A DNA stretch of 64,000 nt from Bradyrhizobium sp. Ash2021 (GTDB taxonomy: Bacteria > Pseudomonadota > Alphaproteobacteria > Rhizobiales > Xanthobacteraceae): positions 1,842,501-1,906,500 of the forward strand of contig NZ_CP100604.1 of assembly GCF_031202265.1 (NCBI RefSeq). The letters run 5' to 3'. The notes beneath the pieces were generated by a model. It worked only from the letters and a program-made list of their open reading frames with translations, searched no databases and was not told where the DNA came from. How positions within the stretch are numbered: position 1 is the first letter of the stretch; each line of letters begins with the position of its first letter. A program made the translations under genes and the position numbers. Shown here piece after piece: positions 1 to 64,000 of the stretch.

Positions 1-293
1 CCGGACAGCGGCGCATTCTCGAAATTGCCAGGGCTGTCATCGGCCAACCTAAGCTCCTCATGCTGGACGAACCCTCGTCCGGGCTGAATGCGGACGAGAT
101 CGCCAATCTTCGGCGCTGGATTGAGCTACTCAACGCCGAAGGGACCAGCATCCTGCTTGTGTCGCACGATATGGAACTGATGGGGGTCGCGGATCGGGTT
201 CATGTCCTGTACTTCGGCGAGATCATCGCCAGCGGTGACATGGGGGAAATTCAGCGCAACGCGAAAGTCCGCGAAGTCTATTTGGGAACCTAA
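1..293 (+). CDS. livG: ABC transporter ATP-binding protein, LivG type (C-terminal part)
   Basis: The reading frame is open from base 3 and runs off the left edge, so only the last ~96 residues are present. Visible are the end of the signature helix (QRRILEIARA), Walker B (LLMLDEP), the D-loop (SSGLN) and the switch histidine (VSHDMEL). This is the usual order in LivG, one of the two ATPases of branched-chain-amino-acid-type importers. The stop is three bases before the livF start, so the two are co-transcribed. The family's real substrates are broad (amino acids, aromatic acids, amides). The downstream operon suggests it imports that operon's substrate, which is inference. Confidence 0.85.
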   Translation, partial: GQRRILEIARAVIGQPKLLMLDEPSSGLNADEIANLRRWIELLNAEGTSILLVSHDMELMGVADRVHVLYFGEIIASGDMGEIQRNAKVREVYLGT

Positions 294-296
294 GGC

Positions 297-1013
297 ATGC
301 TGGTTGTTGAGGGACTCACCGCAGGATATGGTCCGCTGGTCATACTGCGCGATATCTCCCTCAAGATGCTAAAGGGCGAGGCGGTTGCCATTGTCGGTGC
401 CAATGGTGCCGGAAAGACCACGCTGGTCCGCGCGCTTTGCGGGCTGAATAGGGCACACGGGGGCCGCATCGTCAAAAATGGCATCGATATCACCGGCTTC
501 CCGGCTCACGCCAGACCACGGCACGGGATGGCCGCGTTATTGGAAAACCGTCGCTTATTCGGCGAGTTCACCGTTCGTGACAATCTGCGCTTGGCCGAGG
601 AGGCCGGACGGAAGCATCGCGGGCGCGATCTTCGTTTCACGTGGGATGACATATGCGATCTGTTTCCCATGATCGGCGAACGCGAGCGTACCCGCGTCGA
701 ATTGCTGAGCGGCGGTCAACAGCAGATGGTGGCGATCGCCCGCGGCCTCCTGCTCCAGCCGGATTTACTAGTACTTGACGAACCATCGACCGGTTTGGCG
801 CCCAAGGTGGTGAAGGAGATCTTGCAGGTGCTGCACAATCTGCGTGCGCGGGGCATGGGAATTCTTCTCATCGAACAAAACGTCGGGATCGCGATCGAAA
901 TCACAGATCGCGCCTATGTCATGTCGTTGGGCCGTATCATCCACGCCGTGGACGGAAATGAATGGCGCGGCTTCATGTCCGATGAGCGGCTCGCAAAGGC
1001 TTTCTTAGGCTAG
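297..1013 (+). CDS. livF: ABC transporter ATP-binding protein, LivF type (copy 1)
   Basis: A 238-residue ATPase, the normal LivF length. Walker A GANGAGKTT lies at about residues 34-42, the signature LSGGQ at about 137-141 and Walker B LLVLDEP at about 157-163. It would energise a membrane permease (LivHM type) not present in this window. It follows the livG tail by 3 bp. A second copy lies at 29889-30608. Bases 321-718 of this copy are identical to 29913-30310, while both ends of the gene differ at many third positions. This pattern fits gene conversion or recent recombination between older paralogues. Confidence 0.9.
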   Translation: MLVVEGLTAGYGPLVILRDISLKMLKGEAVAIVGANGAGKTTLVRALCGLNRAHGGRIVKNGIDITGFPAHARPRHGMAALLENRRLFGEFTVRDNLRLAEEAGRKHRGRDLRFTWDDICDLFPMIGERERTRVELLSGGQQQMVAIARGLLLQPDLLVLDEPSTGLAPKVVKEILQVLHNLRARGMGILLIEQNVGIAIEITDRAYVMSLGRIIHAVDGNEWRGFMSDERLAKAFLG

Positions 1014-1014
1014 A

Positions 1015-1053
1015 AAAATCGATTTAATATCTAGTTCATCCATACAATCGATT
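1015..1053. promoter_or_regulatory. Two AT-rich palindromes upstream of the molybdenum hydroxylase operon
   Basis: AAATCGATTT (1016-1025) and AATCGATT (1046-1053) lie between livF and the large-subunit gene. The same core is seen as the perfect palindrome TAAAATCGATTTTA at 28847-28860, upstream of a GntR-family gene, and in degenerate form after the second livF (about 30608-30625). They are candidate operators, possibly for that GntR protein. The palindromes are seen in the sequence; the regulator assignment is inference. Confidence 0.45.
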
Positions 1054-1149
1054 ATTTAGTTGACTGATTCGCGCTCGTGTGGTGAATTGGGATCAGAAGT
1101 CTATCAGCGGGAGCCTCCTCCGGCTGCCCAACGCGGAAGCGGCGTTCGC

Positions 1150-3489
1150 ATGGAAAAATACGGTATCGGACAACCAACTCGACGCTTCGAAGATTCGCGC
1201 CTGCTGCGCGGACGCGGCCGGTTCCAGGATGATCGCAATCTACCAGGTCAAGCTTACGCAGTGGTGCTCCGATCGCCGCATGCGCATGCCCGTATCCTTG
1301 AGCTCGATACCGCCGCGGCCAAAGCGGCGCCGGGTGTGCTCGCGGTCTATGGCGGGGCGGATTACGCGGCGGACGGACTTGGAATGCCAAAGGCGACGAT
1401 CCCGCGTAAACGGCCCGATGGCTCGCCGATGTTCGCGCCGCAGCGTCCCGCTCTGGTGGTTGATCGTGTCCGTTATGTCGGCGATCCGGTTGCCCTGATT
1501 GTCGCTGAGACCCTGGCGCAAGCGAAGGATGCTGCAGAGCTCATCGGCGTAGATTATGAACCGCTGCCGGCTGTCACCTCAACGGCAGAGGCCGACCAGC
1601 CTGGCGCCGCGCGGGTCTGGGACAAGTGTCCAGACAACATTTCCAACATCTCCGAGAAAGGCAACAAGGACGCGGCCTCGGCAGCCTTCGCGCGGGCGGC
1701 GCATGTAATTAAGAGACGCTATGTCATCACGCGGGTGCATGCGCAGTATATGGAAACCCGTGGCGCGCTGGGCGCTTATGATGCGGGGGATGAACGCTAC
1801 ACCCTCTATACCGACTGCCAGTATCCGCATCGAGTCCGCAACATGCTGGCGAGTGCAGTCTTCCGTGTGCCGGAAAGCAGGATTCGCGTCGTTAGCGGTG
1901 ATGTCGGCGGCGGGTTCGGCAGCAAGGGGTGGCAATATGTCGAACATCGCCTGGTGTTGTGGGCAGCCAAGAAACTTGGCCGGCCCGTCAAATGGACTTG
2001 CGATCGCTCCGAGGCCGTTCTCGCCGATGAACACGGCCGCGACAGCGTGGGTGAAATCGAGCTCGCGCTCGACGAGGCTTATCGCTTCGTGGGCTTGCGG
2101 CTGAAGCTCGTCGGAAATATCGGCGCGTACGTTGCGTCCGACCGCAGTCTGCTGGTGCCCTCGATGATGATCGGGACCGTGACGGGCGTCTACGACATTC
2201 CAGCCGCATACGTCGCGGTCATCGGCGTTCTGACCAACACAAGCAATACGGCGCCTTACCGCGGTGCCGGCCGGCCGGAGGCGATCTACCTGATTGAGCG
2301 CCTGATCGACGACGCGGCGCGCGAGCTGAAGATCGATCGCCTCGAATTGCGGCGTCTCAATATTATCCCAACGGCCGCTATGCCGTATCAGAACCCGCTG
2401 GGGTGCTACTACGATTGTGGCGACTTTCCAGGAAACCTCGATCTCGCGCTCGAAGTGGGTGACTACGCCAACTTCGAATGCCGTCGTCGAGTGTCGCTGG
2501 AGCGCGGCCTCTTGCGCGGCATTGGTGTAGCAAACGCGATTGAGCAAGCCGCGACCCCGACCCAATCGGAGTTTGCGGAGATCCGCTTCGACACGAGCGG
2601 TAGCGCGCAATTGCTGATGGGCACCAAGAATCAAGGGCAGGGACACGAGACGACCTTTAAACAGATACTGCATGAGCGTTTGGGGCTGGACCCACGCGAC
2701 GTCCATTTTGTCGACGGCGACACCGATCAGGTGGCCTTTGGAATGGGCACCAACGGCTCGCGCTCCACAGTGGTGGGCGGTTCAGCAATACATTTCGCCG
2801 CGGAGAAAATCGTCGAAAAGGGCAAGCGTATCGCCGCACACTTGATGGAGTCCGATGCGAAGGATCTGGAGTTTTCCGACGGTAGATTCTTCGTGACGGG
2901 GACCGATCGCTCGATGACGTTGAAGGACGTCGCGGTCGCCTCATACTTGCCCCTGAAGCTGCCGCCTGGTTTTGATGGCGGGCTGTATGAATCGGCAACC
3001 TATGCGCCGGCCAAAGATACGTTCCCGAATGGCTGCCATATCAGCGAAGTCGAGATCGATCCGGAAACCGGCGAAGTCAAATTGCTCAACTACGTGATCG
3101 TCGACGATGTTGGAACTGTGATCAATCCGATGACCCTGAAGGGGCAGATACACGGAGGCATTGCCCAAGGCGTCGGTCAGATTCTCATGGAACGTGTCGT
3201 CTACGATAAAGAGTCCGGTCAGCTTCTGACCGCGAGCTTCATGGACTACGCGATGCCGCGGGCCGATCTGTTCAGTCACATCACGGTGAAAAGCAATCCC
3301 GTTCCGACCAGCCTGAACCCCCTTGGTGCAAAGGGCGCCGGCGAGGCCGGCTGCGTCGGCTCACTCCCGGCAGTGATGAACGCCATCATGCATGCGCTTG
3401 AAGCCGCGGGCGTGCTGCGGTTCGACATGCCGGCGACCAGCGATCGCGTGTGGCATGCCATCCGCTCCGCATCGGAGGCAGCGGCATGA
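1150..3489 (+). CDS. Molybdenum hydroxylase large (Mo-cofactor) subunit, CoxL/XdhB-like, copy 1
   Basis: A 779-residue xanthine-oxidase-family large subunit that binds the molybdopterin cofactor and hydroxylates its substrate with water. The PYRGAGRPE motif near residue 370 is the loop type of 'form II' CO-dehydrogenase-like and aldehyde/N-heterocycle hydroxylases, not the VAYRCSFR loop of true CO dehydrogenase. The GAKGAGEAG motif near residue 730 carries the catalytic Glu. I chose the ATG at 1150 rather than 1060: this start and its GGAAG upstream are conserved in the second copy (30748), and the protein then begins in the usual way (MEKYGIGQ). Its stop overlaps the next start (ATGA). The partner subunits lie at 5165 and 5643. 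Confidence 0.9.
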   Translation: MEKYGIGQPTRRFEDSRLLRGRGRFQDDRNLPGQAYAVVLRSPHAHARILELDTAAAKAAPGVLAVYGGADYAADGLGMPKATIPRKRPDGSPMFAPQRPALVVDRVRYVGDPVALIVAETLAQAKDAAELIGVDYEPLPAVTSTAEADQPGAARVWDKCPDNISNISEKGNKDAASAAFARAAHVIKRRYVITRVHAQYMETRGALGAYDAGDERYTLYTDCQYPHRVRNMLASAVFRVPESRIRVVSGDVGGGFGSKGWQYVEHRLVLWAAKKLGRPVKWTCDRSEAVLADEHGRDSVGEIELALDEAYRFVGLRLKLVGNIGAYVASDRSLLVPSMMIGTVTGVYDIPAAYVAVIGVLTNTSNTAPYRGAGRPEAIYLIERLIDDAARELKIDRLELRRLNIIPTAAMPYQNPLGCYYDCGDFPGNLDLALEVGDYANFECRRRVSLERGLLRGIGVANAIEQAATPTQSEFAEIRFDTSGSAQLLMGTKNQGQGHETTFKQILHERLGLDPRDVHFVDGDTDQVAFGMGTNGSRSTVVGGSAIHFAAEKIVEKGKRIAAHLMESDAKDLEFSDGRFFVTGTDRSMTLKDVAVASYLPLKLPPGFDGGLYESATYAPAKDTFPNGCHISEVEIDPETGEVKLLNYVIVDDVGTVINPMTLKGQIHGGIAQGVGQILMERVVYDKESGQLLTASFMDYAMPRADLFSHITVKSNPVPTSLNPLGAKGAGEAGCVGSLPAVMNAIMHALEAAGVLRFDMPATSDRVWHAIRSASEAAA

Positions 3490-4364
3490 ACGTTCTCGAA
3501 GGCAACCGCATCGAACGGCGGCGGGTGCTGCATGGTGGCAGCCCCCAATGGGCCGTTCCGGCTTCGGACGGCTTACGGCTCGACGACGGCCGTGTGGTTG
3601 CGCTGAACGAGGTGAAGCATCTGCCGCCGTGTCGGCCGACCAAAATCCTGTGCGTGCACACCAACTACATGTCGCGGTATTTCGAGGTGCTCGGCAAGAC
3701 CGACGGGCTGCAGGCACCCACCTTCTTTCAGAAGCCGCTTTCGGCGATCAACAATCATGATGGTGAGATCGGCCTTCCCGACGGTTACAAATTCCTCAAT
3801 TATGAAGGGGAGCTGGCCGCGATTGTCGGTCGACCGATGCGCAACGTCGCGCCGGAGCAGGTGTGGGACTGCCTTGCCGGTTTCACGGTCGCAAACGACG
3901 TCAGCCTGCACGATATGCGTGATGCCGATATGGGAGGCATGGTCCGCGTCAAGGGCGCCGATGGATTCTGCCCGCTCGGTCCGGGCATTGTCCGGGGTCT
4001 GGATGTTCGCCAGTCCACACTGCGCACCTACCTCAACGGTGGTCTGGTGCAGGAGTCTCCGATCGCCGAGATGATCTTCGGCATCGATTACCTGATTGCC
4101 GATTTGGCGCGGCATATCACACTTGAAGCCGGCGACGTGATTCTGACCGGAACTCCGGCCAACTCGCGTCCAATGACCGCTGGGGACGTCGTCGAGGTGG
4201 AGATCACCGGAGTCGGCCGGTTGCGCAACACCGTCCAGCCCGTGCCCGCGCCCAGGATGCAAATCGGTCATCAGCCGCAAGACAATCCCGCAATCCGCAG
4301 CGTTGCGCTTGGCAACGACGAGCGTCTGCCAGCACAGCTCCGCCGCGGCGCGCTCACACGGTAG
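3486..4364 (+). CDS. Fumarylacetoacetate hydrolase family protein
   Basis: A 292-residue FAH-fold enzyme. NYEGELAAIVG (about residues 109-119) holds the metal-binding Glu, and VANDVSLHDM and the closing TGTPANSRPM loop are typical of the family. Members cleave or hydrate C-C bonds in acylpyruvates and 2-hydroxy-dienoates, and some decarboxylate oxaloacetate-like acids. The exact reaction cannot be read from the sequence. Translation is coupled to the upstream gene by a 4-bp ATGA overlap. The C-terminus runs about 30 residues past the usual FAH core and looks unstructured. A second FAH-family gene lies at 6464 in the same operon, so two successive ring-cleavage-product steps are plausible. Confidence 0.85.
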   Translation: MNVLEGNRIERRRVLHGGSPQWAVPASDGLRLDDGRVVALNEVKHLPPCRPTKILCVHTNYMSRYFEVLGKTDGLQAPTFFQKPLSAINNHDGEIGLPDGYKFLNYEGELAAIVGRPMRNVAPEQVWDCLAGFTVANDVSLHDMRDADMGGMVRVKGADGFCPLGPGIVRGLDVRQSTLRTYLNGGLVQESPIAEMIFGIDYLIADLARHITLEAGDVILTGTPANSRPMTAGDVVEVEITGVGRLRNTVQPVPAPRMQIGHQPQDNPAIRSVALGNDERLPAQLRRGALTR

Positions 4365-4373
4365 AGAAAAATC

Positions 4374-5153
4374 ATGGACCTCGGACTAAAAGACCAGTCG
4401 GCCATCGTTTGCGCCTCCTCGCGGGGTCTTGGCGAAGCCTGCGCCACGGCGTTGTCGCGTGAAGGCGTGCGCGTCTACATCAATGGACGCAACAAAACGC
4501 CGTTAGAGGAAGCCGCGGCGCGGATCGAAACTGCGAGCGGTCGCCGGCCCCATGCGGTGGTCGCCGATATCGCCACGGAAGAGGGGCGCCAGCGCCTGAT
4601 CGATGCGTGTCCCGAAGCCGGCATACTGGTCAATAACAATGCTGGTCCACCGCCCGGAAAGCTCGAGGACTGGGATCGGGCCGCCTGGATCGCTGCACTG
4701 GAAAGCAACATGCTGGCGCCCATCCTGCTGATCAAGGCGCTATTGCCGGGCATGCGGGCGCGGCGCTTCGGCCGCATCGTCAACATTACGTCGGCTATGG
4801 TCAAGTCGCCTGCCCCCGGCATGGGTCTTTCGACGGCGGCCCGCGCCGGCCTGACTGCATTGTGCAAGTCGATCTCGCACGAGGCAGCTCGCGACAACGT
4901 CACCATCAACAATCTGTTGCCGGAGCGGATCGATACTGGACGCCAGCGTTTCATGGCTGAACGGATGATGAAGGAGCAAGGCATCTCGATGGAGGAGGCA
5001 CGCAGTCAAATTGCCGAAACCATCTCTGCCAAGCGTTTCGGATTGCCGAGTGAATTCGCCGATGCCTGCGCTTTCATTTGTTCGGCTCAGGCCGGCTTTA
5101 TCTCCGGCCAGAATCTGCAACTCGACGGCGGTTCCTACAGCGGTCTCATCTGA
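4374..5153 (+). CDS. SDR family oxidoreductase (atypical active site)
   Basis: A 259-residue Rossmann-fold short-chain dehydrogenase. The cofactor loop [10 protein letters not shown] is at about residues 15-24, the NNNAGP motif near 83 and the active-site Ser region NITSAMVKS near 138. The usual YxxxK is replaced by LSTAARAG, so both the catalytic Tyr and Lys positions are altered. A subgroup of 3-oxoacyl-reductase-like SDRs has this substitution, so it may use another proton donor or have a non-redox role. It sits 9 bp after the FAH gene and 11 bp before the 2Fe-2S subunit gene, inside the molybdenum hydroxylase operon. Confidence 0.85.
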
Positions 5154-5164
5154 GGAGTGTTATC

Positions 5165-5632
5165 ATGCGGAACGTAACGATCAACGTGAATGGGACGAGC
5201 GAAACACGCGAAATCGAAAACCGAACTCTGTTGGTGCACTTCCTGCGCGACCATCTGAAACTGACCGGAACACATGTGGGCTGCGACACCAGCCAGTGCG
5301 GCGCATGCGTGGTGCATCTCGACGGCCGCAGTGTGAAATCCTGCGCTGTCCTTGCGGTGCAAGCCGATGGTGCCACGGTCTTGACCATCGAGGCGATCGG
5401 TACCGAAGAAAAGCTCCATCCGATGCAGGAGGCGTTTCGCGATCACCATGGTCTGCAATGCGGTTTCTGCACCGCGGGTATGGTGATGCACGCCATCGAC
5501 ATGGTCCGGCATTTCCCCGATCTTGATGAAGAAACCGTGCGCCATCAGTTGGACGGCAACATCTGCCGTTGCACCGGTTATCAAAATATCGTCACGGCAA
5601 TTCAGGCCGGCGCTGTCGCTATGCGCGGCTGA
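5165..5632 (+). CDS. Molybdenum hydroxylase small (2Fe-2S) subunit, CoxS-like
   Basis: A 155-residue iron-sulfur subunit. The N-terminal ferredoxin-like domain has [16 protein letters not shown] with a further Cys ~12 residues on. The C-terminal helical domain has QCGFCTAGM and NICRCTGY for the second cluster. It passes electrons from the Mo site to the FAD subunit encoded next door. The start at 5165 follows GAGGAGTG and gives the normal [10 protein letters not shown] beginning; the frame is open further upstream but that extension overlaps the SDR gene. There is no second copy near the duplicated large subunit at 30748. Confidence 0.92.
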
Positions 5633-5642
5633 GGAACACTCG

Positions 5643-6443
5643 ATGCACGAGTTTGAATACCATCGTCCGAAGACCCTGGCCGAGGCTTCCGCGCTCCTGC
5701 AGCAGGAGGCGGACGGCAAGCTGCTGGCTGGCGGCCAGACTCTGATCCCGACCCTGCGACAACGGCTGGCGTCACCGTCGGCGCTGATCGATCTCGCCGG
5801 CCTTCCGGAACTGACTGGAATTGAGAGAACTGGGCAGGTTATTTCGATCGGAGCCATGACACGCTACGCGGCAATCGTGGAATCGCCGCTCGTACGGACC
5901 GTACTGCCGTCGATCGCGCGCATGGTTGCAATGATCGGCGATCCGCTCGTCCGCAATCGCGGCACTATCGGCGGTTCGCTCGCGAACAACGATCCGACGG
6001 CCGATCTGCCGGCGGCGGCTCTTGCGTTGGATGCCCGGATGATCACCGATCGGCGGTCGATCGACGCTCACGATTTCTTTGTCGATCTGTTCACGACGGC
6101 GCTATTGCCCGGCGAGATTCTGACACGAATAGATTTTCCGATGCCTCGTCGTGCCGCCTACATCAAGTTTCGCAATCCGGCTTCGCGCTACGCGGTGGTC
6201 GGCGTGTTCGTTTCCGAGGGGCCAGCCGGCATAGCTGTGGCGGTGACGGGTGCCGGTCCGAAAGTGTTTCGGCAAAAGGCGTTCGAAGCAGCACTGGCAC
6301 GCGAATTCTCGCCGGCTTCGCTCGTCGGTATCACGGTGGACTCAGATGGTCTTAACAGCGATCTCCATGCGTCGGCAGATTATCGGGCCAATTTGGTTTC
6401 GGTGTTGGCCCGGCGAGCGGTGGCCGCGGCCATTTCGGCATGA
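5643..6443 (+). CDS. Molybdenum hydroxylase medium (FAD) subunit, CoxM-like
   Basis: A 266-residue FAD-binding subunit of the VAO/PCMH-like fold. LLAGGQTLIP near residue 31 and NRGTIGGSLANNDP near 103 are the two FAD-pyrophosphate loops of CoxM/XdhA medium subunits. The ATG at 5643 is preferred over upstream in-frame starts because the protein then begins MHEFEYHRPKTL, as is usual in the family, and it lies 10 bp after the 2Fe-2S gene. With the genes at 1150 and 5165 it completes the heterotrimer. Confidence 0.92.
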   Translation: MHEFEYHRPKTLAEASALLQQEADGKLLAGGQTLIPTLRQRLASPSALIDLAGLPELTGIERTGQVISIGAMTRYAAIVESPLVRTVLPSIARMVAMIGDPLVRNRGTIGGSLANNDPTADLPAAALALDARMITDRRSIDAHDFFVDLFTTALLPGEILTRIDFPMPRRAAYIKFRNPASRYAVVGVFVSEGPAGIAVAVTGAGPKVFRQKAFEAALAREFSPASLVGITVDSDGLNSDLHASADYRANLVSVLARRAVAAAISA

Positions 6444-6463
6444 GTTTTTGGAGGAACGACTAA

Positions 6464-7330
6464 ATGCGGCTCATGGTCTTCGACAATGCAGGGAAAAAAA
6501 GTCTCGGGTTGCGCGTGGGTGACCGGCTCCTGGATCTGACGCAACTCGAGCCGAACCAGCCAGCAGACGTCGCAGACGTATTGCGACAGGGGCCCAACGA
6601 GCTGGATCGACTGGCAGGATTGGCTGGCGGTGCGCCGAAGAATGCCTGGCGGCCGGCCGGAGACGTCGCGCTGTTGCCACCCACAATGCGTGTCGGAAAG
6701 ATCATCTGCCTCGGATTGAACTACATCGATCATGCCGCCGAAGCGGGACTTCAGAAGCCGGACTATCCGGTGGTGTTCCTTCGTGCGGCAACGTCGCTCG
6801 TTGGCCACGGGCATCCTATGATGCGGCCGCGTTGCTCCGATAAGCTGGATTACGAAGGCGAGTTGGTTGCATTCATCGGCAAAACCGGTCGCCATATCAC
6901 GCGCGACGAGGCGTTGTCGCACATCGCGGGCTACAGCGTGTTCAACGACGGCTCGATTCGCGACTATCAAACCCGCACGCCGCAGTGGACCGTGGGCAAG
7001 AACTTCGACGGCACCGGCGGCTTTGGACCCGAATTCGTTTCCGCGGACGAACTGCCGCCCGGAGCGAAGGGCCTCACGATCCAAACCCGCTTGAACGGCC
7101 ATTTGGTGCAGGACGCCAAGACCGACGACATGGTGTTCGACGTGGCGGAGACTGTGGCTCTGCTTTCGGAATGCATGACACTGGAAGTCGGCGACCTTCT
7201 GGTGATGGGAACGCCTTCCGGGATCGGCGCAGTACGGAAGCCGCCCCTTTGGATGAAGCCGGGCGACATCTGCGAAGTCTCCATCGAGCGCCTTGGCGTA
7301 TTGCGCAACCCTATTGCCCAAGAGGCTTGA
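6464..7330 (+). CDS. Fumarylacetoacetate hydrolase family protein (second in operon)
   Basis: A 288-residue FAH-family enzyme with an N-terminal lid region, then the core GLNYIDHAAEAG (about residue 84), DYEGELVAFIGK (about 128, metal-binding Glu) and MGTPSGIGAVRKPP (about 246). It resembles 2-keto-4-pentenoate hydratase / acylpyruvate hydrolase proteins more than the first FAH gene does. It probably cleaves or hydrates a ring-fission product from the molybdenum hydroxylase pathway. It lies 20 bp after the FAD subunit gene and 5 bp before the nitroreductase gene. Confidence 0.88.
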   Translation: MRLMVFDNAGKKSLGLRVGDRLLDLTQLEPNQPADVADVLRQGPNELDRLAGLAGGAPKNAWRPAGDVALLPPTMRVGKIICLGLNYIDHAAEAGLQKPDYPVVFLRAATSLVGHGHPMMRPRCSDKLDYEGELVAFIGKTGRHITRDEALSHIAGYSVFNDGSIRDYQTRTPQWTVGKNFDGTGGFGPEFVSADELPPGAKGLTIQTRLNGHLVQDAKTDDMVFDVAETVALLSECMTLEVGDLLVMGTPSGIGAVRKPPLWMKPGDICEVSIERLGVLRNPIAQEA

Positions 7331-7335
7331 TCGTC

Positions 7336-7923
7336 ATGTCCTTGTGCCAAGCAGGGCTCGACCTGTTGTTCAACTCGGCGCGCAGCCATAACGGGTGGCA
7401 GGACAAGCCAGTGACCGAAGCGCAATTGCGCCAGCTCTATGATCTGATGAAATTTGGTCCCACAAGCCTGAACAGCTCGCCGGCCCGCATTGTTTTTGCA
7501 CTCAGCGATTCCGCAAAGCAACGAGTCGTCGAGGCGGTGAGCCCAGGTAATGTGGAGAAGACCCGTACCGCGCCGGTGATTGCGATTGTCGGCTACGACC
7601 TCGACTTCGCGGCAAAATTACCCGCGCTCTTCCCGCACAAGCCGGAAGCTACGAAGTTGTTCCATGACAAGCCGGAATTGATCCAGGACACCGCGTTCCG
7701 CAATAGCAGTTTGCAGGGAGCTTACTCGATTATGGCGTCTCGTGCGCTGGGCCTCGATTGCGGGCCGATGTCCGGCTTTGATCCGCAAAAGATAAAGCAG
7801 GCGTTTTTCTCCGGCCAGCGAGTCCGCGTCAATTTCCTCTGCGGTATCGGCTATGGCGATCCTTCGAAACTATTTCCGCGGAGCCCGCGTCTGGCTTTTG
7901 CAGAAGCGTGCAGCGTCATCTGA
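7336..7923 (+). CDS. Nitroreductase-family protein, RutE-like (malonic semialdehyde reductase type)
   Basis: 195 residues, the same length as RutE, with its marks: FNSARSHNGW near residue 12, KFGPTSLNSSPARI near 38 and a C-terminal YGDPSKLFPRSPRL. RutE reduces malonic semialdehyde to 3-hydroxypropionate with an FMN cofactor at the end of pyrimidine ring breakdown. Its presence in an operon with a hydroxylase and two FAH enzymes hints at a C3 semialdehyde or a nitro/enone product, which is inference. The start at 7336 lies 5 bp after the upstream stop; the frame is open further upstream inside the previous gene, which I ignore. Confidence 0.85.
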   Translation: MSLCQAGLDLLFNSARSHNGWQDKPVTEAQLRQLYDLMKFGPTSLNSSPARIVFALSDSAKQRVVEAVSPGNVEKTRTAPVIAIVGYDLDFAAKLPALFPHKPEATKLFHDKPELIQDTAFRNSSLQGAYSIMASRALGLDCGPMSGFDPQKIKQAFFSGQRVRVNFLCGIGYGDPSKLFPRSPRLAFAEACSVI

Positions 7924-7932
7924 GGTGAAACG

Positions 7933-8427
7933 ATGCAGTTACAAGGTGAGCAACTAATTCCGGCTTCTCGCTCAACAGTATGGGAGGCGTTGAACGACGA
8001 GAAAGTTCTGCGCGCGTGCATTCCCGGTTGCGAAGATTTGCAGCGAACCGGTGAGGACAGCTTCGAAGCCACCGTTACTGCGAAGATCGGGCCGGTAAAG
8101 GCACGTTTCAAGGGAAGGGTTACCTTATCGGAAATCGATCCGCCCAACGGCTATGTCATCAGTGGTGAAGCCCAAGGCGGTTTGGCCGCGGGCTTCGGTA
8201 AGGGGATAGCCCGTGTCACGTTGGAAGATGGGGATGGCGGAACCCTCCTCCGATACAGCGCCGATGCCCAGATCGGCGGCAAACTTGCGCAACTGGGGGC
8301 TCGCTTGATCGAGCCTGTTGCTGCAAAGATGGCCGACGGGTTTTTCTCAAGCTTCAACCGTTTGGTGGGCGACGCATCGAGCGGATCAGTGAACCGCGCC
8401 GGGTTTGCCGGAGGCAATTTGGTTTAA
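7933..8427 (+). CDS. CoxG-like SRPBCC protein
   Basis: A 164-residue protein of the CoxG (CO dehydrogenase subunit G) family, a START/SRPBCC fold. VWEALNDEKVLRACIPGCE near residue 17 is diagnostic, followed by alternating strands and the glycine-rich GGLAAGFGKGIARV. CoxG proteins accompany molybdenum hydroxylases and are thought to help anchor or recruit the enzyme at the membrane. As the last gene of the operon, 9 bp after the RutE-like gene, it supports reading the cluster as a hydroxylase system. The C-terminal ~20 residues are low-complexity and lack a clear membrane helix. Confidence 0.88.
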   Translation: MQLQGEQLIPASRSTVWEALNDEKVLRACIPGCEDLQRTGEDSFEATVTAKIGPVKARFKGRVTLSEIDPPNGYVISGEAQGGLAAGFGKGIARVTLEDGDGGTLLRYSADAQIGGKLAQLGARLIEPVAAKMADGFFSSFNRLVGDASSGSVNRAGFAGGNLV

Positions 8428-8428
8428 G

Positions 8429-8493
8429 TTACGCCGCCATGGCCGGTTGTTCCAGCATGGCGTAGTAGCGTTGTTCGGCTTCGGCCGGTAAGG
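8429..8493 (-). pseudogene. Remnant of a transposase C-terminus (IS3-family OrfB-like)
   Basis: On the minus strand a short open stretch ends in the peptide EAEQRYYAMLEQPAMAA before a stop. This resembles the conserved end of IS3-family OrfB transposases in rhizobia, as I remember them. Nothing else of the element is left; the plus-strand GST gene begins directly beside it. The assignment rests on about 20 residues only. Confidence 0.4.
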
Positions 8494-8502
8494 GTGGAGA
8501 AC

Positions 8503-9366
8503 ATGCGATTACACGACGCCGACATAAAGACGCGGGAAGTCCTCAGCCTGCGCGGACTACATCTATTCCATGCTCATACGTCATCCTGCTCCCAGAAAGT
8601 GCGCATGTTCCTAAATTACAAGGGCATTCAATACGTCCCGCACCATATCAATATCTCCGAGAACGCGAACATCAGCGAGTATTTTCTTGGAATAAATCCT
8701 CGCGGACTCGTGCCCGTTCTGGTGCACGACGGATCAGTCCACATCGAGAGCAACGATATCCTCGTTTATCTAGAGGACCTGTTTCCCGAGCCTGCGCTTA
8801 TCCCGACGGCCGCCAGAGACGAAATCAGCAGGCTACTCCGGCATGAGAACGACCTTCATCTCGACCTGCGAACGATCAGTTTCCGCTTTCTTATCGCGCC
8901 GGTGCGCCCTCCCAAATCTTCCGACGACCTCGACCGCTACGGGCGGCTCGGGACCGGCACGGTGGGAGGCGTACCCGATAAACGACTTGACGTGGAAATC
9001 GAGTTTTGGCGCGACGTTGCTGAGACCGGCATCTCGAACGGTGCTGCACAGAGCGCGGCGCTGAAGTTCCAAGAGGCGTTCACCGAGCTTGATCGCCGAC
9101 TGAGCGGGCAACCGTATTTCATGGGTAAGACTCTTTCCGTCCTCGATATTGCTTGGCTGGTCTACGTCAACAGGCTGGATCTGGCAGGTTATCCTTTGGC
9201 CGCGCTTCATCCGCGCCTCGCTGCGTGGGCGTCCAGGTTGTCCCAACATCCCGCGTTCAAGGACGAACTGGCTCTGCCACCTGACCTCGTTCAACTTGTT
9301 GCGCGACGACGTCAGGCGCTGGAATTAGCTGGAGGGACGTTGGTTCAGGTGTGCAATCTTTCCTAG
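8503..9366 (+). CDS. Glutathione S-transferase family protein
   Basis: 287 residues. An N-terminal thioredoxin-like domain (HAHTSSCSQKVRMFLNYKG, then NPRGLVPVLV and IESNDILVYLEDLFP) is followed by a helical C-terminal domain with KTLSVLDIAWLVYVNRL. Members conjugate glutathione or open, isomerise or dehalogenate electrophilic substrates. It is longer than a typical ~210-residue GST because of an insert around residues 125-175, as in some GST-C relatives. I use the ATG at 8503, preceded by GGTGGAGA; an in-frame GTG at 8494 is possible. It is separated from the operon by a transposase scar, so its link to that pathway is uncertain. Confidence 0.85.
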   Translation: MRLHDADIKTREVLSLRGLHLFHAHTSSCSQKVRMFLNYKGIQYVPHHINISENANISEYFLGINPRGLVPVLVHDGSVHIESNDILVYLEDLFPEPALIPTAARDEISRLLRHENDLHLDLRTISFRFLIAPVRPPKSSDDLDRYGRLGTGTVGGVPDKRLDVEIEFWRDVAETGISNGAAQSAALKFQEAFTELDRRLSGQPYFMGKTLSVLDIAWLVYVNRLDLAGYPLAALHPRLAAWASRLSQHPAFKDELALPPDLVQLVARRRQALELAGGTLVQVCNLS

Positions 9367-9382
9367 TGGTTGCATGTGAGGC

Positions 9383-9751
9383 TCATAGTTCGAACAGCGC
9401 GCGATAGTGAGGAGGCACCTCGTCGTTCAACGAATGCCCTTTTTCCGGGACGAAGGCGTTCCAGAACACCAACCGGCGAATCCGATCGGGAATTTCCTCC
9501 GCAAGCCGGGCGATGATCGTGCCGCCGTAGGAGTGCCCGACCAGGACGAAGTCCCGCAGGCCGGCCTTCACGATCTGCGCGACGAGGTCGTCGACCTGCT
9601 GGGCGTGATCGACGCGCTTGTCGACGTTCAAGCCGTGTCCAAGCACCGTCGGTGCCACTACCGAGTGGCTCTGCTGTTCGAGCCGCTTGGCAACCGGACC
9701 CCAGTTCTCTCCGGGGTGCCACGAACCGTGGATGAGAACGAATTTCGACAT
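9383..9751 (-). pseudogene. Truncated alpha/beta hydrolase (nucleophile half only)
   Basis: The first 122 residues of an alpha/beta hydrolase of the salicylate-esterase / methylesterase type: VLIHGSWHPGENW (oxyanion strand) and the nucleophile elbow VGHSYGG. The frame then ends at RALFEL-stop. The family is normally ~230-240 residues, and the missing half carries the acidic residue and catalytic His, so the product should be inactive. The next bases belong to the end of the GST gene, so the 3' half has been deleted. It lies in line with the DoxX gene upstream on the same strand. Confidence 0.75.
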
Positions 9752-9838
9752 GTCACGTCCCCTAATGCTGACAACGAAGGTATATGCGAAGACCGTCACC
9801 CTCGGAAACGCAACCTTTGTGAACTCCGAGCCGGCGGC

Positions 9839-10225
9839 CTAGCTCCCGCGGGCATCCAGGCTGAACGCGCCGGCGCCGAAATGGGCGATTTGCAGCAGAC
9901 CGCCGGCCAGCATGACGTTCTTCAGAAAATGGATCATCTGGTTCTGGTCGGCGAAGTTGCGATGGAAGACGATCGCCGTTGCCAGCGTGAAAAGCGCGAC
10001 GACGATCGCCACGGGACCTACGCGGAATCCAAGCAGAAGCAGCAGCCCACCGCCGATTTCGACCAGGACCGCAATAACCCACCCAGGAGGAGCGAACGGC
10101 AGGCCGGCGGCATCTATCATGGCGACCACGCCCGAGTAGCTGGCGACCTTGCCCAAGCCGCTGAACAGGAACGGCAGCCCGATCATTATGCGTCCCAGTA
10201 GGGGTAGAAAACGCATACCTTCCAT
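9839..10225 (-). CDS. DoxX family membrane protein
   Basis: A 128-residue integral membrane protein of the DoxX/SURF4 family with four predicted helices (about residues 7-27, 48-66, 70-88, 98-115). GRIMIGLPFLFSGLGKV at the start is typical. Members occur with thiol or sulfur redox systems and respiratory oxidases; many have no assigned job. It is 87 bp upstream of the broken hydrolase on the same strand, probably once a two-gene unit. The ~260 bp upstream of its start hold no gene that I can see. Confidence 0.85.
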   Translation of the reverse strand: MEGMRFLPLLGRIMIGLPFLFSGLGKVASYSGVVAMIDAAGLPFAPPGWVIAVLVEIGGGLLLLLGFRVGPVAIVVALFTLATAIVFHRNFADQNQMIHFLKNVMLAGGLLQIAHFGAGAFSLDARGS

Positions 10226-10483
10226 CTCAAAGTCCTTAGGGTTGTGCGGGAATCCCCGATCGGGTCAATTCGACGCAAGTGCGTCGCCGGGAGACGCTTT
10301 TTTGGGGCGGGCCTGCTACGAACGCCGTGAGCGCCGAACATGCGGTGCTCCCTTACGATCGGGTAGCAGCAGGAATCGACTTTGATATATTCGGTTCCTG
10401 AATGATGGCAGCCCAGCCCCTGTCGAGGGTCGGACGGCTGGGAGCGGCGGAACAGCGCCCCTTCCGCACGCGCCGCATGGTCA

Positions 10484-10696
10484 TCACCCTTTTGGAGCCT
10501 CCCGAATTAACTTTCCGATCAGCTTCCAAGAGGCCCCCTCAAAACGCATGAGTTGCATGTCTTTGATCGCGTCGTAGTCCGTCGGGGTCGTGTTGATTTC
10601 GATGCCCGGCAGGAACAGATCCAACGAGACATGATCGAAACTTGCCGCCTGCTTCATGACGTTCTCGCGCGTAAGGTCGTCTCCGCGTCGTCTTAG
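10484..10696 (-). pseudogene. C-terminal fragment of an ABC transporter substrate-binding protein
   Basis: On the minus strand, after an unrelated stretch, the frame reads GDDLTRENVMKQAASFDH, then LPGIEINTTPTDYDAIKDMQLMRF and a short tail. This is the characteristic end of ~400-residue branched-chain-type periplasmic binding proteins. Only the last ~68 residues remain. The homology stops at about 10696, exactly where a plus-strand fragment of a different gene begins, so this is a rearrangement scar. The longer frame to 11092 is antisense to that other fragment and is not coding. Confidence 0.7.
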
Positions 10697-11056
10697 GACG
10701 AGTTCGATGGCCTGGGTGTTGGGCCTGTCGGTTACTATTACGGCCAGGTTTCCGACGACACCTCCAGCGCCTATTATAATTATGCGATCAACGTGAACCG
10801 CTACAACGTCTGGGGTGCGGGAGCGCGTTTCAGTTATGATTTCGGGCCTTGCGTGGCGAACGTCTGGGCCGTAGCGGATGTGCACGCCGACGCGGCTGGC
10901 GGCATGCCGGTGGACAAGGCGACGGTAACGCGAGGTTACAATATCTTCACCAGCCTTAGCTTTAAGCTCTGGTCTCCGGAGCCAGAACCGGCACCGGCAT
11001 TGCGTCCTAGCAGTTTGCGGAAAAAGAGTTTTCATGGAGGCCATGAGCAACTTTGA
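10697..11056 (+). pseudogene. C-terminal fragment of a SphA/MetA-pathway outer-membrane transporter-like protein
   Basis: The plus-strand frame is open from 10697 and reads GPVGYYYGQVSDDTSSAYY, then VWGAGARFSYDFGP and ending TSLSFKLWSPEP. These alternating aromatic strands match the C-terminal part of COG4313 proteins (phenol meta-pathway / SphA-type channels). The N-terminal two thirds are absent. There is no start codon with a ribosome-binding site at the left edge, and the break coincides with the end of the minus-strand binding-protein fragment. Confidence 0.55.
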
Positions 11057-11402
11057 TTCAAGAACCGAGCGCGAAACGCACGATAGATTCAAGAAACGGC
11101 CGTTTTTCGATTCGATTGTTGCTCAACGTCACATCTATTCTGAGTTTTTCAGCAAACTGCTAGAATTAAATGACGTCCGCCCGCGAGGTCTGAGGCCCGT
11201 CTCTCCCACCGAAGTCCGACGGCGGTGCTACCTAGAAAAAAGCCCGGTGGTCGATCGACCACCGGGAAGTCTAGGGAGGAAACGCGGCTTACGCGGCACA
11301 ACTGCGGCCATGAGACAGCATTGCGTTCGAGCTCCCGCTCGAACGACACGCCCCTGACCATTCTCGAAACGCCATGCGCTCGAGTTCGTGGCCGGAGCTA
11401 TC
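11057..11402. other. Intergenic stretch with inverted repeats, no gene seen
   Basis: 346 bp between the SphA-like fragment and DUF2798. Besides the terminator at 11243-11266, there is a 9-bp inverted repeat CGTTCGAGC / GCTCGAACG with a TCCC loop at 11324-11345. No convincing reading frame on either strand. Confidence 0.6.
11236..11266 (-). terminator. Rho-independent terminator, minus strand
   Basis: A perfect 24-bp palindrome at 11243-11266 (arms CCCGGTGGTCGA / TCGACCACCGGG) is followed, reading leftwards on the minus strand, by a run of six T. It is placed to end transcription of the DUF2798 and possibly the enoyl-CoA hydratase genes. Confidence 0.75.
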
Positions 11403-11636
11403 TCAGCCGCCCATGATAGAGCGGACCAATTTCTTGATGGGATCAGCAGCCATCAAGACGATCGGAACCATTAGAGCCCAAGACAGTAACCAAGAACCGA
11501 CCCATACCTTTCCGAACGACGGATCGCCCAAGCTCGACCTGGAGGAAACGGCCGCCGTTATGCAAGTCGTTACGCCGGCCTGGAGAACGGCGAACACGAA
11601 ATGACCGTATCGCTCAGGAATCCTAGGGGGCGCCAT
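11403..11636 (-). CDS. DUF2798 family membrane protein
   Basis: 77 residues: RIPERYGHFVFAVLQAG opens the first membrane helix, a short periplasmic stretch follows, then WLLSWALMVPIVLMAADPIKKLVRSIM as the second helix. This two-helix layout and the closing basic segment match DUF2798, whose function is unknown. The ATG at 11636 has AAGAGGAAC about 13 bp upstream. It lies 58 bp after the enoyl-CoA hydratase on the same strand and is followed by the terminator at 11243. Confidence 0.75.
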   Translation of the reverse strand: MAPPRIPERYGHFVFAVLQAGVTTCITAAVSSRSSLGDPSFGKVWVGSWLLSWALMVPIVLMAADPIKKLVRSIMGG

Positions 11637-11694
11637 CGGTGTCGAGTTCCTCTTGCTGGGTTTGCCACCGAGCGCGCGGCCCACCGTGGGGCGC

Positions 11695-12459
11695 TTATTC
11701 CTTGAATTTGGGCTGACGACCTTCCTTGAAGGAGGCGATCCCTTCTCGAGCGTCGTGATGCATGAACAGGTATGGAAATCCGTCGAGGGTGTGGCGCATT
11801 TCGTCGCCACCTAGGCCACGATTATAGAAGGACTTGGCCATTTGCACGGATAGCCTTGGCCTTTCGGCGATTTGGTTGGCAAACTCGACTGCCGTATCGA
11901 GAACCTTTTCATGCGGCGCGACGCGGAGAACGATACCAAGTGCACGGGCTTCTTCCGCTCCGATCGGCTCGCCGAGGATACTCAGTTCCTTCGCTTTCGC
12001 GCGACCAACGATGTCCGCTAGGCGAACAATCGCAAACGCCGGAAGCAATCCGAGCTTAATTTCGGGAACGGCAAGCTTGGCTCGGTCCGACGCTATGACG
12101 AAGTCCGATGCTATCGCCAACTCGAAGCCCCCGCCGAAAGCGACGCCATTGACGGCGGCAATCACCGGCTTCTTGCACTTCTCTGGCGCCGACAGCAGTT
12201 CGAAGGTCTCTGCCATGAAGTTACGTGCCTTTTCCGGATCGAAATCGAACGCTCCAATATCTGCGCCCGCGCAGAACGCCTTTTCTCCACTACCGGTGAT
12301 GATTGCCACCCGAACTGCATCGTCGGCATCGACCTTCGCAAGACCCTCGAGAAGTCCTGCTCTTATTCCCGCGCTCAACGCGTTCAGCTTCTTGGGTTCA
12401 TCCATGGTTAGAATCGCGACCTTACCCCGGATTTCGTAATTCACGCTGCCCAGTCTCAT
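11695..12459 (-). CDS. Enoyl-CoA hydratase/isomerase family protein
   Basis: A 254-residue crotonase-fold enzyme. FCAGADIGAF near residue 62 and NGVAFGGGFELAIASDF near 105 form the oxyanion hole and CoA site. A Glu in the catalytic region (AVPEIKLG) is present, but the second Glu position of classical hydratases is not clear, so isomerase or hydrolase activity is possible. The ATG at 12459 has GAGGAGCGAC just upstream. It is divergent from the dienoyl-CoA-reductase-like SDR at 12666, and an operator-like palindrome (12592-12611) sits between them, so both probably answer to the TetR protein encoded at 17469. Confidence 0.85.
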   Translation of the reverse strand: MRLGSVNYEIRGKVAILTMDEPKKLNALSAGIRAGLLEGLAKVDADDAVRVAIITGSGEKAFCAGADIGAFDFDPEKARNFMAETFELLSAPEKCKKPVIAAVNGVAFGGGFELAIASDFVIASDRAKLAVPEIKLGLLPAFAIVRLADIVGRAKAKELSILGEPIGAEEARALGIVLRVAPHEKVLDTAVEFANQIAERPRLSVQMAKSFYNRGLGGDEMRHTLDGFPYLFMHHDAREGIASFKEGRQPKFKE

Positions 12460-12591
12460 AGTCGCTCCTCTTCGCTCCGGCCGACGCAAAAATCAGCCAC
12501 TCGGCAACCGCGCTAGGCGCGCGGGCAATGCCGTCATTTCGTAAATGTCGCTCGAGCGTAGTACCCGCGCGTCTTTGACGACAAGACAGTA

Positions 12592-12611
12592 TTTTTACCC
12601 TTGAGTCAAAT
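12592..12611. promoter_or_regulatory. Operator-like palindrome (TetR regulon site 1)
   Basis: TTTTTACCCTTGAGTCAAAT lies between the divergent enoyl-CoA hydratase and SDR genes. It shares the 14-mer CCCTTGAGTCAAAT with site 22716-22735, and its half-sites match the perfect palindrome at 17004-17023. Confidence 0.65.
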
Positions 12612-12665
12612 CTTAGTTTGAGCGAAGCTCTCTTCATCCGTCCCACCCTTGAAGGAGCAACTTAG

Positions 12666-13544
12666 ATGAACAAAGCCACCGACACGCCGGATTCAAAGCA
12701 AGTCTATGGAATGACCGATGAACAGCTCGCGAAGCGCGAGAGCGTTTACCGCAACGATCTGCTGGCCGGTAAAACGATCCTGATTTCGGGTGGTGGGTCC
12801 GGTATCGGAAGAACCATGGCGTGGCTGTGTGGCCGCCTCGGCGCGACAGTTGTGATTTGCGGCCGGAAGCCCGAGCGCCTTGAACTCACCGCCGCGCCGA
12901 TGCGCTCGTCGGGACTTAAGGTCGAAACGTTCGCTTGCAATATCAGAAATCCGGACGAGCCTGCGGCGCTCATGGACAAGCTCTTCAGCGAACACGGCGG
13001 CATCGACGTGTTGGTGAACAACGCCGGCGGACAGTTTCCGCAGCCCGCGATCGACTTCGCCGCCAAAGGCTGGAATGCCGTCATCGAAACCAATCTCACC
13101 GGCACCTGGAACATGATGCAGGCGGCTGGCCGCCACTGGCGAGACAGTTCCCGGCCGGGTTCGATCGTCAACATAATAACCGTCGTCGATCGGGGACAGC
13201 CGGGTGTTGCGCACACGTGTGCCGCTAGAGCGGGCGTTGCTGCGCTCACGCGCACCGTCGCTGTCGAATGGGCGCCGTTCCACATCCGGGTCAATTGCGT
13301 CGCGCCGGGCGGCATCGAGACGGAAGGTCTCAACAATTATCCGCCTGCGGCCCTCGACATGCTCAACCGCTCGAACCCGATGTTGAGACGCGGCGAGGGT
13401 TGGGACGTCGCCGAAGCAATGGTCTACCTGGCGGCACCTTCCGGCAAATTCATTACAGGCGAAACGTTGAACGTCGACGGCGGTGGCCGGCTATGGGGTG
13501 AATTCTGGATCGCAGGCAAACCCGCCTACTTCGACGCGGCCTGA
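12666..13544 (+). CDS. SDR family oxidoreductase, 2,4-dienoyl-CoA reductase-like
   Basis: 292 residues. The dinucleotide loop GGGSGIGRTMAW is at about residues 40-51 and NNAGGQFPQPA near 119. The C-terminal half (NIITVVDRGQPG, then TRTVAVEWAPFHIRVNCVAPG) matches the peroxisomal-type dienoyl-CoA reductases, which also lack the normal YxxxK; here the position reads HTCAARAG. Members reduce 2,4-dienoyl-CoA with NADPH during unsaturated fatty acid oxidation. GAAGGAGCAACTTAG precedes the ATG. The gene for a binding protein follows 88 bp downstream. Site 1 of the TetR operator family lies 55 bp upstream. Confidence 0.8.
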   Translation: MNKATDTPDSKQVYGMTDEQLAKRESVYRNDLLAGKTILISGGGSGIGRTMAWLCGRLGATVVICGRKPERLELTAAPMRSSGLKVETFACNIRNPDEPAALMDKLFSEHGGIDVLVNNAGGQFPQPAIDFAAKGWNAVIETNLTGTWNMMQAAGRHWRDSSRPGSIVNIITVVDRGQPGVAHTCAARAGVAALTRTVAVEWAPFHIRVNCVAPGGIETEGLNNYPPAALDMLNRSNPMLRRGEGWDVAEAMVYLAAPSGKFITGETLNVDGGGRLWGEFWIAGKPAYFDAA

Positions 13545-13632
13545 CGCCGAGCGGTTTCTGGCCGCCGCGCTGCCCAACCGGCGTCAGCGGCGGCCGGATC
13601 CACGGCTATCATGCATGCAGGGGGAGAGACGA

Positions 13633-14853
13633 ATGAGGATCGACAGATTCATCGGAATTTTGACAGTGCTAAGTGGAGTATTGGGCGGATGCGCGTCGGC
13701 TCTGGCCCAGATCTCAGACAACGTGGTCCGCATCGGCGTGCTGAACGACCAATCCGGCGTTTATTCTGACATTACAGGCCGGGGATCAGTCATTGCTGCG
13801 CAGATGGCCGTCGAAGACTTTGGGGGGACCGTCCTCGGCAAACCTATCGAGATTATATTTGCCGATCATCAAAACAAAGCGGACGTCGGCTCGTCGATCG
13901 CGCGAAAATGGATCGATCGCCAAGGCGTTGACGCGATTGCAGACGTGCCCACCTCATCCGTGGGGTTCGCGATCCAAGAACTGACTCGAACAAAAAACCG
14001 GGTATTCTTGAATTCAGGTTCCGGCTCTTCCGATCTAACCGGAAAGGCATGTTCCCCGAATGCAATCGCGTGGACGTTCGATACCTACGCGTTGGCGAAA
14101 GGCGCATCGGCACTGGTTAAAGAGGGAGCAGACAGTTGGTTTTTGCTCATAGCCGACTACGCATTCGGCCATTCGATCGAACGAGATTTGCGTTCCTTTG
14201 TTGAAGCCAGTGGCGGAAAGGTCGTCGGCGTCGCCCGCCATCCATTGGGAACCAGCGATTTCGCGTCCTTCCTGCTCCAAGCCAAATCTTCTAATGCGAA
14301 AGTGATCGGCCTTGGGAATGCCGGCGCCGATACTATCAATGCGATCAAGCAGGCATCCGAGTTCGGAATTACGCAATCTGGTCAGAAGTTGGCGAGCATT
14401 CTCGTTAATATAAACGATGTCAATTCCCTGGGTCTCACACTCGCCCAAGGTCTTGTCACGACGGAAGCCTTCTATTGGAATTTGAACGCAGAAACGCGAG
14501 CTTGGAGCGAACGCTTCATGAAGCTCCGCCAGGGCATGGTGCCTAACATGATCCAAGCAGGCGTCTACGGCTCGGTACTGCACTATCTCAAGGCGGTAAA
14601 GAATGCAGGCACAGACGAGGCGAAGGCCGTCGTAGCGGAAATGAAGCGGATGCCGATCGACGACTTCTACACCAAAGGAGCACGGATACGAGAGGACGGA
14701 CGGGTCATGCGCGATATGTACGTGTTTCAGGTAAAAGCGCCATCCGAGTCCAAGGAACCGTTCGATTACTACAGGTTGGTCCGCACGATTCCGGGGGAAG
14801 AAGCATTTCGACCTTTGAAGGAAGGCGGATGTCCGTACGTTGGCCCGCAATGA
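13633..14853 (+). CDS. ABC transporter substrate-binding protein (branched-chain / aromatic acid type)
   Basis: A 406-residue periplasmic binding protein with an N-terminal export signal of ~27 residues. Cleavage could be at ALAQ, or at the lipobox-like LGGC just before it. The mature start VVRIGVLNDQSGVYSDITGRGS is characteristic of the group found beside aromatic and acyl-acid catabolic genes. It ends PFDYYRLVRTIPGEEAF, also typical. GGGGAGAGACGA precedes the ATG. No permease or ATPase genes follow, so it must use subunits encoded elsewhere. It is probably co-transcribed with the SDR and imports the substrate of this regulon. Confidence 0.88.
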   Translation: MRIDRFIGILTVLSGVLGGCASALAQISDNVVRIGVLNDQSGVYSDITGRGSVIAAQMAVEDFGGTVLGKPIEIIFADHQNKADVGSSIARKWIDRQGVDAIADVPTSSVGFAIQELTRTKNRVFLNSGSGSSDLTGKACSPNAIAWTFDTYALAKGASALVKEGADSWFLLIADYAFGHSIERDLRSFVEASGGKVVGVARHPLGTSDFASFLLQAKSSNAKVIGLGNAGADTINAIKQASEFGITQSGQKLASILVNINDVNSLGLTLAQGLVTTEAFYWNLNAETRAWSERFMKLRQGMVPNMIQAGVYGSVLHYLKAVKNAGTDEAKAVVAEMKRMPIDDFYTKGARIREDGRVMRDMYVFQVKAPSESKEPFDYYRLVRTIPGEEAFRPLKEGGCPYVGPQ

Positions 14854-14868
14854 TACTGTAGAAGCTGT

Positions 14869-14894
14869 AGCGGGACCCGCTGTTGGGTCCCGCT
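14869..14894 (+). terminator. Strong hairpin after the binding-protein gene
   Basis: Perfect 10-bp arms AGCGGGACCC / GGGTCCCGCT with a 6-nt loop start 16 bp after the stop at 14853. No T-run follows (CAATCAGGAG), so it may be an mRNA-stabilising or attenuating hairpin rather than a full terminator. It ends 5 bp before the ribosome-binding site of the next gene. Confidence 0.6.
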
Positions 14895-14911
14895 CAATCA
14901 GGAGAGCGGTC

Positions 14912-15343
14912 TTGCGATTTTTTTTCGACGTGGTCAGAGGCGACATCGTCTATGCTGATAGCCATGGAGACGAATTCGCCGGTGCAGCGCAAGCGTTGCA
15001 ACGGGCAGAGGCCATCCGCAACGAACTGCTCGGAGATACCGAGTGGGGCGGTTACGTGATCGAAGTCCACGACGCATCCGAGAACTTGATTTCCCTTATT
15101 CCGCTGTCAGAGCTAACGGACGCTCCAACGGAACCGCCAGGTTCTTATGTGTTGAGCCCTCGAGAACGGAACATTTTGCGAGAATTGAGCAAGGGATCGA
15201 CGGTCGCGGAGATAGCGCGCGACTACTCGCTGAGCGTTCGCGCCGTAGATATTTTCCGCGCGCGGATGTTCGATAGGATCGAAATCGGAACGCTCTCCAC
15301 CAACATCGCTGAGTCCCGTCGGGGAGCACGCGACGGCAACTGA
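14912..15343 (+). CDS. DUF6894 + LuxR-type helix-turn-helix protein
   Basis: 143 residues from a TTG start preceded by AGGAG (14900-14904). The first ~65 residues (MRFFFDVVRGDIVYADSHGDEF, then two helices) fit DUF6894, common in Bradyrhizobium and close relatives. Residues ~80-128 (LSPRERNILRELSKGSTVAEIARDYSLSVRAVDIFRARM) are a LuxR/FixJ-type DNA-binding domain. It therefore looks like a regulator with an unknown DUF6894 input domain in place of a receiver. An upstream TTG at 14840 is in frame but overlaps the previous gene and lacks a ribosome-binding site. It converges with the acyl-CoA ligase gene. Confidence 0.75.
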   Translation: MRFFFDVVRGDIVYADSHGDEFAGAAQALQRAEAIRNELLGDTEWGGYVIEVHDASENLISLIPLSELTDAPTEPPGSYVLSPRERNILRELSKGSTVAEIARDYSLSVRAVDIFRARMFDRIEIGTLSTNIAESRRGARDGN

Positions 15344-15357
15344 CTGGATCCGGGATG

Positions 15358-15376
15358 GGGGAACCGACGGTTCCCC
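15358..15376. terminator. Bidirectional hairpin between convergent genes
   Basis: GGGGAACCG-A-CGGTTCCCC sits exactly between the ends of the DUF6894-LuxR gene and the minus-strand acyl-CoA ligase gene. It has perfect arms and no long T-run on either side. Confidence 0.6.
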
Positions 15377-16890
15377 TACACCTTGTCAGGAACCAACGAC
15401 TTCAGTTGATCTCGCAAGACATGCTTAAGAACCTTCCCCGAACTGTTTCGCGGCAATGCCTCTAGTTTTATCAACCGCCGGGGCAACTTGTAGCCGGCGA
15501 GCGACTTGCGACCAAACTCCCGCAATTCTTCGAGCGTAAGCGAACACCCGGGTTGTTCAACAATGACGGAGACTACCGCCTCTCCCCACTTTTCGTCTTC
15601 TAATCCCACGACTGCGCAATCCATGACCGCGGGATGCTGCAAAATCACATTCTCGACTTCGGCCGGATAGACGTTCTCGCCACCACTCTTGATCATATCT
15701 TTCAATCGATCGCCGAGGAAGAGATAGCCTTCTTCGTCCAGATACCCCGCGTCACCGGTGAACAACCAGCCATCACGGATCGTCGATGCTGTGGCTTCGG
15801 AGAGGCGCCAATAACCGGCCATCGCTTGCGGCCCGCGATAGGCGACTTCTCCGATATGCCCAGATGGTAGCCGTTGACCGCTTACATCGAATATCCCGAT
15901 TTCACCTGCGGGAAATGCGCGCCCGCAGGACAGTAGGCGGCGTCCGGCTCGAATCTGCTCCGGCTCCAGCCACGTGACGATTCCGCTGGTCTCGCTGAGT
16001 CCATACACATGGTAGAGGTCGGCCCTCATTACGCGTTGGGTGCGAGCGATGAGTTCTTCAGGCATCGGCGAGGCACCGAACACCAACGTCTTAAATGACG
16101 AGACGTCTCGCGGCCGCTCTTCGAGGACCTGTACGATCATTCGAATGACGGCCGGAACAAGCAACGAGGCGGTTACTTTATAATTGACGATCACGTCGAC
16201 CACGTTCTCGGCGACAATATCCGGTAGTACGACGATCTTCGCGCCTGCAGCCAGTCCGTAGATCGTGAAGGCAATGCCGGCGATATGGAAGAGCGGAAGA
16301 CAAACCAGAACCACGTCTTCGGGGGCGATTTGTCCTAGGCAAGGAATGCAATGGGAGATTCCGGCCGAGATGTTGCCGTTCGTGATGACGGCTCCCTTGG
16401 GTCGACCTGTGGTGCCGGAGGTATAGATCTGCAGGATTGGATCCTGCGGAAGCGCCTCGCTTAGCAGGCTCAAGTCTGTCGATGGTACGTTCTCGTCGCT
16501 CCGCTCGACGTCGCGAAGCATGGTCGAGATTCCTTCGATGCCCTCAAGGGTCTCCCGCCTCTTCGCGTCGCAAACGACAAGCTTCGGACATGCATCGTGA
16601 ACAACGAAATCGAGTTCCTCCTGCGACAACCGCACATTGATCGGGACGAGGGTGAAACCCGCATATGCCGACGCGAGCAGCCATTCCAGGAACCAGGGAC
16701 CATTTGCCGCCACGAAAGCGATACGGTCGCCCTTCTCGAGGCCGCCACACATCAGGCTCCGAGCCAAGCCGATCGCGCGTGTCCGCAATTTAACATAGGA
16801 ACAGTCGGGCTTCCCTGGAAAGGCCACTGCGACAGCGTCAGGCGACTCGTGCACCCGCCTTTCGAAATGGTTCCAAAATGTATCTAGCAT
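15376..16890 (-). CDS. Acyl-CoA ligase (AMP-forming, ANL superfamily)
   Basis: 504 residues with the full motif set: IYTSGTTGRPKGAVITNGN near residue 155 (A3 P-loop), YHVYGLSETSGIV near 293 (A5), the hinge region GDAGYLDEEGYLFLGDRLKDM near 375-395 and KLPRRLIKLEALPRNSSGKVLK near 475 with the catalytic Lys. It activates a carboxylic acid as its CoA thioester. The substrate cannot be read from the sequence, but a fatty, aromatic or terpenoid-derived acid would fit the surrounding beta-oxidation-type genes. The palindrome at 17004-17023, about 115 bp upstream of the start, is the clearest member of the operator family. Confidence 0.9.
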   Translation of the reverse strand: MLDTFWNHFERRVHESPDAVAVAFPGKPDCSYVKLRTRAIGLARSLMCGGLEKGDRIAFVAANGPWFLEWLLASAYAGFTLVPINVRLSQEELDFVVHDACPKLVVCDAKRRETLEGIEGISTMLRDVERSDENVPSTDLSLLSEALPQDPILQIYTSGTTGRPKGAVITNGNISAGISHCIPCLGQIAPEDVVLVCLPLFHIAGIAFTIYGLAAGAKIVVLPDIVAENVVDVIVNYKVTASLLVPAVIRMIVQVLEERPRDVSSFKTLVFGASPMPEELIARTQRVMRADLYHVYGLSETSGIVTWLEPEQIRAGRRLLSCGRAFPAGEIGIFDVSGQRLPSGHIGEVAYRGPQAMAGYWRLSEATASTIRDGWLFTGDAGYLDEEGYLFLGDRLKDMIKSGGENVYPAEVENVILQHPAVMDCAVVGLEDEKWGEAVVSVIVEQPGCSLTLEELREFGRKSLAGYKLPRRLIKLEALPRNSSGKVLKHVLRDQLKSLVPDKV

Positions 16891-17003
16891 CTGCGCCGCC
16901 CTTCTCTGCCCTGTTAATTAGCCTCTTTTCGCGCTTTGCCGATCTAAGCGGGACGCACCAGCGTGTCCGCAGGCGTCATGAGGAATTTGACGTGTCGACA
17001 GTT

Positions 17004-17023
17004 ATTTTACCGTAGGGTAAAAT
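17004..17023. promoter_or_regulatory. Operator-like perfect palindrome (TetR regulon site 2)
   Basis: ATTTTACCGTAGGGTAAAAT has perfect 8-bp arms with a 4-bp centre. It lies upstream of the acyl-CoA ligase gene and less than 0.5 kb from the end of the TetR gene. Related sites lie at 12592, 18200 and 22716. Confidence 0.7.
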
Positions 17024-17175
17024 CGTGAAAAGGTCAAACTTGCGGATGAGGGAAGGGTCCTCGGAAAGGACGATTTGCGCCCGGTAATAGGCTTTTCTGA
17101 CCTGTCTTCCGGCAGAAGTGGCTATTGTGGTCCTAGGAGCCCAAGCCCTGGATGTTGATCTCGAGGCCCGAATGA

Positions 17176-17472
17176 AATTCCTGGTCGGCATCGATATGCA
17201 GTAAGCATTACCCAGCCGCCCTCGAAGCCAGCACACGGGAATCCGGCAGCGATCCAACCATATTAGCGGAAGAAGTGGAACGCGCGATCGAAGGCGAGGA
17301 ACCTGCTCTGCGGATCACGGTTGGAGAGAAGGCGAAGAAATTCATCGAGGCGCGACGGTCAATGCCCAAAGCTGACTTTTGGCATATGATTGCAGAACGT
17401 GCGCAACTGTTACCGGGCAAAACCCCAGGACGATCCACTTGGCGGGCTCGGAGTAGCTCGCCTACCCCTTAG
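17176..17472 (+). pseudogene. C-terminal remnant of an SDR dehydrogenase
   Basis: The plus frame from 17176 to the stop at 17472 contains LAEEVERAIEGEEPALRITVGEKAKKF, then IEARRSMPKADF. This is the usual closing segment of SDR proteins ('...RxxVGxxAK...'). No Rossmann motifs or ribosome-binding site are present, and the start (GTG at 17275) is internal to the homology. It is most likely the leftover of a gene deleted between the ligase promoter and the TetR gene. The rest of the 578-bp gap (16891-17468) holds only the operator at 17004. Confidence 0.45.
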
Positions 17473-18149
17473 GGACCTTTCGACGAGTTGGGCCTTTTGC
17501 TATCGGCGTGCCCCTTGATCAAACGTTCGGAACGCTTGCCCGATAAAGGAGCAGCTATGCCACCCATGACGAAATCCACGATAGTCGCTGCCGCTTCTCC
17601 GATGGGGAGAGATCCTTCTGGCTTATACCAACGCGAGATCCAGTTCACGGCGCCCAGCGCCGAAAACGACATCATCTTGGGGTCTCCGTTGCGCAGGGAC
17701 TGGTCGGCAACGCCTTCCTCCACGATCTTCCGTATGCCGATGTCGAACTTGTCTCGAAGATCCATGACTTCGGCCAATTGCTTGGGCTTCAGCGCCGAGC
17801 TGTCCAGAAACATAATTGACTGAAGGTTTCCGTCAGCGACATGGATCGCATAGTGCCGCAGAAGATTAGCCAATTTTTCGCTTCCGCTAAGCTTCTGCGC
17901 ACTCGCCTCCTCAAGTATATCCAAGGCGCCGCGATGCGCCGCTATGGCGCAAGCGAAGAGTAGGCTTTGCTTGTCGCTGTAGTAGTAGTACAGGGCTTGC
18001 TTAGTCACTCCAAGGTCAACTGCGACGTCCGCCAGAGTGGTCCCGTGATATCCGAAGCGGCTGAAGAACCGCGCCGCGGCACGAACGATCTCAATTTTTT
18101 TGAGATTGTAGACCTCGCTCTGGCTCGGGAGCCGATTGCTCCATTTCAT
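17469..18149 (-). CDS. TetR/AcrR family transcriptional regulator (probable repressor of the acyl-CoA regulon)
   Basis: 226 residues. The N-terminal TetR DNA-binding domain is at about residues 17-63: IVRAAARFFSRFGYHGTTLADVAVDLGVTKQALYYYYSDKQ. The C-terminal part is an all-helical ligand domain resembling acyl-CoA-responsive members (MFLDSSALKPKQLAEVMDLRD). Four related palindromic sites around it (12592, 17004, 18200 upstream of itself, 22716) suggest it represses the surrounding CoA-pathway genes and itself, with an acyl-CoA as inducer. Site-to-protein assignment is inference from proximity. Its stop overlaps the SDR remnant by 4 bp. Confidence 0.85.
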   Translation of the reverse strand: MKWSNRLPSQSEVYNLKKIEIVRAAARFFSRFGYHGTTLADVAVDLGVTKQALYYYYSDKQSLLFACAIAAHRGALDILEEASAQKLSGSEKLANLLRHYAIHVADGNLQSIMFLDSSALKPKQLAEVMDLRDKFDIGIRKIVEEGVADQSLRNGDPKMMSFSALGAVNWISRWYKPEGSLPIGEAAATIVDFVMGGIAAPLSGKRSERLIKGHADSKRPNSSKGP

Positions 18150-18199
18150 AAGGGGGACCTTTCCGTAGGACGACGTCGCCGATACTTCACGAGTTCGGG

Positions 18200-18211
18200 A
18201 TTTTACTCAAC
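18200..18211. promoter_or_regulatory. Half-operator upstream of the TetR gene
   Basis: ATTTTACTCAAC matches the reverse complement of the conserved half CTTGAGTCAAAT (sites at 12592 and 22716) at 10 of 12 positions. Located 51 bp upstream of the TetR start, it is consistent with autoregulation. Confidence 0.45.
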
Positions 18212-18288
18212 ATAAGACCTTTCGGCCCGGCGGCAATGCGTCGTTTCCCAATGGCAAAATAGCCATCTGGCCGTATTGGCCGCTTCCT

Positions 18289-19173
18289 TCAACTCTTGAG
18301 TACTCCGACCAACGTCTTTCCGAGCCGCGCCGGCGACGGCGAGACCGTGATTCCCGCCGATTCCATCGCCGCGGTCTTGGATCCGGCGTCGCCCTTGCCG
18401 CCGGAGATGATCGCACCGGCATGGCCCATGCGGCGGCCGGGAGGCGCGGTGACGCCGGCGATAAAACCGACCATCGGCTTCTTGCGGCCGCGCTTGGCCT
18501 CGTCCTTGAGGAACTGGGCGGCATCTTCCTCGGCTGAACCGCCGATTTCGCCGATCATCACGATCGAGGTGGTTTTGGGATCGGCCAAAAACATCTCCAG
18601 CATGTCGATGAATTCGGTGCCCTTGACCGGATCGCCGCCGATGCCGACCGCGGTGGTCTGGCCGAGGCCTTCCTGGGTGGTCTGGAACACCGCCTCATAG
18701 GTCAGCGTGCCCGACCGCGAGACGATGCCGACATTGCCGGGCTTGAAGATGTTGGCCGGCATGATGCCGATCTTGCATTCGCCGGCGGTCATCACGCCCG
18801 GGCAGTTCGGCCCGATCAGGCGCGACTTCGATCCCGACAGCGAGCGCTTCACCCTAACCATGTCGAGCACCGGAATGCCCTCGGTGATGCAGACGATCAG
18901 CGGAATTTCCGCATTGATCGCCTCGCAGATCGCATCCGCAGCGCCGGGCGGCGGCACATAGATAACGGATGCATCGGCGCCGGTCTTGTCGCGCGCCTCG
19001 GCAACGGTATCGAACACCGGCAGATTGAGATGCTTTGAGCCGCCTTTGCCCGGCGAGGTGCCGCCGACCATCTTGGTGCCGTAAGCGATCGCGGCTTCGG
19101 AATGGAACGTGCCGTTCTTGCCGGTAAAACCCTGGCAGATGACTTTGGTGTTTTTATCGATCAGAACGGACAT
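18289..19173 (-). CDS. sucD: Succinate-CoA ligase (succinyl-CoA synthetase), alpha subunit
   Basis: 294 residues, normal for SucD. The CoA-binding Rossmann domain begins [21 protein letters not shown]. The phospho-histidine is in [16 protein letters not shown] near residue 247. It makes ATP/GTP from succinyl-CoA in the TCA cycle together with SucC, encoded one base upstream. Unlike the usual alphaproteobacterial mdh-sucC-sucD-sucA order, neither mdh nor 2-oxoglutarate dehydrogenase genes are near. The third-codon GC is visibly higher than in the flanking catabolic genes, so this pair may be a displaced or second copy. Confidence 0.95.
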
Positions 19174-19174
19174 T

Positions 19175-20374
19175 TTACGCGGTGCTCCTGACCGCCTTCA
19201 CGATTTTCTGCGCGGCATCGTCGAGGTTGTCGGCGGGCACGACATTGAGGCCGGACTCGCGGATGATCTTCTTGCCGGCGTCGACATTGGTGCCTTCCAG
19301 CCGCACCACCAGCGGCACTTTCAGGCCGGCTTCCTTGACCGCGGCCACCACGCCTTCGGCGATGATGTCGCATTTCATGATGCCGCCGAAGATGTTGACC
19401 AGGATGCCCTTCACGTTCGGATCGGCGGTGATGATCTTGAACGCCGCGGTGACCTTGGCCTTGTCGGCGCCGCCGCCGACGTCGAGGAAGTTCGCCGGCG
19501 CCATGCCGTAGAGCTTGATGATGTCCATGGTCGCCATCGCGAGGCCGGCGCCGTTGACCATGCAGCCGATGGTGCCGTCGAGCGTGACGTAGTTGAGATC
19601 ATATTTCGACGCCTCGATTTCCTTGGCGTCCTCCTCGGTCTCGTCGCGCAGCGCCGCGACTTCGGGATGGCGATACATCGCGTTGTCGTCGAACGACACT
19701 TTGGCGTCGAGCACGCGCAACTGGCCCTGCTTGGTGACGACAAGCGGATTGATTTCCAGCATCGCCATGTCCTTGGCGGTGAAGGCGTTGTAGAGCTGCG
19801 ACACCAGCTTCTCGGCCTGCTTGGCGAGATCGCCGGAAAGATTGAGCGCCTTCGCCACCGTGCGGCCGTGATGGCCCATGATGCCGGTCGCCGGATCGAC
19901 CGAGAAGGTGATGATCTTTTCAGGCGTATTGTGCGCGACGTCCTCGATATTGACGCCGCCTTCGGTCGAGACCACGAACGACACTTCCGAGGTTTCGCGG
20001 TTGACCAGGATCGAGAGGTAGAACTCCTTGTCGATCTCGGAGCCTTCCTCGATGTAGAGGCGGTTGACCTGCTTGCCGTGCGGTCCGGTCTGCACCGTGA
20101 CGAGCGTTGCGCCCAGCATCTGCTTGGCAAATTCATTGACCTCGGCGACCGACTTGGCGATGCGCACACCGCTCTTGTCGCCGGCGGAGGCTTCCTTGAA
20201 CTTGCCCTTGCCGCGGCCGCCAGCATGAATCTGGCTCTTGACCACCCAGATCGGGCCGGGAAGCGCCTTGGCCGCCGCTTCCGAATCCGAGGCCTTCAAG
20301 ACAGGCACGCCGCGCGAAATCGGCACCCCGAATTCATGCAGCAGGGCCTTGGCCTGGTATTCATGGATATTCAT
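19175..20374 (-). CDS. sucC: Succinate-CoA ligase, beta subunit
   Basis: 399 residues. The N-terminal ATP-grasp domain starts [20 protein letters not shown] and contains [15 protein letters not shown]. The C-terminal ligase domain has [17 protein letters not shown] and [13 protein letters not shown]. It binds the nucleotide and succinate and acts as heterotetramer with SucD; one base separates the two genes. Long open frames on the opposite strand (e.g. 19109-20671) are shadows of its extreme GC3 content. About 90 bp separate its start from the MaoC gene upstream; no clear promoter is seen there. Confidence 0.95.
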
Positions 20375-20463
20375 CGATTACTGTACTTACGAGGCACGTC
20401 GGGGTGCGGATCCGCGCCGGCTTGGTTCGGCTCCCAAGCAGACGCGCTCCGAGGAAAACTAAG

Positions 20464-21330
20464 TCATTGCTCGCGTAGGACTGCTTTGCCGTTATTAAAT
20501 GCGACAGCATCTTTCCGTTCGGGCAACTTGCAGCGAAAGGAAACCACGGATCCGTCGCGCCAGATTTCAGTGCGTATCATCTCTCCCGGAAAGACAGGTG
20601 CAGAGAACCGTCCACCGATCTCCGCGATTTGGGCAGCGTCGTACCCAACCTGGCTCTTCAGGATAGCGTGACAAGCAGCCCCGTAAGTGCAGAGCCCCTG
20701 CAGGACCGGACGCGGAAAGCCGGCATTCGCCGCAAAGACCGGATCGCGATGCAGCGCATTTCGATCGCCGCTAAGAGCATACAAGAATGCCTGGTCCGGA
20801 CGTGTCTTAAAGTCGATGACCGCATCCGGCTGCCGTTCGGGAATTGGATGAGCAGATGGCGCAGATCCTTCCGGGCCATCGAAGCCGCCGTCGCCACGGG
20901 CAAACACCGTCATCCTGTTCGTGCAAAGCAGCTCTTTGGTATTGTGATCACGGATTGTGGTCTCGATAAGTATGACCGCGCCCTTGCCCGCCCCCTTGTC
21001 GAAAATCGCCGGGAAGCGAATCGACGCCGCCACAGTCCCGGCCGTTGGAAGGGGCTTATGGAGGGTTACGCTTTGCTCCCCATGCACGGCCATCAATGTA
21101 TTGATGCCTATATCCATGATCGGCGCGTCATCCCAGGCGATTACGGTAGCTTGCGTAGGTACGGCCTTCAGTTTTCCTGTCTTCTCGAACACGAAATCGA
21201 GTTCGTTCGTATCCAGAGGGTCTTGGCCGAACCCTACACCCAACGCATAGAGAATGGTGTCGCGTTCCGTATAGCTATATACCTTTTCCGGCCAGTTGGA
21301 CGTAAGCAGCTTTTTCCAATCGAATGACAC
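20464..21330 (-). CDS. MaoC family dehydratase (2-enoyl-CoA hydratase, double hot-dog type)
   Basis: 288 residues from a GTG start at 21330. The frame is open further upstream, but that extension has no family similarity and overlaps the neighbour. The N-terminal hot-dog domain begins FDWKKLLTSNWPEKVYSYTERDTILYALGVG. The C-terminal hot-dog domain holds the hydratase motif YALSGDRNALHRDPVFAANAGFPRP with catalytic Asp and His. This is the layout of the (R)-hydratase domain of peroxisomal multifunctional enzyme 2. It hydrates trans-2-enoyl-CoA to (R)-3-hydroxyacyl-CoA. It is 28 bp downstream of the hypothetical beta-propeller gene and shares its promoter region with site 3. Confidence 0.88.
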   Translation of the reverse strand: MSFDWKKLLTSNWPEKVYSYTERDTILYALGVGFGQDPLDTNELDFVFEKTGKLKAVPTQATVIAWDDAPIMDIGINTLMAVHGEQSVTLHKPLPTAGTVAASIRFPAIFDKGAGKGAVILIETTIRDHNTKELLCTNRMTVFARGDGGFDGPEGSAPSAHPIPERQPDAVIDFKTRPDQAFLYALSGDRNALHRDPVFAANAGFPRPVLQGLCTYGAACHAILKSQVGYDAAQIAEIGGRFSAPVFPGEMIRTEIWRDGSVVSFRCKLPERKDAVAFNNGKAVLREQ

Positions 21331-21358
21331 GGTGATTCTGGTCCCTGTTCTTGACGAT

Positions 21359-22681
21359 CTATTCGACGTATGCCCGCGCAATCGACCCGATCGAGCAATA
21401 CAGGACATCGCGATTCCAGCCCGAGGAGAGGAACATCCCGTTCGCGGTTCGGCTTTCCGTTGCGACTCTGCCCTTCTCTTCTCCGGTCTCGACGTCGAAA
21501 ACGACGATCTCGTCGAAGCCATTCCGGAAATCGTTGACCGCAACCTCGCCAGTGTCCAAGAACAGGACGAGCTGCATGGAAATCCGACATGGCCTGGCCC
21601 ACAATTGCTCGAACCTCCCGTCACTGTAGCGAAACGCTCCTAGGCGCCCATTTCCGGTGTCGAACGCTATTGCAATCTTGCGGACAGGATCGAACGCGGG
21701 TGGGCTGAATATTGATCCGCGCGGCAGGCCGAAGGGTTCAAGGGTAACCATTCGGCTCGGATCGCGAATATCGATTCGCATCAGCTTCTGAGGGCTCGAA
21801 GCGAGGCCGTTGAATACGGACCCTCTCTTCGGTCGCTCGGTTCCGAACGGACGCGTGCTGAAAATCGTGACATTGGCCTCGTTGTCGCCATTGTCCAGAA
21901 ACCAGCACCCCCCGTCTGAGAGGCAGCTATCCCAAGAAAACGATTGCTGATCGTCAGGAAGCGTTCTGTAGCGCGGCTGCCAATCGGCATCCAAAGACAA
22001 CTCGTCCTTCTTGTAGAGGTATCGGTAGAAGTGATGACGTCCTGGAACGTAGACAATCTGTCCATTCTCGGTGGAGTCCATCGCGATGCGGCCCATCGAG
22101 TTCTCGGGAATGTCCACTTCGGGACCGACCTGCTCCAGACGATCGGGCTCGAGAACGACGAACTTTGACTTCCTACCAACGTCGCGCTCGATATTCTTCA
22201 TAACGAGACGGCCATCAGCCATAACTAGGAAACTATTATAAGCCGAATCCTGCGGAAGCTTCCGCTCAGCCACCACGTGGCAGTCGGGATCTAATTTGAA
22301 GCATCGATCCCCGTTGTTGATGTAGATGAACCCGTTTGCGTGCGCGACGATCCCGCCGCACCAGGTATGCCCTCCAGAGGGTAGTCGCGGGGATTTTCGG
22401 ATGGTTTCCAGCGACACGCTATCGATGCGCTCGACACCGCCGTACTTCTCCTGCGAGTCAATGTGATTGTTATACATAAGAAAGATTTCGCCCGGCGCCC
22501 GTTGGACGGTCATCACGTTCCATTCGCCATTGTCGCGCGACGTCTGCTTCAATTTTGAGGATGAGGACAGATTCAGACCCGCCGAACGCGGGGCTTTCTG
22601 TCGACGCGGACCCCCACATTCGGTCGGCCAAGGACTGTCGTAGTAGCCGGGAATGGCCTTCGCGCTGTCAATGCCAGTCAT
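21359..22681 (-). CDS. Conserved hypothetical protein, probable beta-propeller
   Basis: 440 residues from the ATG at 22681. I do not recognise a named family. Repeated short blade-like strands (GFIYINNGDRCFKLD; GQIVYVPGRHHFYRYLY; GEVAVNDFRNGFDEIVVFDVETG; DVLYCSIGSIARAYVE) suggest an SMP-30/PQQ-like beta-propeller. There is no signal peptide, so it is cytoplasmic. It precedes the MaoC hydratase as a two-gene unit, and its promoter overlaps operators at 22696-22735. A lactonase-like or binding role in the same CoA pathway is possible, but nothing here proves it. Confidence 0.7.
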   Translation of the reverse strand: MTGIDSAKAIPGYYDSPWPTECGGPRRQKAPRSAGLNLSSSSKLKQTSRDNGEWNVMTVQRAPGEIFLMYNNHIDSQEKYGGVERIDSVSLETIRKSPRLPSGGHTWCGGIVAHANGFIYINNGDRCFKLDPDCHVVAERKLPQDSAYNSFLVMADGRLVMKNIERDVGRKSKFVVLEPDRLEQVGPEVDIPENSMGRIAMDSTENGQIVYVPGRHHFYRYLYKKDELSLDADWQPRYRTLPDDQQSFSWDSCLSDGGCWFLDNGDNEANVTIFSTRPFGTERPKRGSVFNGLASSPQKLMRIDIRDPSRMVTLEPFGLPRGSIFSPPAFDPVRKIAIAFDTGNGRLGAFRYSDGRFEQLWARPCRISMQLVLFLDTGEVAVNDFRNGFDEIVVFDVETGEEKGRVATESRTANGMFLSSGWNRDVLYCSIGSIARAYVE

Positions 22682-22695
22682 TATCTGCAACCTCA

Positions 22696-22735
22696 CTTTT
22701 ACCTATAGGACAATCATTTTGCCCTTGAGTCAAAT
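22696..22735. promoter_or_regulatory. Operator-like sites 3a/3b between divergent genes
   Basis: Site 3b, ATTTTGCCCTTGAGTCAAAT (22716-22735), shares CCCTTGAGTCAAAT exactly with site 1. Site 3a, CTTTTACC-TATA-GGACAATC (22696-22715), is a weaker neighbour. They lie between the minus-strand beta-propeller gene and the plus-strand LivG fragment. Confidence 0.6.
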
Positions 22736-22790
22736 GCAAAATGCTGTACCAGTTCGGCCAGCGAAAACCTCAAAGCAGGAGACGTCTTCC

Positions 22791-22990
22791 TTGGCCCACG
22801 ATTTCATCCTTGAAACACGCGGATTGACCAAGGAATTTGCTGGCTTTTTCGCTGTGCGCGACGTCGCCCTCAAGGTGCGACGCGGCAGTATTCATGCGTT
22901 GATCGGGCCGAACGGGGCCGGCAAGACGACGTGCTTCAATCTGCTGACCAAGTTCCTGAGGCCTTCCACCGGCCAGATCTTGTACAAAGG
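22791..22990 (+). pseudogene. N-terminal fragment of a LivG-type ABC ATPase
   Basis: A TTG start at 22791 has CAGGAG 9 bp upstream. The frame reads ILETRGLTKEFAGFFAVRDV, then Walker A LIGPNGAGKTTCFNLLTKF and PSTGQILYKG, as in LivG. Homology stops at about 22990, after ~66 residues, where a different gene's 3' end is joined. The signature and Walker B are missing, so it is non-functional as an ATPase. The intact control region, including operator site 3b, suggests it once was the first gene of an importer operon in the same regulon. Confidence 0.75.
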
Positions 22991-23179
22991 GCAGCTTTCG
23001 AGCGGAGCGTCGTGGTCAGGCTCCCGAACCTGGAAGCCGCGGAGAAATGTTACCACTCGCCTGAGTACACCGAGGCCCGCAAGTACGTCGGCACCGCCGA
23101 GCGGCACATGGTCGCGGTCGAAGGCCTGGACAAGAAGGCGACGCAAGTCGGGTGGTGGTGCCGTACCGAAAGAAGTGAG
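22990..23179 (+). pseudogene. C-terminal fragment of a DUF1330 family protein
   Basis: In a frame different from the LivG fragment the sequence reads AFERSVVVRLPNLEAAEKCY, HSPEYTEARKYV, ERHMVAVEGLDKKAT. This is the second half of DUF1330 (a dimeric alpha-beta barrel family of ~95 residues, where RSVVVEFPSLEAA..SPEY is standard). The N-terminal half is missing, replaced by the LivG fragment. It ends next to the start of the cleavage-enzyme gene. Confidence 0.6.
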
Positions 23180-23180
23180 A

Positions 23181-24013
23181 ATGAACAGCCTCTCGATCAT
23201 GGTTGCGCCCAACGGAGCGCGGAAGACGAAGCGGGATCATCCGCGCATCCCGATTTTGGCAGAGGATATTGCGCGGGAGGCGGCCGCCTGCACCGTAGCC
23301 GGCGCACAGGCGTTGCATCTGCATGTTAGGGACGATCTTGGGGAGCACTCGCTGGATCCAACACGCTATCTCACGGCCATAGCTGCTGTACGGAAAGCTG
23401 CCGGGGCAGAACTGATCTTGCAGATAACGACGGAATCGGTGGGACGATTTGCGCCCTCCGAGCAGATCGAGGCGGTTCGGGCGGTGTGTCCGGAAGCTGT
23501 CAGCATCGCAGTGAAGGAGTTGGTACCCGACTATGCCAGCGAAACGTCCGCGGCTGGGCTTTATCTGTGGGCGTTCATGAACGGGATTGCAGTCCAGCAC
23601 ATCATCTACAGCGTTACGGAGTTCGGTCATCTGCTTGACCTCATCGAACGGAAGATAGTGCCCGGCGTACGTCATTCGGTCATTTTTCCGCTCGGCAGGT
23701 ACGAGAAAAACCAAGAAAGCGATCCCACCGAGCTCGTTCCGTTCGTGGACATGGTCCGGGACAACGGAGGCTCGAGCCGCTTCGACTGGTCTGTATGTGC
23801 ATTCGGTGCATCGGAGACCGAATCCTTGGTAACTGCCGCCGCTTTGGGGGGCATTGCCGAATAGGATTCGAGAACAGCTTCCTGAACGCAGACGGTTCGA
23901 TGGCGAAATGCAACGCTGAGCGCATCGTCGACTTGAGAAAGGCGCTTTATGCCAATCGGCGCCCTCGGGCATCGCGGGCTGAGACGCTGAAAGTGCTAGG
24001 TCTTCCAGTCTGA
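23181..24013 (+). pseudogene. Beta-keto acid cleavage enzyme (BKACE family), frameshifted near the 3' end
   Basis: A COG3246/DUF849-type enzyme. MVAPNGARKTKRDHPRIPI, then ALHLHVRDDLGEHSLDP (His-x-His metal ligands), ILQITTESVGRF and RFDWSVCAFGASET are present. The frame hits a stop at 23862 (GGIAE-stop), but the next frame continues correctly as RIGFENSFLNADGSMAKCN and ends at 24013. One extra G in the run of six G at about 23847-23852 would restore a ~278-residue enzyme. Members use acetyl-CoA to cleave 3-keto acids. Either a genuine mutation or a sequencing error in the homopolymer; the start at 23181 follows AAGAAGTGAGA. Confidence 0.8.
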
Positions 24014-24146
24014 CCCTCTACGCCGATTGAGCAACGGTCGGTATTCCACCGATTGGTTGGAATCGATTTCCGAGAGACATTTATCGAATGTACCTGAATG
24101 GAAACGTAAGATTCGATAGCAAGAGCTGAAGGTACGCGGGTGAGCT

Positions 24147-25532
24147 ATGGCTGAACACGACATTGATCTCTTCGTAATTGGAGGTGGTTCGGGCGGGGTT
24201 CGCGCCGCTCGCATCGCTGCCAGCTATGGCGCTAAGGTGATGATCGCCGAAGAGTATCGGATGGGCGGTACCTGCGTGATCCGCGGCTGCGTGCCGAAAA
24301 AGCTGTTTGTGATCGGCTCGCATGTCCAGCAGGAGCTCGAGGATGCCGTAGGCTTCGGCTGGACCATTCCGCAAGCGAGCTTCGACTGGTCGACGCTGAT
24401 CGCCAACAAGGACAAGGAGATCGCGCGGCTTGAGGCGGCCTATACCGTCAATGTCGAGAAGTCCGGCGCGCGTGTCGTCAAGGCGCGTGCGGTGTTCGAG
24501 GATGCGCACACCTTGCGCTTGGCGACCGGTGAGACGGTAAAGGCCAATCACGTGCTGATCGCGACGGGCGGCGCGCCTAACCATGGCGCCGAGATCCCCG
24601 GCATCGAGCACGTGATCTCCTCGAACGAGGCGTTCCATCTGCCAGAGCTGCCTCGGCGCGTCGTGATCCAGGGCGGCGGTTATATCGCGCTGGAGTTCGC
24701 CGGCATCTTCTCCGGTTTTGGCTCCGACGTCACCGTGATCTATCGCGGCGACAATATCTTGCGCGGCTTTGACGAGGACGTTCGAGCTCATGTGCGCGCC
24801 GAGATGGAGAAGCGCGGCATCACCATCCTGACCCGCTGCACGGTGACGAAAGTCGATCGTCACGGCAAGGAGTTCACCACGCATCTGTCGAACGGTTCGA
24901 GCATCGCCTCCGAGCAGGTGATGTTTGCGATCGGCCGCCATCCGAACGTCGCTAATCTCGGTCTTGAGAAGGCCGGCGTCGCCATCAATCCGAAGAACGG
25001 CGGCATCGCCGTTGACGGCTGGTCGAAAACGTCGGTGCCGCACATCTACGCGATCGGCGACGTCACCCACCGCCACAACCTGACGCCGGTCGCGATCCGC
25101 GAGGGTCACGCGTTTGCCGATACCGTGTTCGGCAAGCGTCCGGCGCGGGTCGATCACGCGACGATCCCGACGGCAGTGTTCTCGCAGCCCGAGGTCGGCA
25201 CCGTTGGATTGACCGAAACCGAAGCGCGCGCCCAGTTCGGCTTCGTCGACATCTACGAGGCCACCTTCCGCCCGATAAAGGCAACGATGTCCGGCCGCGA
25301 CACTCGCGTGCTGATAAAGCTCGTAGTCGACGGCGCGAGCGACCGCGTGCTCGGCTGCCACATCGTTGGCGACGCAGCCGCCGAGATCATCCAGGCGGTC
25401 GCCATCGCCGTGAAGATGAAAGCGACGAAGGCCGATTTCGACGCCACCATCGCGCTTCACCCGACCGCTGCGGAAGAACTCGTGACCATGCGCACGCCGA
25501 CGGCGCGGCACGTCAGGCAGGCGGCGGAATAG
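24147..25532 (+). CDS. gor: Glutathione-disulfide reductase
   Basis: A 461-residue flavoprotein disulfide reductase. The FAD loop GGGSGGVRAARIA is near residue 11, the redox-active pair in GGTCVIRGCVPKKL near 40-53, a GGGYIALEFAGIFSGFG NAD(P)H loop near 175 and the partner-subunit catalytic His in LHPTAAEELVTMR near 437. It reduces oxidised glutathione with NADPH in the cytoplasm. It is alone on its strand, with no operon partner within 500 bp downstream. It is probably chromosomal core content between accessory blocks, as its codon use is close to that of sucCD. Confidence 0.93.
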   Translation: MAEHDIDLFVIGGGSGGVRAARIAASYGAKVMIAEEYRMGGTCVIRGCVPKKLFVIGSHVQQELEDAVGFGWTIPQASFDWSTLIANKDKEIARLEAAYTVNVEKSGARVVKARAVFEDAHTLRLATGETVKANHVLIATGGAPNHGAEIPGIEHVISSNEAFHLPELPRRVVIQGGGYIALEFAGIFSGFGSDVTVIYRGDNILRGFDEDVRAHVRAEMEKRGITILTRCTVTKVDRHGKEFTTHLSNGSSIASEQVMFAIGRHPNVANLGLEKAGVAINPKNGGIAVDGWSKTSVPHIYAIGDVTHRHNLTPVAIREGHAFADTVFGKRPARVDHATIPTAVFSQPEVGTVGLTETEARAQFGFVDIYEATFRPIKATMSGRDTRVLIKLVVDGASDRVLGCHIVGDAAAEIIQAVAIAVKMKATKADFDATIALHPTAAEELVTMRTPTARHVRQAAE

Positions 25533-26068
25533 GGGATGACCGGGACATGGCTTCGATACGCTGCGTCGCGCGGCGGTAGCGACCGAAACCTGCCGTCTGC
25601 CGCGCGCACCCTGTCCATCGAACATCCATTCCGCTCCGCCCCGCGCCAACGGAGGTATTCGGGCGGAAAGATGCGGACAGTGGCCTCCGCCGTCGAATTA
25701 TGAAGCTGAAGATCGCGATAAACAGGAACGCCAGTGCGCCCAGTATAGTCGGGCGGATTCCTTTCGCGTAGAGTCTGGAGACATCGGGTTGAGACTCGCA
25801 GGTAGAGGGCAGCACGCACCCGACACGATTCGAGCGTGTGACCTTTGCCTTCGGAGCAAGATAACGTGCCCATCCGAAAAATGCGATAGGGCACGCTATT
25901 CTACGCTATCCCGCTGAAGCAGCTGGAAATCTCAGCAACACAAGCGACGTTCCCATCCGAAAACACGCGCCGATTTTCTCCCGCCTGCTTACGTCCTGCT
26001 TACGCGAGAGAGAAGTGCCCGGAATGAAGAAACGTTAGGCACGATGTGAAACGGAGACGGAGGACGAC
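25533..26068. other. Long intergenic stretch after gor
   Basis: No convincing gene. On the minus strand around 25690-25790 a single hydrophobic segment (PTILGALAFLFIAIFSFII followed by Arg residues) could be the leftover last helix of a membrane protein, but the frame lacks a proper start and its C-terminal half is not protein-like. Confidence 0.5.
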
Positions 26069-26194
26069 ATGACGATAATTCCTTCCTTGTTGGACGCTCC
26101 CGAATGGCGCGTCCGATGCACGGAGAATTGCCCGATCGCGCCATATGCGAAAAGCCGAATAGTTTCGACGATTAGGTTCGAGATGTTCGATTAG
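26069..26194 (+). CDS. Possible small protein (41 residues)
   Basis: An ATG at 26069 is preceded by GGAGACGGAGGACGAC, a very strong ribosome-binding site. The product begins MTIIPSLLDAPEWRVRCTEN and ends RFEMFD. There is no recognisable family. The unusual strength of the ribosome-binding site in an otherwise empty 790-bp stretch is the only support. Confidence 0.3.
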   Translation: MTIIPSLLDAPEWRVRCTENCPIAPYAKSRIVSTIRFEMFD

Positions 26195-26269
26195 ACGGCG
26201 CGGGCCGCGCGAGAGGGATCGAACGAAGACGCTCTAGCCGTTCCGCTTGGCGGCTACCATCACCATCGA

Positions 26270-26298
26270 ATCATCCGATGACAAAGTCATCGGATGAT
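26270..26298. promoter_or_regulatory. Perfect 13-bp inverted repeat upstream of the YdhR-like gene
   Basis: ATCATCCGATGAC-AAA-GTCATCGGATGAT lies 22 bp upstream of the start at 26321. No T-run follows, so it reads as an operator (or mRNA hairpin) rather than a terminator. Confidence 0.6.
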
Positions 26299-26320
26299 AA
26301 GCCGGCGAAAGGATGACCCG

Positions 26321-26635
26321 ATGATCACTGCGATAGTTAGATACCAATTACCCGCGTCCATCGGAAAGGAAGAATGCCGTGCGCACTTCCTGAGGATCGC
26401 AATCAACTTCGGTGAGGTAAAGGGACTGATCCGAAAGCAATTCATATGGAACGAGAGCGGAACAGCTGGAGGTGTCTATCAATGGGAGACCATCGACGAC
26501 GCCCGTCGATTTTATCAAGGCCCGTGGCTTGCGGGCATCCTTTCTCGCTACTCGAACTATCCGGCGATCGAATACTTTACGACTTTCGCTTTGACGGAAA
26601 ACCCAGGAGGAGTAGTAACCGACCTTGGTGATTGA
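26321..26635 (+). CDS. YdhR-like putative monooxygenase / dimeric alpha-beta barrel protein
   Basis: 104 residues starting MITAIVRYQLPASIGKEECRAHF, with YQWETIDDARRFYQGPW in the middle, matching the YdhR family (PF08803), small ferredoxin-like dimers proposed as cofactor-free monooxygenases. The ATG at 26321 has GAAAGGATGACCC upstream. It stands alone, with a 13-bp inverted repeat just before it that may be its operator. A function in aromatic or quinone metabolism is inferred from the family only. Confidence 0.7.
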   Translation: MITAIVRYQLPASIGKEECRAHFLRIAINFGEVKGLIRKQFIWNESGTAGGVYQWETIDDARRFYQGPWLAGILSRYSNYPAIEYFTTFALTENPGGVVTDLGD

Positions 26636-26855
26636 ACCATCGCTCAAGGCACAGTTGTTATCCGTCGCACCTTCTGCTTCCGATTATCCCGAAATCCTGA
26701 AGGGATTCGAGTGATTGCGGTGAGCATCAGGTGGGAGGAATCAAGCTGCATCCGCGTGTGTCCGCGATGAACCGCGCCGGGCCACATTGCCAATGTCGTC
26801 CGCAATGGTGATGCACCGTGTAAAGATACCGCGGAAGCCTTCGAAGCATCCGTCA

Positions 26856-27693
26856 TGAACCCGAGGCTCGCAGCCGCCATCGCAGCGTCGTTGTGGGGAC
26901 GACGATGCTTCCGCCAAATCCGCTGTTCGTCGGAGCCGTTCGCGCGTTGGGTGGAGCAATTCCACTGTTGCTTATTTCACGGGAGATTCCTGCCGTCGCG
27001 TTCTACGGCAAGTTGGTTCTCCTGGGGACGCTGAATGCGGGGTTGTTCTTCGGGCTGTTGTTTATTGCGGTATCCAGACTTTCAGGAGGAGCTGCAGGAA
27101 GCGTGCAGGCGCTTTTCCCGCTTTTCATAATGCTGCTGGCCTGGTTCGTTCTGGGCGAGCGACTGACGACTGCTAAAATCACGGGTGTCGCGCTCAGCAC
27201 CTTCGGCCTTGCCTTGATTATCGGCGAAGGAAGCGGATCGCTTGATCCGATTGGGATCGCGGCGGCCGTCGGTGGAACATTTTCACTGGCGCTGGGCGTC
27301 ATCCTGATCAACAAATGGGGGTGCCCGATCTCGATGACTGGTTTCACAGGATGGCAGCTGGCGATAGGCGGAATCGAACTGGCGATTCTGGCCCTTGTAT
27401 TCCATGACATTCCTGCAGCAGTCTCGGACACCAATGTTCTGGGGTTGGTTGTCCTGGCCGTTGTCATCACGTCCGTCCCTTTCTTCTTCTGGTTCCATGC
27501 CACTTCCCAGTTAGGCGCGGTCGCGATTGCGCCGTTTACATTGCTCATCGCCATAAAGGCGTTTGTCTGGGACGTCGCGATCTCTCAAAAGATTCCGACC
27601 ATCCTGCAGGCAAGCGGCATCGTTTTGATCGTGACCGTCATTCTCCTTAATCCGCCAGCAATCAAAAGAAATCGTAGCCGCCATAATGGATAG
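26856..27693 (+). pseudogene. EamA (DMT) family transporter with damaged N-terminus
   Basis: From the GTG at 26893 the frame gives a 266-residue polytopic protein with about nine hydrophobic helices in two EamA repeats (e.g. GGAAGSVQALFPLFIMLLAW; QASGIVLIVTVILL). The natural start is probably the ATG at 26856, which begins MNPRLAAAIAASLWG as in family members but is one frame away. The two frames meet at TGGGGACGACG, and a few expected residues (…TTYxxTTEF…) are missing. So a small deletion and a frameshift have removed helix 1 continuity. The protein might still be made from 26893, lacking helix 1. Confidence 0.65.
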
Positions 27694-27809
27694 CTTTTGG
27701 CTATCCCGGTTCGTCGAATGCGTGCGATCATCGTGACCCGGGCATCATGAAACGCCCGATGCGAACCTAGCCGAGCGTATGGAATAGGACGAGCCGAACA
27801 ATTTCGTGT

Positions 27810-28592
27810 TCAGGCAGGTTTGGAAACCGATGCCCTATCAGCCTTGGCAGACTTCGTTCGGATTTTTGTGGCCTTGGTTAGTTTTGCTTGAGAAGCGTTG
27901 AGCCGCCGAACTTCAATTCGTCCATACTCTAGCATTGCCGTAAAGTGCTCTTTTAGAAGTCGCGTCGCCTCGTCTGCATTCCGCTGCAGCGTAGCTTCCA
28001 TGATCAGACGATGGTCGTCTCGCCGCTGAGGGCTGCCTTGATAATGTTTCCGAGACAAAAACCTGTAGCGGTCCGCGGCGTCAAACAGCTGCTCGCAGAA
28101 ATCGATTAGCCACTTGGAACCGCAAGCGTCTATCAGCGCGGTGTGAAACGCGCGGTGTGCTTGTTCCCAGGCGGGATCAATCGGGCCGCTGTCGCGCTCG
28201 GCTGGACCGGGCAGGCGCGACATACGATGGAACGCGATAAGAACACGCTCTTCCCAGGCCTGATCGCCGTTGGCGATCGATGCTCGCAAAGTGGCCTCGT
28301 TGCTCCAGCAGCGGGTCTTGTTGATGTCTTCGAGATCATCTTCCGAGAGCGGTGCGACCGTAAACCCACGCTGATCATTTTGCTGAACCAGCCCGTCGCG
28401 TGAGACGCGATTCAATGCTTCGCGAACCGGACTGAGGCCGATCTCGTAGCGCGAGCATAACTCGCGTATGAGCAGCTTCGTACCAGGTTCGTAAGTGCCG
28501 CTGACGATGTCGAAGCGCAATCGCTCGTAGGCGGACGAGGCCAGTGTTTCGCCGCCCTTGTTTTTTGTTTTGGTTTTATTGACCTTTGGCAT
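27810..28592 (-). CDS. GntR family transcriptional regulator (FCD subfamily)
   Basis: 260 residues from the ATG at 28592. The N-terminal winged helix is at about residues 18-80 (ERLRFDIVSGTYEPGTKLLI, RYEIGLSPVREALNRVSRDGLV). The C-terminal FCD helical ligand domain contains AHRAFHTALIDACGS and DDHRLIMEATLQRNADEATRLLKEH, which carry the usual His/Asp metal ligands. A Lys-rich N-terminus and a basic tail flank these. FCD regulators sense small organic acids and control catabolic operons. Palindromes with AAATCGATTT upstream of it and of the molybdenum hydroxylase genes make that operon a candidate target. Confidence 0.85.
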   Translation of the reverse strand: MPKVNKTKTKNKGGETLASSAYERLRFDIVSGTYEPGTKLLIRELCSRYEIGLSPVREALNRVSRDGLVQQNDQRGFTVAPLSEDDLEDINKTRCWSNEATLRASIANGDQAWEERVLIAFHRMSRLPGPAERDSGPIDPAWEQAHRAFHTALIDACGSKWLIDFCEQLFDAADRYRFLSRKHYQGSPQRRDDHRLIMEATLQRNADEATRLLKEHFTAMLEYGRIEVRRLNASQAKLTKATKIRTKSAKADRASVSKPA

Positions 28593-29276
28593 GGTGTTTG
28601 CTTTGTCCAACGATACTCGACTCAGTGAACCAAATCGAGCAGGGCAAATTCTAGGCAGAAAATCTGTAATGAGTAGGTGCGTTCCTGCGTAACGCTCAAA
28701 CCTCACATCCCGCGAAAGACGGCTCGAACCTCGCGTGGTCGGCTCACAGCATATGGCGTGTAAAGCGACACCCAACACACTTTAAGCTCCATACCGCATG
28801 CGGCTGCATTTCGCCATCCATTTCTTCATTTTATCAAAAGTACGATTAAAATCGATTTTACGTTTATTTTTGTGATTTTATGTGTTTTTAAGTCCGAGAG
28901 CAGTTGATCCCGTTTTCTCAACACGGACTGCCATCGGGAGGTGGAATGCCGTACCGTTTTCGCTGCGGAGCGATCGTTTGGATGAGAGGATCAGCGTTCC
29001 GCTCGGCAGCCATCTCAATGAGCAGATTGCCCGGCTGGTCGCGGAGCGTATCCATCTTGGTATCGACGATGGAGCGCACTTCGGTTTGTGCCGCGCCCAA
29101 GGTGGTTACTGTCGCGGGCTGTATCCCGCACCATCAAAACCGATGCCGCGGAAAATACCGGATCGTCAAAGTCTTCAACTCGCCGAGATGTGACGTGTTT
29201 GCGGCTGCCGCTGAAATCTCCGCGGCGTCAATCGGAACGCCGTGCATAGACATCGGCAGAGAGGCTTAAGGTCAGC
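28593..29276. other. Intergenic stretch, no gene assigned
   Basis: A 684-bp stretch. The part nearest the GntR gene is AT-rich and holds the palindrome at 28847. The rest has open frames on both strands (e.g. plus 28904-29269, minus 28918-29100) but none has a ribosome-binding site plus a family match. Fragments such as VFSAASVLMVRDT on the minus strand could be the start of a decayed NUDIX-like gene; this is weak. Confidence 0.45.
28847..28860. promoter_or_regulatory. Palindrome upstream of the GntR gene
   Basis: TAAAATCGATTTTA, a perfect 14-bp palindrome 255 bp upstream of the GntR start, in a markedly AT-rich stretch (28830-28890). The core AAATCGATTT recurs before the molybdenum hydroxylase gene at 1016. 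Confidence 0.5.
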
Positions 29277-29795
29277 ATGAAGTCGAAACTAGTTCGGGAA
29301 TTGAGCGCTCTCACCATTGCATGTGCTCGGTGCTCATCGCGAATCCGGTAAACGCGCAAAAAGCCGCCGGCGATCCGATAAAGATCGGTGTTATCCTGCC
29401 CCTTACCGGCGCCGGAGCCTGGACCGGCATAAATCAACGCAACGGTGCGGTGTTGGCCGAGAAGGCCATCAACGGCTCGGGCGGATTCAAAGGCCGACCG
29501 ATCAAGCTGATCGTGGAAGACGATGCCACAAATCCTGATACTGCCGGTAGCAAAGCCAACGGCTTGATCTATGGAGAAAAAGGTTATCGCCATCATAGGG
29601 CCCGGACAAACCGCCAATACGCTGGCGGTGGGCGGCCTCACGAATGCTGTCAAATTGCCGCATATCGCATTATCCGGATTGGGGCCCGCCGCGGAGCTGA
29701 AGCGGAAATGTGTATTCCATATCGCTCCGACCCAGTCACTGAATGCGCGCGCCATGCTGGACCATGCTCGATCGCTCGGGATCAAACGAACCGGA
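29277..29795 (+). pseudogene. N-terminal part of an ABC substrate-binding protein, two frameshifts
   Basis: An ATG at 29277 opens a signal-peptide-like start (MKSKLVRELSALTIACA). A frameshift near 29320 leads into ANPVNAQKAAGDPIKIGVIL and PLTGAGAWTGINQRNGAVLA. A second, in the A-run at about 29571-29578, leads into KKVIAIIGPGQTANTLAVGG and AMLDHARSLGIKRTG. At 29796 the sequence jumps into the livG 3' end. So about 170 residues of a ~380-residue binding protein remain, and the rest of it plus the permease genes and most of livG are deleted. Confidence 0.8.
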
Positions 29796-29885
29796 GTCCT
29801 GTACTTCGGCGAGATCATCGCCAGCGGTGACATGGGGGAAATTCAGCGTAACGCGAAAGTCCGCGAAGTCTATTTGGGAACATGA
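29796..29885 (+). pseudogene. LivG 3' tail (copy 2)
   Basis: The last 29 codons of livG (VLYFGEIIASGDMGEIQRNA, ending VYLGT) are fused in frame to the third frame of the broken binding-protein gene. Bases 29796-29885 match 204-293 with only a few changes. The fused frame (29571-29885) is open but has no ATPase motif. Confidence 0.85.
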
Positions 29886-29888
29886 AGC

Positions 29889-30608
29889 ATGCTGACTGTC
29901 GAGGGACTCACTGCAGGATATGGTCCGCTGGTCATACTGCGCGATATCTCCCTCAAGATGCTAAAGGGCGAGGCGGTTGCCATTGTCGGTGCCAATGGTG
30001 CCGGAAAGACCACGCTGGTCCGCGCGCTTTGCGGGCTGAATAGGGCACACGGGGGCCGCATCGTCAAAAATGGCATCGATATCACCGGCTTCCCGGCTCA
30101 CGCCAGACCACGGCACGGGATGGCCGCGTTATTGGAAAACCGTCGCTTATTCGGCGAGTTCACCGTTCGTGACAATCTGCGCTTGGCCGAGGAGGCCGGA
30201 CGGAAGCATCGCGGGCGCGATCTTCGTTTCACGTGGGATGACATATGCGATCTGTTTCCCATGATCGGCGAACGCGAGCGTACCCGCGTCGAATTGCTGA
30301 GCGGCGGTCAGCAACAGATGGTTGCGATCGCCCGCGGCCTCCTGCTGCAACCGGACCTATTGATACTTGACGAACCATCCACTGGTTTGGCGCCCAAGGT
30401 GGTGAAAGAGATCTTGCAAGTGCTGCATAATCTGCGCGCGCGGGGCATGGGCATCCTTCTCGTCGAACAGAACGTCGGGATCTCAATCGAAATCACCGAC
30501 CGGGCTTATGTCATGTCGTTGGGGCGCATCGTCCACGACGTGCAGGGAAATGAATGGCGCAGCTTCATGCAAGACGAGCGACTAGCGAAAGCATTTTTGG
30601 GTCAATGA
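29889..30608 (+). CDS. livF: ABC transporter ATP-binding protein, LivF type (copy 2)
   Basis: 239 residues with intact Walker A (GANGAGKTT), LSGGQ and Walker B (LLILDEP). It is nearly identical to copy 1 except for a few N-terminal residues and the C-terminus (VHDVQGNEWRSFMQDERLAKAFLGQ against IHAVDGNEWRGFMSDERLAKAFLG). The gene itself is intact, but everything upstream in its operon is broken. It would only be useful if its product joins permease subunits made elsewhere. Confidence 0.88.
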   Translation: MLTVEGLTAGYGPLVILRDISLKMLKGEAVAIVGANGAGKTTLVRALCGLNRAHGGRIVKNGIDITGFPAHARPRHGMAALLENRRLFGEFTVRDNLRLAEEAGRKHRGRDLRFTWDDICDLFPMIGERERTRVELLSGGQQQMVAIARGLLLQPDLLILDEPSTGLAPKVVKEILQVLHNLRARGMGILLVEQNVGISIEITDRAYVMSLGRIVHDVQGNEWRSFMQDERLAKAFLGQ

Positions 30609-30650
30609 AAAATCGATGCATTTTTATTCTCTTATAAAAAATCGTTTTTT
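30608..30650. promoter_or_regulatory. AT-rich palindromic region before the truncated hydroxylase gene
   Basis: AAAAATCGATGCATTTTT (30608-30625) and AAAAAATCGTTTTTT (30636-30650) lie at the position equivalent to the palindromes at 1015-1053 in copy 1. The spacers share the AAAATCGAT theme although they are otherwise diverged. Confidence 0.4.
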
Positions 30651-30747
30651 CTTGATTTCGCTGTCATTGTGTGCTGCCCTGGAGAGGGCGGACAAAAGCC
30701 TCTCAGCCAAAGCCTTCGGCTGAAACAACGCGGAAGCGGGCCTTCGC

Positions 30748-32500
30748 ATGGAAAAATACGGTATCGGACAAGCAACCCCGCGGTTCGAGGATGCCCGGCT
30801 GCTGCGCGGGCGCGGTCGATTCCAGGATGACCGCAATCTGTCAGGTCAAGCTTACGCGGTGGTGCTCCGGTCGCCGCACGCGCACGCCCGTGTCCTTGGG
30901 CTCGACACCGCCGCGGCCAAAGCAGCGCCGGGTGTCCTCGCGGTCTATAGCGGGTCTGATTATGAGGCGGACGGGCTTGGAATGCCAAAGGCCACCATGC
31001 CGCGCAAACGGCCCGATGGCTCGCCAATGTTCGCGCCGCAACGTCCCGCTCTGGTGGTTGATCGTGTCCGTTATGTCGGCGATCCGGTTGCCCTGATTGT
31101 CGCTGAGACCCTGGCGCAAGCGAAGGATGCTGCAGAGCTCATCGGCGTAGATTATGAACCGCTGCCGGCTGTCACCTCAACGGCAGAGGCCGACCAGCCT
31201 GGCGCCGCGCGGGTCTGGGACAAGTGTCCAGACAACATTTCCAACATCTCCGAGAAAGGCAACAAGGACGCGGCCTCGGCAGCCTTCGCGCGGGCGGCGC
31301 ATGTAATTAAGAGACGCTATGTCATCACGCGGGTGCATGCGCAGTATATGGAAACCCGTGGCGCGCTGGGCGCTTATGATGCGGGGGATGAACGCTACAC
31401 CCTCTATACCGACTGCCAGTATCCGCATCGAGTCCGCAACATGCTGGCGAGTGCAGTCTTCCGTGTGCCGGAAAGCAGGATTCGCGTCGTTAGCGGTGAT
31501 GTCGGCGGCGGGTTCGGCAGCAAGGGGTGGCAATATGTCGAACATCGCCTGGTGTTGTGGGCAGCCAAGAAACTTGGCCGGCCCGTCAAATGGACTTGCG
31601 ATCGCTCCGAGGCCGTTCTCGCCGATGAACACGGCCGCGACAGCGTGGGTGAAATCGAGCTCGCGCTCGACGAGGCTTATCGCTTCGTGGGCTTGCGGCT
31701 GAAGCTCGTCGGAAATATCGGCGCGTACGTTGCGTCCGACCGCAGTCTGCTGGTGCCCTCGATGATGATCGGGACCGTGACGGGCGTCTACGACATTCCA
31801 GCCGCATACGTCGCGGTCATCGGCGTTCTGACCAACACAAGCAATACGGCGCCTTACCGCGGTGCCGGCCGGCCGGAGGCGATCTACCTGATTGAGCGCC
31901 TGATCGACGACGCGGCGCGCGAGCTGAAGATCGATCGCCTCGAATTGCGGCGTCTCAATATTATCCCAACGGCCGCTATGCCGTATCAGAACCCGCTGGG
32001 GTGCTACTACGATTGTGGCGACTTTCCAGGAAACCTCGATCTCGCGCTCGAAGTGGGTGACTACGCCAACTTCGAATGCCGTCGTCGAGTGTCGCTGGAG
32101 CGCGGCCTCTTGCGCGGCATTGGTGTAGCAAACGCGATTGAGCAAGCCGCGACCCCGACCCAATCGGAGTTTGCGGAGATCCGCTTCGACACGAGCGGTA
32201 GCGCGCAATTGCTGATGGGCACCAAGAATCAAGGGCAGGGACACGAGACGACCTTTAAACAGATACTGCATGAGCGTTTGGGGCTGGACCCACGCGACGT
32301 CCATTTTGTCGACGGCGACACCGATCAGGTGGCCTTTGGAATGGGCACCAACGGCTCGCGCTCCACAGTGGTGGGCGGTTCAGCAATACATTTCGCCGCG
32401 GAGAAAATCGTCGAAAAGGGCAAGCGTATCGCCGCACACCTGATGGAATCCGATGCGAAGGATCTGGAATTTTCCGCCGGCAAATTCATCGTGGCGGGCC
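30748..32500 (+). pseudogene. Molybdenum hydroxylase large subunit, truncated (copy 2)
   Basis: The frame reads like the gene at 1150 up to about residue 580 (KDLEFSAGKFIVAG) and then runs into unrelated sequence with a stop at 32721. The last ~200 residues, including the catalytic Glu loop GAKGAGEAG, are absent, so the product cannot be active. The N-terminal ~97 codons are diverged from copy 1 (about 85-90 % identical by eye), then 31042-32439 is identical. It could act as a recombination donor for the intact gene. Confidence 0.88.
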
Positions 32501-32543
32501 ACCAGCAGCAAAGGAGTCTCTCGACCAACGTTAACCTCCAAGG

Positions 32544-32574
32544 AAGCCTCCGGCATGCCCGCCGGAGGCTTTTC
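32544..32574 (+). terminator. Rho-independent terminator
   Basis: Arms AAGCCTCCGGC / GCCGGAGGCTT with a 6-nt loop, followed by TTTTC on the plus strand, about 50 bp after the break in the hydroxylase pseudogene. It presumably came from the end of another operon together with the fused sequence. Confidence 0.7.
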
Positions 32575-32824
32575 GGTCGAGGAAACACCGAGAGTCTGGG
32601 ACAACTGCCATCGATCAATGACCGCACGCTTTCATTTTCCAATGTCGAACTTGCTGCAGATGCAAAGCACGCTTGCATCAAGATAATCAGCAGGCGGGAT
32701 GCGACGGTTGTCCACTCATGACCAGAGGTGATTGGGTGCGATTTCTCTCAAACAGAACTTACTTCCAGCGTGCGGAACTACAAACCAATACAACAACTGA
32801 TCTGCCCCTAGGCACCGAGGATTT

Positions 32825-33001
32825 ATGAGAAGCAAGGAGCGCGAAAGGAGAATCGATGAGTCGCTTCGCCTTGTTGCGGCCTTCATGAAGGTGAAGGACG
32901 AGAAAGCGCGCTCGGAAATAATCAAGCTGGCCGAGCGATGCGCTCAATGTGAGCCAGGCGAATCCATATTCCAATTTAGCGATGACCTGAGGTCTGGCTG
33001 A
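32825..33001 (+). CDS. Small hypothetical protein (58 residues)
   Basis: An ATG at 32825 (upstream AGGATTT is weak) encodes MRSKERERRIDESLRLVAAF, then MKVKDEKARSEIIKLAERCA and ends FSDDLRSG. Helical, charged small proteins of this type (LVxAFxxxKDEKxRxEIIKLxE) are frequent in Bradyrhizobium-like genomes, often as fragments of, or partners to, HTH regulators. No function assigned. The rest of 32575-33175 contains nothing else that I recognise. Confidence 0.45.
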   Translation: MRSKERERRIDESLRLVAAFMKVKDEKARSEIIKLAERCAQCEPGESIFQFSDDLRSG

Positions 33002-33175
33002 CTCGGCTGTGCGTCGCTGCAACGTTGCTGAGATCTACTGTATCGAGAAGAGGGCGATGTGAACAGATCTGACGGAATCGACGAAAATTCTCTTACCGCT
33101 TCCGACTTTCCACGCGGTGTGGCGCCTCAGTAATTGCTTAATCCGATTAGACCATTACATTCGACAGGGAAACGC

Positions 33176-33364
33176 ATGAATCCCCTCTCATCGACCGATC
33201 CGATCAAGGACATCGATCTCGTCGCGACCCTCCCAGGTTTCACCGACGGCTATGCCGTTCGAAGTGCGATCGGCGGCTGGCCTGGTTGGTCATGCTTCCG
33301 GTCGTGTTTTTTTGCGGCGCCGCTCATCCAGAGCTTCGCGCTCGCCCTAAGCAGCGAGGAATAA
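33176..33364 (+). pseudogene. N-terminal fragment of an alpha/beta hydrolase (epoxide hydrolase / haloacetate dehalogenase type)
   Basis: MNPLSSTDPIKDIDLVATLP, then GFTDGYAVRSAIGGWPGW. The 'LPGFTDGYA...GGxGPP...GWP' pattern opens many alpha/beta hydrolases; here the part between is shortened and the rest of the gene is missing. The frame then ends at 33364. Support is limited to ~40 residues. Confidence 0.4.
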
Positions 33365-33563
33365 GTGCTCAATACGATTGCAAGGAGGCGGACAGGCGCC
33401 GAACGCGCTTATTGGCCCGAAAATGACCGAACGGTCGGGACTCGTAATGTGAGTTATTCCAAATGGGAATGAGGTTGGATTGTGCTTCTAGGCTATCATT
33501 CGAGGCAAATGGCTCGACGAAGCTCGGTCCACTTCAGCGTTTCAGGCAAGCGCCTCGGTTGTG

Positions 33564-34648
33564 TGTACCGAAAACCTTATCCGAGTTGATGACGTGACGG
33601 AATCACCTAAGCTGGCGGAATGATCGGGCTTCTGAGTTTCGTCCTGGCCGTCTTGGCCTCGCCATTCAAGTCGAGGATAAGACTTGAGGCTGAGAACGCG
33701 GTGCTTCGGCATCAGTTGGTTGTTTTGCGGCGCAGGCTGCATGGCCGCGTCCGGCTTACCAACAATGATCGCTGGTTCTTTATCCTGCTTTACCGCTGGT
33801 TCCCGTCGATCCTTCGGGCCGTCACGGTTGTCCGTCCCGAGACGCTCCTCCACTGGCACCGCTCTGGCTTTCGCTGCTATTGGCGCTGGAAGTCACGATC
33901 TTTGGGAGGCCGGCCGCAGATCGAGGCGGGGCTGCGCGCGTTGATCCGGCAGCTGAGCATGGAGAACCCTCTTTGGGGCGCTCCGCGCATCCACGGCGAA
34001 CTTCTCAAACTTGGGTTTGAGGTCGCTCAATCAAGCGTCGCCAAGTACATGGTCAAGCGGCGAGGGCCACCAAGCCAGGGATGGCGGACCTTCCTGCGTA
34101 ACCACGCGCCGGATATCGCAGCCATGGACTTCTTCGTTGTTCCAACCATCGGTTTTGACCTGCTCTATGCCTTCGTCATCGTCCGACTGGACCGCAGAGA
34201 CCTGGTCTGGATCAACGTCACAAGGAACCCAACGGCAGAATGGGTTGCCCGCCAAATCACCGAGGCATTTCCTTGGGACGAGGCTCCGGGCTACATGATC
34301 CGGGACCGGGATCGCATTTATGGCAGCGTCGTCACGCGCCGACTGCGCGCCATGGGCATCCGGGACAAGCCTACCGCACCAGCCTCGCCTTGGCAGAATG
34401 GCTTTGTCGAACGGCTAATCGGGTCGATCCGGCGTGAATGTGTGGACCACATCATTGTCTTGGGTGAGATGCATTTGCGTCGGGTCCTGAAATCCTACGC
34501 CGACTATTACAATTGCGTCAGAACGCATGGATCCTTGAACAAGGATGCGCCGGTTTCCCGCCCGGTTCAGCGAACCGGTGTGATCAGCTCACTCGCCATC
34601 CTGGGCGGACTTCATCACCGCTACGCCCGCGTTTAAGTTGTCGGTACA
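33564..34648 (+). mobile_element. Insertion sequence, single-ORF rve transposase (element A)
   Basis: Terminal inverted repeats TGTACCGAAAAC (33564-33575) and GTTGTCGGTACA (34637-34648) match at 11 of 12 positions and bracket the transposase gene. No clear target duplication is visible. The upstream end also shares AAACCTTATCCG with the neighbouring element B. Confidence 0.7.
33620..34636 (+). CDS. Transposase with integrase (rve) core, element A
   Basis: 338 residues. An N-terminal helical region is followed by a HTH-like segment (MENPLWGAPRIHGELLKLGFEV) and a DDE domain. The likely acidic triad is the D of DIAAMDFFVVPT (~168), the D of MIRDRDRIYG (~231) and the E of SPWQNGFVERLIGSIRRE (~267). 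Such one-frame, IS3-like/IS481-like transposases are widespread in Bradyrhizobium. The gene is intact and starts 56 bp inside the left inverted repeat, so the element may still be active. Confidence 0.85.
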   Translation: MIGLLSFVLAVLASPFKSRIRLEAENAVLRHQLVVLRRRLHGRVRLTNNDRWFFILLYRWFPSILRAVTVVRPETLLHWHRSGFRCYWRWKSRSLGGRPQIEAGLRALIRQLSMENPLWGAPRIHGELLKLGFEVAQSSVAKYMVKRRGPPSQGWRTFLRNHAPDIAAMDFFVVPTIGFDLLYAFVIVRLDRRDLVWINVTRNPTAEWVARQITEAFPWDEAPGYMIRDRDRIYGSVVTRRLRAMGIRDKPTAPASPWQNGFVERLIGSIRRECVDHIIVLGEMHLRRVLKSYADYYNCVRTHGSLNKDAPVSRPVQRTGVISSLAILGGLHHRYARV

Positions 34649-34676
34649 TACAGGTATGTTTGCCGTGGTCCATTGT

Positions 34677-35753
34677 CCTTATCGCAAATCAAATCCGGGC
34701 ATATTGGTGGTGCAATCCGCCCAGGATCGGACGGCAGATAATGCGTCCAACTGTCTCGGCGGCGCGCGAGCTCGGTGCATCCTTGTTCAATGACAAGTGA
34801 GTGCGCGTTTCGTTGTAATAATTCATGTACAATAGAAGCACTTGACGCAGATGGCGTTCGCCAAACACCACGATGTGATCAACGCATTCCCTGCGGATCG
34901 AACCGATCAGCCTTTCAGCATATCCGTTTTGCCACGGGGAGCGCGGCGACGTTGGCCGATCGCGAATGCCCATTGATCGAAGCCGTCGGATGAAGACCTC
35001 GCCATAGGCCCCATCCCTATCGCGGATCAGATATTGGGGGGCTTGTTCCCGGCCGAAAGCTTCCGTGATTTGATTTGCGATCCATTCTGCGGTCGGATGT
35101 GCTGTGACGCCAAACCACAAAATCTGCCGTCGGCCATGCGCCACAATCAACAAACCGTAGAGCAGGCGAAACGAAATCGTCGGTACGACGAACAGATCCA
35201 TCGCCGCGATGCCGTCGGCATGATTGCGCAGGAATGTCTTCCAGCCTTGGGACGGCGGGCCCCTTCGCCTGGCCATATACTTGGCGACGCTGGTCTGGCC
35301 GATGTCGATGCCAAGCTTGAGCAACTCGCCATGAATCCGCGGCGCTCCCCACAGCGGATTGGCTATGCTCATCTCGCGGATCAGCCGGCGTATCTCCAGT
35401 GGCACAGTCGGCCGACCGCTACAAGGTCGCGACTTCCAGCGCCAGTACGATCTGAACCCAGCGCGGTGCCAGCGGACAATGGTGTCTGGCTTCACGATCG
35501 CCAACGCATCGCAAACTTTAGGGAATAACCGGTAGAGACCAACGAATACCAATCGGTCGATCGCGCTGAAGGAGAGTTTCTTTGGAGCAGCTCGTCGCAG
35601 AACGTTTATCTGCTGGCGCAAGGTCCAAATCTCTGCCTCAAGCGTTGCCCGCGACCGGATTAGATCGACGATCATCCATCCAATGAGCCTGCAAAGATCT
35701 CTCATCCCGCAACAGCATCGCCCGATTCGCTGCTACCCGCCAGCCGGATAAGG
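34677..35753 (-). mobile_element. Insertion sequence, single-ORF rve transposase (element B)
   Basis: A relative of element A in opposite orientation. Candidate ends are CCTTATC (34677-34683) and GATAAGG (35747-35753). The upstream end continues as GGTTTACGACA, similar to element A's AAACCTTATCCG end read in reverse. Exact borders are uncertain. Confidence 0.55.
34689..35705 (-). CDS. Transposase with integrase (rve) core, element B
   Basis: 338 residues, the same length as element A's transposase and roughly two thirds identical by eye, with the same landmarks: NPLWGAPRIHGELLKLGID, GIAAMDLFVVPT, LIRDRDGAYG, SPWQNGYAERLIGSIRREC. It is intact. It faces element A tail to tail with 52 bp between stop codons, so the pair forms an imperfect ~2-kb inverted repeat at the protein-coding level. 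Confidence 0.85.
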   Translation of the reverse strand: MRDLCRLIGWMIVDLIRSRATLEAEIWTLRQQINVLRRAAPKKLSFSAIDRLVFVGLYRLFPKVCDALAIVKPDTIVRWHRAGFRSYWRWKSRPCSGRPTVPLEIRRLIREMSIANPLWGAPRIHGELLKLGIDIGQTSVAKYMARRRGPPSQGWKTFLRNHADGIAAMDLFVVPTISFRLLYGLLIVAHGRRQILWFGVTAHPTAEWIANQITEAFGREQAPQYLIRDRDGAYGEVFIRRLRSMGIRDRPTSPRSPWQNGYAERLIGSIRRECVDHIVVFGERHLRQVLLLYMNYYNETRTHLSLNKDAPSSRAAETVGRIICRPILGGLHHQYARI

Positions 35754-36009
35754 TTTACGACAGGGACAGCTATGCCGAGATGATTCGAGTCTTGCGCGGC
35801 ACTCGATGCCTGTCTGATGCCGACCGCCGATGAAAACGAGGATGCGAAGTTCGCGCTGAGCAGTCCGATCTACAGCCGGTTTCCTGTCAGGGTCGTGCGT
35901 GCCATGCATAGCCCAGCCGGGTTCGAGACCTTGGTCTCATCTTGCGCCCACGCCGCTTGCTGGTGCGGCCGTGCTCGGCCGACCCTCGAACCGTAGGGTC
36001 ACGAAGAAT

Positions 36010-36267
36010 TCACGGGTCCGCGTCGCCGGCATCCTCGATGATCTTGACGACCTTGATTCCGACCCCGACCTCGCCTCGCATCAGAAATTCGACGCCGCGT
36101 TTCTCCAGATAGGAGACGAGCGCTTCAATCGTCCGGTCGTAGGGCAGCCGCTCGCCGGCCTCAAAATGCTTGAGGGTCCGGAGACCGACCTTGGTCCGCT
36201 CCGCGAGCTTGGCCTGCGACAGGCCCAGCCATGCCCGTGCTGCCGCTATTTGCATTCCGTTAACCAC
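36010..36267 (-). CDS. XRE-family helix-turn-helix regulator
   Basis: 85 residues. The HTH is at about residues 5-58 (MQIAAARAWLGLSQAKLAERTKVG, LRTLKHFEAGERLPYDRTIEALVSYLEKRGVEFL), followed by a short strand and VVKIIEDAGDADP. This compact form is common as a phage/plasmid-type repressor or as an antitoxin-like regulator in alphaproteobacteria. It is divergent from the HNH gene with only ~80 bp between starts, so it probably controls the whole plus-strand block. Confidence 0.8.
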   Translation of the reverse strand: MVNGMQIAAARAWLGLSQAKLAERTKVGLRTLKHFEAGERLPYDRTIEALVSYLEKRGVEFLMRGEVGVGIKVVKIIEDAGDADP

Positions 36268-36349
36268 AACTGTGCCTATTTAGTGCAATGTTCGATCTGA
36301 TGTGCAATGGTGGGCCATCGACAACGACCAACCAACGAGGACCCACCGA

Positions 36350-36952
36350 ATGACGTGCCTTCCCAACTTCAGCCCTTCTCCGACGACCGGCCCGGCCGAC
36401 CAATCCGTCCGCGATCGCATCGTCGGCGCCGCGGCTTCCGTGCCGCCGACCGCCGAGCGCCCGGCCACGATGGCCTCGCCGCTGTCGTCCGCGAACGTCG
36501 CAATCGTCATGTCCGTCCTGATCGGCATGGGGGTGCTCTTCACCTCGACGCTCCCGGGCGAGACCGACGAATCGCCGCGCGCCGGCGATGATCCGGCCAA
36601 TCCGCGCGGAGCTCAAGTCGCCCGTCGCCCGGACTACGCGGCTCATATCAACAGCGACGCCTGGAAGAGCGGCGCCGCGCGTCTGACCGAACTCGCAGCA
36701 TCGGGCTTCCGCTGCCGCATCTGCAACCAGGGCGCGGACGAAGCCAGGCTGGAGGTCCATCACCGGACCTACGAGAACTTCGGCCACGAGCTGGCCGCCG
36801 ACCTGACGACGTTGTGCTCGGACTGCCACCTCGTCAACACCGACGCGTTGCGTCGCCGCGGTTACACGGACTTCGTGCCGGTCTTGGCCGACGTCGCTTT
36901 CGTCGAACGCGCTCCGCTGTTCGACCCGATGCGCAAGGGAGACGCGTCATGA
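36350..36952 (+). CDS. HNH endonuclease domain protein with N-terminal membrane segment
   Basis: 200 residues. A Pro/Thr-rich N-terminus is followed by one hydrophobic segment (VAIVMSVLIGMGVLFTSTL, about residues 50-68). The C-terminal HNH domain begins AAHINSDAWKSGAARLTELA and contains CRICNQG, LEVHHRTYENFGHE and LTTLCSDCHLVN, the two Cys pairs and the HH-N-H metal centre of a complete HNH fold. The ATG at 36350 follows ACGAGGACCC; an in-frame GTG at 36302 is an alternative. It overlaps the next gene by ATGA. A membrane-tethered HNH nuclease is unusual. Confidence 0.75.
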   Translation: MTCLPNFSPSPTTGPADQSVRDRIVGAAASVPPTAERPATMASPLSSANVAIVMSVLIGMGVLFTSTLPGETDESPRAGDDPANPRGAQVARRPDYAAHINSDAWKSGAARLTELAASGFRCRICNQGADEARLEVHHRTYENFGHELAADLTTLCSDCHLVNTDALRRRGYTDFVPVLADVAFVERAPLFDPMRKGDAS

Positions 36953-37521
36953 CCATCGAGACGATCCAGATCCCGATCAGGGGCGTGTGCCCGCTGCTCA
37001 TGCACAACGGCGCCTTGGCCGATCCGCTCGACGAACGCGCCATCAGCCTCGCCGCCATCACCGGCAAGAAGCTCAAGACGAGGGCCGACCACGAGGAGAT
37101 CGCCCGCCGCGAATGGTACGGAGGTCTGTGGCTCACCGACAAGCTGCCGTGCCTGCCGCAGGAGGCGATCGAGGCGGCCTTCGTCAAGGGCGCCATCACG
37201 CGGACCAGGAAGGGCGACGCCGCGAAGGCCGGCTTCGTCGTCAACGAACCGGCGATGCTGGTCTACGACGGACCGACCGACCTCGGCGAGCTGTGGAAGG
37301 ACGAACGGTTCCGGCTGCGCAAGGGTGTCCGCGTCCTCAGGGCGCGCCCCATGCGGACCCGTCCGCGCTTCCCCGAATGGAGCGCCGTGATCTCGGCCAC
37401 GTTCCTGACCACCGAACTGAATCGGTCCGAGGTGGTGGATTTCATGAAGATCGCGGGAGCGATGCGTGGCATCGGCGACTGGCGGCCCAAGTACGGCCGG
37501 TTCGAGGTGCTCATCGACTAG
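36949..37521 (+). CDS. Phage-type conserved protein of unknown function
   Basis: 190 residues starting MTIETIQIPIRGVCPLLMHN and containing LADPLDERAISLAAITGKK. The opening '...G.xPLLMHNxxLADP...' is one I associate with a family of uncharacterised prophage-encoded proteins, with ends such as MRGIGDWRPKYGRFEV. No catalytic motif is apparent. Translation is coupled to the HNH gene by a 4-bp overlap, so the two products may act together (inference). Confidence 0.65.
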   Translation: MTIETIQIPIRGVCPLLMHNGALADPLDERAISLAAITGKKLKTRADHEEIARREWYGGLWLTDKLPCLPQEAIEAAFVKGAITRTRKGDAAKAGFVVNEPAMLVYDGPTDLGELWKDERFRLRKGVRVLRARPMRTRPRFPEWSAVISATFLTTELNRSEVVDFMKIAGAMRGIGDWRPKYGRFEVLID

Positions 37522-37610
37522 GTTCAAGGCCCGGCACGGCGCGGCAAGGTGCGGCGTGGCGGGGTGTGGCCCGGCGAGCCATGGCACGCTCCGGCGTGGC
37601 GAGGGGAGAG
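37522..37610 (+). repeat. G-rich degenerate short repeat
   Basis: Downstream of the phage-type gene, irregular units like GGCACGGCGCGGC, GGTGCGGCGTGGC and GGGGTGTGGCCCGGC follow one another for ~80 bp, with almost all G on the plus strand. It is not coding in any convincing frame. The remainder of the gap to 37707 is unremarkable. Confidence 0.5.
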
Positions 37611-37707
37611 CTCCTAACCGAGCTGCTCCAGATTTTTCAGAAACAGAAACGACGCCGTCCGCGGCGACGGTCGACGTGCCCCAAGGGCGCGAACGGGAGA
37701 ACTTTGC

Positions 37708-38211
37708 GTGAAGCGTATGAAGAACATCGATGAAAGGGCCGGCGACGCCGCCGGGGCGTACGCCCATTGCGGCCCCTGGGCCGAGGGGCTCCGACTGTGG
37801 CGCACGGTGCCTGCGGATCGCTTCGGTCCCACCGAGCGCGCCGTCGTCGCCGAATGCATGCGGCGCATGTCCTCTACCATCGAGGTCTGGCAGGCGGCGA
37901 TCGGCGGCGACGCGCCGAGCGCAATCCGCCTGGCCCTTCGGATGGAGCGGCCGCTCGCGATCACGCCGGCGAGCGATGTCACCATGACGGTGCTGCTCAA
38001 CGCCGCGCTCGCCGGCAGCGCCGGCGCCGCGCTCGTGCTGTCGCACATGCTCCGGCAGATGCCGCTCGACGCCGTCAACCGGCGCCGTCTCGCGACCTCG
38101 TGGCTGGCCCAAAACATCCGCCGTGCCTTTTCCGAGCGCGGCCGCGGAGGCATCCGTCGCCGTCGCGACCGGAGCGCTGCGGGCAACGCACAAGGGGAGG
38201 GCAAGCCGTGA
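37708..38211 (+). CDS. Hypothetical protein of the phage/plasmid-like block
   Basis: 167 residues from a GTG start with GGGAGA seven bases upstream. I do not recognise the family. The middle (FGPTERAVVAECMRRMSSTI; ALAGSAGAALVLSHMLRQM) is helical; the C-terminus is strongly basic (RRAFSERGRGGIRRRRDRS) and could bind nucleic acid. Its stop overlaps the phosphoesterase start (GTGA), so both are made from one message. Confidence 0.6.
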   Translation: MKRMKNIDERAGDAAGAYAHCGPWAEGLRLWRTVPADRFGPTERAVVAECMRRMSSTIEVWQAAIGGDAPSAIRLALRMERPLAITPASDVTMTVLLNAALAGSAGAALVLSHMLRQMPLDAVNRRRLATSWLAQNIRRAFSERGRGGIRRRRDRSAAGNAQGEGKP

Positions 38212-39029
38212 GAGTTCAGATCTTCTCCGACCTTCACGCGGGCGTCGCTCCCCTCAAGCGGATCACGGTCGCCAAGGACGTCGCCCTCGTCATCGTCGCC
38301 GGCGACGTCGCCGAAGGCGCGCAAAACGCATTCGTGACGCTGCGCCGCATCGTGCCGGAGGCGGTGCCCGTCGTCTTCACCATGGGCAACCACGAATACT
38401 ACCGGCGGTTCCTAGGCGAGGAGCTCGCGCTCGCCAGGGCACTCGCGCCTAACTTCAATATCCATCTGCTGGAGAACGACTGCATCGTCGTCGGCGACGG
38501 CACCGTCAGGGTCGCAGGCGCTTCGCTGTGGACCGACTATCGCATGTTTGGCGACAGCAACGCGCCCGCAGCGATGCATGCCGCGCGCGTCGGAATGAAC
38601 GACCACCGCCTGATTGGCTGGAAACGCAAACCGTGGGAGCGCTTCCGGCCGCAGGAGGCGGCGCTGCTGCACGCGGCCTCGCGGGCCTTTTTCGTCGAGA
38701 CCTTCAGCACCCCGTTCGACGGGCTCGCCACGATCGCGGTCAGCCACCACGCGCCCCACGTCGGATCCGTCGCCGCACGGTTCGAGAATGACATCCTCAG
38801 CGCGGCATTCGCCAGTACGTTCCTCGACGAGCTGAATTCCGGGCGACAGGCCGGCGTCGGGCCGCTCGTCGCGGCGACGCCGAAGGCGCCGGACTTCTGG
38901 ATCCACGGGCACGTCCACGACAGCGCGGACTACCGCGTCGGCCCGACGAGGGTGATCGCGAATCCGCACGGGTACGGCCGAGAGAATGCGGATTTCGACC
39001 CGACTTTGGTCATTGAGGTGGGCTCATGA
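38208..39029 (+). CDS. Metallophosphoesterase (calcineurin-like)
   Basis: 273 residues from GTG. The five metal motifs are in order: FSDLHAG (residues ~6-12), GDVAE (~30), GNHEYY (~65), SHHAPH (~183) and HGHVHD (~230). This is a complete dimetal site for a phosphodiesterase or phosphatase. The overall layout resembles small stand-alone metallophosphatases of phages and accessory islands; the substrate (nucleotide, nucleic acid end or phosphoprotein) is unknown. The start overlaps the upstream stop (GTGA), and its own stop overlaps a 38-codon ORF (ATGA). Confidence 0.88.
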   Translation: MRVQIFSDLHAGVAPLKRITVAKDVALVIVAGDVAEGAQNAFVTLRRIVPEAVPVVFTMGNHEYYRRFLGEELALARALAPNFNIHLLENDCIVVGDGTVRVAGASLWTDYRMFGDSNAPAAMHAARVGMNDHRLIGWKRKPWERFRPQEAALLHAASRAFFVETFSTPFDGLATIAVSHHAPHVGSVAARFENDILSAAFASTFLDELNSGRQAGVGPLVAATPKAPDFWIHGHVHDSADYRVGPTRVIANPHGYGRENADFDPTLVIEVGS

Positions 39030-39142
39030 AACCGATCGGGAAACACCGTCCGCGGAGCGCACGTAAGCCGCCGCTGCACGAGCGGGCTCGGCCGCCACCA
39101 CCGTCGCCGCCGTCCCCCTCGGCACCGTCGCCGTCGTTATGA
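39026..39142 (+). CDS. Possible small Pro/Arg-rich protein (38 residues)
   Basis: An ATGA overlap with the phosphoesterase stop starts MKPIGKHRPRSARKPPLHER, followed by a proline/serine run. The coupled start is like the others in the block, but low complexity and short length make it doubtful as a functional protein; it may serve as a translational bridge to the DUF6634 gene at 39161. Confidence 0.35.
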   Translation: MKPIGKHRPRSARKPPLHERARPPPPSPPSPSAPSPSL

Positions 39143-39160
39143 TCACAACCGAGAACCGTC

Positions 39161-39538
39161 ATGTTGACCAAGAATTTCCCTTTCCTTCTTCCGTGCAACA
39201 CCGGAATTACGATTCCGGCGACACTGCGGCGCCTGGCGGACGACTTGGACCGCATCCGCGCCGGCACCGGGCCCACCGCGGAGGAGTTCGCGAGCGCGCC
39301 GCTGATCGTCGACTGGCGCTGCGTACTGACACCCGTCGGTCTGAGTCTATCCGGTTTCGTCGCAGGCCATCCCCTGCTCGGAAATCGCCCGGCGCGGACG
39401 TCGCAGCTTTGGGCCGCCGACGCCAGCGGACGCTGGGTACGGACGCTCACACGTTACTACAGGCTTGGAATCTCCTTCGACCATGCTGCGTTCGACGATA
39501 CCGATGCGACGGAAGATCGTGGAGGCCGCCGTGAGTAA
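39161..39538 (+). CDS. DUF6634 family protein
   Basis: 125 residues: LRRLADDLDRIRAGTGPTAE, then APLIVDWRCVLTPV, LSGFVAGHPLL, SQLWAADASGRWVRTLTRYYRLG. This follows the pattern of DUF6634 proteins found in rhizobial islands (…DDLxRIxxGTxPTxEDLxxAPLLxxW…GHPxxxxRxxxTSxLWxxD…). Function unknown. It overlaps the AAA+ gene by 8 bp, suggesting coupled synthesis. A frame at 39139 covers the same DNA but is not protein-like. Confidence 0.7.
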   Translation: MLTKNFPFLLPCNTGITIPATLRRLADDLDRIRAGTGPTAEEFASAPLIVDWRCVLTPVGLSLSGFVAGHPLLGNRPARTSQLWAADASGRWVRTLTRYYRLGISFDHAAFDDTDATEDRGGRRE

Positions 39539-41912
39539 GGCTGTGCGCCCGTACGGCTCCCGCAACGCGGCGAGCCTCAATACTGGCCCGGAGCAAGTGC
39601 CGACCTATACGGTCGCGTTGTCCGACGCGCTCCTTGAGCGCGGTCGCGCTGTCCTGTTCGACGGCTCGTTGCCGTCGATTGCCGATGCGCTGTGCATGCT
39701 CGGCCCGCCGTTCGGCGATGGTTTCGGCGCTGTCGGACGGATGTCGCAAAACTGGCTGACGCAGCCGTTGGCGAACTCCTACGATGCGCGAGAAGCGCTC
39801 GATGGTATCTCCGTTGATGAAGATGACCTAATTCGGCTTCGGGAGGTGCTTGCGCGAGATTTCACGATTGCACCGCGTGAGTCCCGCGTACTGATCGGAA
39901 ACACCATTGTCGAGCTCGACATGGTCATGGCCTGGACATCGGGCGCAGCCGGAGCCGTACAGCTTGCCGGTCTTTCGGCCTGCCACTCGCGGCGCAGTCC
40001 CGATGCTGACGAGCGGCTGCTCGCCGCCGCGGCGGCGCTGGCGTACGCCGCCGACGTGCAACTCCCCGGATTTCCGGCTTATGGGCGATGGGGGTCGGCC
40101 GCCGGCGCGACCAAGGGCGAAGGGATCGTAGCCCTCGTTGAGACCACCGAAGCGATTCTGCGCGCCTTTGCGGAGCGACGCATGAGCGGCCATACCTCGG
40201 CGACCAAAATCTCGGAGAAAAACCCTTCCGACAATGCCGTCGTCGTCGCGCATGAGACAGCCGATCTACTGCGCGCGATGCCCGTCCGGCTGCCCTTCGT
40301 CGATTCCGGCACCGACAGCTGCGAGACGTTCGCATCTCTGCTGTGCCCCGGCCGAGTCGCGGAATTTTCGCCGGAAGCGACGCGACGGGAGGATCTGAGA
40401 CGGGACTACGCAGCCTGGGCTACCCACCTCATGCTGACGCACGCGGCCGCGCTCCCGTTCGTCGAAGGGTTTATGCGATTGGTCGCAGACATGATGGCGG
40501 GACGGCGCTTCTCAGTGCCCGGCGTGATCGATTTGCTCGACGAGGTGGAAATGCTGTCGCTGCCGGACGACCCCGAGGACCCGGTCGCCGCATGCCTGTC
40601 GGACATCGTTCGCGCCGTCAGGCTGCGGCTAAACTTGTATGCGGCCCATCAGGGCGATCCGACGGCCGCCGCCAGGATCGCATCCTGGTCCGCCGGCTTC
40701 GCCGTCGCCAGGATCGGCCGCAATACGTTCTGGCCGATGATGGTCGCATCTCTTGCTTGGGCGGAGCGTTCTGCCATCGCACATCCTTTCGCGCTGTTGC
40801 CCAACGTCTCGCCGCGGATCCCCGACGTCGACGACGTGATGAACGAACCCGTTGCATCCCGTTTGGATCACGTGGCCGCTGGGCTTGCCCACGCGCTCGC
40901 TACGGTCACCGTGGTGCGCGACGACGGCGCAGAAAGCGAGGAACGCAGCTTTGGCGGCCTCTGGCGCCGGTCGGTTGCGACGCCGGCGGAAACGCGACGC
41001 GCCGTAGTGGCGCGCGCCGACGCTTTGGCCAGGGGCCGCAACGTGGGCAAGGAAGCCGTTGTCGTCGTGCGCTCGATCGCGGAGGGCAAGACCAACGCCG
41101 CGCGGGAGATGCAGGCAGAGTTTCAAGGGATGTTGGGCGAACCGATACCGCTTGTCTGCACCAGGGATGTCCGAGAGGCCTACCGAAAGCTTGTCGCGGA
41201 GGCCCCGCACGCGCGCGCGATCATCGATGTCGTGCTGCGCGACACCGCCGGCTCGCGGACCGCCGCGTGGCGACCGACAATCCTCGTCGGCAAACCGGGC
41301 TCGGGCAAGACCTGGCTGTGCCTGCGCATCTGCCAGGAACTGCACCTGCCGCACCGGGTCTTCGCGTGCGGTGGCGTCAGCGACTCCTCGTTCAACGGCA
41401 CCTCGCGCCAGTGGTCGACCGGCCGCGCCAGCGTTCCGTTGCAGATGATCCGGCAGCACCGCGTCGCCAACCCTGCCATCGTCCTCGACGAGATCGACAA
41501 GGTCGGCGAGGGCCGTCAGAACGGCAACCTCGTCGACGGTCTTCTCTCGATGCTCGAGCCGCTCAACTCCTCCGGCATCTTCGACCCGTATCTGGAGGGA
41601 GAAGTGGACCTCCACCGGGTGTTGTGGCTGGCGACCGCGAACGATGCAGGGGCGCTCCATCCCGCCCTGCTGGACCGCCTCCGTATCCTTGAGATGCCCG
41701 ATCCGCGCGCGGACGACCTGACCGCTGTGCTTCCCGGCGTGACGTCGGCCATCGTCGAAAGGCGCGGGCTGTCGCCCGAATGGATCGCGCCGTTCGACGC
41801 GACCGAGCTCGACATTATCGCCGGCCTCTGGCCGGGCGGGTCGATGCGCCGGCTGGCACGCATCGTCGAGGTGATCCTGGATGCCCGTGACAATCCGCAA
41901 CGCGCCAACTGA
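39531..41912 (+). CDS. AAA+ ATPase of Lon type without a protease domain
   Basis: 793 residues from GTG, preceded by GGAGG. The N-terminal ~480 residues are mostly helical and unrecognised. The AAA+ module lies at about 570-760: Walker A VGKPGSGKTW (~586-595), a Lon-like MIRQHRVANPAIVLDEIDKVG (Walker B ~649), SMLEPLNSSGIFDPYLEGEVDL, sensor 1 LWLATAND (~698) and LLDRLRILEMP with the arginine finger. These spacings closely follow bacterial Lon, but the chain ends with the small AAA lid, and there is no Ser-Lys peptidase domain. It is probably an energy-dependent remodelling or unfolding factor for the block's other proteins (inference). Confidence 0.85.
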   Translation: MSKAVRPYGSRNAASLNTGPEQVPTYTVALSDALLERGRAVLFDGSLPSIADALCMLGPPFGDGFGAVGRMSQNWLTQPLANSYDAREALDGISVDEDDLIRLREVLARDFTIAPRESRVLIGNTIVELDMVMAWTSGAAGAVQLAGLSACHSRRSPDADERLLAAAAALAYAADVQLPGFPAYGRWGSAAGATKGEGIVALVETTEAILRAFAERRMSGHTSATKISEKNPSDNAVVVAHETADLLRAMPVRLPFVDSGTDSCETFASLLCPGRVAEFSPEATRREDLRRDYAAWATHLMLTHAAALPFVEGFMRLVADMMAGRRFSVPGVIDLLDEVEMLSLPDDPEDPVAACLSDIVRAVRLRLNLYAAHQGDPTAAARIASWSAGFAVARIGRNTFWPMMVASLAWAERSAIAHPFALLPNVSPRIPDVDDVMNEPVASRLDHVAAGLAHALATVTVVRDDGAESEERSFGGLWRRSVATPAETRRAVVARADALARGRNVGKEAVVVVRSIAEGKTNAAREMQAEFQGMLGEPIPLVCTRDVREAYRKLVAEAPHARAIIDVVLRDTAGSRTAAWRPTILVGKPGSGKTWLCLRICQELHLPHRVFACGGVSDSSFNGTSRQWSTGRASVPLQMIRQHRVANPAIVLDEIDKVGEGRQNGNLVDGLLSMLEPLNSSGIFDPYLEGEVDLHRVLWLATANDAGALHPALLDRLRILEMPDPRADDLTAVLPGVTSAIVERRGLSPEWIAPFDATELDIIAGLWPGGSMRRLARIVEVILDARDNPQRAN

Positions 41913-42037
41913 CGCGATGGATGATGCAGGCCGTGATCGTCATCACCATCGCGTTGCCGGCCCGACGGACAGCGGTGGACCGACGTGCCGGGAAGGCAGG
42001 TGATGTCCAAACCTTTGATTGCCGATGAGGAAGGAGT

Positions 42038-42061
42038 GTGACTGGTCACGTGACTAGTCAC
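42038..42061. promoter_or_regulatory. Two tandem 12-bp palindromes
   Basis: GTGACTGGTCAC (42038-42049, one mismatch) is directly followed by GTGACTAGTCAC (42050-42061, perfect). They sit between an AAGGAG motif and the ATG at 42072, so a bound protein would cover the start region of the last gene. Confidence 0.6.
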
Positions 42062-42071
42062 GAACAGCACC

Positions 42072-42806
42072 ATGAAATCACGCACCTCTGATCGGTCGAC
42101 CGCCGGCGAGCAAGATGAGCCGTCCCCGAAGGGGCGCGGCGCGCGTCGGAAGATACCGTCCGACCGTCAGCTCGCGCGCTTGGGTCTCAAGCCCGTCGAG
42201 GCGTTCGTCTGCGCCGCCTTGCTGTCCGGCGAACCGGAGGAAGCCGGAGAAGGCGAGGCGCCGCCCGAGACTGATGCGGAGCGGAAGCGCAAGCAACGCG
42301 GACGAGAAGAGCAGGAAGGAGTTGCTGAGTTCAACGTCAAGGTCCCGAAGAACGATAAGGCGGTTAAGGACACCATCAAGGCCGTCGCGGAGTCGGCCCG
42401 CGGCGACAGGCAGCTATATGCCGCGGTAGTCGGGATAGCGGCCGACGCATCATTGCGGACGCTCGTGAGTTCAGTCTCCGCTACGCCCCAGTTGCTGCCG
42501 TTGATGGCCGAGATCGTGCAACGAGTGGACGTGCGAACGCTGGTGGAGGCGGTGGTCGCGGATCAGGTCTTCGCCCGCACCCTGTTGGACTTCGTAAGCG
42601 CTGGCAGTCTTCCCGCTGAAGTCTGGGCCGTGATCGTTGGCGAAATCAACCGCGTCGCAGCCGAAGGAATCGCGACTCGCGTCGTCGCGGGTGCCCGCCC
42701 CAGGCCATTGCACCCCAGACGATCTTCTTGGCCGCGTCCGCAATGTTGGCGGTCTCGTTCACCAGCGCCGCATTCCGGCCGCCGAGTTCTAGCTGGACCG
42801 GCGTGA
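42072..42806 (+). pseudogene. Hypothetical protein of the phage/plasmid-like block, 3' end replaced
   Basis: The native part is about residues 1-206: a basic N-terminus (KGRGARRKIPSDRQLARLG), an acidic linker, an RKRKQRGREEQEGVAEFNVKVP segment resembling plasmid-type DNA-binding small domains, then helical VRTLVEAVVADQVFARTLLD. At about 42690 the sequence switches to antisense aldehyde dehydrogenase and the frame runs on to a chance stop at 42806. Therefore the true C-terminus is lost. I know no function; the tandem palindromes just upstream may be its operator. Confidence 0.55.
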
Positions 42807-43050
42807 TGTTTTCAGTCGCAGCCCTCATCACGATCTTGCTGACTTTCGTGCTGCCGGTAAAAAAGATGAAGTTAAAAGGAAGCTTCAGAAGCTTAGTGAC
42901 TTCTTCCCGGTCTCCCGTCACGGCAGCCACCGCGCGCCGATCGAAATAATGTGGCACCAGCTCCACAAGTAGCGCGGGCGTCACGCTGAGTTGTTCGAAA
43001 AGCTTGAGAATACAGGTATCACCCGCCGCGAGGGCGGTGATCGCGGGCAA
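42690..43050 (-). pseudogene. Internal fragment of an aldehyde dehydrogenase
   Basis: On the minus strand: ITALAAGDTCILKLFEQL, FNFIFFTGSTKVSKIV, PVQLELGGRNAALVNETANI, AAKKIVWGAMAWGG. This corresponds to roughly residues 130-245 of the intact enzyme encoded at 43819-45201, which it resembles at about two thirds of positions. Both ends are missing: one is cut by the phage-like block at 42690, the other stops near 43050. The catalytic Cys region is absent. It is an old paralogue, not a copy of the neighbour. Confidence 0.8.
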
Positions 43051-43151
43051 GAAACCACACCTTCAAACCATCAGTGCAATCGGCGATGTGGGACCCACCG
43101 GTGCGCTGCTTCCCATTAACGCGATCCAAGAAAGCTGGCCAACGACCCGGG

Positions 43152-43811
43152 TCACTCGTCATACAGCGCGGCCGACATCAATTGTGATGCCGTCGGAATT
43201 GGCTGACCTTGCAGTGTGCAGCCGGCGGTGCGCGCGACATCGTCGGTCCAGGTCAAGACCTGGGCAGCCGGATTTTGCCGACAGTGCTCCACTAACAGAT
43301 TTCGAAACTCGGCTTTGAAGTTCATCCGCGGATATCTTTCGAGCACTTCCTCGACCAACTGCGGCGGCACTTGATCGAGGCCTAGACCCAGGAAATCGAG
43401 CCCGGCGCCGAGGTGGACCAAGGCTATCTCGCTTGCCAACCGAGTGGGGATTCCCGGAGAGGTGTGCAACGCGATCGCTTCCCAAACCAGATCGGCGCGC
43501 TCTGGCGGCACCTGATGCTTCGAGCAGAACTGGCGAGCAGCATCCGCGCCATCCACCTCAAACCGATTGTCGCGGCGGTAAGCAGGAACCAGTCCAAGGT
43601 CGTGCAAAACCGCCCCGCAAAAAGCGGCTTCCTCATCGACCACAGAACGGCCGAGGCCGCGGACAGCGAGGCTGCCGAAAATGTATGTTCGCAGACAATG
43701 AGTGCAGAGAAACTCGGGCGAACTCGACTCCAGCAGGTCGACGGCGGCATTGCACAGCGCCGTATCCGGAATTGCAACACCAGCCACCGATTTCAAACGT
43801 GCCAAGGCCAT
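43152..43811 (-). CDS. HD domain-containing phosphohydrolase-like protein
   Basis: 219 residues from the ATG at 43811. HCLRTYIFGSLA near residue 57 and AVLHDLGLVPAY near 86 give the H...HD metal motif, and EAIALHTSPG near 135 completes it. The layout matches small HD proteins similar to cyanamide hydratase. Substrate unknown. It lies 7 bp after the aldehyde dehydrogenase gene on the same strand, so they are co-transcribed; a role in disposing of a nitrile- or urea-like compound is only a guess from the family. Confidence 0.82.
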   Translation of the reverse strand: MALARLKSVAGVAIPDTALCNAAVDLLESSSPEFLCTHCLRTYIFGSLAVRGLGRSVVDEEAAFCGAVLHDLGLVPAYRRDNRFEVDGADAARQFCSKHQVPPERADLVWEAIALHTSPGIPTRLASEIALVHLGAGLDFLGLGLDQVPPQLVEEVLERYPRMNFKAEFRNLLVEHCRQNPAAQVLTWTDDVARTAGCTLQGQPIPTASQLMSAALYDE

Positions 43812-43818
43812 GATCGTC

Positions 43819-45201
43819 TCAATACTCAAACCACCCTGCCAGCGCCTGATTCTTTTCGTCAGTGAAGGGCGAGTACAGGTGTTCGATCGCAACGTCGGGC
43901 GGAGAGATCAGCATCGACTTGGCATGGGTGAGCGCGTCGAAGCCGTATTTTCCATAATAGTGACCCATCCCGGCCGATCCTGTGCCGCCGAACGGCATGG
44001 TCTCGACGAACAAGTGAACATTCACCAGGTTCACCCCGCCGCCACCGAAGGAAAGCTGACCGATAAACCGGTCGATGGTTTTCTGATCGCGGCTGAAGAT
44101 GTAGCCGGCGAGCGCTCGTGGTGTCGCCGCCATTCGCGCCATCGCCTCGTCGAAGGACTTGTAGGTCAGGATCGGCAAGATCGGGCCGAAGACCTCGTCC
44201 TCCATGATCTTGTCTTCCCAGGTGATGGGATAGAGAAGCGTCGGATCGAGATAGTGCGCTTTCGGATCCGACTTGCCGCCGGCGATCACCTTGGCGGGGT
44301 CGATGAGCGAGGCCAGTCGATCAACCGCGCGCGCGTTGATGACGCGCGAGTAGTCGGAGTTTGATTTCGGGTCGTTACCGAAGAGCTCGACCAACGCCTT
44401 CTTGGCCTCGGCGACGAAGGCGTCCGCGACGGATTCGTGGACATAAGCGTAGCCGGGCGACGTGCACCATTGCCCGCCCCAGGCCATCGCCCCCCAAACG
44501 ATCTTCTTGGCCGCGTCGGGGATGTTTGCGGTCTCGTCCACGACCGCCGGGTTCATACCCCCGAGTTCGAGCAGAACCGGCGTGAGGGTTTCCGCCGCCG
44601 CCCGTGCGACGATCTTTCCGACGAAGCTGCTGCCGGTGAAGAAGATGAAGTCGTTGGGCAGCTTCAGCAGGTCGGTATTCGTCTCCTTACCGCCCGGGAC
44701 TGCAGTCACGGCGCGGGGATCGAAATATTTCGGGACAAGCTCAAGCAGCACTTCGGTCGTTGCCGGGAGCGCTTCGCTCAGGGTGAGAATGCAAGTGTTG
44801 CCGGCCGCAAGCGCGGTGAGCGCCGGACGGATCAGCAGCAGCAACGGTCCGTTGAACGGGCCGATGATCAGCGCCACACCGTACGGTTCTCGGTAGATCA
44901 TCCCCTTGTGACCGGTCTTGGCCAGGAAGCGCGGCACCGGCGCCTCGACCGGCTTCATCCATTCCTTCAGTTGACTCTTCTGGACTTCCGACTCGCCGGC
45001 CGATGCCGCGGTCTCGAATATGTATTCCTGCGAAGCGGTCTTGAAGTCCTTCGCCATCGCCTTCTGGAAGCGCCCCTCGTTCTCCCTGATCATGCGGGCC
45101 ATGCGGTCGAGCTGATCGACGCGCCATTCGTAGGTGCGGGTAACGCCCGTGCCGAAAAGCGCCTTCTGCGCGTCGAATATTTTCTGGAATTGGTTCATCA
45201 C
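43819..45201 (-). CDS. Aldehyde dehydrogenase (NAD(P)-dependent)
   Basis: 460 residues. NDFIFFTGSSFVGKIV near residue 190 is the cofactor loop, LLELGGMNPAVVDETANI near 217 carries the general base Glu, and GGQWCTSPGYAYV near 249 carries the catalytic Cys. It is of the short class 3-type (YwdH/AldA-like) family with the ending YSPFTDEKNQALAGWF. Oxidises an aldehyde to the acid. First gene of a unit with the HD-domain protein; 113 bp upstream on the same strand lies a SnoaL-like gene. Confidence 0.9.
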   Translation of the reverse strand: MMNQFQKIFDAQKALFGTGVTRTYEWRVDQLDRMARMIRENEGRFQKAMAKDFKTASQEYIFETAASAGESEVQKSQLKEWMKPVEAPVPRFLAKTGHKGMIYREPYGVALIIGPFNGPLLLLIRPALTALAAGNTCILTLSEALPATTEVLLELVPKYFDPRAVTAVPGGKETNTDLLKLPNDFIFFTGSSFVGKIVARAAAETLTPVLLELGGMNPAVVDETANIPDAAKKIVWGAMAWGGQWCTSPGYAYVHESVADAFVAEAKKALVELFGNDPKSNSDYSRVINARAVDRLASLIDPAKVIAGGKSDPKAHYLDPTLLYPITWEDKIMEDEVFGPILPILTYKSFDEAMARMAATPRALAGYIFSRDQKTIDRFIGQLSFGGGGVNLVNVHLFVETMPFGGTGSAGMGHYYGKYGFDALTHAKSMLISPPDVAIEHLYSPFTDEKNQALAGWFEY

Positions 45202-45314
45202 GTCCTCACCTGAATGTCAGGATTGCCGTCAGATTTCTGCCTCTCGAGGTCGAAATGCCGTGCGTCTCGCTACTCGATAGGATCGACCAAATCCCGTCTT
45301 TCGACGGAACTCCC

Positions 45315-45743
45315 CTACAATTTGCTCGCCATGATGGCGTTGATGGCGGTGTTGTCCCAATAGCAATCCAGGCGTGTTATCTTGCCGTCCGCGTTGTAGC
45401 GAATGATGTACGCATGAGCGATGCGGTCGGACTTGCCTTTGGTTACAAGGTCGGGGACATCCGCAGGCATCGCTCCGCCGAGCAGCGCCTGTACCACGAC
45501 GATGTTTCCTTCGGCCTCGATCATCTCGTCTACTTCGACTCCGAAATCCGGCACCGCCCCCAGCAAGCCGCGCCAGATTTGTTCAAGGCCGCCTCGGATC
45601 GGCATGACGCTTTTCTTGCCATATGGAAGGTACCGTCCTTGCGCGCCGTCTGCGCAAAGAGCCAGCATGCCATCGACATCATGGGCGTCGTAGGCGGCAA
45701 AAAACTTCTTGGTGATAGCTTTCACGTCCAGGTCGTTTTTCAT
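45315..45743 (-). CDS. NTF2/SnoaL-like protein (A)
   Basis: 142 residues: ITKKFFAAYDAHDVDGMLAL opens the cone-shaped NTF2 fold, with later strands IRGGLEQIWRGLLGAVPDF, NIVVVQALLGG and HAYIIRYNADGKITRLDCYWD. Family members are isomerases, cyclases or hydratases, or simply bind small molecules. It stands between the alcohol dehydrogenase and aldehyde dehydrogenase genes on the same strand, suggesting one alcohol-to-acid pathway unit. Confidence 0.78.
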   Translation of the reverse strand: MKNDLDVKAITKKFFAAYDAHDVDGMLALCADGAQGRYLPYGKKSVMPIRGGLEQIWRGLLGAVPDFGVEVDEMIEAEGNIVVVQALLGGAMPADVPDLVTKGKSDRIAHAYIIRYNADGKITRLDCYWDNTAINAIMASKL

Positions 45744-45781
45744 ACTACCTCCGCAAGGGACACTGGTTGCATTTGCCCCGC

Positions 45782-46801
45782 CTAAGACATGGTGAGAACC
45801 AATCTGAACCGCGCTTTGCCCGCCATCATCTTTGCGTAGGCTTCCGCGGCGCGTTCCAGCGGCATGGTTTCGACCATGGCGGCGACGTCGCTGAGCGCGC
45901 TGAACTTGAGTGTTGCATCGCCGGCCGCCGGGGTCCCCGTCAGCGCGCCCTCGACGCCCAGGCTCTTGAACAGCAGTTCAAAAGCTGACAGCTCGATAGG
46001 CTCGTCGGTAGCGCCAAGCGAAATCACGACGCCACCGCGGCGCAAGCCACCGAGAGCAGCCGCGACCGCCTTGCCTCCGGAAGCCGTAGCCAACACGATC
46101 ACCGCGCCCCCAAGCGCCTCGAGCGCTTTGGCGACATCGGTGGTGGAGCCGTCGATATAGTGGTGCGCGCCCAGTTTCTTCGAAAGCTCGGCCCTGTCGG
46201 CGCCTTGGTCGATGGCTACCACCTCAAATCCCATGTGGCGGGCGTATTGCACGGCGAGGTGACCCAGCCCGCCGACGCCGAACACGGCGACCAGATCTCC
46301 GGCGCGCGCGGGAGAGTTCCGCAGCGCGCTGAAGGTCGTTATGCCGGCGCACAGCAGCGGCGCGGCATCGACCGACGACAGTTCGTCCGGAACAGCCATC
46401 AGCCCACTGGCCTTGGCGATCATCACCTCTGCGTAGCCGCCGTCGTGCTGCACGCCGGTGAAAGCTTGGTTGACGCAATTCACAAGGTCGCCATCGCGGC
46501 AATACTCGCAATAGCCGCAGCTACCGCCAAGAAAGCCGACGCCGACGCGTTGGCCCACTCTCCAGCCTTCAACGCCGTCGCCGATGGCGTCGATTTTTCC
46601 AACAGCTTCGTGGCCGGGCACCCTAGGCCACTCGATCGGCAATAGGCCGGCCACTGTTATGGTATCCGAATGGCACACCCCGCAGGCCTCGACACGGATG
46701 CGGACATGGCCCGCGGGCGGATCGAGAAGGGGCTTCTCGGTCAACTCCAGCTTGCCTGGGCTTACGGCCTGCACCGCACGGTAGGTCGAAGCACTTTGCA
46801 T
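45782..46801 (-). CDS. Zinc-dependent alcohol dehydrogenase (MDR family)
   Basis: 339 residues. CGVCHSD (~41-47) and GHEAVG (~64) give the catalytic zinc ligands. CGYCEYCRDGDLVNC (~96-110) is the structural zinc site. GVGGLGHLAVQYARHMG (~174-190) is the NAD(P) loop. This is the AdhP/YdjL-like layout for oxidising primary alcohols. It is 38 bp upstream of the SnoaL-like gene and followed by the aldehyde dehydrogenase, a natural alcohol-aldehyde-acid sequence. The 234 bp upstream, to the AraC gene, hold nothing I recognise. Confidence 0.9.
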   Translation of the reverse strand: MQSASTYRAVQAVSPGKLELTEKPLLDPPAGHVRIRVEACGVCHSDTITVAGLLPIEWPRVPGHEAVGKIDAIGDGVEGWRVGQRVGVGFLGGSCGYCEYCRDGDLVNCVNQAFTGVQHDGGYAEVMIAKASGLMAVPDELSSVDAAPLLCAGITTFSALRNSPARAGDLVAVFGVGGLGHLAVQYARHMGFEVVAIDQGADRAELSKKLGAHHYIDGSTTDVAKALEALGGAVIVLATASGGKAVAAALGGLRRGGVVISLGATDEPIELSAFELLFKSLGVEGALTGTPAAGDATLKFSALSDVAAMVETMPLERAAEAYAKMMAGKARFRLVLTMS

Positions 46802-47035
46802 GATTGCTCTCCCTTATTCAGTTGCCAAAGAGTCGTCCGCAGCGGGCTCGCGCTCGACGACAGACGACATGAACCGACGGGACGAGCGCCGCGCTCCAGC
46901 GTCTGGATGGGTACAAAGGCTTCCGTGTGCCATATGGCAGTACCCAACTGGCACTCCCGGAACTTTTTTCAGGCTAAGGGTTGCTGCGTGCGGGCTCTTG
47001 TAAAAAGGAAACGTGTTTGGTCAGTTCGATTCGCA

Positions 47036-47959
47036 TCAGGACTTCGGACTAATTTCCTGCTGTCGCCGCCATGCACCCGGGCTGATGCCACGCAGACGCG
47101 CATAGGCTTTCGTGAAGTGGCTTTGATCGGCGAAGCCGCAAGCACGCGCGATCTCGGCAAGCGAACGCCTGCGGTCGAGCAACAATCCATGGGCCTCATC
47201 AATTCGGCGCCGGAGTAGCCACTGGTGAGGCGACAGACCTGTCGAACGCCGAAACGCGCGGGCAAAATGGCCGGCCGACAACGCGCATTCGCTCGCGACA
47301 TCCGCAGTAGAAATGTCTCCTCGGAGGTTTGCACTCATGATGTCTTTCGCGCGTCGTTCCTGCCATGTGGCGAGACCGCCTAGCGGGGGCGCGACGACGC
47401 TTCTCATGCCTCCGTAGACCTGTGCAACGTGAGTGCCCAAGGCCAGGCTGATATGATCCGCGAAGAGCCGCGACACCTGGTCGGGGCTGTCGAACGCCGG
47501 CAAAAGCAGGCGTGTGAGCTCGCCAACGACAGGATCCATGACGCCGACCCCCGGAGTAAACTTCAGATCGGAAATCCTCGGAGCGTCAGCATCGTCCGCG
47601 ATCGAATCCAGGGTCTTGCGTGACAAGAAATAATTCACGGAGTCGAGAGGGTCGTGGAAATAGAATCGGGGGACTTGACGCATATCGTGGAACACGACGC
47701 CGCCTGCACTGAGCGGTTCGGTCCGCGTCGACTTTCCGTCCAGCCAAAGTTCCCGGGAATTCGTCCCGTTTATTTGCATGACGATCATATAGGCGTCTTC
47801 GCGGGGCGGCGGGTTGGTCATTTCCTCAGATGGCGCATCAAGCCTGCACCGCGTCGCCGCCAGCGGATTCTTTTGAATGGTCTTGATAACGGGAGTGTGC
47901 TCATCGGTCAGCCGCAATATGTGCTGCATTCGGCTGCTGAAGATGTGCCGTTTTGCCAT
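47036..47959 (-). CDS. AraC family transcriptional regulator
   Basis: 307 residues from the ATG at 47959. A cupin-like effector domain comes first (YMIVMQINGTNSRELWLDGK, VVFHDMRQVPRFYFHDPLDS). The double HTH lies at about residues 205-300: DISTADVASECALSAGHFAR, AFRRSTGLSPHQWLLRRRID, LAEIARACGFADQSHFTKAY. It probably activates the ADH/SnoaL/ALDH unit immediately downstream on the same strand. The ligand is unknown. Confidence 0.88.
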   Translation of the reverse strand: MAKRHIFSSRMQHILRLTDEHTPVIKTIQKNPLAATRCRLDAPSEEMTNPPPREDAYMIVMQINGTNSRELWLDGKSTRTEPLSAGGVVFHDMRQVPRFYFHDPLDSVNYFLSRKTLDSIADDADAPRISDLKFTPGVGVMDPVVGELTRLLLPAFDSPDQVSRLFADHISLALGTHVAQVYGGMRSVVAPPLGGLATWQERRAKDIMSANLRGDISTADVASECALSAGHFARAFRRSTGLSPHQWLLRRRIDEAHGLLLDRRRSLAEIARACGFADQSHFTKAYARLRGISPGAWRRQQEISPKS

Positions 47960-48092
47960 CACGATCACCAACGTCGCCGCCGAAGTGGGGTCCTTATTCT
48001 TAGCAATTGGCGGACCCCACGCAGTGGCGGGGACTCTTCAGAAGCGCGCGTTGCCAGCCATCATCGAAGTAAGCTTGCTTGCTTTTGGTCCT

Positions 48093-48479
48093 TCACGAAC
48101 CGCTGGCAATCGGACTGAACATGGGGTTGCCGCTCGCCGTCGCGGACGCCGGTACTTCTTCCTGCATCACGTCCCAGTGCTCGGCCAACTTGCCGTTCGC
48201 TACGCGGAAAATATCGACTGCGATCATTGGTTTCGGTCCCCAACCGACGTAGCGGCCGTGCACCATCACCAAATCGCCCTCTGCCACGATCATGCCCGGC
48301 TCATAGGAAAAATCCTTGCTTAGGCTGGCGATGAGTCCGGGAATGGCGGCTGCCCCGTTTGGAATCGAGGGATTATGCTGGATATAATCCGGCGCAAAAT
48401 AGCGGTCCACGACGCTTGGATCCCGGTCGATGAATGCACCCGTCAACGCACGAAGGGCTATCTGCTTCACGTTTTCCAT
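48093..48479 (-). CDS. NTF2/SnoaL-like protein (B)
   Basis: 128 residues from the ATG at 48479 (GAGAGGAAAACT upstream; an in-frame TTG at 48494 is rejected). VDRYFAPDYIQHNPSIPNGA and GDLVMVHGRYVGWG, then VANGKLAEHWDVMQEE are hallmarks of the 'predicted SnoaL-like aldol condensation / ester cyclase' group. It is divergent from the TetR gene at 48565, and two palindromes occupy the space between, so it is most likely the TetR target. Its relatives are the gene at 49203 and the pseudogene at 61804. Confidence 0.82.
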   Translation of the reverse strand: MENVKQIALRALTGAFIDRDPSVVDRYFAPDYIQHNPSIPNGAAAIPGLIASLSKDFSYEPGMIVAEGDLVMVHGRYVGWGPKPMIAVDIFRVANGKLAEHWDVMQEEVPASATASGNPMFSPIASGS

Positions 48480-48493
48480 AGTTTTCCTCTCCA

Positions 48494-48562
48494 ATCTATC
48501 GATAGATAGGCTAACCGATGATTTGACAGCGCGTCAATCTCTATCTATCACTTGATAGGTAG
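48494..48562. promoter_or_regulatory. Two TetR-type operators between divergent genes
   Basis: Site A ATCTATCGATAGAT (48494-48507) is a perfect palindrome. Site B CTATCTATCA-CT-TGATAGGTAG (48541-48562) has 9 of 10 matched arm bases and ends 3 bp before the TetR start codon. Both share the CTATC/GATAG core, so the adjacent TetR protein probably represses both directions. Confidence 0.75.
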
Positions 48563-48564
48563 AG

Positions 48565-49098
48565 ATGGACATCAGCGAAGCAATTCTGGATTCGGCCGAA
48601 AAGCGCATGCGCGCGGGCGGTTTTCACGCCTGCAGCTTTCGTCAGATCGCCGGCGATGTCGGGATCAAGAGCGCAAGCGTCCATTATCACTTTCCGACCA
48701 AGACAAAGTTGGGTAGTGCGGTGGTCGCGCGTTATCAAAAGCGGTTTCTTGCCATGCTCGGCCCGCCGGACGACGAGCGGAGCCTCGCGGCCAAGATCGA
48801 TGCGATGCGGGCGATCTTTCTCGCGGCCCTGAAGCGCGGCGAAGGAATGTGTCTGTGTGGGATTCTGGGAACCGAAGCGAGGAGCCTCCCGCCGTCCGTC
48901 GCGAATGCTGCGCGAGGCTATTTCACTGCCGCCAACGACTGGTTGGCCCGCGCTTTCGAGCGAGCCGGTGTTACGGAGCCGAAGCGCCGGGCGATCGAAA
49001 CGACGGCGCTCTTTCAAGGTGCGATGCTGCAGGCCGTCTTGCTCGATGACGTCGGTGCCTTTGAAAAGGCCGTGAAGGAATTGCGGCGATCCTTTTAA
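48565..49098 (+). CDS. TetR family transcriptional regulator
   Basis: 177 residues. A short N-terminal HTH domain (ILDSAEKRMRAGGFHACSFR, QIAGDVGIKSASVHYHFPTKTKLG) is followed by a TetR_C domain with GMCLCGILGTEARSLPPSVA, the pattern of Rut/AcrR-like regulators with a conserved Cys-x-Cys. Operator B overlaps its leader, indicating autoregulation. Expected targets are the SnoaL-like genes on either side (48093 and perhaps 49203). Confidence 0.87.
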   Translation: MDISEAILDSAEKRMRAGGFHACSFRQIAGDVGIKSASVHYHFPTKTKLGSAVVARYQKRFLAMLGPPDDERSLAAKIDAMRAIFLAALKRGEGMCLCGILGTEARSLPPSVANAARGYFTAANDWLARAFERAGVTEPKRRAIETTALFQGAMLQAVLLDDVGAFEKAVKELRRSF

Positions 49099-49202
49099 AT
49101 TGAGCACATCCGAACGCTCGGAAATGTGGGACGCTATTTCTCGCAGCAACCGATTGCTGCCGCCCTGTTCGGCATCCGTTTTCCACCGGTCGGTATTGAT
49201 TT

Positions 49203-49610
49203 TCATGGTTGCTCCGGGAAACGGTCGCCGAACATCGGAAGGCCGCTGCGCGACTGCTCCCGCGTAGCCTCGTCCTGGATGACATCCCAATGCTCAGCGA
49301 GTACGTCTCCCTCCATGCGGACGATGTCGGCAACGACCCACGCCGCGGGCAGGCCGTGACCGCTGAATCGTCCGTGGAGGATGACGAAATCGCCGGTTGC
49401 AGCTGCAAGGTGGTTCTCATAGCGCAGTGTTGCGGGCAGGTCCTTGACCAGGCCAAAGAGCCCGTTACGGCCAGGCGGAATATGTGCGCTGTGCTGAATG
49501 TAACGCGGAGACCAGAAGTGCTCGGCGGCGGCGTAGTCGCGCTTGTTAAAAAGGGTATCGAACGCGGTCAGGGCGGTTTGGACGTGACGGTCAGCGCTAA
49601 TGTTGACCAT
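49203..49610 (-). CDS. NTF2/SnoaL-like protein (C)
   Basis: 135 residues: AFDTLFNKRDYAAAEHFWSP, RYIQHSAHIPPGRNGLFGLV, GDFVILHGRFSGHGLPAAWV, LAEHWDVIQDEAT. Same subgroup as the protein at 48093. A decayed copy very similar to it lies at 61804-62140. It converges with the TetR gene. The SDR gene upstream on the same strand is 45 bp away, so these two are probably an operon. Confidence 0.82.
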   Translation of the reverse strand: MVNISADRHVQTALTAFDTLFNKRDYAAAEHFWSPRYIQHSAHIPPGRNGLFGLVKDLPATLRYENHLAAATGDFVILHGRFSGHGLPAAWVVADIVRMEGDVLAEHWDVIQDEATREQSRSGLPMFGDRFPEQP

Positions 49611-49655
49611 GACTACGCTCCCTTGCCAGCGATTGCGGCGTTAGTAGACCATTCG

Positions 49656-50566
49656 CTATTCGAACGATGTGCCTGTCAGAGTTTCGGAAACGTCCCAGAG
49701 CCTAGCAGCGGTTGCCGTGTCGCGCGCTTGGGGCATGATCAGGGCTCTGGCCGGGGCGCCTTTCAGTTCACCATTCCTCCGGGTCCGTAGTAAGCGCCGG
49801 GCTGGGCTTCCGGGCTTGTCGCCGCGAACAGGATCGGGCGAGCCCCATCCGGAGCGGACTGACCGAAGAATGGTGCCGCGAAATCCGTGGCAAGCGAGAG
49901 AAGACCGCCCGGACCGCTCGCGAACAGACCGGTTCGTGCAAACCCTGGATGGGCGGCAATGCGTGTCAGCTTCCAGCCGGCCGCGTCGCTCCGCCGCTGC
50001 AGGTCGAGCGCGAACATCAACATCGCGAGCTTCGATTGCCCGTATGCCTTCCATGGCGAGTAAAGGCGGGCGCCCTGCAGATCACTGAAATCGATGAATC
50101 CGGTCCGGTGCGCCAAACTGCTGACGCTGACAACCCTTGGTGCGTCAGCCTGGCGCAATAGCGGCTGCAACCGGGCAGTAAGCGCGAAGTGGCCGAGATA
50201 GTTCGTTCCGAACTGCATCTCAAAGCCGTCGGCCGTAATTTGCCGGCGGGGCAGGGCCATGACCCCCGCATTGCAAATCAGGAGGTCAAGGGACTGCAAG
50301 GTGTGCATTCGCCGTGCGAAGTCGGCGATCGACGCCAGGCTGGCTAGATCGAGAGGTTCGTAGCTCACATTGGCGCTGGTCGCTTCGCGGCGGATCCTAT
50401 CGAGGGACGACTGCCCCTTTCGATCGTCTCGACCGGTCAGAATGACCTGCGCACCGGCCTTGGCCAGGGCTATAGCCGTCTCATGACCGAGACCGCCCGT
50501 CGCGCCCGTTACGACGGCCACTCTGCCCAGTAACGAAGGGATTTCGACCTGTGTCGAACCAGCCAT
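49656..50566 (-). pseudogene. SDR oxidoreductase with C-terminal frameshift
   Basis: The main frame (49763-50566) gives 267 residues with canonical SDR motifs: TGATGGLGHETA (~21-32), NAGVM (~97), VSSLAHRTG (~149) and the active-site YGQSKLAML (~175). It ends abruptly at GAYYGPGGMVN, whereas the next frame continues with the expected family end (GELKGAPARALIM, TATAARLWDVSETLTG) to 49656. One base indel near 49768-49778 (CCGGAGGAATGGTG) explains this. The core is intact, so the shortened protein might still fold; the last ~37 residues are lost. Confidence 0.75.
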
Positions 50567-50608
50567 GAAAGAACCTGCTCAAGGAATCAAATCTCTTGCA
50601 GGCTCCGC

Positions 50609-51277
50609 TTATTTTCTGATTAGCGGGATCTGCAGGTTGGTGGGACGGTTCTGCTCGGTGTCAAAGCCGCGGCCATCGATGTTGCGCGCCCCCCAGAACA
50701 GGAGATCGCCTCTGACATAGACGAGATCATACTCCATGAAATTGGTCCCCTCCTTGAGGCCGAAGGGGACGAAGGTCTTGCCGAATATGCTTTGAGACGA
50801 GTTGACCGCCCAAGGAGCGTAACCTGCCGACGCGACCTTGTTGAGCACGTCGGCAAATCCCTGCACGAGGGGGGTGACTTCGTAGCTCTCGTCGGCGATG
50901 AAATCGACCTTCTGCGCGCCTGCGACGATCGGGTGAGAACCCTGCCACAGCATGTGCCCGCCGATCTTGATCCGTGCGAGCGGCACCGCACCGTAAGGGT
51001 CGGCCGAATTGACGACCTCCAGTTCAAACCGGTCGGAGGGGAGATACTTGAAGGTGCGCTTGAGGTAGAACGGCTTGAGCGGGCCGTCCGGATTTTTGCT
51101 CGGCCGGACCTCCGGTGCGATGCTCTCCCAGTCTCCAAGCAGCGTTTCCTTGATCTTCGCGATGTCTGCGTCCATGCCGCTTGCTCTCGTCTGGTTTGTG
51201 GGGGACTGCGCCGCGGCCTCGCCAAATCCCGCCGTGACCAGCAGAAATAACAGCGACGCCCGAATGGCTTTACACAT
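50609..51277 (-). CDS. Periplasmic protein of unknown function
   Basis: 222 residues from the ATG at 51277 (GGAGCGTGAAC upstream). A signal peptide occupies residues 1-24 (AIRASLLFLLVTAGFGEAAAQ). The mature part begins around DIAKIKETLLGDWESIAPEV and shows beta-strand repeats (FYLKRTFKYLPSDRFELEVV; YEVTPLVQGFADVLNK), somewhat like APCDD1-type secreted barrels. No catalytic motif recognised. It is upstream of the SDR gene on the same strand. Confidence 0.65.
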   Translation of the reverse strand: MCKAIRASLLFLLVTAGFGEAAAQSPTNQTRASGMDADIAKIKETLLGDWESIAPEVRPSKNPDGPLKPFYLKRTFKYLPSDRFELEVVNSADPYGAVPLARIKIGGHMLWQGSHPIVAGAQKVDFIADESYEVTPLVQGFADVLNKVASAGYAPWAVNSSQSIFGKTFVPFGLKEGTNFMEYDLVYVRGDLLFWGARNIDGRGFDTEQNRPTNLQIPLIRK

Positions 51278-51459
51278 GTTCACGCTCCAATAGGGCAACG
51301 CCTTGGACTTCGCGCCGGGCCCCACGGATCAGGGCCGCAGCACGCTCTCTGCCTGCCAGGCAGACCATGCGTACAGAGTCGCTTGCTATAGAGAGCGCTG
51401 GTAGCCGTGAAAAAGACTTTGTAAGCTGGCCCCATGCTTGCGAGACATGGGAGGCTACG

Positions 51460-52350
51460 ATGGAGTTACGACATCTGCGTTATTTCATCGCCGTCGCTGA
51501 TGCGGGCAGCCTGACTGTTGCCGCCGAAAAAACCCTCAATACGTCCCAGCCTTCTCTCAGCCGGCAGATACGAGATCTCGAACAGGAAGTCGGCACTCAA
51601 TTAATGACCCGCAGCGCTCAAGGCATTGAGCTTACGTCGGCGGGCAAGGCTTTTCTGGATCACGCTCGAATGGCGCTGCTTCAGGCAGATGCAGCCAAGG
51701 AAGCGGCCCTTCGCGCGGCTCAACCTCCGAAACCTACCTTTGCCCTCGGATTCATGTCAGGTGCCGAAATCGGCTTGCTGCCTGAAGTGACCGGCGTTCT
51801 TCGCGAGGAGTTTCCCGGTATCGATCTCCGTCTGTCGAGCGACTATTCTCCTGTGCTCGCGAAAGCCTTGATCCGGCGCAAGCTCGATGCGGCTTTCATC
51901 CGACGGGAGGAGCACATGGAAGACCTGGCTTGCACGCGCGTGCGTACTGATCCTCTGGTGTTCGTGTTTCCGAGTGACCACCGCTTCTCCACGCAAGCGA
52001 CTGTTGCGCCGGAAGATATCGGGGATGAAGTGTTCTGTCTTCCGTCCAAAGCAGCCCCTGCGGTCCGCCGTGCCGTTTTGGAATATTTCGACCGAGCCGG
52101 TGTCGATCTCAAGCCGGAACATGAAGTCCACAATGTCGTTCATGCAATATCTATGATCACATCGACACGTGCGGTCATGCTGCTGCCGGCGTACACGAAA
52201 CGGTATCTGCCTGAATCAATAGCCACACGTCCGGTGAGGGGGGAGGCGCCGACCGTTGACTTGGTCATCGCGCACCACAAGGCGAACAAATCACCGATCG
52301 TGAAACTGCTTATCTCCAGCGTCGGCAAGCTTGGCGGGACGCCATCTTGA
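51460..52350 (+). CDS. LysR family transcriptional regulator
   Basis: 296 residues from the ATG at 51460 (GGGAGG six bases upstream; the in-frame ATG at 51367 is rejected). The winged HTH is MELRHLRYFIAVADAGSLTV, TLNTSQPSLSRQIRDLEQEV. The effector domain resembles HcaR/CynR-type members (LGFMSGAEIGLLPEV, DLRLSSDYSPVLAKALIRRK). It is divergent from the periplasmic protein/SDR unit at 51277, its likely target. The start of the effector domain at residue ~90 is normal and nothing is missing. Confidence 0.88.
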   Translation: MELRHLRYFIAVADAGSLTVAAEKTLNTSQPSLSRQIRDLEQEVGTQLMTRSAQGIELTSAGKAFLDHARMALLQADAAKEAALRAAQPPKPTFALGFMSGAEIGLLPEVTGVLREEFPGIDLRLSSDYSPVLAKALIRRKLDAAFIRREEHMEDLACTRVRTDPLVFVFPSDHRFSTQATVAPEDIGDEVFCLPSKAAPAVRRAVLEYFDRAGVDLKPEHEVHNVVHAISMITSTRAVMLLPAYTKRYLPESIATRPVRGEAPTVDLVIAHHKANKSPIVKLLISSVGKLGGTPS

Positions 52351-52417
52351 GCGCGCGTCCATGGACGGCGGACCGAGTCACATGAAATTTCGTGGTCGTA
52401 CTGCGGAATAATCGACC

Positions 52418-53074
52418 TCATCGCACTTTTTGGTTTTGACCGAATCCAGAGCGCAACAGCGATAGAATTTGCTTTGCGATCACTGCCGGCGCGTCGTCTC
52501 TTTCCTTCTTGAACCAGAAAAGCGTCCACGAAAGCGCGCCAATCATGGTCAGGCGAAGATACTGTCTGTTGATATCGCGGCTCAGCGGCAGATCGTCGAT
52601 GAGACGGATGAATATGCTTTCGTACTCGTCGCGCAGCGCGATGACGCGATCCTTGATGCTTTCGGGGTAGTGCCAGGGCGGCATCACGAACAACGCCTGG
52701 TTCGCCCGCCGCCAGTCCAATAGGCCGGAGACGTGAGCCACGCAGGCTGTCTCAAGGCGTTGCCAGGGATCGGTTACGGGCGCGATCGCCTCGTTGACCC
52801 GGTTCAGGAGCTCGATGCCGCCTTTCTCCCAGACCGCCCACAGCAATTCTTCCTTGGATCCGAAGTGATAGTACATCGAGGCCGGCTGCATTTTGGCGGC
52901 GGCGGCGATGTCGCGCATGGATGCGCCATCGAATCCCTGTTTGTTGAAGAGGGTCTCCGCGACGGAAATAATCCGCTCCCGCGCCTGCATGCCTTTCGTA
53001 AGGCCGTCCCGGGGCGGGGCTACCTCCTTGTTGGCGCGCTGTTTTTTCGGCTTCGTCGTCAATTTAGAGGCCAT
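52418..53074 (-). CDS. TetR family transcriptional regulator of the hydratase/ligase operon
   Basis: 218 residues. After a basic N-terminal tail, the HTH domain is at about residues 31-78 (ERIISVAETLFNKQGFDGAS, MRDIAAAAKMQPASMYYHFG). The C-terminal domain is TetR_C_33-like, seen in acyl-CoA-binding regulators (KDRVIALRDEYESIFIRLID). It is divergent from the MaoC-type hydratase genes at 53183, with two related inverted-repeat sites between, so it probably represses them and itself. Confidence 0.87.
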   Translation of the reverse strand: MASKLTTKPKKQRANKEVAPPRDGLTKGMQARERIISVAETLFNKQGFDGASMRDIAAAAKMQPASMYYHFGSKEELLWAVWEKGGIELLNRVNEAIAPVTDPWQRLETACVAHVSGLLDWRRANQALFVMPPWHYPESIKDRVIALRDEYESIFIRLIDDLPLSRDINRQYLRLTMIGALSWTLFWFKKERDDAPAVIAKQILSLLRSGFGQNQKVR

Positions 53075-53107
53075 GATACTTTTCGCTCTCTTGCGGCATT
53101 TATTTTC

Positions 53108-53147
53108 TAACGAACGTTCGGTAAGTTAAAAACCTAACGACTGTTCA
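53108..53147. promoter_or_regulatory. TetR-type operator pair
   Basis: TAACGAACGTTCGGTA (53108-53123, core palindrome CGAACGTTCG) and TAACGACTGTTCA (53135-53147) share the TAACGAnnGTTC pattern. The first lies 33 bp before the TetR start and both lie upstream of the hydratase gene. Confidence 0.7.
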
Positions 53148-53182
53148 AAAACAATAGCAACTGAACTTTGAATGAGGAAGCG

Positions 53183-53743
53183 ATGCCCGTACCGGTTCGG
53201 CTGGATAAGTACATTGAGACCGACAAACAGCGGCACTTTTCCCGCGATTTCATGATCGGTTGGGCAAACTACGAGACGTGGGAGCAGGCGACCGTCGGCG
53301 AGTCCGGTCCCGCGCTGCGCACGTTTGAGATCATCGAAGAAGACATTGTGTCGTACAACCGCGCCTGCGGCGAAACCGATCCGCTGATGATCGATCCGGC
53401 CTATGCCCGGCAAAACTCCCCGACGGGTGAGGTCTTGCAGCATCCAGTCTTCGTGACCACGATTGCCTTCTACAGTCTCGGCGAGAAGGGCATCGGAACC
53501 TGGATTCGCACGCCCGGCGCCCGCAACCCGCAGCAGCGCATCGAAATCGTCGAGGCGTTCCGTTACGGCGAGGTGATCACGACGACCGTCACCACGGCGG
53601 ACAAGTTCGTCCAGAGAAACAAGCCGTATCTCCAGATGCTTCTCGACTTCCGCAACGAAAAGGGCGTGCTCAAGGCGCGCTGGTGGTGCTCGCTGATCCT
53701 TCCCCAGACGCAGGCCGATGTTGCCCGCTTCGCCAACGCTTGA
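53183..53743 (+). CDS. MaoC-type hydratase, N-terminal hot-dog subunit
   Basis: 186 residues from the ATG at 53183 (GAGGAAGCG upstream). FEIIEEDIVSYNRACGETDP, LQHPVFVTTIAFYSLGEK and RIEIVEAFRYGEVITTTVTT match the FAS1/MaoC N-terminal (non-catalytic) hot-dog domain. The catalytic half is the next gene, 14 bp downstream. Together they should form a heteromeric 2-enoyl-CoA hydratase, like split (R)-hydratases of actinobacterial steroid and fatty acid pathways. Confidence 0.82.
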   Translation: MPVPVRLDKYIETDKQRHFSRDFMIGWANYETWEQATVGESGPALRTFEIIEEDIVSYNRACGETDPLMIDPAYARQNSPTGEVLQHPVFVTTIAFYSLGEKGIGTWIRTPGARNPQQRIEIVEAFRYGEVITTTVTTADKFVQRNKPYLQMLLDFRNEKGVLKARWWCSLILPQTQADVARFANA

Positions 53744-53757
53744 TTGAGGATTTTCAG

Positions 53758-54204
53758 ATGACAGTTCCGACCTTCAGCCAGATTGAGTCTGGATATGAGT
53801 TCGCGGTTGTGAAGCAATCCTACGTTCAGTCGGCGATCGACCAATATGCGCTGGCTTCGCTCGACATGAATCCGGTCCACACCAACGAGGAATGGGCCTC
53901 TCGCGCCAAGGTGTTCGGCATTCCCGAGACGGTCGGGCACGGCATGATGACGATGTCGACCTTGACCTCGGTCGTCACGCGCGTGTGGGGCGTCGTCAAC
54001 AAGCAGGGCGGTAGCGTTCGCTTCGTGGATGCAAAATTCACCAAGCCCGTGAAGGTCGGCGAAACCGTGACGGCGACCGGAAAGGTCAGGCGCAAGCACC
54101 ACTACGGACCAGGCAAGAACTGGGTTCAGATCGCCATCGAGGCAAAGGACTCGACCGGAGATCTGATCGGCCTTGCCGAAGTTGGTTACAACTTGCCCGA
54201 TTAA
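53758..54204 (+). CDS. MaoC-type hydratase, catalytic hot-dog subunit
   Basis: 148 residues. YALASLDMNPVHTNEEWASR near residue 30 is the hydratase motif with catalytic Asp and His, followed by VGHGMMTMSTLTSVV (~60). Adds water to trans-2-enoyl-CoA. It needs the preceding gene product for substrate binding in known split enzymes. It is upstream of an acyl-CoA ligase gene, 110 bp away, on the same strand and presumably in the same operon. Confidence 0.88.
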   Translation: MTVPTFSQIESGYEFAVVKQSYVQSAIDQYALASLDMNPVHTNEEWASRAKVFGIPETVGHGMMTMSTLTSVVTRVWGVVNKQGGSVRFVDAKFTKPVKVGETVTATGKVRRKHHYGPGKNWVQIAIEAKDSTGDLIGLAEVGYNLPD

Positions 54205-54314
54205 GCCGTGGTGGGGTCCGAGGTCGGTCGGGCCCCCTTCACCGCGACGGGTTTCGTCGACGGGAGACTGAACGGCCGTTCGAAATAATAACAGAGAACA
54301 TCGAGGGAGTGAGC

Positions 54315-55856
54315 ATGCCGAGCCGGATTGGCGATGCGCTACGTTGGTACGCGACGTATACGCCGCAAAAGACAGCGATCATCTCCGCCGAAGGTGAGCA
54401 GTCCTACGCGCAGCTATGGTCGCGCGTGTGCCGCCTGGCCAATTCTCTTTCGAAAAGAGGCATTAATCCCGGCGACCGGATCGCGCTGCTGCTGCAAAAC
54501 AGCGGTCGCTATCTCGAACTCTATCAGGCGGCCGCCGTGCTCGGCGTCGCCGTGGTGCCTCTCAATTTTCGCTTCGTTGCCAGTGAAGTCGAATATGTCG
54601 TCAATCACTCCGGCGCAAAGGCATTGGTGTTCGATTCGGCATTCATGCCGACCGTTGACGCGCTGCGGGACAAGCTACCTTCGATCGGCAGCAACTACAT
54701 CGTGACCGATGGAGACGGCGTGCCGCGGGTTCATTCGTATGAGCGCCTTGTCGAGGCCGGCCTTGAAGTCGATCCCGCCGTACCTGCCGATCTCGACGCA
54801 TGCTATTTTCAGGGCTACACCTCGGGTACGACCGGTTTCCCGAAAGGGTGTGTCAATCCGCACCGCGAATTTGCCGATTGTCTGCGGCGGATGGCCACGA
54901 TCTATGGCATCACCCCGGACGACAGAGAATTCGTGGCGGCTCCCTTGTTTCACGAGGCGCCGGCGTTGTTCGCTCTGCTCCAGTTGTTCCGGGGCGGAAC
55001 GGTCATCGTCACCGGCGACAGCACGCCGGCGAATGTGTTCGGGCTCATCGACAGGCATCAGGCCACATGGACCTTTATGGTCCCCACCATGTGGGCGCTC
55101 ATGGTTACGAGTGAAGAGATTGACCGGTTCGACCTCGGGTCGCTGCATTCGGTCATCAGTGGAGGTTCTCCGCTTCTCACCCATACCAAGGACGCCTTGA
55201 TCAAAAGGCTCCCCAAGGCGGGGCTCAACGAATTCTACGGCGGAACGGAGGTCGGTCTGGTGACCAACCTTGACCCTTCTGACCAGGGGCGCAAGGTTCG
55301 CTCCGTTGGCAAGCCGGTGATCGGCATGTTCGTCGAACTGCGCGATGAGGACGGAAAGTCCGTCGCGCAAGGCGGCATCGGGGAAATCAATATCGGCGGC
55401 GCGACGCTGATCCGGGAGTACTTCAATAATCCGCAAGCGACGGCGGGCGCACGAAGCGGCAGCTTCTTTACGCTCGGCGACATGGGCCGCTTTGACGAAG
55501 AGGGTTTTCTCTACATCGTCGACCGCAAGAAAGACATGATCATCAGCGGTGGCGAAAATATCTTCCCGAACGACATCGAGGATGTTCTTTACAAGCATCC
55601 CGCCGTGCATATGGCGGCGGTCGTGGGGGCCCCGGATCCAACCTGGGGCGAAATCGTCGTGGCTGTCGTGACGAAGAAGCCCGGCTACTCTGTCAGCGAG
55701 ACCGATCTCATCGCGCACTGCAAGGGATCATTATCGAGTTTCAAAGTGCCGAAGAGAGTCGATTTCGTCGAGCAACTGCCGATGTCGTCCTTCGGGAAAA
55801 TACTAAGACGAGAGGTGCGTAGTCCCTATTGGGAGACGCAGGGCGTAAGGGTCTAA
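54315..55856 (+). CDS. Acyl-CoA ligase (AMP-forming, ANL superfamily)
   Basis: 513 residues from the ATG at 54315 (GAGGGAGTGAGC upstream). Motifs: FQGYTSGTTGFPKGCVNPHR near residue 168, NEFYGGTEVGLVTNL near 305, GDMGRFDEEGFLYIVDRKKDMI near 390 with SGGENIFPNDIE, and catalytic Lys in LPMSSFGKILRREV near 495. It supplies CoA thioesters for the hydratase genes just upstream, under the TetR regulator at 52418. It resembles long-chain or cyclic-acid CoA ligases; the substrate is not determined. Confidence 0.9.
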   Translation: MPSRIGDALRWYATYTPQKTAIISAEGEQSYAQLWSRVCRLANSLSKRGINPGDRIALLLQNSGRYLELYQAAAVLGVAVVPLNFRFVASEVEYVVNHSGAKALVFDSAFMPTVDALRDKLPSIGSNYIVTDGDGVPRVHSYERLVEAGLEVDPAVPADLDACYFQGYTSGTTGFPKGCVNPHREFADCLRRMATIYGITPDDREFVAAPLFHEAPALFALLQLFRGGTVIVTGDSTPANVFGLIDRHQATWTFMVPTMWALMVTSEEIDRFDLGSLHSVISGGSPLLTHTKDALIKRLPKAGLNEFYGGTEVGLVTNLDPSDQGRKVRSVGKPVIGMFVELRDEDGKSVAQGGIGEINIGGATLIREYFNNPQATAGARSGSFFTLGDMGRFDEEGFLYIVDRKKDMIISGGENIFPNDIEDVLYKHPAVHMAAVVGAPDPTWGEIVVAVVTKKPGYSVSETDLIAHCKGSLSSFKVPKRVDFVEQLPMSSFGKILRREVRSPYWETQGVRV

Positions 55857-55901
55857 AAATCTAAATAGAAAGGTGGCCAAGCACTTGAAATGATGTCCGG
55901 A

Positions 55902-55937
55902 CATCCATATACCATCCATGCAGATGGCATACGGATG
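55902..55937. promoter_or_regulatory. Imperfect 15-bp inverted repeat before the CopG-like gene
   Basis: CATCCATATACCATC and GATGGCATACGGATG (13 of 15 paired) around a CATGCA loop end 8 bp before the ATG at 55946. This is the position expected of an autoregulatory operator for the ribbon-helix-helix protein encoded there. Confidence 0.65.
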
Positions 55938-55945
55938 TTGACACG

Positions 55946-56365
55946 ATGGCGAATAATGTCCAGGAACTTCGGCCCAAGCCGCCCGAAAACGAAAAAATCA
56001 CGATTAATCTTGGCTACGTCGACCTTGGTCACGTCGATCTGATGGTTCAGGAAGGGTTCTACTCGAACCGTACCGATTTCATCAGGACGGCGATCCGGAA
56101 CCAGCTCGAACGTCACGCCGACGTCGTAAAGCAGTCAAGGGCCCGAAAAAGCCTGGATCTCGGTCTGCGGAACTACGGCCGCGAGGATCTCGAAGCGGTG
56201 CAGCGAGCCGGCAAGATGCTGCACATCAATGTTCTGGGCCTTGCCAGCATCTCTCAAGACGTCACGCCCGAGCTTGCGCGCTCCACCATTGCCTCAGTCT
56301 CCGTGCTGGGAGCATTCCATGCCAGTCCGGCAGTCAAGGCCGCTCTCGCCGACAAGATACGGTGA
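55946..56365 (+). CDS. CopG-like ribbon-helix-helix regulator
   Basis: 139 residues. An N-terminal ribbon-helix-helix is visible: KITINLGYVDLGHVDLMVQEGFYSNRTD then FIRTAIRNQLERHADVV. The C-terminal ~80 residues (DLGLRNYGREDLEAVQRAGK, LHINVLGLASISQDVTPELA) form a distinct conserved domain present in the CopG proteins that precede PHB-depolymerase genes. Its stop overlaps a possible GTG start of the esterase gene, so they are translationally coupled, and the regulator probably controls polyester or ester turnover. Confidence 0.82.
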   Translation: MANNVQELRPKPPENEKITINLGYVDLGHVDLMVQEGFYSNRTDFIRTAIRNQLERHADVVKQSRARKSLDLGLRNYGREDLEAVQRAGKMLHINVLGLASISQDVTPELARSTIASVSVLGAFHASPAVKAALADKIR

Positions 56366-56370
56366 AGGCG

Positions 56371-57567
56371 ATGCTGAACCAGGACATCATTCGGGAGGCG
56401 ACACGCCTTACGCGAGCGGGCCAACTCGTTGAAGCGACCGCGCTCCTTCAGCGCATGCTTGGCGGGGATAGTGCGCCAGACACGCCATCGCGCAGCGGCA
56501 GCGGCATCGCTCTTACAGGACGCGAACCGTTAATCATTGACGCAAAGGCCAATCGCATAGAGGAGACGGATAATCATCCGCAATTAGAGCCAGCAACCTC
56601 TCAACCGCGCAGGCTCTGGGCGTTACTGGATCGCAAAAAGGGGCGCTCTGGGATCGGACTGCCTGGTGTGATTAAGCGCGCCCCGCTGTCCACACCGGAC
56701 ATCGTGCCGGAGGGCGCCCGGTTTATTGAAAGCATGTACAGCAGTCCCGCGGGAAGTCGTGCCTACAGGCTCTTCATCCCGAGCCGCTATCAGGAGCGAC
56801 CGCTTCCTTTGGTCGTCATGCTTCACGGCTGTAACCAGTCGCCGGATGATTTCGCCGCTGGCACGAGGATGAATTTCATCGCTGAGGAACAAGATTGCTT
56901 CGTGGTCTATCCTGCTCAGCCCAGCCAGGCAAACCAAGCTAAATGCTGGAACTGGTTTCGCACAGCTGACCAGCAGCGAGGCAGAGGTGAACCCTCGCTT
57001 ATCGCGGGCATTACTCGCCAAATCATGGATGACTACTTGGTTGATCGTAAGCGCGTCTACGTTGGGGGACTGTCGGCCGGAGCGGCTGCGGCGGCTGTTA
57101 TGGGAGCAACATACAACGATCTGTACGCGGCAATCGGCATACATTCTGGCCTTGCGTGTGGGGTTGCCACGGACCTTCCCTCTGCGCTTGTCGCGATGCG
57201 ACAAGGCGGGCCCAATCACAAGGTAATTTTTGATGACCGACCATCTGTCCCGACCATTGTCTTTCACGGCGATCGCGACACTACCGTGCATCCAGGCAAC
57301 GGCGGTCAGATTCTTGAGCAGTCCGTGAGAGCAGTGAGCACACAAAAGACGGTGTATAGCGGGCAAGTACCCGGAGGGCATGCCTATACCCGAACGATCC
57401 TGAGCGACGCGAGTGGACGCGGAATGTTGGAGCACTGGAATATCCACGGAGCCGGACACGCATGGTCCGGAGGCAGCCCTGCGGGCTCCTACACTGATCC
57501 GCGAGGACCGGACGCAACAAGGGAAATGCTTCGTTTTTTCCTCCAGCATTCGCTTCCGGACGAGTAA
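56371..57567 (+). CDS. PHB depolymerase family esterase
   Basis: 398 residues from the ATG at 56371; a GTG at 56362 is possible. The N-terminal EATRLTRAGQLVEATALLQRML motif is usual in this subgroup. The lipase core begins LPLVVMLHGCNQSPDDFAAG (~143); the nucleophile is GGLSAGAAAAAVM (~230), followed by TIVFHGDRDTTVHP (~290, Asp) and HAWSGG (~365, His). It hydrolyses short-chain polyesters or feruloyl-type esters. No classic signal peptide, so it may be cytoplasmic or exported another way. Ended by the terminator at 57568. Confidence 0.87.
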   Translation: MLNQDIIREATRLTRAGQLVEATALLQRMLGGDSAPDTPSRSGSGIALTGREPLIIDAKANRIEETDNHPQLEPATSQPRRLWALLDRKKGRSGIGLPGVIKRAPLSTPDIVPEGARFIESMYSSPAGSRAYRLFIPSRYQERPLPLVVMLHGCNQSPDDFAAGTRMNFIAEEQDCFVVYPAQPSQANQAKCWNWFRTADQQRGRGEPSLIAGITRQIMDDYLVDRKRVYVGGLSAGAAAAAVMGATYNDLYAAIGIHSGLACGVATDLPSALVAMRQGGPNHKVIFDDRPSVPTIVFHGDRDTTVHPGNGGQILEQSVRAVSTQKTVYSGQVPGGHAYTRTILSDASGRGMLEHWNIHGAGHAWSGGSPAGSYTDPRGPDATREMLRFFLQHSLPDE

Positions 57568-57616
57568 GGCCGCCTCAGTCGACGGCGACGGACTTGCCGG
57601 AAGGCGGCCGTTTTCT
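57568..57616 (+). terminator. Terminator after the PHB depolymerase gene
   Basis: Arms GGCCGCCT (57568-57575) and AGGCGGCC (57602-57609) flank a 26-nt loop that itself can fold, followed by GTTTTCTTC. The remaining ~275 bp to the LysR gene contain no recognisable feature. Confidence 0.6.
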
Positions 57617-57892
57617 TCACAAGCCTTACGGGCGCGAGCAGGGTGGATGAGTGTGCCGCGACAAACTGAGTGCAATATAGTTTATGCTGCTACTCGCCCT
57701 TTACCCCTGATGTCGGCTTTTGGCAGATAGTTTTGAAAAAGTCTTCCTCGGGTAAAAGCCGAATTGTTCTAGCGCCGCTGATGCGTTTCCTCCGCTGGGG
57801 TTTGTGTGACCACGTCATTTTACAGAAAACGATGACCGCCAGCACGAAGCCTGGCGGATCTTGCATAGCGTCCGCGGTCGTCTTGAAGGGAC

Positions 57893-58801
57893 TCATGCAC
57901 CCTTGGTCAACGCGACGACGAAATCCACAAAGGCGCGCACTTTCGCCGGCGGCAACCGTCGCGATGGATAGAAAACGTAAAGCGGAAAGCGCTCACCGCT
58001 CCAGTCGGGAAATAGCTCCATCAGTCTGCCGTCGCGCAACCCTTCGGCACCGAGTTCGAGCATCTGTGCAACGCCTAGGCCGGCATGGCACGCCGCCAAC
58101 AACGCGCCCGCGTCATTCAATGTCAGACGGCCGGCGGCCTGCACCGCCAGAATTTTTCCTTTGCGCCAGAATTCCCAGGCAAACGGCCGGTCGGTCGCCG
58201 GATCGCGAAACATGATGCATTCGTGCTTTATCAGATCCTGCGGGCGCGCCGGCCGGCCGTGGCGCGCGAGATAGCTAGGCGCCGCGCATGTCACGACGCG
58301 GGTGTCGGTCAGCCGCCGCGCCACAAGAGCGGACGGCTCGGGCTCGCCGAAACGGACCGCGACGTCGAACCCCTCGGCGACCAGGTCGCCGAGCCGGTCG
58401 CGCACCGTGAGGTCCACCGACAGTTCGGTGTGGGCGTCAAGGAAGGCGACAAGGCTGGCGCCAAGATCGAGCCGCGCAAACATCGGATCGACCATGATAC
58501 GCAGCCGCCCGCGCACAGTGACAGACGCACGCGCAGCATCGCTCGCGGCCTCCTCCAGTTCGGTAAGCAGGGGACCAACGCGCGCGTAGAAGCGACGGCC
58601 CTCGTCGGTGAGCGTCACAGCACGCGAGGTGCGATCAAGCAGGCGCACGCCGACACGCTGTTCGAGTCGCGCCACGGCGCGGCTGACGCCGGACTGTGTG
58701 AGGCCGAGCACGCCGGCCGCGCGCACGAAATTGCCGGCCTCGATCACGGCGGCCAGCACGCCGAGCCCGCTCAGCAGGCGGCTATCGAATGGCGGATCCA
58801 A
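57893..58801 (-). CDS. LysR family transcriptional regulator
   Basis: 302 residues from a TTG at 58801 with AAGGAG six bases upstream; upstream in-frame starts lack a ribosome-binding site. HTH: AVIEAGNFVRAAGVLGLTQS, GVSRAVARLEQRVGVRLLDR. The effector domain (RLRIMVDPMFARLDLGASLV, EGFDVAVRFGEPEPSALVAR) is of the DmlR/AaeR type. It is divergent from the SDR gene at 58911, 109 bp away, a classic LysR-target arrangement. Confidence 0.88.
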   Translation of the reverse strand: MDPPFDSRLLSGLGVLAAVIEAGNFVRAAGVLGLTQSGVSRAVARLEQRVGVRLLDRTSRAVTLTDEGRRFYARVGPLLTELEEAASDAARASVTVRGRLRIMVDPMFARLDLGASLVAFLDAHTELSVDLTVRDRLGDLVAEGFDVAVRFGEPEPSALVARRLTDTRVVTCAAPSYLARHGRPARPQDLIKHECIMFRDPATDRPFAWEFWRKGKILAVQAAGRLTLNDAGALLAACHAGLGVAQMLELGAEGLRDGRLMELFPDWSGERFPLYVFYPSRRLPPAKVRAFVDFVVALTKGA

Positions 58802-58910
58802 AGATGACTCCTTGTCATGCTCAGGATGACAAAGATGCGCTCGCCGCAATGAAAGTCCAGCCCTATCTTGCGCTTACGCGGAAGGTTTTCAGAGATAACA
58901 GGAGATGGAT

Positions 58911-59630
58911 ATGACCTTGAAGGACAAGCGCATCGTGATTCTCGGCGGCACATCCGGCATCGGCTTGGCGACCGCACAGGCCGCCGCGCAGGATGGTGCC
59001 ACGATCGTGGTAGCCTCGAGCCGGCAACGCAGTGTCGACAACGCGCTCGCAACCCTGCCCGCCGGCACCGAAGGCCACGCTCTCGATCTTTCGAACGAGG
59101 AGGCGGTACGCGGCGTGTTCGACCGGATCGGCGCATTCGACCATCTGGTCTTCACCGCCGGCGAAACGCTGCAACTCGGCGAATTTGCGGACACCTCGCT
59201 CGACCAGGCGCAGCAGGCGTTCAATCTGCGCTTCTGGGGTGCGTTCGCGGCGGCAAAATATGCCGGCAAGTTGATCCGGCCGGGAGGCTCTATCGTTCTC
59301 ACCACGGGAATCGCGAGCCTGCGCCCACGCAAGGGATGGACGGTGGCGGCGAGCATCTGCGGCGCGATGGAAGCGCTCACACGCGCACTCGCGATCGAGC
59401 TTGCGCCGGTTCGGGTCAATGCAGTCTCGCCCGGGGTGGTCAGGACCGCACTGTGGAGCAATATGTCCGAGGCCGATCGCGACGCGATGTATCGCGACAT
59501 CGGCGCGACCCTTCCGGTCGGCCGCGTCGGTGAAGCATCCGACATCGCACAAACCTATGTCTACTTAATGCGCGAAGGCTTCGGCACCGGTCAGGTCATC
59601 GTCGTGGACGGCGGAACCGTGCTGGTGTGA
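58911..59630 (+). CDS. SDR family oxidoreductase
   Basis: 239 residues from the ATG at 58911 (AGGAG seven bases upstream; the ATG at 58905 is too close to it). GGTSGIGLATAQAAAQDG (~11-28) is the cofactor loop, and LTTGIASLRPRKGWTVAASI the active-site region, where the Tyr of YxxxK is absent. This is usual for the subgroup (…RPxKGWxxxAAxxGAxE…). It ends GFGTGQVIVVDGGTVL as normal. Substrate unknown; probably regulated by the divergent LysR protein. Confidence 0.86.
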   Translation: MTLKDKRIVILGGTSGIGLATAQAAAQDGATIVVASSRQRSVDNALATLPAGTEGHALDLSNEEAVRGVFDRIGAFDHLVFTAGETLQLGEFADTSLDQAQQAFNLRFWGAFAAAKYAGKLIRPGGSIVLTTGIASLRPRKGWTVAASICGAMEALTRALAIELAPVRVNAVSPGVVRTALWSNMSEADRDAMYRDIGATLPVGRVGEASDIAQTYVYLMREGFGTGQVIVVDGGTVLV

Positions 59631-59719
59631 ATGTCTCCCGATTCCGAAGTTCGCAAAACTGTGCAGCACGCGCTGATACGAGCTTCGGAATCAAAGGAAC
59701 GCCTCCGTGTTGAGTGCCG

Positions 59720-60478
59720 CTATCCTGCGGCTTCCAAGATGAGTTGGGCAATTTCGTCGGGATGAGAGATCAACGAGAGATGGCTCGCCTTCACTTCGAT
59801 CGTCTTGGCGCCCATCCGCTTGGCCATGAAGCGTTCGAGATCGGGATTGATCGTCCTGTCTTCCGTGGAAACGGCATAGAAACTCGGCTTCGACCGCCAG
59901 GCCGCATGCGTCGTCTTGCCGGTGAGCAGAGCTTTCTGAAACGGCTGCTGGACCGCATAGAGGATCTTCGCCTTTGCTTCCGGCAGGTCGCCCGCGAAAT
60001 CGCGCAAGAACGCAGCCTCGCTGAGACGTCCTTCGTCGCCGTCGAAGACAATTCCGGCGGACGCCGGTGGCGTCGGATATGTCTTGGCCAACGCCGTGTA
60101 GTCCTCGCCCGCATCCGGCGCCCGCGCCGCCACATAGACAAGAGCCGACACGTTCGGATGCATCCCGGCCTCGGTCACGATCATTCCGGAGAAGGAATGC
60201 CCAACCAGGACCGTCGGACCATCCTGCCGCGCCAGCACGCGCTCTGCCGAGGCCACCGCTTCAGGCAGCGTTGTCAGGGGATTTTGCACGGCTGTGGCAT
60301 TGAGCCCCGCTGACTGCAATCGTGTGATCACCTCGGACCAGCATGACCCGTCGGCGAACAGGCCGTGCACAAGGACGACGTTTCGGGCTTTCGGCGCGGG
60401 TTGCGCCGCGGCGGTTCCCAGGAAAAAAGTGCTCGCTGCCCCCGCAGCCGCCATGCTCACGAATGTGCGTCGGTTCAT
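59720..60478 (-). CDS. Alpha/beta hydrolase with Tat signal
   Basis: 252 residues. The start MNRRTFVSMAAAGAASTFFL is a twin-arginine export signal ending at AAAQ. The hydrolase core: VVLVHGLFADGSCWSEVI (~34), nucleophile VGHSFSGMIV (~93), acid in AVSTEDRTINP (~205) and His in ASHLSLISHPDE (~233). Similar to plant methylesterase-like salicylate esterases; acts in the periplasm. It is on the same strand as the SnoaL-like gene upstream, ~125 bp away. Confidence 0.87.
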   Translation of the reverse strand: MNRRTFVSMAAAGAASTFFLGTAAAQPAPKARNVVLVHGLFADGSCWSEVITRLQSAGLNATAVQNPLTTLPEAVASAERVLARQDGPTVLVGHSFSGMIVTEAGMHPNVSALVYVAARAPDAGEDYTALAKTYPTPPASAGIVFDGDEGRLSEAAFLRDFAGDLPEAKAKILYAVQQPFQKALLTGKTTHAAWRSKPSFYAVSTEDRTINPDLERFMAKRMGAKTIEVKASHLSLISHPDEIAQLILEAAG

Positions 60479-60602
60479 CTGGATACCTCTGTGATAGCTT
60501 TCGACGTGCCTTTTCCTGCATCTATATTCTGAAGCAAGAGGCGGATTGTTACGCTACGTCACGGGGTCGTGATTCCGCGAAAACGGCGACCGGCCGCCGC
60601 GA

Positions 60603-61064
60603 TTATTTCAGTTGCGTATTTGCGATCGGCATGATGGAGGCGACATGCCAGCCCTTTGCATCGCGAACGAGCGTCTGGCTGATCAGAAACTTGTTGTCCT
60701 GCGATGGCTGGCCTGGAAGGCCTCGCGTGAAAACGATCGGGACAAGAATTTGCATCACGTCGTCTGAGATCGCGGTCGCGCGAAATTGTGACATGTCGGG
60801 TTCGAGATGCCATGTGCCCTGGTAGTATTCCTTGAAACGTTCGGCGACGGCGTCGGGCCCTCTGGTCTCGACGCCTCGCCCGAACCAAAGCATGTGGGGC
60901 GAATTCCAGAGCATGGCTTTCACGTCGCTCACGTTATGGGCATTTTGCGCGGCGACGAATTTGCCAAAGAACGTGCGTGCCTCGGCCTCATCAGCGGACG
61001 CATGTCCACCTGGCGCTATCATTGCGACAAGAAGAAACGCGACTCCGGCCAAACGATAGCGCAT
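60603..61064 (-). CDS. Secreted NTF2/SnoaL-like protein (D)
   Basis: 153 residues with a signal peptide of ~24 residues (YRLAGVAFLLVAMIAPGGHASA). The mature domain reads ARTFFGKFVAAQNAHNVSDV, KAMLWNSPHMLWFGRGVETR, GPDAVAERFKEYYQGTWHLE, a DUF4440/SnoaL-like cone. It is divergent from a TetR gene at 61150, with palindromic sites between. Function unknown; with the Tat-exported hydrolase it would form a periplasmic pair. Confidence 0.78.
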   Translation of the reverse strand: MRYRLAGVAFLLVAMIAPGGHASADEAEARTFFGKFVAAQNAHNVSDVKAMLWNSPHMLWFGRGVETRGPDAVAERFKEYYQGTWHLEPDMSQFRATAISDDVMQILVPIVFTRGLPGQPSQDNKFLISQTLVRDAKGWHVASIMPIANTQLK

Positions 61065-61080
61065 CTATCGACTCCTATTA

Positions 61081-61109
61081 ATGATAGTCATCATGATTAT
61101 ATTCATGAT
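61081..61109. promoter_or_regulatory. Overlapping palindromes between divergent SnoaL-like and TetR genes
   Basis: ATGAT-AGTC-ATCAT (61081-61094) overlaps ATCATGA-TTATAT-TCATGAT (61090-61109). Located between the two divergent starts, they are candidate operators of the TetR protein. Confidence 0.65.
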
Positions 61110-61149
61110 AGCTGTAATGTATAGAGTCAAGGGGTTCGGAGACGCACAC

Positions 61150-61704
61150 ATGAAAGTGAGCAGAGAGCAGGTCGTTGAACATCGGGCACGGATCTTGGCC
61201 GCCGCGGCGCGCCTGTTCCGGCTGCGCGGCTTCGACGACGTCACGGTAGCGGAGGTCATGAAAGACGCCGGTCTGACGCATGGCGCCTTTTACGGGTACT
61301 TTTCTTCGAAGGACGCGTTGATCGCAGAGGCTGTCGGCCACGCGCTGCCCCCGGCTCCGGACAGGGCCAGTCCGCGCCGTCCGGCGGCGCAATATGCCGA
61401 CGGCTATCTCAACGTTAAGCACCGCGATGACCGGGCAACCTCTTGTCTGTTCTCGAGCCTGGGAACGGAAGCCGCGCGCGGCTCAGCCGAACTCCGACAC
61501 AGCATGACCGAGGCCATCCGTCGCCGGATCGGTCATCTCGGTTCCGAGGCAGAGGGTGACACGCCTCGCGAAAAGCGGCGCGCGGCGATTGCGGCCTGGT
61601 CGGCCATGGTCGGCGCAATGGTACTCGCCCGTATCGTCGACGATGAGAAGCTGTCGAAAGAAATCCTGAGCGAGACGCGGGCTTCTCTTCCTCTCGTGCA
61701 ATGA
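61150..61704 (+). CDS. TetR family transcriptional regulator
   Basis: 184 residues from the ATG at 61150; the frame is open back to 61081, but that stretch is the operator region. HTH: ILAAAARLFRLRGFDDVTVA, EVMKDAGLTHGAFYGYFSSK. The C-terminal domain contains TSCLFSSLGTEAARGSAELR, typical of the NemR/YxaF-like branch with a conserved Cys, often redox- or electrophile-responsive. Probable targets are the SnoaL-like and hydrolase genes to its left. Confidence 0.87.
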   Translation: MKVSREQVVEHRARILAAAARLFRLRGFDDVTVAEVMKDAGLTHGAFYGYFSSKDALIAEAVGHALPPAPDRASPRRPAAQYADGYLNVKHRDDRATSCLFSSLGTEAARGSAELRHSMTEAIRRRIGHLGSEAEGDTPREKRRAAIAAWSAMVGAMVLARIVDDEKLSKEILSETRASLPLVQ

Positions 61705-61803
61705 AAAGCCAGCCGACCGCTCTGTGGGGGATATCAACTTCGAGGAGACCAGGGACATGTCGTAGGACTCGGGTATGAATTTTGTGTTTGCCATGAGTCT
61801 CGC

Positions 61804-62140
61804 TTAGGCCGGGAATTTATCGCCGAACATCGGGAGGCCGCTGCGCGGTTGTTCACGCGTGGCCTCGTCCTGGATGACGTCCCAATGCTCCGCCAGCACT
61901 CCGTCCTCTATGCGAACGATGTCGGCGACGATTCACGCGGCCGGCATGCCATGACCGCTGAACCGCCCATGAAGTATGACGAAATCGCCGGTCGCCGCCG
62001 CAATGTAGTTCTCGTAGCGCAGCGTCGCGGGCAAGCTCTTGACCAAGCCAAAGAACCCGTCGCGGCCGGGCGGAATATGAGCGCTGTGCTGGATGTAACG
62101 CGGAGACCAGAAGCGCTCCTTGGAAGCGTAGTCGTGCGTG
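61804..62140 (-). pseudogene. Decayed copy of the SnoaL-like gene C
   Basis: Reading leftwards: RYIQHSAHIPPGRDGFFGLV, GDFVILHGRFSGHGMPAA, an in-frame TGA at 61933-61935 where gene C has Trp, then LAEHWDVIQDEATREQPRSG. It is very close to the intact gene at 49203. The first ~20 codons are missing: homology stops at about 62140, next to the 3' end of the GMC oxidoreductase pseudogene. So it is a 5'-truncated, stop-containing duplicate 12 kb from its parent. Confidence 0.82.
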
Positions 62141-62152
62141 TGTTCCCCGTCA

Positions 62153-63845
<1,693 letters not shown>

Positions 63846-63862
63846 AACGATCTCCTCAATAG

Positions 63863-64000
63863 CTAGGAGTCGTGCTGGCGTAAAAACTCGGTAGCCAAGG
63901 ACAGAAATTCGTCGGCCGCCTCGAAGTATGCCAGATGCCCGGCACTGATCTGTCGGCACATTGAACCGGGAATGATCGCAGCCAACTCGGGCGTCTGCGT
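63863..64000 (-). CDS. Alpha/beta hydrolase, C-terminal end (partial)
   Basis: The minus-strand frame enters from the right edge and reads TPELAAIIPGSMCRQISAGH then LAYFEAADEFLSLATEFLRQ to the stop at 63863. The GHxAYFE motif is where alpha/beta hydrolases of the haloperoxidase / 3-oxoadipate-lactonase type keep their catalytic His. Only 45 residues are in the window. It is 17 bp upstream of the GMC pseudogene start on the same strand, so the two probably formed an operon. Confidence 0.65.
   Translation of the reverse strand, partial: TQTPELAAIIPGSMCRQISAGHLAYFEAADEFLSLATEFLRQHDS

What the first reader, a model, noticed from the sequence alone, without database searches (positions are those of the whole stretch)
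35754..42690. Compact uncharacterised cassette: XRE regulator, membrane HNH nuclease, phage-type protein, phosphoesterase, DUF6634 and Lon-type AAA+
Genes are coupled by several 4-bp or 8-bp overlaps, under a divergent XRE repressor, in a mobile context. A nuclease with membrane anchor, a dimetal phosphoesterase and a protease-less Lon-like ATPase in one transcript look like a multi-protein machine (defence, element maintenance or interference) that I cannot match to any described system. This is my best candidate for a new system in the window.
Basis: inference. Interest (0 to 1): 0.7.

Follow-up and report, generated by a model that had tools for sequence, protein, structure and literature searches.

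The report
RNA-guided defence aimed at phage domain
This bacterial gene cluster contains a recently described CRISPR-like RNA-guided protein whose built-in guide RNA appears to spell out, ignoring every third base, the most conserved motif of an Ig-like protein domain found in many phage genes, which suggests an inborn RNA-guided defence against many phages at once.

The parts
36010..36267 (-). divergent XRE-type repressor gene
   Evidence: PF13560/PF01381 E about 6e-8; a divergent XRE gene at 24 of 36 same-genus Vipr loci
36302..36952 (+). HNH nuclease gene; the conserved domain starts about 103 residues in, so the start codon is uncertain
   Evidence: pattern C..C..HH.TY..E..DL..LC..CH in at least 90% of 39 aligned HNH proteins
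36949..37521 (+). Vipr protein (RAMP fold), the 'phage-type protein'
37526..37605 (+). vrRNA repeat tract: 16 pentads NN-GGY (three with an off-consensus triplet); NN = AA CC AC GC AA GC GT GG GT CC GA AT AC CC GT GA
37561..37605 (+). conserved guide core GG GT CC GA AT AC CC GT GA; opposite-strand codons read S-T-G-V-[IM]-S-G-T-P
37605..37629 (+). 3' hairpin behind the repeat tract (tail of the proposed vrRNA)
   Evidence: RNA fold (the whole stretch is not more stable than shuffles, z -1.03); hairpins at the same place in many of 34 loci folded (judged by eye)
37708..38211 (+). ORF167, helical, weakly TPR/Sel1-like
38208..39029 (+). calcineurin-like phosphoesterase
   Evidence: PF00149, phrog_1649 E 9e-37; in 20 of 36 Vipr loci
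39161..39538 (+). DUF6634 protein
   Evidence: PF20339 E 6e-16; in 9 of 36 Vipr loci
39531..41912 (+). AAA+ protein with Lon-type ATPase module, no Lon protease match
   Evidence: in 10 of 36 Vipr loci
42072..42690 (+). ORF of unknown family that runs into an aldehyde-dehydrogenase fragment; membership uncertain
   Evidence: no family match; found in no other fetched locus

Best explanation
A chromosomal, nuclease-armed VIPR system with a fixed ('germline') guide. The vrRNA (37526-37629) is bound by Vipr subunits, which hold the GGY triplets and expose the NN pairs (mechanism from the preprint; not tested here). Read with the 1-nt skip, the NN code matches the non-coding strand, and so pairs with the coding strand, of genes for He_PIG Ig-like domains, which lie in many viral contigs, often several per gene. 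Because the skipped base is the codon wobble position and the guide covers the motif STGxISGTPT, one guide fits many unrelated phages. HNH would cut the bound DNA; ORF167, phosphoesterase, DUF6634 and the Lon-type AAA+ would form an accessory module that is also found with other nuclease-like genes. Shown by computation: fold, array, gene linkage, conserved code, match to He_PIG genes in viral contigs. Inferred: transcription, complex formation, cutting, phage protection, role of the accessory module.
For: Vipr identity: RAMP fold; NNGGY arrays in 67 of 80 viral Vipr loci, 211 on the vipr strand against 2 on the other, and 1 array in 80 control viral loci. Linkage: all 36 full-length same-genus loci have HNH before and an array behind vipr (found). 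Code: five fixed core NN all present in 29 of 39 loci, at least four in 34; in these 34 NN divergence is 0.00 at core positions 0, 1 and 6 while the GGY of the same pentads differ at 0.19, 0.18 and 0.30; variants are protein-like: V/T/A/I/L at the free residue, Ser as GA (TCN) in 28 and CT (AGN, Ser or Arg) in 5 of 34; a Vipr locus in another family decodes to STGLLSGTPTT. 211 phage arrays contain no such core.
Against: No RNA, binding or cutting data. Longer exact guide patterns of L054 and of the window (24 and 22 bases) have no viral hit, and NN outside the core score near or below zero against viral sites. Two core positions (3 and 5) vary more than their GGY. He_PIG genes also occur in 20 of 43 host genomes. 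One of 6 target ORFs scanned shows Laminin_G, not He_PIG; only 1 of 4 target ORFs matched a tail family and 3 of 10 neighbours a tail or portal family, so 'structural gene' is known for few. No hit is tied to a phage of the host. The window stretch does not fold better than shuffles. 5 of 39 loci fall below four of five fixed NN. The window's own phosphoesterase has no PADLOC match.
Confidence: 0.65

Rival explanations
1. The guide serves the host: Vipr binds the host's own He_PIG adhesin-type genes and regulates them, without phage killing.
For: He_PIG genes in 20 of 43 genomes, the window's own included. L054's guide matches its own genome's He_PIG region at 20 of 26 positions, above other skips (15-16); three short arrays (L270, L272, L273; 6 NN) reach 11 of 12.
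Against: Of 20 array-region pairs (17 arrays, 13 genomes) none is perfect; apart from five 6-NN arrays all miss at least 4 positions, and for 6-NN arrays other skips also reach 9-11 of 12. 23 of 43 genomes have no He_PIG match though most of the 43 were chosen for carrying Vipr. The exact 16-base site is absent from the window's genome. A repressor needs no HNH gene, yet all 36 loci have one.
Confidence: 0.12
2. RNA-level or other-element targeting: the guide is antisense to He_PIG mRNA and blocks the transcript, or its true prey are plasmids or other bacteria's mobile DNA rather than phages.
For: In every decoded locus the guide is complementary to the coding strand, hence also to the mRNA; the closest folds, Csm3 and type VII Cas7, are from RNA-targeting complexes.
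Against: The preprint shows double-stranded DNA binding for VIPR; HNH is a DNA-nuclease family. One orientation also follows from common descent of the arrays. Plasmid collections were not searched for the target.
Confidence: 0.1
3. The NN core is conserved for structural or assembly reasons or by recent descent, and the He_PIG reading is a coincidence of a very common protein motif.
For: Arrays of related loci are homologous; He_PIG is common in viral contigs, so any pattern encoding its motif finds many hits.
Against: NN is more conserved than GGY at core positions 0, 1, 2, 4 and 6; substitutions keep the peptide motif; reversed, skip-0 and skip-2 patterns are rare; 211 phage arrays, bound by the same protein family, use all 16 NN and none has this core.
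Confidence: 0.05
4. The window copy is a decaying insertion without function, whatever the family does.
For: Flanked by two transposase genes and an aldehyde-dehydrogenase fragment; three GGY triplets of the window array are off consensus.
Against: All frames are open, gene couplings and core NN intact.
Confidence: 0.08

Closest known systems
VIPR systems (bioRxiv preprint, PMC13142463, doi 10.64898/2026.04.26.720920; whole main text read; supplement not readable)
   Same: small RAMP protein next to vrRNA-like arrays of alternating GGY/NN with a 3' tail; 1-nt-skip code fits; the preprint says types III and V carry predicted nucleases, sit in defence islands and have guides against viral sequences, and that some systems have one vrRNA
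   Different: the preprint describes hypervariable NN for the two clades it inspected; here the core is fixed and encodes a protein-domain motif. Its main text names neither He_PIG nor a phosphoesterase, DUF6634 or Lon-type AAA+ partner. Which of the seven types this is cannot be told from the main text.
CRISPR type III / type VII RAMP subunits (Csm3, Cas7)
   Same: predicted fold
   Different: no Cas family among the cassette proteins; guide in 5-nt pentads with conserved triplets
TIGR-Tas
   Same: RNA-guided, phage-linked (seen only as a search listing; rest recalled)
   Different: Nop-domain proteins and paired spacers (recalled), not a RAMP fold
Lon protease
   Same: AAA+ module
   Different: no protease domain match
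PADLOC defence candidates PDC-S14 and PDC-S10
   Same: GIY-YIG-like proteins in the front slot of Vipr-less cassettes match PDC-S14 (E 4e-26 and 2e-23); L054's phosphoesterase matches PDC-S10 (E 1e-8)
   Different: the window's own phosphoesterase and AAA+ have no match of that strength

Membership tests
VIPR | Vipr protein of RAMP (RRM-type) fold | tested here: met
VIPR | adjacent vrRNA of 9-16 alternating GGY/NN repeats with 3' tail | tested here: met
   16 pentads at 37526-37605, three with off-consensus triplets, and a hairpin behind. Only as DNA; expression not tested.
VIPR | target read as NNxNNx (1-nt skip) | tested here: met
   only the 1-nt-skip core finds abundant, wobble-aligned viral sites; skip 0: 8, skip 2: 6, reversed: 12 hits. 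Skip 3 was not scanned in viral contigs. Natural-target inference, not binding.
VIPR | RNA-guided DNA binding and repression or cutting | not testable with these tools
   needs biochemistry
VIPR type III or V | type-specific nuclease vap and Vipr clade | tested here: inconclusive
   HNH gene next to vipr in 36 of 36 loci fits 'predicted nucleases', but the type definitions are in an unreadable supplement
Type III / VII CRISPR-Cas | other Cas proteins in the operon | tested here: not met
   no Cas family among eight cassette proteins in Pfam or NCBIfam at E 0.1
Lon protease | C-terminal Ser-Lys protease domain | tested here: not met
   no PF05362 match; the lon model matched only positions 357-496 of 795

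The most novel reading that the evidence does not exclude
Innate, germline-encoded RNA-guided immunity: the bacterium inherits one guide that recognises a protein-domain motif at the DNA level (STGxISGTPT of He_PIG Ig domains), with degeneracy built in by skipping wobble bases, so that one guide covers very many phages; and this VIPR unit is one of several exchangeable nuclease-like units on a shared ORF167-phosphoesterase-DUF6634-AAA+ chassis.
Probability: 0.55. Interest if true: 0.95.

Novelty: new variant of a known kind. Interest (0 to 1): 0.86.

Why it matters
Guides of RNA-guided defence are usually thought of as memories of particular invaders. A conserved guide that encodes a protein motif would be a DNA-level pattern-recognition receptor, a possible step between phage-borne VIPR and adaptive CRISPR, and a natural, independent confirmation of the 1-nt-skip code in another host group. 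It makes the target of these systems directly testable. The exchangeable-nuclease chassis points to a wider family of defence-like operons that I did not find described (searches).

Tried and rejected
Self-targets near the cassette: guide of each of 39 loci scanned against its own fetched stretch at skips 0-3; nothing stood clearly above the other skips. Host chromosomal target: 14-base core with one mismatch in 44 genomes, matches in 43; the window's genome has 9 against 3 for the backward control; no listed row was exact, but the list was cut. Longer guide patterns: 0 viral hits. Toxin-antitoxin or IetA reading of XRE/AAA+: only weak matches. One fixed prophage or plasmid backbone: relatives lie on plasmids of different make-up and on chromosomes. 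Rfam: no match in the window. Tail covariation: my alignment A5 used wrong offsets and was dropped; covariation is therefore untested. The peptide count is circular for the target loci (205 of 205 by construction) and is not used. ORF167: only weak TPR/Sel1-like similarity. The first paper query missed the preprint; some searches found it and listed no other paper on VIPR; DUF6634 is in no held paper; papers on He_PIG in phages and PADLOC candidates were seen as listings only.

Rows left out before counts: 2 partial Vipr matches (G379, G526) of 38 places were not fetched. 5 of 39 loci (L241, L251, L259, L266, L268) have fewer than four of the five fixed NN; for L251 and L268, with a shifted register, I read the motif by eye, L266 was mis-phased by my script. 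The flank test (2.27 against a shuffled mean of -3.90) is partly circular, because the scans required GT or GA at positions -1, 7 or 8; the unselected position 5 gives +0.97, positions -2 and -3 give -0.02 and -0.51. L275's front-slot protein was read by eye only, not scanned.

Full report
Observation. The reported genes are in the window with the reported couplings. The stretch 36001-42000 is G+C richer (0.67) than the rest of the window (0.55-0.64). On the left lie two transposase genes, on the right an aldehyde-dehydrogenase fragment. The genome, 9.7 Mb in two contigs, is unnamed; I take it for Bradyrhizobium from names of close homologues. It has a second, divergent copy of the seven genes in the same order, L054.

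What the phage-type protein is. Homologues lie in 134 phage records and 480 stretches of viral contigs, of which the best 80 were kept. Reading the DNA beside the gene in phages Trine, LittleE, Medea1 and LESphi2 and in rhizobial cassettes showed a 5-nt rhythm NNGGC in non-coding DNA. A strict count found it in 31 of 80 viral loci, a weighted score in 67 of 80, with 211 arrays on the vipr strand and 2 on the other, against 1 array in 80 control viral loci of larger total length. The predicted structure (pLDDT 93) matches Csm3 and type VII Cas7 subunits. I recalled the name VIPR; searches then found one preprint, PMC13142463, whose main text I read whole (supplement not readable). It describes this pair: a RAMP protein and vrRNAs of GGY/NN repeats that recognise DNA as NN separated by one skipped base.

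Linkage. 34 of 257 same-genus genomes have a Vipr match (the tool scored 12 candidates per genome). Of 38 places, 36 full-length ones were examined (the window, L054 and 34 regions; the other 6 regions are Vipr-less AAA+ loci). All 36 have an HNH gene in front and an array behind; 28 have ORF167, 24 a divergent XRE gene, 20 the phosphoesterase, 10 the AAA+, 9 DUF6634. The AAA+ family is wider: 60 of 265 genus genomes and 31 of 296 family genomes. In six Vipr-less cassettes that I looked at, the slot in front of ORF167 holds other genes: about 290-aa proteins that I read by eye as PD-(D/E)XK-like (L072, L275, L276, L277; the three that were scanned have no Pfam or PADLOC match), or GIY-YIG-like proteins (L075, L274; Pfam GIY-YIG E 0.005-0.008, below cut-off; PADLOC candidate PDC-S14 E 4e-26 and 2e-23). 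This suggests a chassis with exchangeable nuclease-like units.

The guide. In the phased arrays the NN series GG GT CC GA AT nn CC recurs: the five scored positions (GG, GT, CC, AT, CC) are all present in 29 of 39 loci (36 plus L073, L074, L124) and at least four in 34. In these 34, NN are identical at core positions 0, 1 and 6 while the GGY of the same pentads differ (0.18-0.30); positions 3 and 5 vary more than their GGY. As codons NNx on the opposite strand the window's guide reads STGV[IM]SGTPTA and L054's [FL][KN]GV[IM]SGTPTT. The differences follow protein logic: V/T/A/I/L at the motif's free residue, and Ser written GA (TCN) in 28 and CT (AGN, Ser or Arg) in 5 of 34. Vipr is rare in the class (5 of 385 genomes, own included); one of these, in another family (G859), has an array that decodes to STGLLSGTPTT; the arrays of the other three were not examined. 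None of the 211 phage arrays has this core.

The target. In the 205 fetched loci 207 of 241 core matches lie in the opposite-strand, wobble-aligned frame as the longest frame, with 2 to 5 matches in 25 loci. Five of six target ORFs scanned carry He_PIG (PF05345), with 1 to 11 domains; the sixth shows Laminin_G only. One of four target ORFs matched a PHROG tail protein; of ten neighbouring ORFs three matched tail or portal families. In 289 genomes of the class the exact 26-letter pattern occurs once. Longer guides have no exact viral match and outer NN score near or below zero, so either about nine NN matter, or the true prey is not in the collection.

Self. 20 of 43 genomes examined have He_PIG genes. 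For 13 Vipr genomes I compared 17 arrays with their own He_PIG regions (20 pairs): none is perfect, the long arrays miss at least 4 positions (L054 6 of 26, the window 12 of 30); five 6-NN arrays miss 1 to 3 of 12, which other skips reach too. Self-regulation is therefore a live rival.

Accessory parts. HNH residues are conserved. ORF167 is helical, weakly TPR/Sel1-like. The vrRNA tail folds as a hairpin in the window, though the stretch as a whole is no more stable than shuffles; hairpins recur at that place in many loci by eye.

Mechanism. Vipr loaded with this guide would find He_PIG genes of incoming phage DNA and HNH would cut; the accessory module would assist. Fold, array, linkage, code and viral match are computed; transcription, binding, cutting and protection are inferred. 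I did not find a fixed, motif-encoding guide or this accessory module in the preprint's main text; its supplement may hold more.

Noticed in passing
L072, L275, L276, L277, L075, L274: Cassettes with ORF167 and AAA+ (some with phosphoesterase and DUF6634) but no Vipr carry another gene in the front slot: PD-(D/E)XK-like by eye, or GIY-YIG-like (PADLOC PDC-S14).
   Followed up: partly
L128 about 6570-6950 (Gordonia phage Trine); L129 about 6150-6500 (Mycobacterium phage LittleE): The arrays are interspersed with stretches that look like the 3' half of a tRNA (T-arm-like GGTTCGA, by eye), perhaps tRNA-like vrRNA tails.
   Followed up: no
L126 5585-6076, L127 6569-7027, L129 5582-6148, L128 6585-7388: In four phages vipr is followed by a small protein of one recognisable type (by eye) without a Pfam match over cut-off, perhaps a vap of the preprint.
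   Followed up: partly
window 297-3489 and 29889-32721: The ORF pairs at the two places begin with nearly the same protein sequence, an apparent duplication about 30 kb apart.
   Followed up: no
window 42646-43050 and 43819-45201: An aldehyde-dehydrogenase fragment abuts the right end of the cassette next to a longer similar gene.
   Followed up: no
L122 13031-14305, L123 12996-14270, L124 13026-14300: On three Bradyrhizobium plasmids a DUF2130 gene follows the AAA+ gene (annotation; Pfam for L122); by eye also behind L054.
   Followed up: no
L124 about 9220-9800 (plasmid pUSDA123-1): The vipr reading frame there is interrupted; the annotated protein is short. Intact copies exist elsewhere.
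   Followed up: no
G024:C1:5131457-5131479 and many other genomes: One site, one mismatch from the guide core, recurs in many same-genus genomes (GGTGTTCCAGAGCTTCAACCTGT); its gene was not looked up.
   Followed up: no
L243, L248, L260, L264, L266: A further ORF167-like gene lies upstream of the HNH gene.
   Followed up: no
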